A stretch of 38,413 nucleotides of DNA from the NCBI GenBank assembly GCA_009697815.1, contig WLRQ01000022.1, positions 1-38,413 of the forward strand, given 5' to 3'. The notes under the pieces were generated by a model, which worked only from the letters and a program-made list of their open reading frames with translations, was not told the origin of the DNA and made no database searches. This stretch comes from Actinomycetota bacterium. GTDB taxonomy: Bacteria > Actinomycetota > Actinomycetes > S36-B12 > CAIYMF01. How positions within the stretch are numbered: position 1 is the stretch's first letter; the number at the start of each line of letters is the position of its first letter. Positions 1 through 38,413 of this stretch are shown piece after piece. The position numbers and the translations under genes are program-made.

Positions 1-1
1 G

Positions 2-193
2 GTGGTCGCACCAGAGTCCCTCGACACCACCGTCGACGACCTCGCCGCCACGGTGCTCTCCAAACCCGCCACCGCCGTTCGCGCCACCAAGGCTGTCCTG
101 CGCGCCGCCCTCGACAATGAGGTCGACTCACAGCGCCGGATTGAGCGCGAGGCCCAGGTGGGGCTCCTCCGGGACATCATCCGGAATCGATAG
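2..193 (+). CDS. Enoyl-CoA hydratase/isomerase family protein, C-terminal fragment (5' end outside window)
   Basis: Only the last 63 or so residues are present; the frame is open to the left edge and ends in TAG at 191-193. The residues form the helical C-terminal tail typical of crotonase-fold enzymes: a run of A/L residues, then K-A-V-L-R, then an acidic/basic helix with the E-R-E-A-Q pattern and a leucine-rich end. The active-site part (oxyanion-hole loops) lies outside, so substrate and exact reaction cannot be told. It ends 116 bp before the ABC exporter, on the same strand. Confidence 0.65.
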   Translation: MVAPESLDTTVDDLAATVLSKPATAVRATKAVLRAALDNEVDSQRRIEREAQVGLLRDIIRNR

Positions 194-309
194 TCGAGCT
201 CCGCGCGGATCGGCCGTCGGGCGATCCGCGGCGGGCATGGGAGCATGGCAACGGGCACGACGCGGGCCCGCCGCTGACGTCCCCAGTTCCGCTCTGGAGG
301 TACCCGCTC

Positions 310-2196
310 GTGGCGATGACCAACCCGCATATGGTTCTTCGATCATTCCGTCGCGACGACGGAGTCAAGAACCAGAAGCTGGCCAAGGGGACCCTCTCCA
401 GAATCTTGAGCTACGCGCGCCCATACCGGGCGCTGGTGATTGGGTTCCTGGTCACGCTGGTGATCGATGCCATCCTGATCGTGGCCCAGCCGCTGCTATT
501 CCGTCGGATCATCGATGTGGGGGTTACCCCCGGAAACACCTCGGTCGTCACCACCACGGCATTGCTCATCGCCCTCATCGCCGTCGTGGACTCCGGGCTC
601 ACCCTCTGGGGCCGCTGGTTCTCCGCCCGTATCGGCGAGGGGCTGATCTACGACCTGCGAACCCAGGTCTACGACCACGTTCAACGCATGCCCGTGGCCT
701 TCTTCACCCGGGCACAGACGGGAGCTCTCGTCTCACGCCTGAACAACGATGTCATCGGGGCACAGCAAGCGTTCACCTCGACGATGTCCGGCGTGGTCGG
801 CAATGTCATCGGACTCACCGCAGTCGTGATCGCGATGATGTTCCTGTCGTGGCCGATCACCGTGGCTTCGATGCTGTTGCTACCCGTCTTCCTCGTCCCC
901 GCCCGCTGGATGGGTCGCACGCTGCAAGCAATGACGCGTGAGCAGATGCAGCTCAATGCCGAGATGTCGACACAGATGACCGAACGGTTCAATGTCGCCG
1001 GAGCCCTGCTCGTCAAGCTCTTCGGCCGCCCGGACGAAGAGGCGGCGGACTTCGCCGGACGATCGGGACGGGTACGCGACATCGGCGTCCGGATCGCGAT
1101 GGCCAACCGTATCTTCTTCACCGCCTTGACTCTTGTCGCCTCCATCGCCACCGCCCTCGTGTACGGGATCGGCGGAAACCTCGCCATCACGGGCGCCCTT
1201 ACGGTCGGAACACTTCTCGCCCTCGCCTCACTCCTGGGACGGCTCTACGGCCCACTGACGGCGCTTTCGAATGTGCGAGTGGACGTCATGACGGCACTCG
1301 TCAGTTTCGAGCGGGTCTTCGAAGTTCTCGACCTCGAGCCCATGGTGCGTGACAGTCCCTCAGCCGTTGCTGTGGCGAGCGGTCCCGCGACAATCCGGTT
1401 CGAGCACGTGAAGTTCCGGTATCCGGGAGCTGAGGAGGTCTCACTCGCCTCACTTGAGTCGGTCGCACGTCCTGACTCAAACCCCGTTCACGAGGACGTG
1501 TTGCGCGACGTCGACTTCACCGCACTACCCGGTCAGATGATCGCCCTCGTGGGCCCGTCCGGAGCGGGCAAGACCACCATCACTGCGCTCGTGTCCCGGC
1601 TCTACGACGTCACTGACGGTCGAGTGACGATCAACGGGGTTGACGTTCGTGATCTCACCCTCGAGTCGCTGCACGCACTCGTCGGCGTCGTCACCCAGGA
1701 CGCCCACATGTTCCACGACACGATCAGGGCCAATTTGCGTTACGCCCGGCCCGAGGCGACCGACGAGGAACTGCTCGCCGCCTTGAGCGATGCGCAGGTC
1801 ATCGACTTGGTGAACTCGCTGCCTGAGGGGCTCGACACCGTGGTGGGCGACCGCGGGCACCGGCTCTCCGGCGGCGAGAAGCAGCGCATGGCCATCGCTC
1901 GGCTACTGCTCAAGGCGCCCGATGTCGTCGTCCTCGACGAGGCCACTGCCCACCTCGATTCAGAGTCCGAGGTTGCCGTTCAACGCGCCCTAGCTACGGC
2001 ACTCAAGGGCAGAACATCGTTGGTGATCGCCCACCGGCTCTCCACGATCCGCGAGGCGGACGTGATCCTCGTGGTCGAGGACGGTCGCGTGGTTCAGCGG
2101 GGCCGTCACGAGGATTTGCTCGCCATGGGCGGCACCTATGCGGATCTCTACCACACGCAGTTTGCCCCGCAAGGCGAGGCGCACACAGCGGGCTAG
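310..2196 (+). CDS. ABC exporter, fused permease-ATPase (MsbA/MDR type)
   Basis: A 628-residue half-transporter. Residues about 30-330 are the six-helix exporter transmembrane domain; residues about 365-610 are the nucleotide-binding domain. Walker A (GPSGAGKT) starts at residue 415, the signature LSGGE at 519, Walker B (VVVLDEA) ends at D543-E544, and the H-loop His is 575, so the ATPase looks intact. Between the first strand of the ATPase and Walker A there is an insert (around residues 377-398) that I associate with actinobacterial members of this family. The GTG start is chosen because TGGAGG ends 9 nt upstream; ATG at 316 is an alternative. It would act as a homodimer or with a partner elsewhere. 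The substrate (lipid, drug or peptide) cannot be read from sequence. It is convergent with the next gene, 26 bp apart. Confidence 0.9.
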   Translation: MAMTNPHMVLRSFRRDDGVKNQKLAKGTLSRILSYARPYRALVIGFLVTLVIDAILIVAQPLLFRRIIDVGVTPGNTSVVTTTALLIALIAVVDSGLTLWGRWFSARIGEGLIYDLRTQVYDHVQRMPVAFFTRAQTGALVSRLNNDVIGAQQAFTSTMSGVVGNVIGLTAVVIAMMFLSWPITVASMLLLPVFLVPARWMGRTLQAMTREQMQLNAEMSTQMTERFNVAGALLVKLFGRPDEEAADFAGRSGRVRDIGVRIAMANRIFFTALTLVASIATALVYGIGGNLAITGALTVGTLLALASLLGRLYGPLTALSNVRVDVMTALVSFERVFEVLDLEPMVRDSPSAVAVASGPATIRFEHVKFRYPGAEEVSLASLESVARPDSNPVHEDVLRDVDFTALPGQMIALVGPSGAGKTTITALVSRLYDVTDGRVTINGVDVRDLTLESLHALVGVVTQDAHMFHDTIRANLRYARPEATDEELLAALSDAQVIDLVNSLPEGLDTVVGDRGHRLSGGEKQRMAIARLLLKAPDVVVLDEATAHLDSESEVAVQRALATALKGRTSLVIAHRLSTIREADVILVVEDGRVVQRGRHEDLLAMGGTYADLYHTQFAPQGEAHTAG

Positions 2197-2222
2197 ACCA
2201 TGACCACCCACTCCGGACGCGC

Positions 2223-3008
2223 TCAGAAGCTCCGGAGCATCCCGCCGTCGACGGGCACGAGAGAGCCAGTCACATACGACGCTGTGGGGGAGAGTAGGAA
2301 CGAGGCGATGCGTCCGAATTCCTCCGGCTGCCCGTAACGGCCCAGGGGGATAGCGGACTCATTGCGCCGGCGCACCATCTCCGGCGAGCCGGCGCGGGCA
2401 TCGTTGGCGAACACCCGATCGGTGGAGATTCGTCCAGGCATCAACCCATTCACGCGGATACCGCGCGGTCCGAGCTCGTCTGCGAGGTCCTTGACCATCA
2501 TGCCCAGGCCTGGGCGCAGCCCGTTGCTGGGCGACATCCCGGGCAGCACCTCGCGGGCCGACGTGCCCAGAACAAACACCAACGATCCACCAACCCCCAG
2601 CAGATCGCCGGGGTGGCTCGACATCGCGTTGGCCGCAGCACGCGCCACGCGAAGTGACCCGAGGAAGACAGTCTCGAAGGAGCTCCGCCAGGTGTCGTCG
2701 TCGGTGCCCATCACGGTGCCAGCAGGCGGACCGCCCACCCCGATAAGCGCTCCGTCAAGGCGTCCGAAACGTGCGACGGCCGCGGCCACGACCCGCTCTG
2801 CGGTTGTGGGGTCACCAAGATCACCAGGGATGCCGACTGCCGAGGCCCCACCGCCAAGCTTCGCGGTGGCTGAATCAAGACCGACCTGGTCGCGGGCCAC
2901 GAGGATCACATGGGCACCTTCTGACACCAAGGTGGCGGCCGTGGCCAAACCCAAGCCGCGTGATCCGCCGGTGACGACGAAAACACGCTCTGTCAGGCCG
3001 AGGTCCAT
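2223..3008 (-). CDS. Atypical short-chain dehydrogenase/reductase (SDR) family protein
   Basis: A 261-residue Rossmann-fold protein. The cofactor motif TGGSRGLG is at residues 13-20, an NAG-like segment (GVGG) near 90, and the strand before the C-terminal P-G loop (GIRVNGLMPG) near 183. Aligning that last block on FabG puts Ser161 and Arg165 where the catalytic Tyr and Lys of YxxxK should be, so classical SDR chemistry is doubtful, though such divergent SDRs are common in actinobacteria. The frame stays open to 3194, but the ATG at 3006-3008 begins the fold; CACAAT, a -10-like hexamer, lies 6 nt before it (minus-strand sense). Substrate unknown. Confidence 0.8.
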   Translation of the reverse strand: MDLGLTERVFVVTGGSRGLGLATAATLVSEGAHVILVARDQVGLDSATAKLGGGASAVGIPGDLGDPTTAERVVAAAVARFGRLDGALIGVGGPPAGTVMGTDDDTWRSSFETVFLGSLRVARAAANAMSSHPGDLLGVGGSLVFVLGTSAREVLPGMSPSNGLRPGLGMMVKDLADELGPRGIRVNGLMPGRISTDRVFANDARAGSPEMVRRRNESAIPLGRYGQPEEFGRIASFLLSPTASYVTGSLVPVDGGMLRSF

Positions 3009-3150
3009 GCCCTCATTGTGGCGCACGGGCACATGGCCCGGCCTCGGTTGCGCCCCCAGACAAGTTGCGTGTCGAACCCGCCTCTGGTGATTCCTCAGAG
3101 TTCCCGGATCGATACGCGGTCGAACCGCGCCTGGTGTCAGCCGGTGCGGA

Positions 3151-3948
3151 TCAGGGGTCCTCGAGCACATCGTGCGCGGGGGCCGGCCCCACATCGGTTC
3201 GCGCGGTGGTGTCGCCGTACACCCGCTCGCGACGGACGAGCAGCACGAATCCAGCGACGGCGATCGCGGCGAAGATGATCCACTGCATGGCGTACGAGAG
3301 ATGAGGGCCGTTATCGAGTGCGGGCAGCGAGCGGATCGTCAGTCCGCTGTCCTGTGCTGGTTCGGAGGCCACAAGCGTGACGAAGCCGGGGTAATGAGTT
3401 GCCGTCCCGGCCACAAGCTCGACGTTGAGATCAGTGATCTGACCGGTCGGAAGGTCTGTGGGCTGGATCGTCGGCGCGGCTTCCGACGGTTGGATCCGTC
3501 CCGTCAGGGTGACCGTTCCGCTCGGCGGAGCCGGGATCACCTGTGCCGACGTGGCACCGCCCGTGGCTGCGATCCACCCACGGTCGACCACAAGCACGAC
3601 GCCGGCGCTGGTGACGAACGGAGTGGCCACCCAGAAGCCATTGGCGCCCTGGTAGGGCCGCTTCCGCACGATGCGTTCGCCAGCGACATCGAAATGTCCC
3701 TCGGCCGAGACCATCCGCCACCGCTGCGCATCAGTCACCGAATCGGAAGCTGCACCTGGCGTCATCAATTCATCAACGGCAACCGATGCCGCCCCGCCGT
3801 TGGTCCTGATGACGTCGTTGCTATGTTCCCGGTCGCCCAGACGCGTGAGCTGCCAGCGCGAGAGTAGAAAGAAGGACGGGACCACCAAGAGCACCAGAAA
3901 CCCCAGCGCGAGCCATCGTGGCTGTGCGAGAAACCGGTAACCCCTCAT
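3151..3948 (-). CDS. SURF1 family protein (cytochrome c oxidase assembly)
   Basis: A 265-residue membrane protein with the SURF1 layout: an N-terminal helix (about residues 13-31, after the R-F-L-A-Q-P-R-W lead typical of actinobacterial SURF1), a large external domain, and a second helix (about 220-238) followed by a basic and then acidic tail. SURF1 proteins assist heme a insertion and assembly of aa3-type cytochrome c oxidase, so an aerobic respiratory chain is implied. The ATG is at 3946-3948, with a TACGGT -10 hexamer 6 nt upstream and no clear Shine-Dalgarno sequence, which suggests leaderless translation. It stands alone between the SDR and the ABM protein. Confidence 0.88.
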   Translation of the reverse strand: MRGYRFLAQPRWLALGFLVLLVVPSFFLLSRWQLTRLGDREHSNDVIRTNGGAASVAVDELMTPGAASDSVTDAQRWRMVSAEGHFDVAGERIVRKRPYQGANGFWVATPFVTSAGVVLVVDRGWIAATGGATSAQVIPAPPSGTVTLTGRIQPSEAAPTIQPTDLPTGQITDLNVELVAGTATHYPGFVTLVASEPAQDSGLTIRSLPALDNGPHLSYAMQWIIFAAIAVAGFVLLVRRERVYGDTTARTDVGPAPAHDVLEDP

Positions 3949-3954
3949 CCCACC

Positions 3955-3960
3955 ACCGTA
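3955..3960 (-). promoter_or_regulatory. -10 hexamer of a leaderless promoter for SURF1
   Basis: On the minus strand TACGGT (TANNNT) is followed by 6 nt and then the ATG of the SURF1 gene. Transcription would start at or next to the A of ATG. No convincing -35 box is visible. Confidence 0.5.
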
Positions 3961-4068
3961 AGCGGCGGGGATTGGGTCGACCTACCCGGCCACGGAAGAG
4001 GGCACGCCCCTAGAGTCAGCACACACACCGCTGGACCCGCACGGTCCCACGAATACGGAGGAGCTCCC

Positions 4069-4353
4069 ATGTCCATCGTCACCGTCCTCGACATCACCTT
4101 CATCGCCGACAAGGCAGAGGAGGCGCTGGGGCTCTTCGACGACATCCTGGTCGCCACCCGCGCCTTCGAGGGGTGCGAAGGTGTGGATGTGCTTGTCCAG
4201 CAGGATGACAAGACGCGCGTCCTCGTCATCGAGCGTTGGGCCTCGATCGAGGCAGACACGGCATACCGGGCCTGGCGGGCCAGCGAGGGACCGAGCCCTC
4301 TCGCCGCCTACATCGCGGCGGCACCCACCGTCAGGTTCTTCGACCCTCGCTGA
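4069..4353 (+). CDS. Antibiotic biosynthesis monooxygenase (ABM)-type small protein
   Basis: A 94-residue single-domain protein that fits the dimeric alpha+beta ferredoxin-like ABM fold: a first strand (VTVLDITFIA), an acidic helix around residues 14-28, a central EGCEGVDVLVQ strand, and the V-L-V-I-E-R-W-A-S strand-turn near residues 51-59 that is the most recognisable ABM element. It ends in a V-R-F-F strand. Family members include quinol monooxygenases and heme-degrading enzymes, but no motif here fixes the substrate. CGGAGGAG lies about 6 nt before the ATG. A TAGAGT hexamer at 4011-4016 could be its -10 box. It is monocistronic and convergent with the DUF3099 gene. Confidence 0.72.
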   Translation: MSIVTVLDITFIADKAEEALGLFDDILVATRAFEGCEGVDVLVQQDDKTRVLVIERWASIEADTAYRAWRASEGPSPLAAYIAAAPTVRFFDPR

Positions 4354-4383
4354 AGGGCGTGGGCCGCTGGGGCTCTTGGTCGC

Positions 4384-4407
4384 CGGTGGCCGGTTCAGCG
4401 GCCGCCG
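4384..4407. terminator. GC-rich hairpin between convergent genes
   Basis: A 9-bp stem (4384-4392 with 4399-4407, one G.T pair) with a 6-nt loop lies 30 bp after the ABM stop and contains the DUF3099 stop codon in its loop. There is no T-tract, as is usual in high-GC actinobacteria. It may serve both converging transcripts. Confidence 0.35.
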
Positions 4408-4685
4408 ACGGCACGACGCTTGGGTGCAGTCACCAGGCGCAGACCACCACCGCCTGATCTTTCCTGCCCGGCGTTAGCCATCACCACGGCAACATAGGGA
4501 AGGATCAGCGCGCCCACGGCCAGGATCCAGCGCCACGGCGAGGGGGTCACCACGGCACCGAGGAAGCATGCGGTGCGGATTCCCATCGACCACAGGTACC
4601 TACGCGTGCGTTTCGACTGGTCCTGCGACAGCGAGACGCCCGCATCGGTGATGCTGTGGATCTCGGGCTCAGGGGTCTGGGACAC
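4395..4685 (-). CDS. DUF3099 family membrane protein
   Basis: A 96-residue protein matching the actinobacterial DUF3099 pattern: an N-terminal H-S-I-T-D-A segment followed by S-L-S-x-D-Q and a basic stretch (residues 24-29), a first helix (about 31-47, containing MGIRTACFLGAVV), W-R-W, then a second helix (about 52-70) ending P-Y-V-A-V-V-M-A-N-A-G. The C-terminus is basic and glycine-rich. Function is unknown for the family. The start is GTG at 4683-4685, with TACCGT 6 nt upstream on the minus strand, so it probably has its own leaderless transcript even though it lies only 71 bp behind tldE. Confidence 0.85.
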   Translation of the reverse strand: MSQTPEPEIHSITDAGVSLSQDQSKRTRRYLWSMGIRTACFLGAVVTPSPWRWILAVGALILPYVAVVMANAGQERSGGGGLRLVTAPKRRAVGGR

Positions 4686-4691
4686 GCAACC

Positions 4692-4697
4692 ACGGTA
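4692..4697 (-). promoter_or_regulatory. -10 hexamer of a leaderless promoter for the DUF3099 gene
   Basis: Minus-strand TACCGT, then 6 nt, then the GTG start codon. Same geometry as the other leaderless candidates in this window. Confidence 0.5.
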
Positions 4698-4756
4698 CGA
4701 CCTCTGGGCATCACGGGCATCCGCAGGTCACGGCCGCGCCCTCGGCGCGCCTGCGC

Positions 4757-6142
4757 TCAACTCGCCTGCGACACGGTCGAGAAGTTGAAGTCCCGCACGC
4801 GCAGCGGCGGCATTGCCGCCCGGTTGAAGTAGTCACCCATCTCGCGGGCCAGGGTGGGCACGGGAACACCGGCATCGGCCACCCGGGTGAGCACGTCGAC
4901 GGGGGAGTCGTTGAACCGGAAGTTCGTCGCCGCACCGATCACCTCACCTCCGCGAACGACATACACACCATCGCGTGTCAGGCCCGTCAGTAGCAGAGTC
5001 TGCGGATCGACCACGCGGTTGTACCAAAGACAGGTCACGAGTAACCCCTGATCACTGCGCCCCACCAGGTCCGCGAGGTCACCCGCGGCGCCCGTGACCT
5101 CCAGCCGCAGGTTGTCGACGCCCGGGCGGAAGGCCAGGCCACACTCGGCCGCACTGTGTCGTGTCGTGATGAGGTTCTCGAGCACTCCATCTCGGATCCA
5201 TTCGACCGCGCCCACCGGCAGGCCGTTGTCGAACACGCTCGCGGCCGACGACGAACCCCCCACTGCGAGAAACGGGATGCCCTCCAATCCGGCCATGACG
5301 GGGTCACTGATGAGGCTGACTCGAGGATCGGCCACCGATGAGCCCACCCGGGTGCCACCTCCGGCCCGACTCCACACGCTCTGTCCCTCATGGGCATCCC
5401 GCCCGATCGAGGACCAGTAGAGGTCGATCATGAGATCTGCCACCGCGGCTGGGGTGAGGATCGCATCGTGCCGCCCGGCAGCAACGTCGATATGACGCTC
5501 CTGCCAGGCAAGCCCCTGACGTAGCTCGGACTCGATCGGGGCGACGTCCAGGGAGGCGAGCCAACGGCCAGCCCGTCCAGCCCAGGCCGATCTCGACCGG
5601 GCATGGCTCTTGGCCGTCAATTCGAGACGGGCCTCGGGATCTGCGAACCGCAGGCGCGTACCAGTGCTGGTGCCGAGGTAGGTCGTCACGACGGATTGCT
5701 CGGCATATCCGAAGTGCTCGATCCTCTCAGCCCGGGCCCGCGAGAACACATCCCCGAGCCGCGGTGCGAGATCGAGGAATGCCGCACCAGTCGCGACAAG
5801 CGGAGGGTCGGACCACTCACTCGACGCTGCGATGTCCCCAGCAAGGGCCAGGGCATCATCGGCCGCGCCGTTCTCCCGTGCCAACGTCTCGGCCCGGCGC
5901 ACGAGATCGGTCAGCGATTCGAGCGACGGGGCCGTCACCGTGACCGAACCCGACCCAACCCCGTCGGGGAGGTCGACCAACGCCACCACTGTGACCGACT
6001 GTCCGACAGTCTCGCCATTCGTGGTGAGGGTGTTACGCGCCCAACGCAGGTTGGCCGCGCTGCTCGAGCGCACCACCACAACACATCCCCGGGACGCCGA
6101 GGCGGCCAGCGCAGTTTCGACGATCTCCTGCGGTGAACTCAT
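4757..6142 (-). CDS. tldE: TldE/PmbA family metalloprotease-like subunit
   Basis: A 461-residue protein of the TldD/PmbA (modulator of DNA gyrase, U62) family. In the characterised pair, TldE lacks the catalytic zinc motif and supports TldD; no HExxxH is visible here either. Its N-terminal half has the family's W-A-R-N-T-L-T-T-N-G segment (about residues 34-43) and its C-terminal half the G-V-Y-V-V-R-G-G-E-V-I-G-A-A-T-N-F-R-F-N-D-S-P run. The ATG at 6140-6142 overlaps the tldD stop in an ATGA arrangement, indicating translational coupling and a stoichiometric heterodimer. An upstream in-frame extension to 6202 would lie inside tldD and is not needed. Known partners process peptides such as microcin B17; the native substrate here is unknown. 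Confidence 0.88.
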   Translation of the reverse strand: MSSPQEIVETALAASASRGCVVVVRSSSAANLRWARNTLTTNGETVGQSVTVVALVDLPDGVGSGSVTVTAPSLESLTDLVRRAETLARENGAADDALALAGDIAASSEWSDPPLVATGAAFLDLAPRLGDVFSRARAERIEHFGYAEQSVVTTYLGTSTGTRLRFADPEARLELTAKSHARSRSAWAGRAGRWLASLDVAPIESELRQGLAWQERHIDVAAGRHDAILTPAAVADLMIDLYWSSIGRDAHEGQSVWSRAGGGTRVGSSVADPRVSLISDPVMAGLEGIPFLAVGGSSSAASVFDNGLPVGAVEWIRDGVLENLITTRHSAAECGLAFRPGVDNLRLEVTGAAGDLADLVGRSDQGLLVTCLWYNRVVDPQTLLLTGLTRDGVYVVRGGEVIGAATNFRFNDSPVDVLTRVADAGVPVPTLAREMGDYFNRAAMPPLRVRDFNFSTVSQAS

Positions 6143-7668
6143 CGCCCGCCCTCCTGAGCGCTGTTCAGCACATTGACCGACTCGAAGACAGCAGCCGGAC
6201 AACCATGAGACACCGGCGCCACCTGGCCGGGCTGGCCCTTACCGCAGTTGAAGGCCCCTCCGAGCAGATACGTGGACGGCCCGCCCACCGCGATCATCGA
6301 GCCCCAGAAGTCCGTGGTGGTGGCCTGGTAGGCCACATCCTTGACCTGGCCCGCAAGCCGTCCGGCTCGGATTCGATAGAAGCGCTGCCCGGTGAACTGG
6401 AAGTTGAAGCGCTGCATGTCAATGGACCACGACTTGTCGCCCACGACGAAAATGCCATCCTCGACACCGCCGATGAGGCCCTCAAGATCCGGACCGTCTG
6501 GCGCAGGCAGCAACGACACATTGGGCATGCGCTGGATGGCAGTATGCCCCGCACTGTCGGCGTAGGCCGACCCGTTCGAACGCGGGTGGCCGAACTCGGC
6601 CGCCATCGCACGGTCGAGCTGGTATCCCACGAGAGTGCCGTTGTGCACGAGGTCCCACGACTGAGCTTCGACGCCCTCGTCGTCCCAGCCCACGCTTGCG
6701 AGGCCATGGGGAGTCAGGCGATCTCCCGTGACATTCATCAGTTCGGAGCCATACCGCAGGACACCGAGCTTGGCTGGGGTCGCGAAGGACGTGCCCGCGT
6801 AGTTGGCCTCGTATCCGAGGGCGCGGTCGAGTTCGGTGGCATGTCCCACGGACTCATGGATCGTCAGCCAGAGATTGGTGGGGTCGATCACCAGGTCGTA
6901 CTTCCCGGGCTCCACTGACGGAGCCGCGGCCTTCTCAGCGAGTTGTTCAGGAAGGGTTGCGAGCTCTGCGTCCCAATCCCAGGCAGTGACGCCGGCGACG
7001 GTGCGGGCCTCGCCGGTGAGGTACTCCCAGCCACGCCCCGCAGGCGGTGCGATGGTGCTCATGGTCTCGAATGCGCCGGTGGCCTCGTCGACGGCGACGG
7101 CTGTCCAGTCGCACTGGAGGCGCACGCGCTGCTGCGTTGTCCTCGTCCCTGCGAGATCGGCGTAGAACACCTGCTCCTTCACCGCACGCAAGGACGACGT
7201 CACATGGGAGACCGCAGTGTGCGCGAGCAGACGGGCGCTCCGTTCGACGAGAAGGGCCACTCTCTCGGACTCTGCGACCTCGAAGGGGTCTATGACGTAG
7301 TCCGACACCCAACTGCCCACATGCACGGGCTCATCAGCAAGCACGACGCGAGTGATGCTCAGGGGGGCGCTGATACGAGCGAGTGAGACTGCGCGCTCGG
7401 CGAGCAAGCGAGCCGTGTCGACCGTGACGACGTCCGAGGCGGCAAAACCCCAGCAGCCATCGACCAGGACGCGGACGGCTAGCCCGCTGTCGTCATCGAG
7501 TGCCGAGCCCTCGAGCCGCGCGTCACGCACGTGCAGTCCGGATGTGCGCAGGGACACGACGCGCACATCCGCGTGACTGGCTCCTAGATCACGCGCCCTC
7601 GAGAGCCCGGCGTCAGCACAGGCGGCGAGTGGCAGGGCCAAGAAAACCGGGTCGATGGAACGGCTCAC
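6139..7668 (-). CDS. tldD: TldD family zinc metalloprotease
   Basis: A 509-residue catalytic partner of TldE. The zinc motif HESVGH is at residues 271-276 (HExxxH, with His271, Glu272, His276), followed by E-L-D-R-A-L-G-Y-E. The distal cysteine of the family is probably in the G-G-A-F-N-C-G-K-G-Q-P segment near the C-terminus. Established for the family: the TldD-TldE heterodimer cleaves unfolded or modified peptides inside a closed chamber. The start is GTG at 7666-7668, preceded on the minus strand by a GGGGACGAG stretch. It is transcribed divergently from fabG, and a TAGGGT -10 candidate lies at 7740-7745 (minus sense). Confidence 0.92.
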   Translation of the reverse strand: MSRSIDPVFLALPLAACADAGLSRARDLGASHADVRVVSLRTSGLHVRDARLEGSALDDDSGLAVRVLVDGCWGFAASDVVTVDTARLLAERAVSLARISAPLSITRVVLADEPVHVGSWVSDYVIDPFEVAESERVALLVERSARLLAHTAVSHVTSSLRAVKEQVFYADLAGTRTTQQRVRLQCDWTAVAVDEATGAFETMSTIAPPAGRGWEYLTGEARTVAGVTAWDWDAELATLPEQLAEKAAAPSVEPGKYDLVIDPTNLWLTIHESVGHATELDRALGYEANYAGTSFATPAKLGVLRYGSELMNVTGDRLTPHGLASVGWDDEGVEAQSWDLVHNGTLVGYQLDRAMAAEFGHPRSNGSAYADSAGHTAIQRMPNVSLLPAPDGPDLEGLIGGVEDGIFVVGDKSWSIDMQRFNFQFTGQRFYRIRAGRLAGQVKDVAYQATTTDFWGSMIAVGGPSTYLLGGAFNCGKGQPGQVAPVSHGCPAAVFESVNVLNSAQEGGR

Positions 7669-7994
7669 TCGCTCGTCCCCGCGCTGTGACGGGTGCAGCG
7701 AGCACCGTGGCGGATCTTTCGTGACAGGTCCATGTAGGGACCCTAGACCGAGGCAGACGTGTCGTAACCCGCGAGTACCGGCGGGTAACGGCTAGGTTCG
7801 CAGCGGCACACTCTCCGGCCGTTGTCATCACCGGCCACGGGGGGAACCAAACTTTCGCCCGCCAGAGCGCCCCGACGTGAGTGTGCGGCGGTCCGTGCGA
7901 GAGTTCGTCATCGCAGTTCGTATGGGTGTGGCGGTCCGAAACGGTCGACGTAGACCGTGACGGCTCCTGCCCCGAGGTGGACAGGAGACCGATC
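7669..7994. promoter_or_regulatory. Divergent intergenic region tldD / fabG with two dyads
   Basis: This 326-bp region contains no gene I can support. It holds the palindrome TAGGG-A-CCCTA (7735-7745), which supplies a TANNNT hexamer to tldD on the minus strand; a 6-bp inverted repeat ACCCGC/GCGGGT with an 8-nt loop (7767-7786); and, nearest fabG, the dyad ACGGTC/GACCGT (7941-7958). A TAGGTT hexamer at 7793-7798 on the plus strand is a possible -10 box for the fabG operon. Confidence 0.4.
7941..7958. promoter_or_regulatory. Candidate operator: 18-bp dyad upstream of fabG
   Basis: Perfect 6-bp half-sites (ACGGTC and GACCGT) are separated by 6 nt and end 36 bp before the fabG ATG. The size and position suit a dimeric repressor such as a TetR-type fatty-acid regulator. 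No regulator gene is adjacent, so this is inference from symmetry alone. Confidence 0.35.
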
Positions 7995-8714
7995 ATGGGA
8001 CGAGTCGTGCTCGTCACAGGCGGCAACCGAGGAATCGGGCTCTCGATCGCGCAGGCCTTCGTCGCCGCCGGAGATCGAGTCGTGATCACCTCCCGCAACG
8101 GTGAACTTCCCCCCGAGCTCGCCGGCACTGATGTCCTCGTCGTTCGCGCTGATGTCACCGACTCCGCGAGCATCGACGCAGCTTTCGACCGTGTCGAGGC
8201 CGAGGTGGGGCCGGTCGAGGTTGTCGTCGCGAATGCGGGGATCACGCGCGACACCCTGATCATGCGCATGTCCGACGACGATGTGGCCGAAGTGATCGAC
8301 ACCAATCTCGTGGGGGCTATCCGCGTCGCGCGTCGAGCAGCCAAGAGCATGCTGCGCCAGCGCCGGGGGCGTCTGATCTTCATATCGAGCGTGGTCGGAC
8401 TCCTCGGCTCCGCTGGGCAGACAAACTACTCAGCCTCCAAGGCCGGCCTCGTCGGTCTAGCGCGGTCACTGGCGCGGGAGCTAGGCAGCCGCGGAATCAC
8501 GGCGAATGTCGTCACACCCGGCTTCGTCGATACCGACATGACCGCCGCACTGCCCGAGGAGCGCAAAGCGGAGATCCTCGGCTCAGTGCCGCTGGGCCGT
8601 TATGCCTCACCGGCGGAGATCGCGGGGACGGTCCTGTTCCTGGCCAGCGACTCTGCTGCTTACATCACCGGAGCCGTGATCCCCGTCGACGGCGGTCTCG
8701 GCATGGGTCACTGA
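7995..8714 (+). CDS. fabG: 3-oxoacyl-ACP reductase FabG (MabA-like)
   Basis: A 239-residue classical SDR: TGGNRGIG at residues 8-15, the NAG segment (VVANAG) in the middle, a catalytic Ser in the FISS strand, and Tyr145/Lys149 in NYSASK, so it is catalytically complete. FabG reduces 3-oxoacyl-ACP with NADPH during chain elongation by type II fatty-acid synthase. The call rests on this motif set plus its position directly before the InhA-type reductase, the same order as mabA-inhA in mycobacteria. The ATG at 7995 follows ACAGGAGA by about 7 nt; the frame is open further upstream, but the fold begins here. The gap to inhA is 16 bp. Confidence 0.9.
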   Translation: MGRVVLVTGGNRGIGLSIAQAFVAAGDRVVITSRNGELPPELAGTDVLVVRADVTDSASIDAAFDRVEAEVGPVEVVVANAGITRDTLIMRMSDDDVAEVIDTNLVGAIRVARRAAKSMLRQRRGRLIFISSVVGLLGSAGQTNYSASKAGLVGLARSLARELGSRGITANVVTPGFVDTDMTAALPEERKAEILGSVPLGRYASPAEIAGTVLFLASDSAAYITGAVIPVDGGLGMGH

Positions 8715-8730
8715 GGAAAGGGACGACACT

Positions 8731-9507
8731 ATGGGAATCCTTGAGGGCAAGCGTCTGCTGATCACCGGTGTGCTCACCGACCAGTCGATCGCCTTCCACG
8801 TCGCACGCCTGGCACAGCAGGAGGGCGCAACAATCGTTCTCTCATCCTTCGGACGTGCGATGTCCTTGACTAGCCGTATCGCCGGCCGACTGCCCACGCC
8901 AGCCCCGGTGATCGAACTAGATGTCACGAGTCCCGAGCATCTCGCCGGACTCGCTGATCGTCTTCTCGAACACGTCGACGGCCTCGATGGCGTCGTTCAC
9001 TCGATCGGCTATGCCCCGGCTGCGGCCCTCGGTGGCAACTTCCTGAACACCGAGTGGGACGACGTTGCGACGGCGGTTCACGTGTCGGCCTTTTCACTGA
9101 AATCCCTCGCCATGGCGTGTCTTCCCCTCATGACCGGGCCGGGTCGCACGTCCTCGGTCGTGGGGCTGACCTTCGACGCGACAGTCGCCTGGCCCAAGTA
9201 CGACTGGATGGGAGTCGCCAAGGCAGCGCTCGAATCCACCTCGCGCTACCTCGCGCGCGACCTTGGCCCCCAAGGAGTACGCGTCAACCTCGTCGCGGCT
9301 GGCCCCATCCGCACCATCGCAGCCAATTCCATCCCGGGTTTCAACGACTTCGAAGAGGTCTGGAACACGCGCTCTCCGATCGGATGGGACCTCACCGACC
9401 CTGAGCCCGCAGCGCGTGGTTGTGTCGCACTGCTCTCGGATTGGTTCCCCAAGACCACCGGGGAAATCGTGCACGTCGACGGTGGGGTGCACGCCATCGG
9501 AGGGTGA
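8731..9507 (+). CDS. inhA: Enoyl-ACP reductase (InhA/FabI type, NADH)
   Basis: A 258-residue atypical SDR of the enoyl reductase family. It opens GILEGKRLLITGVLTDQSIA, the characteristic FabI/InhA nucleotide-binding start, and has H-S-I-G-Y at the nicotinamide site. The catalytic pair sits in YDWMGVAK: Tyr157 and Lys164, the Y-x6-K spacing of FabI enzymes and matching M. tuberculosis Tyr158/Lys165. It catalyses the last reduction of each fatty-acid elongation round. GAGGAAAGGGA precedes the ATG. It forms an operon with fabG; the hemH gene that often follows in mycobacteria is absent. Confidence 0.92.
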   Translation: MGILEGKRLLITGVLTDQSIAFHVARLAQQEGATIVLSSFGRAMSLTSRIAGRLPTPAPVIELDVTSPEHLAGLADRLLEHVDGLDGVVHSIGYAPAAALGGNFLNTEWDDVATAVHVSAFSLKSLAMACLPLMTGPGRTSSVVGLTFDATVAWPKYDWMGVAKAALESTSRYLARDLGPQGVRVNLVAAGPIRTIAANSIPGFNDFEEVWNTRSPIGWDLTDPEPAARGCVALLSDWFPKTTGEIVHVDGGVHAIGG

Positions 9508-9568
9508 GCCCGCCGGAGACGTGGCGGCGGTGCACCCTTCGCCACCCGTGCTCGGGCATGCTGTCCTC

Positions 9569-10618
9569 ATGCCGCGATCGAGTTCACAGCGCAGACCGCT
9601 CGGTCCCGACAGATCGGCGAGCCGCCCGTGGTCTCGGAACTCCCGGCGCCTCGCAGCCGGGCTGGCCGCCCTCACCGGCGTACTTGTGCTCGGGACAATC
9701 GGCTACATCCTTCTGGGGATCACTCCCCTCGACGCCGCTTATCAGACCGTCACCACGGTGACCACGATCGGCTTCCGCGAGGTCGTCGTCTTCGGCACCG
9801 CCGAGAAGATCTACACGATGGTGCTCGCCCTGATCGGAGTGGGCACGGTGCTCTACACCCTGACGCTCACCCTGGAGATCGTCATGGAAGGACAACTCGG
9901 AGATCTGTGGGGGAGACGGCGCATGAAGCGTGACATTGACGGTCTCGAGGGCCACGCCATCGTGTGCGGCTGGGGCCGCGTCGGGAGAGCGACGGCCGAT
10001 CAACTCACGCGCACCGGGCAATCGGTCGTGATCATCGATCAGTCCGAGGAGAGACTCGAGGGCTGCCCTTACCCGTACATCGTCGGTGACGCCTCGATGG
10101 ACAACGTGCTACGCGACGCGGGGATCCGCACCGCTAGAACCCTTGTCGCCTCACTCGACAGCGACGCGTCAAGCGTTTACGTCGTCCTGAGCGCCCGCAC
10201 CCTCAACCCCGACCTCCTCGTCATTGCGCGTTCGCGCACGGATGATGCCGAGCCGAAGTTCCTTCGGGCTGGAGCCGACCGAGTGGTGAATCCACAACGG
10301 ATCGGCGGCAATCGCATCGCCGCCTTCGCGGAGTCGCCCTACGTGGTGGACTTCCTCGACGTTGTCATGCACGAGGGCAACCACGAGTTCCGCATGGCCG
10401 ACGTCGCCGTGCAGGAATCCTCTCGGCTCGCCGGCTCGACCGTAGCCGACGCGCGAGCCCGCGAGGGAGGGGCCGCAGTCCTGCTGGCGCTCCGGGCCGA
10501 GGGCCGGTTCGTCACCAATCCCGAACCGGCCACCGTGATCCGACCCGGCGATGTTCTGATCGTCGTCGGAACGGATGCGCAGATCACCGACCTCAGAAGT
10601 CAGGCCGATCGCCCATGA
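9569..10618 (+). CDS. Two-TM potassium channel with RCK (TrkA-N/TrkA-C) domains
   Basis: A 349-residue Kch/MthK-like channel. A basic N-terminus is followed by TM1 (about residues 30-50), a pore helix, a selectivity filter T-T-I-G-F-R-E at 65-71, and TM2 (about 80-100). The cytosolic RCK_N domain begins at G-H-A-I-V-C-G-W-G-R-V-G (GxGxxG, about residue 130), and an RCK_C/TrkA-C domain fills about 265-340. The filter differs from TVGYGD: Phe for Tyr, and Arg where the second Gly sits. The start is the ATG at 9569-9571; a GTG at 9548 is also possible. A CATGCT hexamer 6 nt before the ATG resembles the leaderless layout. Its stop overlaps the next start (ATGA). Confidence 0.85.
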   Translation: MPRSSSQRRPLGPDRSASRPWSRNSRRLAAGLAALTGVLVLGTIGYILLGITPLDAAYQTVTTVTTIGFREVVVFGTAEKIYTMVLALIGVGTVLYTLTLTLEIVMEGQLGDLWGRRRMKRDIDGLEGHAIVCGWGRVGRATADQLTRTGQSVVIIDQSEERLEGCPYPYIVGDASMDNVLRDAGIRTARTLVASLDSDASSVYVVLSARTLNPDLLVIARSRTDDAEPKFLRAGADRVVNPQRIGGNRIAAFAESPYVVDFLDVVMHEGNHEFRMADVAVQESSRLAGSTVADARAREGGAAVLLALRAEGRFVTNPEPATVIRPGDVLIVVGTDAQITDLRSQADRP

Positions 10619-11157
10619 GTCACCGCCTCGTGATTCTCCGCCACGCAAAGTCGCTCTGGCCTGATGGCATGCCCGATCATGATCGCCCCCTTGCGCCGCG
10701 CGGCGTCGTCGACGCGAAGGCAGCGGGGGAGTGGTTGCGCGACCACGTCGGCACACCCGACCACGTCATCGTGTCCACCGCGCGCAGGGCCCGCGGCACC
10801 TGGACCCTCGCCGCCGACGCAGTCGGCTACATCGGCGCCGCCGGCTACGATCATGAATCGCAGGGTGCTCTCACCATCGACCCTCGGATCTATGAGGCGC
10901 GCGCCTCCACCCTTCTCGAGGTATTGCGCGAGATCCCCGAGAGGGTTGCCCTCGCATTCCTCGTCGGACACATGCCCGGGTGCGCCGACCTCGTCGATCT
11001 ACTCGCACGTGACCGCGACCCGGCGGCTGCGGCGCTGTTCGCCGTGAAATACCCCACCAGCGGCATTGCGGTGCTCGACGTCGATCCGGGCCTCACATGG
11101 TCGCGGCTGGACCAAAAGTCAGCCCGTCTCAGCGATTTCGCGGTTCCCCGGGGCTAG
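10615..11157 (+). CDS. SixA-like phosphohistidine phosphatase (histidine phosphatase superfamily)
   Basis: A 180-residue branch-2 phosphoglycerate-mutase-like protein: R-L-V-I-L-R-H-A-K-S places the catalytic Arg9-His10 at the N-terminus, a second Arg in S-T-A-R-R-A-R, and the second His in F-L-V-G-H-M-P-G. The short length and RHAKS variant of RHG point to the SixA group, which removes phosphate from phosphohistidine in signalling proteins. The start overlaps the channel stop by ATGA, so the two are translated together, although no functional link is established. It ends 1 bp from the convergent serB stop. Confidence 0.85.
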   Translation: MSHRLVILRHAKSLWPDGMPDHDRPLAPRGVVDAKAAGEWLRDHVGTPDHVIVSTARRARGTWTLAADAVGYIGAAGYDHESQGALTIDPRIYEARASTLLEVLREIPERVALAFLVGHMPGCADLVDLLARDRDPAAAALFAVKYPTSGIAVLDVDPGLTWSRLDQKSARLSDFAVPRG

Positions 11158-11158
11158 G

Positions 11159-12409
11159 TCAGCGAACAGGTGGCGCCGGAGTGGGTGTGCCCGCTTCGGC
11201 ATCGGCTTGTTCGATCTCCTCACGGGTGATCCCCAGCAGGTAGAGCACAGGGTCGAGGAATGGTGCGGTGATCCCGGTGTCGGCCTGAGCTCGCACGACC
11301 GGCTTGGCGTTGAAGGCTATGCCGAGGCCGGCCACAGCGAGCATGTCCAGATCATTGGCTCCGTCGCCGATCGCGACCGTGCGATCAAGCGGCACGCCCT
11401 CGACGTGAGCAAACTCGATCAGAGCAGCCGCCTTTGCCGCGCGATCGATCACTCGTCCGATCACTCGTCCGGTCAAGGCACCGTCGACGATCTCGAGGAC
11501 ATTCGCACGAGAGTGGTCGATTCCGAGATCTTCCGCCAGTGGATCCACGACAGCGCTGAAACCACCTGACACAACTGCGATCCTGAAGCCGAGCCTCTTG
11601 AGGGTTCGCACCAGGGTTCTGGCTCCCGGCGTGAGGCGCAATTCGCGGTAGACATCGGTCAGCACCGACGCGGGAAGTCCCTCGAGCAACGCCACCCGGG
11701 TGTGGAGTGACTGCGCGAAGTCGAGCTCTCCGCGCATGGCTCGCTCGGTCACGTTGCGAACCTCATCCTCGCAGCCCGCGTGCCGGGCGAGGAGTTCGAT
11801 GACCTCGTCCTGAATCAAGGTGGAGTCGACGTCCATCACGACCAGGTGGGTTCCACGTCCTCGGAGCCCGGCGCGTTGGACGGCGACGTCGACGCCGAGC
11901 GCCGCTGATTCCGCAGCCAGGGCTGTCCGCAACTGCTGCTGGTCGGCGCCGGACACCGAGAGTTCGATCGCGGTGACAGGGTATGACGCCGTACGGACGA
12001 TCCGATCAATGTTGCCGCCGAGTGCAGAGATCGTGCGCGTCAAACCCGAGAGGGCCGCGGGCAGCAGCGGGTGTCCCAGCACCGTGACAAGAAGGCGCCC
12101 GCGACGTCGATCGTCGTGCTCTTCGGCGCCCGGAGTGATCTCGACGGCCATCTCAAGTTCGGCGGCCACAGCATGGGCCGTGACGGAAGCGCCCTCGACA
12201 TCGATGACGGCCCCACTGCCACGCTCATGGAGCGGGCCCAGCAAGACCCCGAGTGTCAGTCGACTTCGGATGACGACCTGTTCAACGTCGAGAATCAGCA
12301 GGTCGTGGTTCGCGAGCGCGGCGGTGAGTGTCGCGGTGACGCCGGGGCGATCTGGGCCGGTGAGGGTGATGAGCAGGGTGCGAGCGGTGCCGCCGGGATC
12401 AATGCGCAT
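11159..12409 (-). CDS. serB: Phosphoserine phosphatase SerB with N-terminal ACT domains
   Basis: A 416-residue enzyme. Residues 1 to about 180 hold two ACT-like domains (the first begins L-L-I-T-L-T-G-P-D-R-P-G-V), followed by a HAD phosphatase domain. The HAD nucleophile motif is D193-V-D195-S-T197, motif II is V-V-S-G-G-F, and motif III/IV is the G-D-G-A-N-D-L-D-M segment. It hydrolyses O-phosphoserine in the last step of serine biosynthesis; ACT domains suggest amino-acid feedback. The C-terminus has a proline/threonine-rich tail. It is 12 bp downstream of the conserved unknown gene and most likely co-transcribed with it. Confidence 0.95.
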   Translation of the reverse strand: MRIDPGGTARTLLITLTGPDRPGVTATLTAALANHDLLILDVEQVVIRSRLTLGVLLGPLHERGSGAVIDVEGASVTAHAVAAELEMAVEITPGAEEHDDRRRGRLLVTVLGHPLLPAALSGLTRTISALGGNIDRIVRTASYPVTAIELSVSGADQQQLRTALAAESAALGVDVAVQRAGLRGRGTHLVVMDVDSTLIQDEVIELLARHAGCEDEVRNVTERAMRGELDFAQSLHTRVALLEGLPASVLTDVYRELRLTPGARTLVRTLKRLGFRIAVVSGGFSAVVDPLAEDLGIDHSRANVLEIVDGALTGRVIGRVIDRAAKAAALIEFAHVEGVPLDRTVAIGDGANDLDMLAVAGLGIAFNAKPVVRAQADTGITAPFLDPVLYLLGITREEIEQADAEAGTPTPAPPVR

Positions 12410-12421
12410 GGTGAGGCGAGC

Positions 12422-13216
12422 CTACCGATGCCGCACGTGCCGTTCGGGTTCCGGCTCCGCCTCAGCCGAGTACGCGGCACAGAGGGCGTAGCGCGCCGCG
12501 GCGCGAAGCGGACGCAAGGCCTGTAGGCGCCTTTCGGCCTCGTTCGCGGTGATCGCCCCTCCCTCGGACTCCACCGCGATCGCGAGCACGCCCAGCAACC
12601 GGGTCGCGCTCGCGATCAGACGCTGCGCCCGTCCCGGCAGCGAAGGCGGGAGGTCGAGTGCCCGCAGTTCACGGTCGAGAGATGCCAACCTCGACGTGAT
12701 GTCGCCGCTGCCCCGGGCAACGTCGAGTGCTGCCATCGTCGCTGCCGTCTCCGCCACCATCTCCGTCAGCGCGCGATCGGCCTCGGACAACGTCGGCAAT
12801 CCATAGGGTGGAAACGACATGTTCGCCTCGACGACATCCCACCGCACCACCGCACCCTGGGGGAGTTCGACAACCGTGGGCAGGAGGGCACACGCACCTT
12901 GCTGCAGCGGGGCGATCGTCACGATCACCGCGCCAGCCACGAGGGCGGAAGCGCTGAGCGCGGCCGGCCCTGGCAAGCCGGTGAGATCACCCGCCTCAGG
13001 TAGCACGAGGCGTAACGCCGTCACCCCCTGGGCGCGCAACCGACCGAGCGCGACCGCCAGAGAGACCGGCTCACCTTCCAGGGGGACACCCACGACTCGG
13101 TGCAGCGGGTCGGTTCCCACAGACCCCGCAACTGCGTCATCGAGGCTCGATCCGCCACCCAGATAGGAATTGCCCCAGCAGGTGAGAGCGCCCGCGCGAC
13201 GAAGTGAGCTGGCCAC
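12422..13216 (-). CDS. Conserved actinobacterial protein of unknown function upstream of serB
   Basis: A 264-residue soluble protein. I recognise the type as one seen beside serB in other actinobacteria, but it has no assigned function. The first half is alpha/beta with a V-T-A-L-R-L-V-L-P-E-A-G-D-x-x-G-L-P-G-P signature; the second half is helical and leucine/alanine-rich. The frame is open to 13273, but GTG at 13214-13216 is preferred because a TAGGTT hexamer lies exactly 7 nt upstream on the minus strand, giving a leaderless start. It is in an operon with serB and divergent from the ABC ATPase gene 167 bp away. Confidence 0.7.
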   Translation of the reverse strand: MASSLRRAGALTCWGNSYLGGGSSLDDAVAGSVGTDPLHRVVGVPLEGEPVSLAVALGRLRAQGVTALRLVLPEAGDLTGLPGPAALSASALVAGAVIVTIAPLQQGACALLPTVVELPQGAVVRWDVVEANMSFPPYGLPTLSEADRALTEMVAETAATMAALDVARGSGDITSRLASLDRELRALDLPPSLPGRAQRLIASATRLLGVLAIAVESEGGAITANEAERRLQALRPLRAAARYALCAAYSAEAEPEPERHVRHR

Positions 13217-13223
13217 AGAATCC

Positions 13224-13229
13224 AACCTA
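13224..13229 (-). promoter_or_regulatory. -10 hexamer of a leaderless promoter for the unknown gene/serB operon
   Basis: Minus-strand TAGGTT, 7 nt, then GTG (13214-13216). This fixes the start of the downstream gene; no Shine-Dalgarno sequence is present. Confidence 0.5.
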
Positions 13230-13370
13230 TGCCGTGAGGCCGCGTGGAGTCGGGCCGGACCGGCACCGCACACTCGCGAGATCGCGCTGCCATGTCACCC
13301 AGTCTGAGTCGGAGCGAACGACACAGGGGTCTACGCCTTGTGGGTGGCACCAGAATCGACCCTGGATGGC

Positions 13371-13376
13371 TAGGGT
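13371..13376 (+). promoter_or_regulatory. -10 hexamer of a leaderless promoter for the ABC ATPase gene
   Basis: TAGGGT is followed by 7 nt and the GTG at 13384. It lies 142 bp from the divergent -10 box on the other strand. Confidence 0.5.
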
Positions 13377-13383
13377 TCGGACC

Positions 13384-14166
13384 GTGAGTGACGTCGTGCG
13401 ATTCCTCGAGGTGGACGTCGTCCGGGGAGGTACCAACATCCTTGCCGGGGTCACCTGGGATGTTGCCGAAGGCCAGCGGTGGGTCGTCCTCGGCCCCAAC
13501 GGCGCCGGCAAGACAACATTGCTGGCCCTCGCCGCGACGTTGATTCATCCCACGCGCGGTAGCGTCGAAATCCTCGATGAGCGTCTCGGTCGCACCGACG
13601 TCTTCGAGCTCCGACCACGCATCGGGCTCGCAAGCGCCGCGTTGGCCGAGCGAATTCCACCTGAGGAAACCGTGTCCGACGTCGTCGTCACTGCTGCGTA
13701 CGCCATCACCGGGCGGTGGCGGGAGGGCTACGAAATCGGCGATCACACCCGCGCCCAGCGACTACTTGACCAACTCGGGGTCGGCACGTTGACCTCGCGC
13801 AGGTTCGGAACCCTCAGTGAGGGTGAGCGCAAACGCGTCCAAGTAGCGCGCGCACTGATGACCGATCCCGAGTTGCTTCTGCTCGATGAGCCCGCCGCAG
13901 GACTCGATCTCGGAGGCCGTGAGGATCTCGTGCGTCGCCTCGGCGCCATCGCCGTCGACCAGGACGCGCCGACCACGGTGCTCGTGACCCACCACGTCGA
14001 AGAGATTCCTGAGGGTTTCACTCATGCGCTGCTCCTACGCGGCGGCGTCGTCGTCGCCCAGGGCAACATCGAGGATGTGCTGACGCCCGAACTTCTTGGC
14101 CAGACGTTCGGGCTTCCCCTCGACGTCGATCGCCACGGCCATCGCTGGACCGCACGCGCCCGCTGA
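13384..14166 (+). CDS. ABC transporter ATP-binding protein without adjacent permease
   Basis: A 260-residue stand-alone ATPase: Walker A GPNGAGKT from residue 37, signature LSEGE at 144-148, Walker B LLLLDEP with D168-E169, and an H-loop in V-T-H-H-V-E-E-I. The variant signature (E for G at position three) and the H-H-V-E-E-I-P motif resemble ModF/iron-chelate-type ATPases. No permease or binding protein flanks it, so it may pair with a distant permease or have a non-transport role. GTG at 13384 is chosen from the TAGGGT plus 7-nt spacing; an ATG at 13366 would place the start inside the promoter. Its neighbour upstream is the divergent serB operon. Confidence 0.85.
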   Translation: MSDVVRFLEVDVVRGGTNILAGVTWDVAEGQRWVVLGPNGAGKTTLLALAATLIHPTRGSVEILDERLGRTDVFELRPRIGLASAALAERIPPEETVSDVVVTAAYAITGRWREGYEIGDHTRAQRLLDQLGVGTLTSRRFGTLSEGERKRVQVARALMTDPELLLLDEPAAGLDLGGREDLVRRLGAIAVDQDAPTTVLVTHHVEEIPEGFTHALLLRGGVVVAQGNIEDVLTPELLGQTFGLPLDVDRHGHRWTARAR

Positions 14167-14229
14167 ATCGCCGACCGTGATTCCCGCGTGGCCCCGGGTG
14201 AAAGCAGGAGTTGGGCCGACCTTCCGACG

Positions 14230-14235
14230 TAACAT
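14230..14235 (+). promoter_or_regulatory. -10 hexamer of a leaderless promoter for nfeD
   Basis: TAACAT, then 6 nt, then the ATG at 14242. There is no Shine-Dalgarno sequence in the gap. Confidence 0.55.
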
Positions 14236-14241
14236 CAGGCC

Positions 14242-14664
14242 ATGAACCCGTGGGCATGGTGGCTGGTGTCCGCCGCGGTACTCGTCGTCGCCGAGATCCT
14301 CACCACGAGCCTGGTGTTCGCGATGATCGCGGCAGGTGCTGCGGCGGGTGCGATTGTCGCCGCGCTTGGCGGGGGAGTGGCCCTGGAGTTAGGCGCGTTC
14401 GCACTGGTGTCGCTTGCACTCCTGGTCCTTGTCCGCCCCATAGCCCTGAATCACCTTCACACACCATCGAGGCTGCGCAGCGGGGTGGCAGCTCTCGTGG
14501 GCGCCGAAGCCGAGGTCCTTGAGACAGTCGACCCCCGCGACGGCCGCATCAGGCTGTCCGGTGAGATCTGGTCAGCCCGGGCCTACGACGGACAGTCCGT
14601 CCTGGCCCCGGGCACGGTCGTGCGCGTAGTGGAGATCGCCGGAGCCACTGCACTCGTCATCTGA
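14242..14664 (+). CDS. NfeD-like membrane protein
   Basis: A 140-residue NfeD family protein (short NfeD1b form without the ClpP-like protease domain). Two or three hydrophobic segments cover residues about 5-70 (W-A-W-W-L-V-S-A-A-V-L-V-V-A-E is the usual start), and residues about 85-140 form the OB-fold, with the G-x-A-x-V-L...G-R-I-R-L-S-G-E-I-W-S-A-R pattern. NfeD proteins work with SPFH/stomatin partners in membrane microdomains, and one follows 24 bp downstream. It is leaderless by promoter geometry. Confidence 0.9.
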   Translation: MNPWAWWLVSAAVLVVAEILTTSLVFAMIAAGAAAGAIVAALGGGVALELGAFALVSLALLVLVRPIALNHLHTPSRLRSGVAALVGAEAEVLETVDPRDGRIRLSGEIWSARAYDGQSVLAPGTVVRVVEIAGATALVI

Positions 14665-14688
14665 GCAAGTCCTAGGAAGGGATGAACG

Positions 14689-15624
14689 ATGTTCGACATC
14701 GGTAGCGGCCAGGTCGCTGGACTCATCATCGGATTGGTGGTCATCATCCTCGTCCTGGTGACACTCGCCAGGGCCGTGAGGATCGTTCCCCAGGCACGCA
14801 CCGGAATCGTCGAGCGTCTCGGTCGCTATCACCGCACCCTCGTTCCGGGGCTCAGCCTGCTGATTCCCTATGTGGATCGGCTCAAGCCCCTGATCGACAT
14901 GCGCGAGCAGGTGGTGTCATTCCCACCACAGCCGGTGATTACCGAGGACAACCTGGTCGTCAACATCGACTCAGTGATCTATTTCCAGGTGACCGACGCG
15001 AAGGCCGCCATGTACGAGATCGCGAGCCCGATCACCGGGATCGAACAGCTCACCGTCACGACCCTGCGCAACGTCATCGGCGGGATGGACCTCGAGCGCA
15101 CGCTCACCTCCCGCGAGGACATCAACAACGCGCTGAGGGGTGTTCTCGATCAGGCCACCGGCAAATGGGGCATCAGAGTCAATCGCGTGGAGCTCAAAGC
15201 TGTCGACCCCCCCATGAGCGTGCAGGAGACGATGGAGAAGCAGATGCGCGCCGAGCGCGAGAAGCGGGCCTCCATCCTCACCGCCGAGGGATTCAAACAG
15301 TCGCAGATCCTCACTGCGGAAGGTGAACGACAGGCCGCGATCCTGCGTGCCGAGGGCGACTCTCAAGCGCGCATTTTGCGAGCCGAGGGAGAGGCCAAGG
15401 CGATCCAGAAGGTCTTCGACGCCATCCATGCGGGCGGCGCCGACGCGCAAGTTCTCGCCTACCAGTACATCCAGGCCCTTCCCTCGATTGCGAACGGCAC
15501 GGCAAACACCGTGTGGGTGATCCCAGCCGAGCTCTCCCGCGCAATGGAGCAACTCGGGTCAGCGTTCTCCAAGCCCACCGCACCCGCGCCCACCTTCGGA
15601 TCCACCAGTGATTCGGGGAACTGA
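14689..15624 (+). CDS. SPFH/band 7 (stomatin/slipin-like) membrane protein
   Basis: A 311-residue protein: one N-terminal membrane helix (about residues 9-29), a band 7 domain (about 30-190, with V-P-Q-A-R-T-G-I-V-E-R-L-G-R-Y and P-G-L-S-L-L-I-P), then a coiled-coil region of four near-perfect 11-residue repeats, I-L-(T/R)-A-E-G-x5, at residues 196-239, and a proline-rich tail. Slipins oligomerise into rings or cages on the inner membrane with NfeD partners. GGAAGGG lies 8 nt before the ATG. It is co-transcribed with nfeD and probably with the two following genes. Confidence 0.92.
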   Translation: MFDIGSGQVAGLIIGLVVIILVLVTLARAVRIVPQARTGIVERLGRYHRTLVPGLSLLIPYVDRLKPLIDMREQVVSFPPQPVITEDNLVVNIDSVIYFQVTDAKAAMYEIASPITGIEQLTVTTLRNVIGGMDLERTLTSREDINNALRGVLDQATGKWGIRVNRVELKAVDPPMSVQETMEKQMRAEREKRASILTAEGFKQSQILTAEGERQAAILRAEGDSQARILRAEGEAKAIQKVFDAIHAGGADAQVLAYQYIQALPSIANGTANTVWVIPAELSRAMEQLGSAFSKPTAPAPTFGSTSDSGN

Positions 15625-15630
15625 GAACGG

Positions 15631-16380
15631 GTGAATCTCCTCCTCCTCGCAGGTGGGGGGGTGCTCGCCGGCGCGGTCAATGCCGTGGTCGGATCTGGCA
15701 CCCTGCTCACCTACCCGCTACTCCTGGGCGCGGGCCTCCCACCTGTGGCGGCCAACGCCAGCAACTCGATGGGCCTGGTACCCGGCAGCGCGTTCGCCAC
15801 GTGGATCTACCGCGACGAACTCTCCGGACGAGGGCCCCAGCTCAAACTCATGGCCGGCACGGCTGTCGTCGGGGCACTGGCGGGGACCGGCCTCGTGCTC
15901 GCCTTGCCCGCACAGGTCTTCGAGTCAGTGGTGCCGTGGCTCATCCTCAGCGCCTGCATCCTCGTGATAGTCCAGCCGAGGCTTCTCGCCGCACTCAACT
16001 CACGCGGCATCGACGCCACACGGCTGCCGCGAGCCACGCTCATCCCCGTCCTCTTCCTTGTCGGTGTCTACGCGGGGTACTTCGGGGCAGCTCAGGGAAT
16101 CATTCTCATGGCCGTCCTCGCGACGTTGTACGACATCGACCTCCAACGCTCGAATGCGGCCAAGATCGTGCTCCAAGGCGTGTCGAACGCAGCGGCGGCT
16201 CTTCTGTTCGCTATAGCGGGTGTCATCGACTGGCCTGCGGCACTCGCCGTTGGCATCGGTGCCTCCGTCGGAGGCCTGATCGGGGCGCCGTTCGCTCGCC
16301 GCCTACCGCCGTCGCTCCTTCGGGCGGCAATCGTCGCGGTCGGCCTCGTCGCGGCCATCGTCAGCTTCTCGAGGATGTGA
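15631..16380 (+). CDS. TauE/SafE family permease
   Basis: A 249-residue polytopic protein with the two-half TauE/SafE structure: G-A-V-N-A-V-V-G-S-G-T-L-L-T-Y-P near residues 13-28 and the related G-Y-F-G-A-A-Q-G in the second half, with seven to eight helices. The family exports or imports sulfite, sulfoacetate or other small anions, but no substrate can be assigned. The GTG start is 6 bp after the SPFH stop, so it belongs to the same transcript. Confidence 0.88.
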   Translation: MNLLLLAGGGVLAGAVNAVVGSGTLLTYPLLLGAGLPPVAANASNSMGLVPGSAFATWIYRDELSGRGPQLKLMAGTAVVGALAGTGLVLALPAQVFESVVPWLILSACILVIVQPRLLAALNSRGIDATRLPRATLIPVLFLVGVYAGYFGAAQGIILMAVLATLYDIDLQRSNAAKIVLQGVSNAAAALLFAIAGVIDWPAALAVGIGASVGGLIGAPFARRLPPSLLRAAIVAVGLVAAIVSFSRM

Positions 16381-16389
16381 GGTGGACTA

Positions 16390-17199
16390 GTGGTCGAGTT
16401 CATCTCCATTTCCGACCCAGGTGACCCGCGCCTGCGCGATTACACCGGGCTCACCGACGTCTCGCTCCGACGCATTCGCGAACCCGCCGAGGGCTTGTTT
16501 CTCGCGGAAGGGGAGAAGGTCATTCGGCGCGCGCTGGCCGCTGGATTCCTTCCGCGGTCACTGTTCATGGCCAGTCGTTGGTGGGAGAGCCTCGCGGCCG
16601 ACCTTGAATCATTCGACGGCCCGGTGTACCTCTGCGACGAATCCGTGATCCGCGAAGTCACCGGGTTCAACGTGCACAGGGGAGCTCTCGCCTCGATGGG
16701 GCGACTACCTCTGCGAAGCGTGTCCGACGTGATCGCTGGCGCGAGACGTGTGGTGGTGCTCGAAGACCTCGTGGATCACACGAATGTGGGATCGGTGTTC
16801 CGCAATGCCGCCGCACTTGGCATTGACGCCGTCCTCGTCAGCCCGGAGTGCGCCGATCCGCTCTATCGGCGCAGCATCAAGGTATCGATGGGCTCCGTGT
16901 TCGCCGTTCCCTGGACTCGCGCAGACCCCTGGCCAGAAACCCTGGATCTGCTTCGCGCCCAGGGTTTCTCGACCCTAGCGATGTCCCCAGACCCGCGTGG
17001 ACGGCTACTACAGGAGGTCGACCTTCAACGGCCTGTGGCGGTCGTGCTGGGCACCGAGGGGGAGGGCTTGACCGCCGAGGCACTCGCGCGTTGCGAGCAA
17101 TCCGTGCGAATCCCGATGTCGGCGGGTGTCGACAGCCTCAATGTCGCGGCAGCCAGTGCCGTGGTGTTCTACGCTCTCGGCACGGCCAACGCTGGTTGA
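16390..17199 (+). CDS. TrmH/SpoU family RNA 2'-O-methyltransferase
   Basis: A 269-residue SPOUT methyltransferase. The N-terminal substrate-binding part (residues 1-105) is followed by the three SpoU motifs: motif 1 in H-T-N-V-G-S-V-F-R-N-A (130-140), motif 2 in V-L-G-T-E-G-E-G-L (about 218-226), and motif 3 in I-P-M-S-A-G-V-D-S-L-N-V-A-A-A-S (about 238-253). It methylates the ribose of an rRNA or tRNA nucleotide using SAM; the target is not deducible. GTG at 16390 follows GAGGTGG by about 4 nt and is 9 bp behind the TauE gene, completing a four-gene run from nfeD. Confidence 0.92.
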   Translation: MVEFISISDPGDPRLRDYTGLTDVSLRRIREPAEGLFLAEGEKVIRRALAAGFLPRSLFMASRWWESLAADLESFDGPVYLCDESVIREVTGFNVHRGALASMGRLPLRSVSDVIAGARRVVVLEDLVDHTNVGSVFRNAAALGIDAVLVSPECADPLYRRSIKVSMGSVFAVPWTRADPWPETLDLLRAQGFSTLAMSPDPRGRLLQEVDLQRPVAVVLGTEGEGLTAEALARCEQSVRIPMSAGVDSLNVAAASAVVFYALGTANAG

Positions 17200-17227
17200 C
17201 ACCGGCCTACGGTCGCCCTAGTTTGCA

Positions 17228-17291
17228 GACCCTCCGACCCTCCGACCCTCAGACCCTCCGACCCTCAGACCCTCAGACCCTCCGACCCTCA
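17228..17291. repeat. Tandem array of eight 8-bp units, GACCCTC(C/A)
   Basis: Eight head-to-tail copies fill 17228-17291 exactly, differing only at the last base (order C, C, A, C, A, A, C, A); a decayed ninth copy follows. The array lies between the methyltransferase stop and the hydrolase start and encodes nothing I can support. It is absent elsewhere in the window. Confidence 0.9.
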
Positions 17292-17346
17292 GCACCTCAC
17301 GGACCTCAGTTTCGAGGGACGGTGCCCAATCTGAATGGATAGGTAG

Positions 17347-18339
17347 ATGACCATGCTGGACGGCATCGAAACGCGCAAGGTGGTCCGCGAAGACGGTACG
17401 AAGATCGCGTACAGCGTCGTCGGAAATGGTCCCTTGATCCTGCTGGTCCACGGGTTCCCGGAGAGCTGGTATTCCTACCGCCACATCATTCCGCCGCTTG
17501 CCGAGGCTGGGTACCAAGTAGCAGCGATCCATGTCCGCGGCTATGGCGAATCCGACAAGCCGTCCGAGGTCGAGGCCTACCTCTCGAGGACCAATGCCGA
17601 TGACATCGTCGCGGTGATCGATGACCTCGGTCACGAGCGCGCCGTACTGGTGGGCCACGACTGGGGCTCGGTGCTCGTGCAGACGGCGGCAATCCTGCAC
17701 CCGGACCGGCTTTCCGGCCTCGTCACTCTCTCGGTGCCGGTCTTCGAGCCACTCCCGGCTCCCGCCTCTGAGGTCACCGCTCAGATCTTCCCGGACAACA
17801 TGTTCTACCAGCACTACTTCAACGTGCCCGGCCAGGCCGAGCGCGAGATCGATGCAGACCCTGAGAGATTCCTGCGAATCTTCTTCCACTACATGTCGGG
17901 TCAGCACCCCGTCGACGAGAACATTCTCGTCCGCCCCAAGGGTTCAACGGCTCTCATGGAGGGCCTCACCGCTCCCGAATCCCTCCCGGCATGGCTGACT
18001 GCTGACGACCTCGCGTACTACCTGAAGTCCTTTGCCGAGGGTGGTTTCACCGGCCCACTCAACCGCTACCGGGCCTGGGACCTCGACTTCCCCGACCTCA
18101 TCGGCACCGAGGATCTTCGAGTGACCGCCCCGACACTCTTCATCGGAGGTGACCTCGATCCCTCACGATGGATCTACGGGGTCGACTCCTACGCTGACCC
18201 ACTCTCGCGGTGCGACGATCCACGTGGGCTGCACATGGTCGCGGGCGTCGGACACTGGATCCAGCAGGAGGCACCCCACGATGTGGTCGTGCACATGCTG
18301 ACGTTCCTGTCCGATCTCCGGGAGGAGAACCGGCTCTAA
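17347..18339 (+). CDS. Epoxide-hydrolase-like alpha/beta hydrolase
   Basis: A 330-residue alpha/beta hydrolase with the epoxide hydrolase set: the oxyanion motif HGFPE near residue 36, the nucleophile elbow G-H-D-W-G with Asp105, lid tyrosines in A-Y-Y-L-K-S-F (about 224-225) and N-R-Y-R (Tyr241), an acid in G-G-D-L-D, and catalytic His303 in G-H-W. Asp rather than Ser as nucleophile supports hydrolysis of epoxides (or dehalogenation) over ester cleavage. The start is ATG 17347 or, equally well, ATG 17353, which has AGGTAG 6 nt upstream. It is monocistronic, and its TAA overlaps the stop of the converging gene. Confidence 0.88.
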   Translation: MTMLDGIETRKVVREDGTKIAYSVVGNGPLILLVHGFPESWYSYRHIIPPLAEAGYQVAAIHVRGYGESDKPSEVEAYLSRTNADDIVAVIDDLGHERAVLVGHDWGSVLVQTAAILHPDRLSGLVTLSVPVFEPLPAPASEVTAQIFPDNMFYQHYFNVPGQAEREIDADPERFLRIFFHYMSGQHPVDENILVRPKGSTALMEGLTAPESLPAWLTADDLAYYLKSFAEGGFTGPLNRYRAWDLDFPDLIGTEDLRVTAPTLFIGGDLDPSRWIYGVDSYADPLSRCDDPRGLHMVAGVGHWIQQEAPHDVVVHMLTFLSDLREENRL

Positions 18340-18686
18340 GCGTTCCTGCGGCCCGCTCGCCGGACTCCGAGCACGGTTCCGGTGAGAAATGCCCCGACGA
18401 AGGCTCCCATCCCACTGCTGATGGGGTTGTCGATGAAGGGCAGCCACGCGAAGATCGCCGTCAGCACGGTGACCCCTGCGCCGCACGCGAGACCTGAGAG
18501 GACCCCTGTGCGCAAGCCTGACGCCATCGGGCCGCGCGACTCGGCCGTGACTACCTGACCCTCTGACGCCCGGGTTCGCGACACAGGGCCGGGGGAGCGG
18601 CTCACAGGCGCACCTGCAGTGGAGCCGCCACCCAGAGATGCGTCAACCTCGCGCAGGAGTCGATCGAACTCGTCGTCGTTACTCAT
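18336..18686 (-). CDS. Small membrane protein of unknown function
   Basis: A 116-residue protein. An acidic N-terminus (M-S-N-D-D-E-F-D-R-L-L-R-E-V-D) is followed by a low-complexity Ser/Gly/Pro/Arg linker to about residue 60, then two hydrophobic helices (about 64-84 and 88-108) and a basic end. I do not recognise a family. It is 4 bp downstream of the lipoprotein gene, so the two are likely one operon. The ATG at 18684-18686 is the only sensible start; no strong Shine-Dalgarno sequence is present. Its stop (CTA in plus sense) shares three bases with the hydrolase TAA. Confidence 0.6.
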   Translation of the reverse strand: MSNDDEFDRLLREVDASLGGGSTAGAPVSRSPGPVSRTRASEGQVVTAESRGPMASGLRTGVLSGLACGAGVTVLTAIFAWLPFIDNPISSGMGAFVGAFLTGTVLGVRRAGRRNA

Positions 18687-18690
18687 ATGC

Positions 18691-19185
18691 TCATGATGAC
18701 GCCACCGCCGGGGTTGCGTCGAGATCTGCCTCAACCTCGGCGACCTCGGCAGCATCCAGGAAAGTGCGGCCACTCTCCAGAAGCAGCCGTTCCACCGCCC
18801 GCTCCTGGTCGAGCAGCATGTCGCGCGCAGTGACTCCCGGTGATGCCACGTCGCCCCGAAAGGCCACCAGCGACAGCCCTGACGTGACTGCGCCGAATCC
18901 CTCGGGCGTGGAGATCGTGAATCCGTGGTAGCCAAGGCCACCTTGGGCTGGTGTTCCGTTGCCCCTCGGCAGGGATGCGATCAGCCTGGTGAGGTGCACG
19001 GCCTCGTCGCCCGTGAGGTACCAGACCGGATCGACGCGTCCTGAATAGATGCCCAGTTCAACGCGGACGGGTGCGGCCGATGGCAGGCCCGGGGTCGCAG
19101 TTGTGCCGCACCCCGCAGCCCCCAGGCTCACACCCAGTGCCAGGAGCGTCGTGGCTACGCGCGAACCCATCCGCATAGACGTCAT
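18691..19185 (-). CDS. Putative secreted lipoprotein with a YSGRxDPxW motif
   Basis: A 164-residue protein with a lipoprotein signal: basic start (M-R-M-G-S-R), hydrophobic core, then L-G-A-A-G-C as lipobox, with the lipidated Cys near residue 26. The mature part carries [16 protein letters not shown], a motif I recall from actinobacterial proteins of unknown function, and ends in an acidic helix. Likely anchored on the outer face of the membrane by the Lgt/LspA/Lnt route. Starts at 19185, 19176 or 19170 are all possible; 19185 has GAAGG about 10 nt upstream. It is divergent from the MFS gene. Confidence 0.7.
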
Positions 19186-19303
19186 TGTGCCGCGCCTTCG
19201 TCGGGGACGCACTCTCCTCGCCAAGGATCGTGCCCACGGGCTCGTTGGCGCACGGACCACCCCGTGGGACAAGTCCCGAGCCCCAACCCGAGCCCGTGAC
19301 CCC

Positions 19304-19309
19304 TAGCGT
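19304..19309 (+). promoter_or_regulatory. -10 hexamer of a leaderless promoter for the MFS exporter
   Basis: TAGCGT, 6 nt, ATG (19316). No Shine-Dalgarno sequence. Same geometry as nfeD and SURF1. Confidence 0.55.
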
Positions 19310-19315
19310 TAGCCC

Positions 19316-20998
19316 ATGACCGAGAACCCACCAACTGAAAACCCCGCAGGACGCAGCGTCACCAACGCGGGTGCGTCCACCCGTCGGCAGCGCTGGACCC
19401 CGATGCTCTTCATCGGCCTGGGAACGGCCCTGATCATCATGGACGCGACGATCGTCAACGTCTCGCTTCCCTCGATCATCCGCGAACTCAAGATCAACTC
19501 GATCGACGCCGAGTGGGTCAACGCCATCTACGCCCTCGTCTTCGCCGCGCTGCTGATCATCGCCGGTCGCGTCGGAGATCGGGTCGGGCGACGACTTCTG
19601 TTCACCCTCGGCGCAGTGGTGTTCGGCGTAGCGAGCATTGTCGCGGCAAAGACAGGAGACGGTCAGGCTCTCATCGCTGCCCGCGCACTACAGGGGGTGG
19701 GCGGAGCGATGATGTCGCCCACCTCGCTCTCGCTCGTGAATTCGATCTACACCGGCCGTTCGCGCAATATCGCCTTCGCCATCTACGGATCGATCATCGG
19801 CGGGATGGCGGCCATCGGTCCCTTGCTTGGTGGTTGGCTCACCGAGCACCATTCGTGGCGTTGGGCCTTCTACATCAATGTGCCGATCGTCATCGTCATC
19901 ATCGTGGGCTCGCTCCTCATCGTCCCCGAGAGCAAGGATGACCACGTCGACCCTGGTTTCGACGTCGGGGGAGCGGTGCTCTCGGCGCTGGGCATCGGGC
20001 TCGTGGTGTTCGCGCTGATCGAAGGTCGCAACTACGGCTGGGTCACGACCGTTGCGGACGTCAACCTCGCCGGAATCGACTGGGCTCCCGGCTCTCTCTC
20101 ACCCGTCCTGTGGGCGCTGGTTCTGTCCGTCGCAGCACTGATGGCTCTGTACGGGGTGGAACGGCGGCGCACGCGGGCAGGCTCGTCGGTGCTGCTGGAT
20201 CTATCCCTGTTCGGCATTCCCACATTCACGCTCGGCAGCATGGCCGGCTTGATAGTGAGCCTCGGGGAGTTCGGCATCCTGTTCTCGCTGCCACTGTTCT
20301 TGCAAAGCGTGCTGGGTTACAACGCCTTTGGGGCAGGGGCCATGCTGGCCTCGCTCGCGGTAGGCGCCTTTCTCGCGGGACCCACCGCCGCCTCTCTGGC
20401 GCAACGTCGATCACCGCGTTTTGTCGCACGGCTGGGGATGGTGCTGGAGATCATCGGCATCGTCGGCATGGGCCTGAGCCTGTCGACCTCGGTGAACGGG
20501 TGGCTCATCGCTGGATGGCTCGTGATCTACGGAGTCGGGGTCGGATACGCGTCCTCACAGCTCACGAGCCTGATCCTGGCCGACGTGCCGCGGCGCAAGG
20601 GCGGCCAGGCCAGCGGGACGCAAAGCACCGCACGCCAAATCGGCTCGGCCCTGGGCACCGCCATCCTGGGCACGGTGCTCTTCATCAGCCTGTCGCACCA
20701 GACCGATCAGAATCTCGCCGGTGTGCCCGGCCTCAGCGATGAGCAACGCCAGATGATCAGCAGCGCTGTGGAGCACTCCGCGGGCACGGTGATCCCCTCC
20801 CTGGGGTCGCAGCCCGGGGGAGAGGCAGCCGCCTCGGCCGCCGGCGACGCGTTCGCCACAGCGATCCGGCTGACCTCGCTCGTCGCCGCAGGCTTCGTCG
20901 GCCTGGGCCTTCTGGCCACCCTCCGACTCCCCCCAGCAGGCCGTCTCGAGACCGAAACTGAGCCCGATTCCAGTCGGGACGATGCTGCGATCGCGTGA
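19316..20998 (+). CDS. MFS transporter, DHA2 (EmrB/QacA) family, 14 TM
   Basis: A 560-residue drug:H+ antiporter-type permease. After a 25-residue hydrophilic start comes TM1 with the M-D-A-T-I-V-N-V-S-L-P motif D1 that marks DHA2 proteins, then motif A (G-R-V-G-D-R-V-G-R-R) after TM2 and motif C-like G-P-L-L-G-G in TM5. Two extra central helices give 14 in total. A periplasmic loop of about 75 residues precedes the last helix, and the C-terminus is acidic. Probable exporter of amphiphilic drugs or metabolites; there is no TetR or MarR regulator next to it. Confidence 0.9.
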   Translation: MTENPPTENPAGRSVTNAGASTRRQRWTPMLFIGLGTALIIMDATIVNVSLPSIIRELKINSIDAEWVNAIYALVFAALLIIAGRVGDRVGRRLLFTLGAVVFGVASIVAAKTGDGQALIAARALQGVGGAMMSPTSLSLVNSIYTGRSRNIAFAIYGSIIGGMAAIGPLLGGWLTEHHSWRWAFYINVPIVIVIIVGSLLIVPESKDDHVDPGFDVGGAVLSALGIGLVVFALIEGRNYGWVTTVADVNLAGIDWAPGSLSPVLWALVLSVAALMALYGVERRRTRAGSSVLLDLSLFGIPTFTLGSMAGLIVSLGEFGILFSLPLFLQSVLGYNAFGAGAMLASLAVGAFLAGPTAASLAQRRSPRFVARLGMVLEIIGIVGMGLSLSTSVNGWLIAGWLVIYGVGVGYASSQLTSLILADVPRRKGGQASGTQSTARQIGSALGTAILGTVLFISLSHQTDQNLAGVPGLSDEQRQMISSAVEHSAGTVIPSLGSQPGGEAAASAAGDAFATAIRLTSLVAAGFVGLGLLATLRLPPAGRLETETEPDSSRDDAAIA

Positions 20999-21076
20999 AT
21001 CCTCGACGAGCGGGTTATTCGATGGGGGCCCCTCCGCGCTACCGTTGGTTCACAAGGCGATGACAGGAGCTCGGCC

Positions 21077-21484
21077 ATGGTCAGCGGTTCAGGCACTCAA
21101 TCGGACCCGTGGGTCCTGGCAACCCCCAGCGGAGGTTCGTCCTATACGGCGTACCGCGACGAACAGGCCGATCCGGCCGTCCTGGTTTGTTTGGTAGGAA
21201 AGACCGAACTCACCTACCTCCTGCGTGCGCTGGACGACCTCCACGCCTGGCTTATCGAGAAGGCCGACTGGGTTGCGCTCGGGGCATCCGACGAACAACG
21301 CCCTGCAGTCGAGGGCACCGTCGAGGCGTGGGCTCGGCTCAGCTCGAACCCCGTGGGCGGCTGGTACGGCCAGAAGAAGGGCATGCGCGGGCGGTTCGGG
21401 GTGTACGTGCCTCCTGTGCTGGTCGCCCAGGGCAGAGCCGAGATCGCGATCGAGAACCGCAAGGCGCGTATCCAGTCGCTCTGA
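21077..21484 (+). CDS. DUF6855-like small protein
   Basis: A 135-residue soluble protein: G-T-Q-S-D-P-W-V-L near the start, Y-T-A-Y-R-D-E, V-G-K-T-E-L-T-Y-L-L-R-A-L-D-D-L-H-A-W-L in the middle, and N-P-V-G-G-W-Y-G followed by G-R-F-G-V-Y-V-P-P near the end. I associate this pattern with a conserved family of unknown function (DUF6855), from memory only. GACAGGAG precedes the ATG at good spacing. It lies 78 bp behind the MFS gene and could share its transcript. Confidence 0.65.
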   Translation: MVSGSGTQSDPWVLATPSGGSSYTAYRDEQADPAVLVCLVGKTELTYLLRALDDLHAWLIEKADWVALGASDEQRPAVEGTVEAWARLSSNPVGGWYGQKKGMRGRFGVYVPPVLVAQGRAEIAIENRKARIQSL

Positions 21485-21527
21485 GTCTGTCAGGTTCCTG
21501 GTGTGGGCATCCTCACTCTAGAATTAC

Positions 21528-21555
21528 ATAATGTCGCTTATCGGCGTTATACAAT
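21528..21555 (+). promoter_or_regulatory. AT-rich promoter/operator candidate upstream of rbpA
   Basis: A locally AT-rich stretch in otherwise GC-rich DNA. TACAAT (21550-21555) is a near-consensus -10 box. Overlapping it is an imperfect inverted repeat (21528-21536 with 21542-21550, 7 of 9 positions paired, 5-nt centre). It may be the housekeeping promoter of rbpA, with a long leader, or an operator. Confidence 0.4.
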
Positions 21556-21640
21556 GGAATCTACGCCCTCGTCAGGTTCGTCACTCACAGGGTCATCACA
21601 TGATCTTCAGGGCACTTTCGTAGCCCCGACGGGACCTTCG

Positions 21641-21666
21641 GGAACACCCGGAGCCTCCTGACCGTT
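21641..21666 (+). promoter_or_regulatory. SigR/SigH-type ECF promoter for rbpA
   Basis: GGAAC (21641-21645), exactly 18 nt, then GTT (21664-21666). This matches the GGAA(T/C)-N18/19-GTT consensus of SigR-family sigma factors, and rbpA is an established SigR target in Streptomyces coelicolor. The expected start point is about 45 bp before the rbpA ATG. Confidence 0.6.
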
Positions 21667-21716
21667 TAACCTGAGAGTCCGGTCCACCAGGCCGGCTGAC
21701 CACAAGGTAGGCAGAC

Positions 21717-22067
21717 ATGGGCGACGGAGCCCTTCGCGGCACGCGACTCGGTGCGACCAGTTATGAGAACGACGACCACGTCGAGCTCGCACCCCGCCAG
21801 ATCATTCACTATGACTGCCCCCAGGGGCACAGTGTCTCGATGCCGTTCTCTGTCGAGGCTGACGTGCCGTCCGTCTGGGAATGTCGCTGCGGCGCCGAGG
21901 GCATCATCCGCAATGGCGAGAAGCCCGAGGTCAAGGCCATCAAGCATGTCCGCACCCACTGGGACATGCTGCTCGAGCGACGCACCCTCGAAGACCTCGA
22001 GGTCCTTCTCCAGGAGCGCCTAGCATTCGTCCGGGATGGACGTCCGACGGGCAAGAAGTCCGCGTAA
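21717..22067 (+). CDS. rbpA: RNA polymerase-binding protein RbpA
   Basis: A 116-residue actinobacterial transcription activator. It has the basic N-terminal tail (A-L-R-G-T-R-L-G), the core zinc-binding fold with Cys34, His38, Cys56 and Cys58 (C-P-x-G-H and W-E-C-R-C-G), the basic linker (P-E-V-K-A-I-K-H-V-R), and the C-terminal sigma-interaction helix (T-H-W-D-M-L-L-E-R-R-T-L-E-D-L-E). RbpA stabilises the open complex with the primary sigma factor and contributes to basal rifampicin tolerance. AAGGTAGG lies 6 nt before the ATG. It is convergent with fxsA, 6 bp apart. Confidence 0.97.
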   Translation: MGDGALRGTRLGATSYENDDHVELAPRQIIHYDCPQGHSVSMPFSVEADVPSVWECRCGAEGIIRNGEKPEVKAIKHVRTHWDMLLERRTLEDLEVLLQERLAFVRDGRPTGKKSA

Positions 22068-22073
22068 GCGCTC

Positions 22074-22583
22074 TCAGTGCTCGGGTTCGTCGTCGCGTAT
22101 GAGGGTGCCCTGGATGATCTCTCCACCCACTGGCCGCTCAATGTCCTCCGAGATCACCGTTCCGTGAACGATGGTCGTTCCCGACTTGGCCCGTCGCATC
22201 ACCGCAGCGCCCACCTTGGTCCGCACCACTCGACGCACAGGCGGGATAAGCAGGATCATCCCCAGCGCGCTCGTCACGAGTCCGGGCACTGCTATGAGCA
22301 GGCCCGCCACCGCCTTGGTGCCGGCATCGCCCACCTCACGGCCGACGAGCCCCATCCGCTCCTGGGTCATGCCCGGCATCACGACGATCCCCTCGACCGT
22401 GACCGGCCGTAGCGACGCCAGCGCGGACGAGCCCGCTCGGCGCACCACCGCCGAGCCGATCACCAGCAGGCAGGCCATCACCAGAACGACGCCGCCCCAG
22501 CCGATCAATCCGGCAAGCCACGAGGCCGCGCACCACTCGGCGAGCGGGTACACGATGAGAAAGAGGATGACCCAGAGCCCCAC
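22074..22583 (-). CDS. fxsA: FxsA family membrane protein
   Basis: A 169-residue FxsA protein: early helices L-W-V-I-L-F-L-I-V-Y-P-L-A-E and G-W-G-G-V-V-L-V-M-A-C-L-L-V-I-G, then a characteristic helix with A-V-A-G-L-L-I-A-V-P-G-L-V-T-S-A-L-G-M-I-L-L-I-P-P-V-R, and a hydrophilic tail. In E. coli, FxsA overproduction relieves phage T7 exclusion by F; its normal role is unknown. The frame is open far upstream, but GTG at 22581-22583 is chosen: GAGAGG lies 9 nt before it, and it sits 5 bp after the ppm1 stop. Last gene of lnt-ppm1-fxsA. Confidence 0.85.
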   Translation of the reverse strand: MGLWVILFLIVYPLAEWCAASWLAGLIGWGGVVLVMACLLVIGSAVVRRAGSSALASLRPVTVEGIVVMPGMTQERMGLVGREVGDAGTKAVAGLLIAVPGLVTSALGMILLIPPVRRVVRTKVGAAVMRRAKSGTTIVHGTVISEDIERPVGGEIIQGTLIRDDEPEH

Positions 22584-22588
22584 GACGA

Positions 22589-23389
22589 TCAGCCTCTCGG
22601 GCGCTGTGCGGGTGGGGAGGACGTGCCCTGCCGACCCGCGAATACCTGGCGAACCTTGGCCGCCTTGTCTGCGGCTCCCCAGACGGTGACGCGCCACAGG
22701 GCCTCGACGACGATCCGCTGGTTCATCTTCGAGACGCCGAGCTCGCGTTCGACAAACTCGATCGGGACCTCCCTTACGCGCAGACCCGCACGTACCGCAC
22801 GCCACGCCAGATCTACCTGGAAGCAGTACCCCTTGCTCTCGACCCCGGTGAGATCGAGTGTGCGCAAGGTCTGAGCCCGGAAGGCGCGGAATCCCCCGGT
22901 GGCGTCATGGAGCGGCACCCCGAGCATCACCCTGGTGTAGAGATTTCCTCCGCGCGAGAGCACCTTGCGCGACGACGGCCAATTCACGACGGAACCCCCA
23001 GGCACCCATCGTGATCCGAGGACCAGATCGGCATCACGCAGCGCCGCGAGTAGCCGGGGCAACTGTTCGGGCTGGTGCGAGCCGTCGGCGTCCATCTCGA
23101 CCACAACGTCATAGCCCTCGGTGAGCGACCACTCAAATCCCGCAAGATAAGCGGCTCCGAGCCCCTCCTTGCCGCGCCGATGAAGGACTCGCACGTGCTC
23201 ATCGGATGCGGCAAGTTCGTCGGCAATGGCCCCCGTGCCGTCTGGACTGTTGTCGTCGGCCACGAGAACGTGCGCCTCAGGGACCGCGGCCCGGAGACGA
23301 CCCACGATGAGTCCCAGATTCTCTCGCTCGTTGTACGTCGGGATGATCACGACGATTCGACCAAGATCGTCGAACTTGGGCTCGATCAC
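22589..23389 (-). CDS. ppm1: Polyprenol monophosphomannose synthase (GT2)
   Basis: A 266-residue family 2 glycosyltransferase: V-V-I-I-P-T-Y-N-E-R-E-N at residues 13-24, the metal/nucleotide motif D100-A-D102-G-S-H-Q-P, and the acceptor-side S-K-M-N-Q-R-I-V-x-E-A near the C-terminus, as in DPM1/Ppm1. It transfers mannose from GDP-mannose to a polyprenyl phosphate, giving the donor for lipoglycan, arabinomannan and protein O-mannosylation. It lacks the membrane domain found in some relatives, and its ATG overlaps the lnt stop (ATGA at 23386-23389). Confidence 0.93.
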   Translation of the reverse strand: MIEPKFDDLGRIVVIIPTYNERENLGLIVGRLRAAVPEAHVLVADDNSPDGTGAIADELAASDEHVRVLHRRGKEGLGAAYLAGFEWSLTEGYDVVVEMDADGSHQPEQLPRLLAALRDADLVLGSRWVPGGSVVNWPSSRKVLSRGGNLYTRVMLGVPLHDATGGFRAFRAQTLRTLDLTGVESKGYCFQVDLAWRAVRAGLRVREVPIEFVERELGVSKMNQRIVVEALWRVTVWGAADKAAKVRQVFAGRQGTSSPPAQRPRG

Positions 23390-25002
23390 GGGACTGGCTC
23401 CTCAGCGCTCGTTCGAAGTCCTGAGCCTACGTCGCGCTGTCGTCGACGTCCGATACCAGCCACGACCAGCAGCGCGACAGCGGCCCCGACGGCAAGGTAC
23501 TCAGGTAGGGATCCCAACCTGTCGGAGATGGTCAGGTCGTCGCGAAGCGGGATCTGTTCGACGAGATAGCCCGCGGTGAACTCCGGAATCGAACCGGCCA
23601 GGGATCCGTCAGGGAGCACGATGGCACTGATACCGCTCGTCGCAGCGATCAGGAATGAGCGTCCGTGCTCGACCGCCCGAAGCCGGGACATGGCCAATTG
23701 CTGCTCAGGCTGACCGGTTCGCCCGTAGGTCGCGTTGTTGGTCTGCACAGCCATGACCCGCGCGCCGAGCCCGGACAGTTCTCCCTGAACTCCGTCGCCC
23801 CGGACCGCCGCCTGTCCGAGCTCGTCATAGGCCACCTCAAAACAGATCAGGTCGCCGAGGCGTGCTGGGCCCACCTGCAACACACCTGTGTCTGGCCCGG
23901 CCGCGAAGTCGCGCGGGATGCGGTCCAGCCTGCTGATGACTCGCGAAAGGAGGTCGCGCATCGGGATCCACTCACCGAACGGCACGGGGTGCTGCTTGAC
24001 GTAGTACGCACCCGGGCCCGGATCCCCACTCGACTTCGGCTGCCACACGATGCCCGTGTTCCAGATATGGGTCGGATCATTCGGGGCCGTCACCACAGCG
24101 CCCACGAGGACGGGCACCCCGATCGCGTCGACAGCCTTCTGGATCACCGCGGCAGCTCCCAGGTCGACGAACGGGTCGATATCGCTGGAGTTCTCCGGCC
24201 AGATGACCAGGTCTGGCCTGGCTGTGCGCCCCGCATCGACATCGGCGGCCAACGTCAGGGTCTCCCGGACATGGTTGAGCAGAACCGCCGCCCGCTCCCC
24301 CATGGCATCCATCCCCGCGGCAGGCACATTGCCCTGTACCACCGCCGCAACCACTGTCGCGGGTCCTGCCTCTGACTGCCCTTGCGATGGCCGCGGGATC
24401 GCGCGTCCCACGCCCACCACAAGCGCGACACCTACCAACGCGGCCACAACAAGCCGAGGACGCGACCTCGATATGACCGCGTAGGCCAGCAGCGCTCCCA
24501 CCAGCGAGATCGCGAAGGTCACCGCGGGAGCGCCGCCAAGTGATGCATAAGGCGTGATCATCGTTGACGTCTGACCGAAAGCCAGGCCTCCCCATGGGAA
24601 TCCGCCGAGGGGTGCGCGGTCACGAATCGCCTCAGACACCACCCACATAACCGGCACCGCGAGGGGCCAGATGCGCAACCGTGACGTGGCCGCAACCCCC
24701 GCTCCCACCAGGGCGATGAAGACGGCGAACACCCCCGCGAGCAAGAGCCACGCGTCGTCTCCGATCACTCGCATCCAGCTGACGTGGAACGCGAGGAAGC
24801 CCACTCCCGTGAGGTATCCGAGCCAGAGCCCACGACGTGCGGAGACGCCATGCCAACTGAACGTCAGGACGGCGAGTGCTGGTGGCGCCACCCAGACGAC
24901 GTCGAAGGGAGGAAAGGAGAGAACGAGAAGGAGCCCGCCCGTGACCGCACCGAGTACGCGCCACCACATGCGGGCACGAGGTGATGTCGAGTCGAGGTGC
25001 AT
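23386..25002 (-). CDS. lnt: Apolipoprotein N-acyltransferase Lnt
   Basis: A 538-residue membrane enzyme: six N-terminal helices (about residues 15-200) and a nitrilase-like domain (about 215-490), then a final helix. The catalytic triad is Glu270 (W-P-E-N-S-S), Lys336 (V-K-Q-H-P-V-P-F-G-E) and Cys387 (I-C-F-E), at almost the same numbers as in E. coli. It N-acylates the lipid-modified cysteine of lipoproteins, such as the one encoded at 18691-19185. The ATG at 25000-25002 has TAACCT 6 nt upstream on the minus strand. First gene of the lnt-ppm1-fxsA operon; in mycobacteria Lnt and Ppm1 are often fused or paired. Confidence 0.95.
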   Translation of the reverse strand: MHLDSTSPRARMWWRVLGAVTGGLLLVLSFPPFDVVWVAPPALAVLTFSWHGVSARRGLWLGYLTGVGFLAFHVSWMRVIGDDAWLLLAGVFAVFIALVGAGVAATSRLRIWPLAVPVMWVVSEAIRDRAPLGGFPWGGLAFGQTSTMITPYASLGGAPAVTFAISLVGALLAYAVISRSRPRLVVAALVGVALVVGVGRAIPRPSQGQSEAGPATVVAAVVQGNVPAAGMDAMGERAAVLLNHVRETLTLAADVDAGRTARPDLVIWPENSSDIDPFVDLGAAAVIQKAVDAIGVPVLVGAVVTAPNDPTHIWNTGIVWQPKSSGDPGPGAYYVKQHPVPFGEWIPMRDLLSRVISRLDRIPRDFAAGPDTGVLQVGPARLGDLICFEVAYDELGQAAVRGDGVQGELSGLGARVMAVQTNNATYGRTGQPEQQLAMSRLRAVEHGRSFLIAATSGISAIVLPDGSLAGSIPEFTAGYLVEQIPLRDDLTISDRLGSLPEYLAVGAAVALLVVAGIGRRRQRDVGSGLRTSAEEPVP

Positions 25003-25008
25003 GCCCTC

Positions 25009-25014
25009 AGGTTA
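25009..25014 (-). promoter_or_regulatory. -10 hexamer of a leaderless promoter for lnt-ppm1-fxsA
   Basis: Minus-strand TAACCT, 6 nt, ATG. It sits in the 62-bp gap after the kal stop, so the envelope operon is likely independent of the lysine operon upstream. Confidence 0.5.
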
Positions 25015-25064
25015 CGGGAGCATCAGGACCGGGCCGTGACGCAGCGTGGCGACATCGCGAAAGA

Positions 25065-25487
25065 TCAGCCGGGCACGACAACGGTGCCGACCGCAGTGGT
25101 GACCACGATCGGATCGTCGAGAAACCGTGAGGAGGAATCGCTCACCTCCGGTGTCGCACGAGCAACAACCCGGGCCTCGAAGGACACCGAGCGGGAGCGG
25201 GTGCCGATGCGAGTCAAGGTTGCCGTCGCCTCGATGACGTCACCAGCCCTGACGGGAGCGCAAAACTCGACGCTGTCGTAGCTGGCAAACAGGCCCTCGT
25301 CGCCATCACTCCTGATGCACAACTCCGTCGCGACATCTCCGAACATGGCGAGCACATAGGCCCCGTCCACGAGATGTCCCCCGTAGTGCGCGTGCGCGTA
25401 GGACACGTATCTGCGCTGCGTGACCGACAGGCCCAGTGGCGGATCCACCCGTGGCCCGGCCCCGACGGGCTTCCCGCTCAAACTCAT
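25065..25487 (-). CDS. kal: 3-aminobutyryl-CoA ammonia-lyase (Kal), hotdog fold
   Basis: A 140-residue hotdog-fold protein. The conserved block R-R-Y-V-S-Y-A-H-A-H-Y-G-G-H-L-V-D-G-A-Y (about residues 25-44), then F-G-D-V-A-T-E-L and S-V-E-F-C-A-P-V-R-A-G-D-V-I-E, matches Kal of lysine-fermenting bacteria. It eliminates ammonia from L-3-aminobutyryl-CoA to give crotonyl-CoA. Its ATG overlaps the kamE stop (ATGA, 25484-25487). Last gene of the operon. On fold alone it could be another MaoC/hotdog enzyme, but the context makes Kal the best call. Confidence 0.88.
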   Translation of the reverse strand: MSLSGKPVGAGPRVDPPLGLSVTQRRYVSYAHAHYGGHLVDGAYVLAMFGDVATELCIRSDGDEGLFASYDSVEFCAPVRAGDVIEATATLTRIGTRSRSVSFEARVVARATPEVSDSSSRFLDDPIVVTTAVGTVVVPG

Positions 25488-26251
25488 CGCGACTCTCCGC
25501 TCGTTCCCGCCGCCGTGACCAGCGCGTGCACTAGATATGAAGCGACGTCGCCCGGTGTCGTCCCTCTGCCGAAGATCCGGTCCACCCCGAGTTGGGCTGA
25601 CATCGTCTCATCGAACCGTGGGCCACCCAGGACGAGAAGAGGACGAGTGTGGTCGGGGAACGCCTCACGGAACGCAGCGCTCATCTCTCTGGCGTTGTGC
25701 AGGTGCGCATCGCGTTGGGACACCACTTGGGAGACGAGCACCGCGTCGGCGCCCGTCCCGATCGCGTGTGCGACAAGATCGGGCACCGAAACCTGCGCCC
25801 CGAGATTGACCGCGACAATCTCCGAGTAGTACTCGAGACCCTTCTCGCCCGCGAATCCCTTGATATTGAGGATCGCGTCGATACCAACAGTGTGCGCATC
25901 CGTGCCAATGCACGCGCCGACCACGACCATGGGACGTCGAAGGCCCTTCTTGATTGCAGCGTTCACTTCCTTCGACGAGAGCAATGGGTAGCCTCGCTCG
26001 ACCACGACAACCTCATCCGTGTTGACGACATGCTGCACGGATCCATACACGATGAAGAAGGTGAACTCGGGGCCGATCGCCTTCGCGTGGACGACCATCG
26101 CGGGCTCCATGCCCATCTTCTTCGCGAGCAGGAGTGCGGCTCCCTCGGCCCGCTTGTCATGAGCCAGTGGCAACGTAAACGAGACCTGCACCATGCCGTC
26201 ATCCGACGTGTCGCCGTAGGGCCTGATGACTGTGCCGGCGTCGCCGGTCAT
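25484..26251 (-). CDS. kamE: Lysine 5,6-aminomutase beta subunit (B12- and PLP-binding)
   Basis: A 255-residue KamE. After an N-terminal dimerisation part (F-T-L-P-L-A-H-D-K-R-A-E-G-A-A), a Rossmann B12-binding domain begins near residue 105. The cobalt-ligand motif is D-A-H120-x-x-G, and Lys131 in N-I-K-G lies 11 residues later, the same spacing as His133/Lys144 (cobalt ligand/PLP Schiff base) of the Clostridium sticklandii enzyme. The subunit therefore looks fully functional. With KamD it moves the terminal amino group of beta-lysine to C5, yielding 3,5-diaminohexanoate. Start and stop overlap kamD and kal by ATGA on both sides. Confidence 0.95.
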   Translation of the reverse strand: MTGDAGTVIRPYGDTSDDGMVQVSFTLPLAHDKRAEGAALLLAKKMGMEPAMVVHAKAIGPEFTFFIVYGSVQHVVNTDEVVVVERGYPLLSSKEVNAAIKKGLRRPMVVVGACIGTDAHTVGIDAILNIKGFAGEKGLEYYSEIVAVNLGAQVSVPDLVAHAIGTGADAVLVSQVVSQRDAHLHNAREMSAAFREAFPDHTRPLLVLGGPRFDETMSAQLGVDRIFGRGTTPGDVASYLVHALVTAAGTSGESR

Positions 26252-27828
26252 CGCGAGGCACCCTTCTCGAGAAAAGCGTTGGCAGGGTTGACGTAACCGG
26301 GCGCTTTGAGAAAGACACCATCACGCCCGCGCCCCGAGTCGGCGGGCCGCTTCATCAGCCCGAAAGTCCCTTGTGCGATTGCCTCGAGCAGTGTGTCGTC
26401 AGCAATCCTCTCGAGGAGCGCGACGGACTCCGCGAGCACATGTCGCGCCCGAGTGGCGATGAAGCCGTCCGAGGCAGCGTGGAAGTCTTGATGCAGTTTG
26501 CCCGCGGCCTTGAAGACATAGCGCACGTTCTCCAGAGCGAGGTCTCTGTCGGACAGCCACGGGGTGGCGACAGCCTCGGTCATCATTCCCACCAAAACGA
26601 TGCCCTGGCCCGTGAGCGCACCTGCCAGATTGAAGAACCCATTCAGCAGGTACCCACGGAAGATATCCCCGGTCATGTGCTTCGTCGGCGGCATCCACTT
26701 CAGCGGAGCGTCAGGGAACAAAGCCCGCGCGAGCATGGCGTGGGCGAGCTCGAGCCGAAAGGAGTCCGGCACCTCGGGGTCGATTTCGAACGCGTGCCCG
26801 AGGCCGAGTTGCCAGTCCTCGAGCCCGGCCTCCTTGGCGAAGTACTCGTTGAGCAACTGACTGACCGTGACCGTGTGTGCGGCTTCGACGGCGTCGGCGG
26901 TAGTGAGGTAGTTGTCCTCGCCCGTGTTGATGATGATTCCGGCCCGCGCATGGATCTGCCGACTGAAACGCTGGTCGATGAAGGTGCGGACTGGATTGAT
27001 GTCGCGAAAAAGGATCCCGTACATCGAGTCATTGAGCATCATGTCAAGGCGCTCAAGGCCTGCGAGCACGGCGATCTCGGGCATGCACAGTCCGGACGCG
27101 TAATTGGTGAGCCGCACGTAACGTCCGAGTTCCTTGCTCGTCTCGTCGAGGGCCGCTCTCATCAGGGCGAAGTTCGCCTGGGTCGCGTAGGTGCCTGCGT
27201 AGCCCTCCCGGGTCTCACCCTCGGGGACATAGTCGAGCAGAGACTGACCCGTGGAACGGATCACCGCTATGACGTCGGCACCGGCCCTCGCGGCCGCCTG
27301 GGCTTGGGGTATGTCCTCATGGATATCCCCGGTGGCAACAATGAGATAGATCCACGGGGTGGCTGGATTGCCGTACTTCGCTATCGAGCGATCACGGGAC
27401 GCCCTGTTGGCGTCGATCCGAGCGAATCCCTTTGCCACAGAAGCGATCGACGCTTCCGAAGCCTTGACCGCGGACGCACCTGTGGGGATGCGGAAAGTAA
27501 CCGACCCGGACGCAGCCTTCTGTGCCAGCGTGTGGAGGTCCTCCCCTGTAGCGAGCAGGGCATCCCACACCGGCAGCGCAACACCGTGCTCAAGGCCAGT
27601 CTGCTCGCGCACAGCATCGACCAGCCGATTGACCCATGGGATCCCGTCTACGTCGGCGCCCTCGAGCCCGGCAAGCCGCAGCACAGCGCGCTCAACGGAG
27701 ATCGTCGTGTGACGCTTCGCCATCTTGACCACCGGAGCGCCCGACTTGGCCGCGAGAACGCGCGCCTTTCTCACCATGCGTGTCTCGAGACGGAGCATCG
27801 GACGGGGGTCAGTTCTCGAGCCACTCAC
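26248..27828 (-). CDS. kamD: Lysine 5,6-aminomutase alpha subunit
   Basis: A 526-residue KamD of usual length, a TIM-barrel subunit. Recognisable blocks: R-H-T-T-I-S-V-E-R-A-V-L-R-L-A-G near the start, Y-L-I-V-A-T-G-D-I-H-E-D-I-P-Q-A, T-Y-A-T-Q-A-N-F-A-L-M-R, I-I-I-N-T-G-E-D-N-Y-L-T-T, and K-W-M-P-P-T-K-H-M-T-G-D-I-F. It holds adenosylcobalamin-dependent radical chemistry together with KamE. The start is GTG at 27826-27828, overlapping the amidohydrolase stop (GTGA), so translation is coupled to the upstream gene. No MutL/MutS-like reactivase gene for this mutase is visible nearby. Confidence 0.95.
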   Translation of the reverse strand: MSGSRTDPRPMLRLETRMVRKARVLAAKSGAPVVKMAKRHTTISVERAVLRLAGLEGADVDGIPWVNRLVDAVREQTGLEHGVALPVWDALLATGEDLHTLAQKAASGSVTFRIPTGASAVKASEASIASVAKGFARIDANRASRDRSIAKYGNPATPWIYLIVATGDIHEDIPQAQAAARAGADVIAVIRSTGQSLLDYVPEGETREGYAGTYATQANFALMRAALDETSKELGRYVRLTNYASGLCMPEIAVLAGLERLDMMLNDSMYGILFRDINPVRTFIDQRFSRQIHARAGIIINTGEDNYLTTADAVEAAHTVTVSQLLNEYFAKEAGLEDWQLGLGHAFEIDPEVPDSFRLELAHAMLARALFPDAPLKWMPPTKHMTGDIFRGYLLNGFFNLAGALTGQGIVLVGMMTEAVATPWLSDRDLALENVRYVFKAAGKLHQDFHAASDGFIATRARHVLAESVALLERIADDTLLEAIAQGTFGLMKRPADSGRGRDGVFLKAPGYVNPANAFLEKGASR

Positions 27829-29393
27829 GAGGCCACCTCATGGATATCGTCTGCCCAATACAGGCGAGATCCATTTCGGACAGTACCCATACACGACGGC
27901 GAGTAATCACCAATCAGGGTCGGCCAGCGCGTCGCCGTGTCGAAATCATCCCTATGCCAGACGGCGAAAGTCGCCGTCGCCCCAACGGCCAGCACTCCGG
28001 ACGAAGTATCACCAACTACACCAAAACCCGCGCGCGTGTGAGCATCGAATGCCGTCCGCACGTCGATGGCGTGGGCGGGCGTGCGATGGCCCACCGCGGC
28101 GCGGATACTCCCCCACGGATCCATCGCCGTCACAGGTGAGTCCGAACCCAGGACGAGCTCGACCTGGGATGCGACAAGTGCCGCGAACGGATTGAGTTCG
28201 GCTCCGCGGTCGAGCCCAAGCCGATCGGCGTACATTCCCGATGTGCCTCCCCAGGCCGCATCGAACGCGGGCTGGACCGAGGCGATCACACCGAGATCGG
28301 CGAGCACTGCGATCTGTGCGGCGTCGATCATTTCGACGTGCTCGAGCCGATGACGCAATGCGCGCATCCGCTGCGCGCCCACACTGTCTTCGGCCGCCCT
28401 AAGCGCACGCACCACCACGTCCATCGCCGCATCGCCGATTACGTGAAAGCCAGAGGGGACGCCCACCTCAGAGCAGCGGACCAGATGATCGACGCAGGAG
28501 TCGTGGTCAAGGTACAACGCTCCGCGCGACGTCGGCTGGTCGGCGTAAGGCGAACGAAGACAGGCCGTTCGGGAGCCAAGGGCCCCATCGACGAACAGAT
28601 CCCCGCCCGCACCATGGGCACCAAGTTCGCGCACCATCTCCAGCCCGCCCGTCGCCGCGTGCTGTCCCCAGTAGAGGACGACGTCCGGCAGGGCCGGATC
28701 AGCGGAAAGTGCCATGAGGCCGGCCGCGTCGTCCGCGCTCGAGATGTCGGGGCCAGCCATCTCGTGGACAACGGCGACGCCCTTCGAGGCGGCATGTCGC
28801 AACATGGCGCTCTGCGCTTCGGTCCGCTGAGACGGAGTGATCAACCGCAGAGCCGCACCACGGACCGCGTGATGTGCGTCCATAGACACGATCCCACTCG
28901 CGTCGAAGCCTCTCAAGGTCTCTACCCTCGGGACCGATGCCAGAAGTGCTCCGCTGACCAGTGCCGAATGCGCATCGACGCGGGCGAGGTACACCACTGA
29001 ACCGAATGACGCGCGATCCAAATCGGCCGAGGTCGGCAGTTCCTTCACGACCCAACTGGATTCATCCCACCCGTGGCCGAGGATTGGTCGGCCCCGGAGC
29101 TCACGGGTTCGGCTCGACACGGCCGCAAGGACATCGGCCTTGGATCTCGCCGATGAGAGGTCGAGGCCCGTCAGCGCGAGCCCCGTGTCTGTAGCGTGCA
29201 CATGACCATCGACGAATGCCGGAAGTACCACGGCCCCTTCGAGATACACGGTTCGTTCTACCGGCGGTGCGCTTGCGACAGCACCGATCCACGTGATGAC
29301 ACCGTCCACGTAGACCAGAGCCACATCGTCGAAGGAGCCGGTGTTCGCATCTCCGAGGAGGACCCTGCCCCCCGTGATCAGGGTGGCGCTCAT
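27825..29393 (-). CDS. Amidohydrolase family protein (YtcJ-like, amidohydrolase_3) inside the lysine operon
   Basis: A 522-residue metal-dependent hydrolase. It has a short N-terminal composite-domain strand (L-I-T-G-G-R-V-L), the V-D-G-H-V-H metal motif (about residue 60), F-V-D-G-A-L-G-S-R-T-A, G-F-H-V-I-G-D-A-A and R-H-R-L-E-H-V-E, as in YtcJ proteins, and the final Asp in V-L-G-S-D-S-P-V. Such enzymes open amide, lactam or N-acyl bonds; the substrate here is unknown. It follows kdd by 7 bp and overlaps kamD, so it is an integral operon member. ATG at 29391-29393 is chosen; an in-frame GTG at 29417 would overlap kdd. Confidence 0.85.
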   Translation of the reverse strand: MSATLITGGRVLLGDANTGSFDDVALVYVDGVITWIGAVASAPPVERTVYLEGAVVLPAFVDGHVHATDTGLALTGLDLSSARSKADVLAAVSSRTRELRGRPILGHGWDESSWVVKELPTSADLDRASFGSVVYLARVDAHSALVSGALLASVPRVETLRGFDASGIVSMDAHHAVRGAALRLITPSQRTEAQSAMLRHAASKGVAVVHEMAGPDISSADDAAGLMALSADPALPDVVLYWGQHAATGGLEMVRELGAHGAGGDLFVDGALGSRTACLRSPYADQPTSRGALYLDHDSCVDHLVRCSEVGVPSGFHVIGDAAMDVVVRALRAAEDSVGAQRMRALRHRLEHVEMIDAAQIAVLADLGVIASVQPAFDAAWGGTSGMYADRLGLDRGAELNPFAALVASQVELVLGSDSPVTAMDPWGSIRAAVGHRTPAHAIDVRTAFDAHTRAGFGVVGDTSSGVLAVGATATFAVWHRDDFDTATRWPTLIGDYSPSCMGTVRNGSRLYWADDIHEVAS

Positions 29394-29400
29394 GTAAGGC

Positions 29401-30471
29401 TCACAGGTGACCGTCACTGACGAGCCGCTCGTGATAGAGCTGCTCCACTCCGGGCTCGGTTCGCAGCAGGTCGAAAGCCATCTCGGCGTGGCCCGGCGTG
29501 AAGCCGTTCCCGATCAGCATGGTGACATCGGCCGCGAGACCCTCAGCGCCGAGCGCGGCGGCCGCAAACGAGGTCGACATCGAGAAAAAGATCACCGTGC
29601 CGCCATCACCCGTGGACAGGATCGCCCCATGCTCACATCCCGGAACGTCGACACACACGACGACGATGTCGGCGGGAGCGCCCAGCGCTGACGCGATGGC
29701 ATCCGATAGAGCGACTGGGTCGCGGGCATCGGCGAGCGTGACGATGTCAGCCAGCCCCACCCGTATCAGAAGTTCGGCCTCATGATCAACGGGCACCACC
29801 CCGACGGTTCGCGACGCCCCAGCCCGACGCGCAGCGGCCAGGGAGAGCGATCCGCTCTTGCCCGCCCCTCCGATGACCGCGACGGTCGGCGGATGCCCTT
29901 GGTGAACGTAGCGTGCAACAACACGTGCGGTCAGAGCTGGGGCGCCGCACACATCCATCACCGCCATCGCGAGTGGCCCCGCGAGGTCAAGGGGAAGCCG
30001 GGCCACGATAGTGCGGTCGAACAGGATTGCGTGCCCGTCGCATGGGACCTGTTCACTGCGCCCATCCCACTCACGCAAGCCGTCTTCGATCACGAGGGGT
30101 GTCAGTGTGAGGGAGACCAAGGTTGCGATGTGGTCGCCAACGGTGAGGTCATGGTGCGCGCTCTCAGGTCCTATCTCTTCGACAACGCCCACGAGCATTC
30201 CACCGGAACCGGTGACAGGGTTGTGCATCTTGCCGCGTGTGGCCACGATCTCGAGGACCTCGGCGCGGACTGAGTCGCCGTTTCCACGGTGCTTGTCCCA
30301 CAGCTGACGGAAGCTCGCGGCATCAAGATTGAGCCGAGAGACCCGCACGCGGATCTCGCCGGAGTTCAACTCTGGGCTCGCGTCGAGCCGCCACGCCGCT
30401 TGTGGCAGAACTCCCGAGGGCTCGAGGACGCGGTGAAGCCCCACGGGGCTGACGCGATGACGTGTCGTCAC
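29401..30471 (-). CDS. kdd: L-erythro-3,5-diaminohexanoate dehydrogenase (Kdd)
   Basis: A 356-residue MDR-like NAD(P)-dependent dehydrogenase with the Kdd opening R-V-S-P-x-G-L-H-R-V-L-E-P...L-P-Q-A-A-W-R-L-D, an N-terminal GroES-like domain (V-G-V-V-E-E-I-G-P...V-G-D-H-I-A) and a Rossmann domain with V-A-V-I-G-G-A-G-K-S-G near residue 205. It oxidatively deaminates 3,5-diaminohexanoate to 3-keto-5-aminohexanoate. The frame is open to an ATG at 30519, but GTG at 30469-30471 is preferred because AAGGAGGGA lies exactly 9 nt upstream. First gene of the minus-strand lysine operon. Confidence 0.92.
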   Translation of the reverse strand: MTTRHRVSPVGLHRVLEPSGVLPQAAWRLDASPELNSGEIRVRVSRLNLDAASFRQLWDKHRGNGDSVRAEVLEIVATRGKMHNPVTGSGGMLVGVVEEIGPESAHHDLTVGDHIATLVSLTLTPLVIEDGLREWDGRSEQVPCDGHAILFDRTIVARLPLDLAGPLAMAVMDVCGAPALTARVVARYVHQGHPPTVAVIGGAGKSGSLSLAAARRAGASRTVGVVPVDHEAELLIRVGLADIVTLADARDPVALSDAIASALGAPADIVVVCVDVPGCEHGAILSTGDGGTVIFFSMSTSFAAAALGAEGLAADVTMLIGNGFTPGHAEMAFDLLRTEPGVEQLYHERLVSDGHL

Positions 30472-30742
30472 ACCGATGTATCCCTCCTTGATCAGTCCAC
30501 CTTGCCGCAGCGGTGACATCCATGGCTAGCCCGCGAGGTCCCCGCGTGGCGACACCTCCACCAAACAGGGCGCCCGCGAGTGCGCCCGCTCACGTGACAC
30601 TGCACATTATGGGTAACTGCGGGCGCTGTGCCGAAGATTCTTCACCTTTATTGCTCTTAGAAACAAATATCTGCGGTAGCGTGCCAATCGGTGCACCCCC
30701 AAGGGCGGCCATCGCCAACGCCGACAGCAACCGGAGGATCCG
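30472..30742. promoter_or_regulatory. Divergent control region kdd operon / kamA
   Basis: This 271-bp region contains no gene I can support. It holds the strong kdd Shine-Dalgarno sequence (30481-30489, minus sense), a GC-poor stretch at about 30630-30685 unlike its surroundings, the palindrome GAAGA-T-TCTTC (30633-30643), and a TAGCGT hexamer (30677-30682) that can be the kamA -10 box. Candidate binding ground for the Lrp-type regulator encoded beyond kamA. Confidence 0.5.
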
Positions 30743-32194
30743 GTGACCAAGACCTTCGAGACCCTCGCGTCCGCAGCGAGCACGTCCGCGTCGCAGTCCC
30801 TTGAGCAGCCCTACACCTACGCCAGTCGGCCACTGGTCGAACCGGACTGGCGCCGCTTCCCGGGCTGGTCGCACCTCACCGATGCCGAGTGGCGGTCGGC
30901 CCAATGGCAGAGATCCCACTGCCTGAAATCAACTGCCCAACTTCGAGCCATTCTCGGGGACCTCGTCGACGATCACTTCTTCCATGACCTCGAGGCCGAC
31001 ATCACTGCCACCGCCACCATGTCGATGCTGCTCCCACCCCAGATGCTGAACACGATCGCCGCGACCACGCCGGTTGGCGGCACCGGGTCGCTCACCGAGG
31101 CGTTCTACCAAGACCCGGTGCGTCGATACATGCTGCCTGTGTTCAGCGACAGGCGAACCGACCTCACAAGTCACCCCCACGCCACCCGGGACTCGCTGCA
31201 CGAGCATGAGATGTGGGCTGTCGAGGGTCTCACCCACCGTTACCCGACGAAAGTTCTCGCCGAGTTGCTCACCACCTGCCCGCAGTATTGCGGGCACTGC
31301 ACTCGGATGGACCTGGTCGGTAATTCCACTGCGTCAGTCGAGAAGCTGAAGTTCATCGCCAAGCCCGAGACTCGACTCTCGGACATGCTCGACTACCTCA
31401 GGCGCTCCCCCGGAGTCCGCGACGTAGTCGTATCAGGGGGCGATGTCGCCAACATGCCCTGGCCCCGCCTCGAGTCGTTCGTCGCATCACTGTTGGAGAT
31501 CGAGAACATCCGCGACATCCGGTTGGCCTCGAAGGCATTGATGGGCCTGCCACAGCACTGGCTTCAGGACGACGTCCGATCCGGAATGGAACGACTCGCA
31601 AGGATCGCTCGTGCCCGAGGGGTCGGACTCGCTATCCACACCCACGTGAACGCAGCCCAATCCGTGACGCCTTTGGTGGCCGAAGCTACCAAGGCGATGT
31701 TCGAGTGCGGCGTCCGCGACGTGCGCAACCAGGGAGTTCTCATGCGCGGGGTCAACGACTCCGCCGGCGCGCTGCTGGATCTGTGTTTCGCGCTGCTCGA
31801 TGGCGCAGGGATCATGCCGTACTACTTCTACATGTGCGACATGATTCCGAACGCCGAACACTGGCGGCTTGGGCTTTGGGAAGCCCAAGCGTTGCAGCAC
31901 TCGATCATGGGCTATCTACCCGGATTCGCGACCCCCCGCATCGTCTGCGACGTGCCGTATGTCGGAAAGCGATGGGTGCACCAGGTCCACGACTACGACC
32001 GCGAACGCGGGATCAGCTACTGGACCAAGAACTATCGAACCGGCATCGAGATGAGCGACGTAGACGCCCTCCTACGCCCACACGAGTACTACGACCCCAT
32101 CCACACGTTGCCAGAAGCGGGTAAGGCGTGGTGGGCGCTGCACGGCAACGACTCGCTCTCACAGCCGGTGGCCGGTCGCGAGGTCCATGACTGA
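30743..32194 (+). CDS. kamA: Lysine 2,3-aminomutase family radical SAM enzyme
   Basis: A 483-residue radical SAM aminomutase. The 4Fe-4S motif is C179-x3-C183-x2-C186 in T-T-C-P-Q-Y-C-G-H-C-T-R; S-G-G-D follows in the SAM-binding barrel. Asp366 (M-C-D) and Asp403 (V-C-D-V-P) are 37 apart, as are the substrate-binding Asp293/Asp330 of the Clostridium enzyme, so alpha-lysine is the likely substrate. The PLP lysine is best placed at Lys409 in P-Y-V-G-K, replacing the usual P-G-G-G-G-K and one residue shorter. CGGAGGA lies about 7 nt before the GTG start. It is divergent from the kdd operon and makes the beta-lysine used by KamDE. Confidence 0.92.
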   Translation: MTKTFETLASAASTSASQSLEQPYTYASRPLVEPDWRRFPGWSHLTDAEWRSAQWQRSHCLKSTAQLRAILGDLVDDHFFHDLEADITATATMSMLLPPQMLNTIAATTPVGGTGSLTEAFYQDPVRRYMLPVFSDRRTDLTSHPHATRDSLHEHEMWAVEGLTHRYPTKVLAELLTTCPQYCGHCTRMDLVGNSTASVEKLKFIAKPETRLSDMLDYLRRSPGVRDVVVSGGDVANMPWPRLESFVASLLEIENIRDIRLASKALMGLPQHWLQDDVRSGMERLARIARARGVGLAIHTHVNAAQSVTPLVAEATKAMFECGVRDVRNQGVLMRGVNDSAGALLDLCFALLDGAGIMPYYFYMCDMIPNAEHWRLGLWEAQALQHSIMGYLPGFATPRIVCDVPYVGKRWVHQVHDYDRERGISYWTKNYRTGIEMSDVDALLRPHEYYDPIHTLPEAGKAWWALHGNDSLSQPVAGREVHD

Positions 32195-32197
32195 GCC

Positions 32198-32212
32198 GGG
32201 CCGCGTAGGCCC
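32198..32212. terminator. Short GC hairpin between kamA and the Lrp gene
   Basis: GGGCC, 5-nt loop, GGCCC, starting 3 bp after the kamA stop in the 27-bp gap between convergent stops. No T-tract. Weak but well placed for both transcripts. Confidence 0.3.
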
Positions 32213-32221
32213 CGACGTCGA

Positions 32222-32662
32222 CTAGATACTCGGCGGCCGGTTCTCATATGCGGTCGAGAGGACGACGCTGGTGCGCGTCGAGACATTGGCCTTGGCGCGG
32301 ATCTCGGCCAGCAACTGCTCGAGCGCCGCAGGATTGGCTACGCGAACCTTGAGAACATACGACTCGTCGCCGGCAACCGAGTGGCAGGCCTCGATCGCCG
32401 TGATCCCCTCCAGGCGCCCGGGAGCATCATCGGGCGAGGCCGGGTCGATGGGCTTGATCGAGATCAGTGCCGTCAATGGGAGTCCCAACGCATCGTGGTC
32501 GACAATCACCGTGTAGCCCTTGATCACGCCGCGCTGCTCGAGGCGCCGCACCCTCTGGTGCACGGCCGAGGTCGAGAGCCCGGTGGACTTCCCGAGGTCG
32601 GTATAGGACATCCGACCGTCCCCGGCTAGCAGCCGCACGATCGCCTGGTCGATCTCCTCCAC
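32222..32662 (-). CDS. Lrp/AsnC family transcriptional regulator
   Basis: A 146-residue Lrp-type regulator: a winged HTH (E-E-I-D-Q-A-I-V-R-L-L through L-S-T-S-A-V-H-Q-R-V-R-R-L-E, residues 1-45), the hinge V-I-K-G-Y-T-V-I-V-D, and a C-terminal RAM ligand-binding domain with the G-D-E-S-Y-V-L-K-V-R strand. Such proteins sense amino acids; here lysine or a pathway intermediate is the natural guess. The frame opens at a TTG (32680), but GTG at 32660-32662 has AGAAGG 9 nt upstream. A TAACTT hexamer at 32708-32713 (minus sense) may be its -10 box. It is convergent with kamA. Confidence 0.9.
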   Translation of the reverse strand: MEEIDQAIVRLLAGDGRMSYTDLGKSTGLSTSAVHQRVRRLEQRGVIKGYTVIVDHDALGLPLTALISIKPIDPASPDDAPGRLEGITAIEACHSVAGDESYVLKVRVANPAALEQLLAEIRAKANVSTRTSVVLSTAYENRPPSI

Positions 32663-32756
32663 CGCGCTCACCCTTCTCAACCACGACGAGCATTGGCGAT
32701 CTCACACAAGTTATCCCACGTCCGCCGCGAGGACGGGACGCGCCACCGGGAAGCGA

Positions 32757-33905
32757 TCAGAGGATGATGAGTTCCCTCGGGCGGTGATTGAGCCGCTCCC
32801 CCGTCTGCGAACCGCACACCAGAATGTCCTCGATCCGCGCACCATGTCGGCCGGGCAGGTAAATCCCAGGCTCGATCGAGAATGCCATGCCGGGCCGGAG
32901 TTCCTCGGTGTTGCCCCGGACGATGTAGGGCTCCTCGTGCGTCTCGAGGCCGATGCCGTGCCCGGTGCGATGGATGAAGTACTCACCGAAGCCCGCCTCG
33001 TCGATGATCCAACGAGCCGCCTGATCGACGCTCTCAGCCGTGACCCCCGGCGCCACATGGCGGCAAGCCGCCTCTTGCGCGGCCAACAAGACTGCGTAGT
33101 ACTCGAGGAACTGCGCCGGGGGCTGGCCCACGCTGTACATGCGCGTTTCATCCGAGCAGTAGCCGTCGGGCATCGTGCCGCCGATGTCGACCACCACCGG
33201 ATCGCCGACCTCGATCACCCGATCGGACAGCTCGTGATGGGGGCTCGCGCCGTTCGGTCCGCTGGCGACGATGACGAAATCGACGCGGACATGTCCCTCG
33301 GCAATGATCGCTTCGGCGATGTCCTTGCCCACCTCGAGCTCGGTGCGCCCGGGTCGCAACCACTCGTGAACCCGCGCGTGGACGCGATCGATCGCAGCCC
33401 CGGCTCTCGTCAAGGCCATGATCTCAGCGTCGGTCTTGCACAACCGGAGCTCACGAAGCACGGGGCCAGCCAGCATCTGATCGACATGTGGCATTGCGGC
33501 GCGAAGCCGGAGAACCTTCTCTGCCCACATGTGATTGTCGAGGGCCACGCGCCCGCGCTCAGCAAGTAACGAGCCGACCAGCGAATACGGGTCGTCGGTC
33601 TCGGACCATTCCCGAACCTCGACACCCAGTGATCCGATGGGACTGGCGTTCGCGGCCGGACTCTCCAGTCGCGGAACCACGATCCACGGTGCACCTGAGG
33701 CGGGCACCACCAGACATGTGAGCCGCTCCAGGGCGACGGCGTCGTAGCCGGTGAGATAGCGAAGATCAGGACCTGGAGTGATCAGAAGGGCGTCGACCTC
33801 ATGTGCCCGCGCGGCCCGTTGAGCACGCTCGAGCCTGCTGGCAAGTTCAGCCAGGGGCGGGTGATGGGGAACATCGGTGCCGGGGAGGCCCAGGGGCTCA
33901 GTCAC
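32757..33905 (-). CDS. M24 family Xaa-Pro peptidase (aminopeptidase P-like)
   Basis: A 382-residue peptidase with a creatinase-like N-terminal domain (L-L-I-T-P-G-P-D-L-R-Y-L-T-G-Y-D) and a pita-bread catalytic domain. All five metal ligands are present: Asp240 (V-V-D-I-G-G), Asp252 (C-S-D-E-T-R), His316 (T-G-H-G-I-G), Glu345 (S-I-E-P-G) and Glu359 (R-I-E-D). It removes N-terminal residues preceding proline, probably in the cytoplasm. The frame continues to 34289, inside the divergent gene, but GTG at 33903-33905 has TAGGGT exactly 7 nt upstream, so the extension is rejected. It is monocistronic and leaderless. Confidence 0.92.
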   Translation of the reverse strand: MTEPLGLPGTDVPHHPPLAELASRLERAQRAARAHEVDALLITPGPDLRYLTGYDAVALERLTCLVVPASGAPWIVVPRLESPAANASPIGSLGVEVREWSETDDPYSLVGSLLAERGRVALDNHMWAEKVLRLRAAMPHVDQMLAGPVLRELRLCKTDAEIMALTRAGAAIDRVHARVHEWLRPGRTELEVGKDIAEAIIAEGHVRVDFVIVASGPNGASPHHELSDRVIEVGDPVVVDIGGTMPDGYCSDETRMYSVGQPPAQFLEYYAVLLAAQEAACRHVAPGVTAESVDQAARWIIDEAGFGEYFIHRTGHGIGLETHEEPYIVRGNTEELRPGMAFSIEPGIYLPGRHGARIEDILVCGSQTGERLNHRPRELIIL

Positions 33906-33912
33906 GACAGCG

Positions 33913-33918
33913 ACCCTA
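33913..33918 (-). promoter_or_regulatory. -10 hexamer of a leaderless promoter for the M24 peptidase
   Basis: Minus-strand TAGGGT, 7 nt, GTG. It lies in the 163-bp divergent gap that also holds TAGGAT (33981-33986), the likely -10 box for the plus-strand Coq4-like gene. Confidence 0.55.
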
Positions 33919-34068
33919 CGTGGTCCCGGACCGGACACGAGAGGACACGACGAGACCTCGTCACGGCTGAGGCCGACCGGTAGGATGCGGCCACTCCTGC
34001 GAGCGGTGTCCGGACCCGGACGGACGGACGTCAGGCGTCGCTGATTCCCCCGAACATGCGAGGACGAC

Positions 34069-35247
34069 ATGCCGGTTCCACTGCCAGAGCCCGACGCAAT
34101 CCTTCCTCCGCCCGCCGACAATGAGGGCTTCGAGATCGCCCGGGCGCTGGTGACCGCGATGCAGGGCCCTGAAGGACTCACCGACCTCCAGTACCACGTG
34201 ATGAGCGCCCACACGGTGGCTATGAGCGGCACCCACATCAACCCCGACTTCATCGAACCTATGTACCCCGAAGAATTCGGGGAACTCATGCGTTATCGCA
34301 CCGGGGATTTCCGGGTGCGCATGATCCAGGTGATGTTGCTCGGTGCGTTCATCCTCAACCCACTTCCAGCCGAGATCGTCGAGCGCATCGCTGACTACGC
34401 TCGCGAGGCCTCGGTCGACGACGACATGATCCAGGTGGCGATGCACGAGGCCCAGGGCGCACGTGGTCAGGTCATGGCCGATTTCGCCCGCGCCGGCTAC
34501 CACGACCACCTCGACATCGATCACAGCGAGGGTGCCCGGCCCGACGTCGCCGTTCCTGACCACTGGGCATCGGTCGAGGATGACCCCGAGCTCGCGGGCC
34601 GATGGGCGGCCATGGAGCACCTTCCACCGAACACACTGGGCCGCCAAGTGTGGCAGTTCTACACCTCGCGCGGATTCCACTTCCCTGGCAGCCCAGGCAG
34701 CGCCTCGCCCTACCTCGCCCAGCACGACTGGGTGCACGTCATCGCCGACTACGGATCCACCATCGAGTCCGAAATCGAAATTTTCGGGCTGATCTCGCGG
34801 GCCAATGACGACTCCACCGCGTTCTCTCTGCTGGCCATGGTGCTGAGCCTGTTCGAGACCGGCAACCTGGAGGCCGTCGCGATCTTCGAGCAGGACCAGG
34901 GCAACCTGTCGAGGAACTCCCGCAAGATGGGCGTTCGCCTCGCTGACGCGATGTATCGCGGCGCCATCATCGGTGCGAGATTCGGCGGCGAGGATCTCAT
35001 GGAGGTTGATTGGCTCTCACTCGCCGACCGTGACGTCGATGAGATCCGCGCCATGCTGGGTATCCCCGCGAAATCACCTATCGCGTTGCGCGCAGGATCA
35101 GTCAGCCCCTGGGAATCGGGCGGTATCAGCCCGTTCCAGATGAACGCGGGTCAAGAGCTGGCCGCCCTCCAGGGCCGGCAGTACGACAGCTACGGCGGCG
35201 ACCTCGTGCAGCAACTCACCGCGACCGTGGTCTCTGAGATCTCCTGA
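34069..35247 (+). CDS. Coq4-like metal-motif protein with helical N-terminal domain
   Basis: A 392-residue soluble protein. Residues about 185-300 resemble Coq4: L-P-P-N-T-L-G-R-Q-V-W-Q-F, then Q-H219-D-W-V-H223-V-I-A-D-Y-G and Glu235, an exact HDxxH-x11-E zinc motif. The N-terminal 160 residues are helical and acidic and recall TerB/DjlA-type domains, although I cannot confirm that. Coq4 is a ubiquinone-pathway protein in eukaryotes and proteobacteria, whereas actinobacteria normally make menaquinone, so the role is open. GAGGAC precedes the ATG. It is 4 bp upstream of the exonuclease gene and divergent from the M24 peptidase. Confidence 0.7.
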   Translation: MPVPLPEPDAILPPPADNEGFEIARALVTAMQGPEGLTDLQYHVMSAHTVAMSGTHINPDFIEPMYPEEFGELMRYRTGDFRVRMIQVMLLGAFILNPLPAEIVERIADYAREASVDDDMIQVAMHEAQGARGQVMADFARAGYHDHLDIDHSEGARPDVAVPDHWASVEDDPELAGRWAAMEHLPPNTLGRQVWQFYTSRGFHFPGSPGSASPYLAQHDWVHVIADYGSTIESEIEIFGLISRANDDSTAFSLLAMVLSLFETGNLEAVAIFEQDQGNLSRNSRKMGVRLADAMYRGAIIGARFGGEDLMEVDWLSLADRDVDEIRAMLGIPAKSPIALRAGSVSPWESGGISPFQMNAGQELAALQGRQYDSYGGDLVQQLTATVVSEIS

Positions 35248-35251
35248 GCGC

Positions 35252-36175
35252 ATGAGGACCGGACCCGACACATTGCTCTTGGTGGACTCCGCGAGCCTGT
35301 ACTACCGCGCCTACTTCGGAATGAAGGAGTCGATCACGGCGCCCGATGGCACCCCGGTCAATGCCGTCCGTGGATTCCTCGATTTCATCGCGAAACTCGT
35401 GAACGATCACGGCCCGACGCACCTGGTGTGCTGCTGGGACGACGACTGGCGCCCGGACTTCCGGGTGGCCGCGATCCCCACGTACAAGGCCCATCGCGTC
35501 GCCGATGAATCCTCGAACGTCGAGGACGTTCCCGACACCCTCGCTCCTCAAGTGCCCATCATCGTCGAGGTCCTGAGCGCACTCGGGATTGCGAGGGTGG
35601 GCGCGCCGGGGTACGAGGCCGACGACGTGATCGCCACGCTGGCGCACCGCGCGACCATGCCGACCGACGTCGTGACGGGCGACCGCGACCTGTTCCAGGT
35701 GATCGACGACAGCCGTGGGGTCCGGGTCCTCTACACCGCCAAGGGCGGCGTTGCGCGCGCCGAGGTGATCACCGAGTCTGTGATCACTGAGCGATATGGG
35801 ATACCGGGTCGCTGCTACGCAGACTTCGCGGCGCTGCGCGGCGATCCATCCGACGGTCTCCCCGGGGTGCCGGGCGTGGGCGAGAAGACAGCTGCGTCGC
35901 TCATCGTGACTTACCAGAGCCTCGACGGCGTCATCGCGGCAGCGGAGAAGGCCGACCCCGGCGCACGAGCGAGCGTTCACGCGAAGATCATCGCTGCGCG
36001 CGAGTACCTCAGGGTTGCTCCTGCGGTCGTGAGGGTTGCTATCGACGTCGACCTGCCCGAGGCGGATCACCGGCTACCGCTGTCGCCGCGCGACCCCGAC
36101 ACCCTCGCAGCCCTGAGCGCTAAGTGGGGCCTGACGGCCTCGGTCTCCCGCGTCGTGGCCGCGATGTCGGCGTGA
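35252..36175 (+). CDS. Stand-alone 5'-3' exonuclease (FEN/PolA N-terminal type)
   Basis: A 307-residue nuclease corresponding to the N-terminal domain of DNA polymerase I. The acidic metal sites are all visible: L-V-D-S, C-C-W-D-D-D, Y-E-A-D-D-V-I-A, T-G-D-R-D-L-F-Q, and A-L-R-G-D-P-S-D-G-L-P-G-V-P-G-V-G-E-K-T, which includes the helix-hairpin-helix. It lacks polymerase domains. The expected role is flap or RNA-primer removal, backing up PolA. The ATG follows the Coq4-like stop by 4 bp, so the two are co-transcribed. It is convergent with the helicase, 45 bp apart. Confidence 0.93.
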   Translation: MRTGPDTLLLVDSASLYYRAYFGMKESITAPDGTPVNAVRGFLDFIAKLVNDHGPTHLVCCWDDDWRPDFRVAAIPTYKAHRVADESSNVEDVPDTLAPQVPIIVEVLSALGIARVGAPGYEADDVIATLAHRATMPTDVVTGDRDLFQVIDDSRGVRVLYTAKGGVARAEVITESVITERYGIPGRCYADFAALRGDPSDGLPGVPGVGEKTAASLIVTYQSLDGVIAAAEKADPGARASVHAKIIAAREYLRVAPAVVRVAIDVDLPEADHRLPLSPRDPDTLAALSAKWGLTASVSRVVAAMSA

Positions 36176-36195
36176 TCCGCACACCCCGGGATGCG

Positions 36196-36208
36196 CGACG
36201 CAACGTCG
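36196..36208. terminator. Short hairpin between exonuclease and helicase genes
   Basis: CGACG-caa-CGTCG, a perfect 5-bp stem in the 45-bp gap between two convergent stops. There is no T-tract, so it is only a weak candidate. Confidence 0.25.
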
Positions 36209-36220
36209 GGCAGTTGACCA

Positions 36221-38413
36221 TCAGACCGAGGAAAACGACACGACGCCGCGCTTAACCGCATCGAGCGCCTGATGAGCAGTCGCAGCAAGCACCGCACCCT
36301 CGGGCCCGCCGTGAGCACGTGCCGCGTCCGCGATCTGGCCGAGCAGATCGGCCAACTGCTTGCACCAGCGCACGAAGTCTCCAGCCGCAAGGTCGACTTC
36401 TCGGAGAACCGAGTCGAGGCGGTGCCCGGACGTCCAACGGTATGCAGCCCAAGCGAATCCGAGATCGGGCTCACGTAGGAACTGCACATGTTCCTCGGAC
36501 TCGAGGCCAGCAAGTTCGCCCGCCAGCCGAACCGTGTCGAGCAGCACTTCGCGCACTCGGCCTTCGGGCAGTTTCGGTGCAAACGCGTCCTCAGCCGAGC
36601 GTGACTCGAAGACCAACACGGACGCGCAGGCGGCGAGCTCCGGTGCGGTGAGGCCGTGCCAGAGCCCCTGACGCAGGCACTCCGCGGCAACAAGGTCCAT
36701 GTCGTTGTAGAGCCGCTGCAACATGCGGCCAGCGTCGGTGACGGTGGCGGTGTCGTCGTCGGAGCTCAGGTAGCCAAGTCGCGCCAGTATCGCGCACACG
36801 CGATCGAACTGTCGGGCGATGGAGTTCGTGCGGCTCTCCACTCTCCGCTCAAGTCCATAGGTCTCACGTTCGAGTCGCAACGATCTCTCGGCCCACCGCG
36901 CATGCTGCTCGCGGTCATCGCATCCGTGGCATGGGTGTTGCCGGATCTGGCGGCGGAGCTCGAGCACGAGGTCGTCCTCACCACCGCCGCGCACCTTGCG
37001 CGGGCGCTCGATGGTGAGGTCGCCCACGGCATCCTTGAGTTTCGCGGCAAGATCTCGACGCGAGTTCGCCGATCGCGGGTTGAACAGCTTGGGAATGCGA
37101 ATGCGCTCAAGTGGCTCTACCGGCGAAGGGAAGTCGATCACCGATAGTCGCTTGACGTGCCGGTCCATCATGAGCACCGACGGTCGGGGCTCATCGCGCT
37201 CGGACAGACCCGGGTCGATCACGACAGCCAAGCCTGACCGTCGACCCGCAGGAACCACGATCACATCCCCAGGCTTTAGCGCGGCGAGGGAGTCCGCGGC
37301 CTCTGACCGGCGCCGAGTTGCGCCGTCGCGGGCAAGTTGCTTCTCACGATCAGTGAGGCGTCGGCGAAGCTCGGCATATTCACCGAAGTCGCCGAGGTGG
37401 CAAGTCATGGCCTCGCGATATCCCTCGATCGCCCCCTCCTGCTTGCGCACCTGGCGTGCCATCCCGACGACCGCCCGGTCTGCCTGGAATTGTGCGAACG
37501 AGGTTTCGAGTAGCTCGCGGGCCGCATGATGGCCCACCGACCCGACAAGGTTCACGGCCATGTTGTATGACGGCTTGAACGACGATCGCAGCGGATACGT
37601 GCGCGTCGACGCTAGCCCGGCCAGCGCACCCGGATCGAAGCCCTGGTGCCACACGACCACGGCGTTGCCCTCGATGTCGATGCCCCGGCGGCCGGCACGG
37701 CCCGTGAGTTGGGTGTACTCCCCCGGCGTGACATCAGCATGTGTCTCGCCATTCCACTTCACGAGCTTCTCGAGCACCACAGTGCGGGCCGGCATGTTGA
37801 TGCCAAGGGCAAGAGTCTCGGTGGCGAAGACCATCTTGACTAGCCCGCGCTGGAAGAGCTCCTCTACGGTCTCCTTGAATGTCGGGAGCATCCCCGCATG
37901 GTGCGAGGCGAATCCACGCTCGAGTCCGTCGAGCCAGCCGAGGTATCCAAGGACCTCAAGGTCTTCCTGTGGCAGGTTCGCACATCGCTGCTCGACCACC
38001 CCTCGGATCAGCAGTCGCTCCTCGCGCGAGGTCAGCCGCAGCCCCGCGGCGAGGCACTGTTCGACGGCCGACGAACAGCCGATACGGCTGAAGATGAAGG
38101 TAATCGCCGGGAGGAGCTTGTCGCGGTTGAGGCGCTCGACCATCTCCGCCCGCAGGGGAACATGAAGCCCTCGCGTCCGTCCCCGACCGCGCGCCGCCCC
38201 CGCGCCACCCGCCCGGTAAGCGCCATCGCGTCTGACATCGCGCCCGGCCTTGGCCTGCTGCGTCTCCTCGCGGGCAAGGCGCAGGAGCTCGGGGTTGACC
38301 TTCTGCTGGTCATCGTCGATAAACAGGTCGTAGAGCCGCGGTCCGGCCATGACGTGCTGCCACAGCGGAACCGGTCGGTGCTCTTCGACGACGATGCGCG
38401 TCTCACCACGCAC
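36221..38413 (-). CDS. helY: Ski2/Mtr4-like DEAD/DEAH-box RNA helicase (HelY), 5' end outside window
   Basis: About 730 C-terminal residues; the frame is open at the right edge, so the N-terminal RecA domain with Walker A and DEVH lies outside. Present are motif IV (T-F-I-F-S-R), motif V (F-A-T-E-T-L-A-L-G-I-N-M-P-A) and motif VI (Q-L-T-G-R-A-G-R-R-G-I-D), a winged-helix/ratchet region, and a C-terminal DSHCT-like helical domain (after about residue 560). Related to eukaryotic exosome helicases; the mycobacterial homologue is HelY. An Arg/Gly-rich insert (near 38165-38215) lies in the first RecA-RecA linker. Role in RNA unwinding or decay is inferred from family. Confidence 0.92.
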   Translation of the reverse strand: MRGETRIVVEEHRPVPLWQHVMAGPRLYDLFIDDDQQKVNPELLRLAREETQQAKAGRDVRRDGAYRAGGAGAARGRGRTRGLHVPLRAEMVERLNRDKLLPAITFIFSRIGCSSAVEQCLAAGLRLTSREERLLIRGVVEQRCANLPQEDLEVLGYLGWLDGLERGFASHHAGMLPTFKETVEELFQRGLVKMVFATETLALGINMPARTVVLEKLVKWNGETHADVTPGEYTQLTGRAGRRGIDIEGNAVVVWHQGFDPGALAGLASTRTYPLRSSFKPSYNMAVNLVGSVGHHAARELLETSFAQFQADRAVVGMARQVRKQEGAIEGYREAMTCHLGDFGEYAELRRRLTDREKQLARDGATRRRSEAADSLAALKPGDVIVVPAGRRSGLAVVIDPGLSERDEPRPSVLMMDRHVKRLSVIDFPSPVEPLERIRIPKLFNPRSANSRRDLAAKLKDAVGDLTIERPRKVRGGGEDDLVLELRRQIRQHPCHGCDDREQHARWAERSLRLERETYGLERRVESRTNSIARQFDRVCAILARLGYLSSDDDTATVTDAGRMLQRLYNDMDLVAAECLRQGLWHGLTAPELAACASVLVFESRSAEDAFAPKLPEGRVREVLLDTVRLAGELAGLESEEHVQFLREPDLGFAWAAYRWTSGHRLDSVLREVDLAAGDFVRWCKQLADLLGQIADAARAHGGPEGAVLAATAHQALDAVKRGVVSFSSV

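Follow-up and report, generated by a model that had tools for sequence, protein, structure and literature searches.

A conserved actinobacterial gene cluster with its own KamA clade probably encodes an aerobic lysine-to-crotonyl-CoA route

The stretch of actinobacterial DNA analysed here (38,413 nucleotides; hereafter the window) carries seven genes that, judging from their sequences, probably encode a vertically inherited aerobic route from lysine to crotonyl-CoA with reaction chemistry known from clostridial lysine fermentation. That fermentation is taught as a pathway of anaerobes, and its radical enzymes, KamA and the B12 type, are sensitive to O2 in clostridia; the assignment of kdd, kce and kal is reportedly that of Kreimeyer in 2007. 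In the proposed route, KamA would shift the lysine alpha-amino group to C3, giving beta-lysine, and KamDE, with B12 and PLP, would move the 6-amino group to C5, giving 3,5-diaminohexanoate. Oxidative deamination at C3 by Kdd would yield 3-keto-5-aminohexanoate, which a Kce-like enzyme encoded elsewhere would convert with acetyl-CoA to acetoacetate and 3-aminobutyryl-CoA, and Kal would remove ammonia from the latter to leave crotonyl-CoA. Instead of being reduced to butyrate, crotonyl-CoA and acetoacetate would be oxidised by way of beta-oxidation and the TCA cycle, O2 being the acceptor, and the Lrp-family protein would probably be the lysine sensor. We infer that the host may draw carbon and nitrogen from lysine.

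All seven open reading frames are intact in the window (Table 1). An earlier sequence-only reading had placed a beta-lysine pathway at 25065-32662; the gene positions hold, and the TTG start of lrp, on the minus strand, lies 18 bases beyond that limit, at 32680. The tight ATGA/GTGA coupling it described was confirmed as 4-base overlaps at the amidohydrolase/kamD, kamD/kamE and kamE/kal junctions, and the kdd/amidohydrolase overlap is 17 bases. kce is absent from the cluster genes of the window, and its gene list and family search showed no transporter, CoA-transferase or acyl-CoA dehydrogenase in the cluster.

Table 1. Positions, strands and supporting matches of the cluster features in the window
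Feature	Position	Strand	Evidence
kal, 3-aminobutyryl-CoA ammonia lyase, hot-dog fold	25065..25487	-	NF052388, 188 bits (cut-off 160); nearest solved chain 4mtu
kamE, lysine 5,6-aminomutase B12-binding subunit	25484..26251	-	NF052385, 338 bits (cut-off 280); solved relatives 9q1a, 8t0v, 1xrs_B; H120 and K131 invariant
kamD, lysine 5,6-aminomutase TIM-barrel subunit	26248..27828	-	NF052384, 697 bits (cut-off 600); PF09043, 805 bits; solved match 1xrs_A, 534 bits
amidohydrolase, Amidohydro_3 family, optional member	27825..29417	-	PF07969, 225 bits
kdd, L-erythro-3,5-diaminohexanoate dehydrogenase	29401..30519	-	NF052381, 260 bits (cut-off 200); 7dl3
kdd/kamA divergent intergenic region	30520..30742		probable regulation site, by position between divergent genes
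kamA, distinct clade, predicted lysine 2,3-aminomutase	30743..32194	+	2a5h best by sequence and fold; catalytic residues invariant
lrp, Lrp/AsnC-family regulator	32222..32680	-	TTG start; PF13404 and PF01037

We compared NCBIfam profile scores with their curated cut-offs and searched Pfam at 0.001. The results showed that Kdd, KamD, KamE and Kal, at the places where the beta-lysine route had been read, each exceeded the cut-off of their own equivalog model. The nearest solved chain to Kal is a beta-alanyl-CoA ammonia lyase (E 7e-19), and Kdd matched its solved relative with 211 bits across residues 26-369; Kal and Kdd were also looked at as possible members of unrelated families, and both passed their own models and matched solved relatives. 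In KamE, H120, which we take to be the cobalamin residue, and K131, presumably the PLP residue, were invariant in 78/78 aligned sequences.

Five clustered lysine-fermentation enzymes had been claimed; these four stand, whereas KamA fell below its cut-offs and into a different clade. It scored 147.9 bits against the cut-off of 525.4 for the lysine 2,3-aminomutase AblA/KamA model (TIGR03820) and 145 bits against 199 for the KamA-family model, and gave no Pfam match at 0.001. The fold match to 2a5h had an E value of 7e-24 at about 25% identity. Aligned to this structure, KamA retains C125/C129/C132, R134, D293 and D330 (numbering counted on the alignment), of which we take CxxxCxxC to be the radical-SAM iron-sulphur motif, the Arg to serve the carboxylate and the two Asp the epsilon-amine; the motif, both Asp and the KamE His/Lys pair are thus intact, as the sequence-only reading had it. 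These KamA residues and the candidate PLP lysine were invariant in 128/128 sequences. Where 2a5h reads D-A-P-G-G-G-G and then K337 (presumably the PLP-lysine position), KamA reads D-V-P-Y-V-G-K409; its PLP-lysine loop is shorter by one residue, so that K409, invariant though it is, lies one residue closer to the Asp. In a tree built from 64 selected KamA sequences, the grouping followed taxonomy; its 'none' labels include the contig-cut loci L085, L190 and L228. By these sequence comparisons KamA is a distinct clade, not the fermenters' kind, which the curated annotation models used do not reach. It is predicted to be a lysine 2,3-aminomutase; because it misses the aminomutase cut-off widely and has the shorter PLP loop, its substrate is not certain.

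The own genome holds one Kce-like gene, unlinked to the cluster (contig C22). Its protein scored 260 bits, below the Kce model cut-off of 382, and Kce exceeded that cut-off in 0/60 relatives and 0/27 named genomes; the top solved match is Kce itself (2y7d, 205 bits, with the runner-up at 137). The gene co-occurs with KamD: it was found in 17 of the 18 KamD-positive relatives (own genome included) and at full length in 2 of the 42 KamD-negative ones (Fisher 8e-12), and among named genomes in 20/20 with KamD and at full length in 1/7 without (Fisher 2e-5).

The cluster had been called an island, which as a recent import it is not: KamD is present in 17/17 family genomes, and the cluster with its flanking genes is conserved throughout the family and into Propionibacteriales. 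In the relatives' loci, lnt adjoins the cluster in 17/17, a glycosyltransferase gene in 16/17 and a 5'-3' exonuclease gene in 9/17, and these flanks are common to other families. Cluster distances followed those of the exonuclease gene (rho 0.72-0.84; 0/500 permutations as high), a correlation that alone also fits transfer of a whole linked block. Recent horizontal import within Actinomycetes was rejected because the flanks are shared across families and the distances track them. From these comparisons, the cluster seems to be of long standing and stable in these genomes, passed down vertically within Actinomycetes together with a KamA clade of its own. Among named loci, kdd lies inside the fetched stretch in 71/80, an Lrp homologue in 60/80, and kamA, kdd, kamD, kamE and kal together in 55/80; another class also shows this gene order. 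KamA and KamD do not always go together, since 34 of the 45 phylum genomes having KamA of this clade lack a KamD match, and 4 of 18 KamD genomes lack a match to this KamA at E 1e-30.

Four genomes of one family have kamA followed instead by an aldehyde dehydrogenase and/or an amidohydrolase gene, and two of them also carry aminotransferase and CoA-transferase genes. The second gene set is complete in L222 and L220 (another class) and cut by contig ends in L223 and L221; a PcaF-type thiolase gene lies near only one of these loci. We tentatively suggest, as a possibility we do not favour, that in Actinomycetota the divergent KamA is the entry to an aerobic hub at beta-lysine from which two or more routes lead out, among them kdd/kamDE/kal and one joining the beta-ketoadipate pathway. 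The latter would run from beta-lysine through 3-amino-6-oxohexanoate, 3-aminoadipate and 3-oxoadipyl-CoA to succinyl-CoA and acetyl-CoA, by means of an aldehyde dehydrogenase, two class-III aminotransferases, a CoA-transferase and a PcaF-type thiolase. If true, a second lysine route would join the beta-ketoadipate pathway, perhaps as a new exit from beta-lysine.

The aerobic reading draws on the host. SURF1, reported earlier on the same stretch, was located at 3151-3948 of the window, and haem-copper oxidase subunit I is encoded on another contig of the own genome. Cultured Nocardioides, Kribbella and Actinomadura strains, from genera of aerobes, carry the same cluster. The earlier proposal of a lysine route in an O2-respiring actinobacterium is supported at the sequence level by the route genes, the terminal oxidase and these genera, with the amendments that Kce is encoded elsewhere, KamA differs and an amidohydrolase is added. 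A lysine 6-aminotransferase match at E 1e-40 was not found in 17 of the 18 KamD-positive relatives. The cluster could instead be an anaerobic or micro-oxic fermentation module, turning lysine into butyrate and acetate only without O2 as in Clostridium and Fusobacterium, as its four equivalog-family enzymes and the O2 sensitivity of KamA and the B12 radical enzymes would allow; the oxidase and SURF1 genes, retention in aerobic genera, and the absence of butyryl-CoA dehydrogenase and CoA-transferase from the cluster in the window make this unlikely.

The amidohydrolase is an optional cluster member, found in 6/17 relatives' loci and, at >=40% identity, in 25/80 named loci (some loci being cut by contig ends). 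Its H72, H74, E219, H325, H360 and D426, which we take to be metal ligands, were invariant in 20/20 aligned sequences, and its model (pLDDT 93) best matched an uncharacterised hydrolase, 3icj. A role in place of Kce was rejected because all seven family genomes seen to bear the amidohydrolase (own, G002, G003, G005, G009, G012, G015) carry the Kce-like gene as well. The amidohydrolase has no place in the described versions of the pathway that we compared. In several lineages kdd and kamD flank the gene, and in two genomes lacking a KamD match it comes directly after kamA, so the enzyme may act at or before beta-lysine. This placement would suit a cluster whose true substrate is beta-lysine or a conjugate of it (streptothricin-like compounds, N-acyl-lysines), freed by the amidohydrolase and degraded by Kdd/KamDE/Kal with KamA as a side entry; given its patchy occurrence and the presence of kamA in 12/17 relatives' loci, the other five stopping at a contig end before reaching it, we regard this as improbable. 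That KamA supplies beta-lysine for a different purpose (osmolyte, antibiotic), its neighbours being incidental, is very improbable: KamA of this clade does occur without KamD, and near a polyketide synthase in one 8 Mb genome, but the frequency of kdd and of all five genes in the named loci, the recurring gene order and AblB (TIGR03827) above cut-off in 0/12 genomes speak against it, the last in particular against the osmolyte role.

As for regulation, a GGATA-N5-TATCC inverted repeat lies between kdd and kamA in some congeners and is degenerate in the window; it was found in 5/79 intergenic stretches (same-genome repeats counted too), too few for an operator claim. The window gave no riboswitch match above the Rfam gathering score.

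If the lysine-to-crotonyl-CoA reading is right, old and stable genes in actinobacteria equipped to respire O2 would mean that a pathway known from textbooks as a fermentation may be a common form of aerobic lysine use too, and for Nanopelagicales lysine would be added as a carbon and nitrogen source. Because the pathway genes are conserved in aerobic, partly cultured genera, the working of O2-sensitive radical aminomutases in aerobic growth is testable in ordinary strains. Among the matches listed by a full-text literature search, no paper's title or abstract start concerned the pathway in aerobic actinobacteria.

Among known systems, AblA/AblB, which makes the osmolyte N-epsilon-acetyl-beta-lysine, likewise starts with a KamA-type aminomutase, but the 12 genomes searched for AblB gave one weak partial match. 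Clostridium subterminale lysine 2,3-aminomutase (2a5h) shares the fold and the iron-sulphur, carboxylate and epsilon-amine residues, whereas the actinobacterial KamA differs in its low identity, shorter PLP loop and sub-cut-off family score. In the Cloacamonas variant, the first steps are the same and 3-aminobutyryl-CoA aminotransferase Kat is used (PMC3149608), whereas here Kal is present and above cut-off and the window's cluster has no aminotransferase. Compared with the kamA/kamDE/kdd/kce/kal fermentation pathway of Fusobacterium nucleatum and Clostridium sticklandii (PMC3149608), the actinobacterial system has a different KamA clade, an unlinked kce, an added amidohydrolase, an adjoining Lrp-family gene, a host with a terminal oxidase and no butyrate genes in the cluster, but by gene content it would carry out the same reactions, with Kdd, KamD, KamE and Kal in the same equivalog families.

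The cluster holds seven intact genes; its pathway enzymes, with a Kce-like one encoded elsewhere, would take lysine through beta-lysine and 3,5-diaminohexanoate to crotonyl-CoA. We compared them with curated models, and Kal (188 bits; cut-off 160), KamE (338; 280), KamD (697; 600) and Kdd (260; 200) each passed the equivalog cut-off of its lysine-fermentation model. Judged by these profile scores, the four family matches are far above chance level. The solved relatives were 1xrs_A for KamD, 9q1a, 8t0v and 1xrs_B for KamE, 7dl3 for Kdd and a beta-alanyl-CoA ammonia lyase for Kal; the sequence-only reading had named unrelated families for Kal and Kdd as counting against the pathway, and scores and solved relatives agreed in placing both where expected. 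Three junctions of the minus-strand genes were 4-base overlaps, and kdd and the amidohydrolase gene shared 17 bases, which is what one operon would show and bears out the tight coupling first proposed. Across 223 intergenic bases lies kamA, transcribed divergently from these genes; 3' of it, on the opposite strand, stands an Lrp-family gene. The source genome measures 2.66 Mb.

Positions of the cluster, unmatched frames and comparison loci
Feature	Position	Strand	Content
Cluster (window)	25065-32680		seven intact genes
392-residue protein (window)	34069-35247	+	no Pfam or NCBIfam match at thresholds used
283-residue open frame (window)	12422-13273	-	no Pfam or NCBIfam match at thresholds used; may not be a real gene
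L222 (f16)	428-6322 and 11163-12359		kamA followed by genes for an aldehyde dehydrogenase, a class-III aminotransferase, two subunits of a CoA-transferase and a second class-III aminotransferase; thiolase ~3 kb from kamA, outside operon
L220 (f16)	9192-16792		L222 gene set after kamA, with amidohydrolase in between
L223 (f16)			kamA and aldehyde dehydrogenase, then contig end
L221 (f16)			kamA and amidohydrolase; cut by contig end
L177	5438-18156		kamA near polyketide synthase
L002	9988-11390		Kce-like gene and next gene

KamA, the only KamA-family match in the source genome, scored below both of its models (148 bits against 525 for lysine 2,3-aminomutase, 145 against 199 for the wider family) and had no Pfam match at 0.001; by sequence, it is assigned to its own clade. 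In alignment with 2a5h, the enzyme of Clostridium subterminale, KamA retained all three cysteines of the iron-sulphur cluster, the arginine for the carboxylate and the two aspartates for the epsilon-amine. The PLP lysine loop was one residue shorter than that of 2a5h, with K409 as the candidate PLP lysine. All these residues were identical in 128/128 clade sequences with >80% query coverage, counted after removal of three loci from already counted genomes. The predicted structure (pLDDT 84, pTM 0.86) matched 2a5h best (E 7e-24), and the next different structure followed at E 2e-4. In the phylum sample, 52/396 genomes matched KamA at E 1e-30, 45 strongly (best match at least 498 bits) and 7 weakly (at most 130 bits), with a clean gap between them.

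The cluster of the window contains no Kce. A single Kce-family (BKACE) match was found in the source genome; it lies on contig C22, with no lysine genes seen beside it, and the window is contig C28. Its best NCBIfam match was the Kce model, below the cut-off (260 bits against 382), and true Kce (2y7d) ranked first among solved structures (205 bits; next, 137); the Glu, His, Ser and Thr that we take as active-site positions were matched in the alignment to 2y7d. KamD was present in 18 of 60 relatives, own genome included. Of these 18, 17 had a Kce-like gene, the exception being 72% complete; among the 42 KamD-negative relatives 4 had one, 2 of them at full length (Fisher 8e-12, full-length genes counted). 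Among 27 named genomes, all 20 with KamD carried a Kce-like gene at 250 bits or more, and the 7 without KamD included one full-length and one weak match. No Kce passed the model cut-off in the 60 relatives or the 27 named genomes. The likeliest reading is therefore a Kce encoded apart from the cluster, and not a missing one. At locus L002, the Kce-like gene overlaps the next gene (186 residues) by 4 bases.

KamD was found in 17/17 sampled genomes of the window's family (own included) and in one genome of a second family. The 17 relatives' loci all carried kamD, kamE and kal, with kdd in 14, kamA in 12 and lrp in 11; in the five without kamA, the contig ended before it was reached. The cluster was adjoined by lnt in 17, the glycosyltransferase in 16 and the 5'-3' exonuclease in 9, and some of the eight loci without the exonuclease were cut by a contig end while others (L029, L031) were not. 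We then kept the best 80 of at least 568 confirmed relatives from named genomes scanned with kamA as bait, so that kamA was present in 80/80 by design; 57 were titled Nocardioides, Actinomadura or Kribbella (own count). Their fetched stretches held kdd in 71, kamD in 61, lrp in 60, kamE in 56 and kal in 55, the five enzyme genes together in 55, kce in none, the exonuclease in 54, lnt in 51 and the glycosyltransferase in 49. For KamA, Kdd, KamD and KamE, distance correlations were rho 0.72-0.84 with the exonuclease, 0.64-0.78 with the glycosyltransferase and 0.33-0.57 with Lnt, with 0/500 permutations as high for each, and the four enzymes were more conserved than these neighbours. Shared flanks, correlated distances and higher conservation thus fit a cluster long inherited vertically under purifying selection. 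The "island" of the sequence-only reading, if taken to mean a recent import, is not supported within Actinomycetes, given the family-wide KamD, the shared flanking genes and the distances tracking those of the neighbours. A contig titled Spirochaetaceae MAG (L120) had a complete cluster of the actinobacterial type (53-77% identity), which may reflect misbinning or transfer.

KamA also occurred without KamD. We took 16 named loci without a full kamD and searched 15 genomes: Actinomadura was positive in 8/8 and the Nocardioides subset (L091, L096, L108, L114, L136, L145, L147) in 0/7, with the same divergent KamA kept in all seven and an Lrp gene nearby in six. True KamD was found in 18/396 phylum genomes, and three further matches (142-148 bits) were read as an ornithine-type relative only. 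Divergent KamA accompanied KamD in 11 of the 18, weakly matching KamA in 3 and neither at E 1e-30 in 4. No KamD match was found in 34/45 phylum genomes with divergent KamA, some of which are incomplete. The divergent kamA of L177, from an 8 Mb genome in the same class as the window, lay near a 2149-residue polyketide synthase, an amine oxidase, an AMP-binding enzyme and, by eye, a carrier-like protein, a hint that some secondary metabolite may include a beta-amino-acid unit. At five loci of family f57 (L189, L192, L218, L219, L227), whose genomes gave no KamD match, kamA adjoined the gene of a conserved 134-residue protein; at L189 and L192 a peptidase-like gene (by eye) was next to it as well.

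Divergent KamA was found in 11/16 genomes of family f16, which belongs to another class; 6 of the 11 had KamD. Of these six KamD loci, the five examined each held kamA, kdd, the amidohydrolase gene, kamD and kamE, and three held kal. In G301 of this family, kdd stood beside kamA close to a contig end. Four other loci, from genomes without a KamD match, showed a different kamA neighbourhood (L220-L223 in the table). The L222 thiolase fell just below the cut-offs for PcaF (590.5 against 597) and its subfamily (604.6 against 605). The two dehydrogenases and four aminotransferases of L222 and L220 had broad-family matches, and among the rows listed one aminotransferase passed a cut-off (554 against 552), that of a model not named for beta-lysine. 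These two complete loci suggest a possible second route from beta-lysine through 3-aminoadipate to 3-oxoadipyl-CoA.

The amidohydrolase is an optional member of the cluster, found at 40% identity or more in 25 of the best 80 of at least 568 named loci, with three more distant matches. Its candidate metal ligands were invariant in 20/20 aligned sequences, and its confidently predicted structure best matched uncharacterised hydrolases. The gene comes after kamA in both routes, and our guess is therefore that its substrate stands at or before beta-lysine rather than after it.

The source genome encodes haem-copper oxidase subunit I and SURF1, the latter as first noticed. An air-tolerant KamA is known from Bacillus. 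Lysine 6-aminotransferase gave no match at E 1e-40 in 17/18 KamD-positive relatives and a partial match (415 bits) in the remaining one, G014; 10/42 KamD-negative relatives had matches of only 140-153 bits. With 0/60 relatives over the cut-off, this enzyme offers no contrast between KamD-positive and KamD-negative genomes. AblB, the acetyltransferase of the AblA/AblB osmolyte system, was over its cut-off in 0/12 genomes searched. Among the matches listed from the open-licence literature, we found no paper on the beta-lysine pathway in aerobic actinobacteria. The available text of PMC2667541 counts 5,6-LAM among B12 enzymes, leaving actinobacterial hosts unnamed. The main text of PMC3149608, in which the word "aerobic" is absent, describes the lysine fermentation pathway together with its Kat variant.
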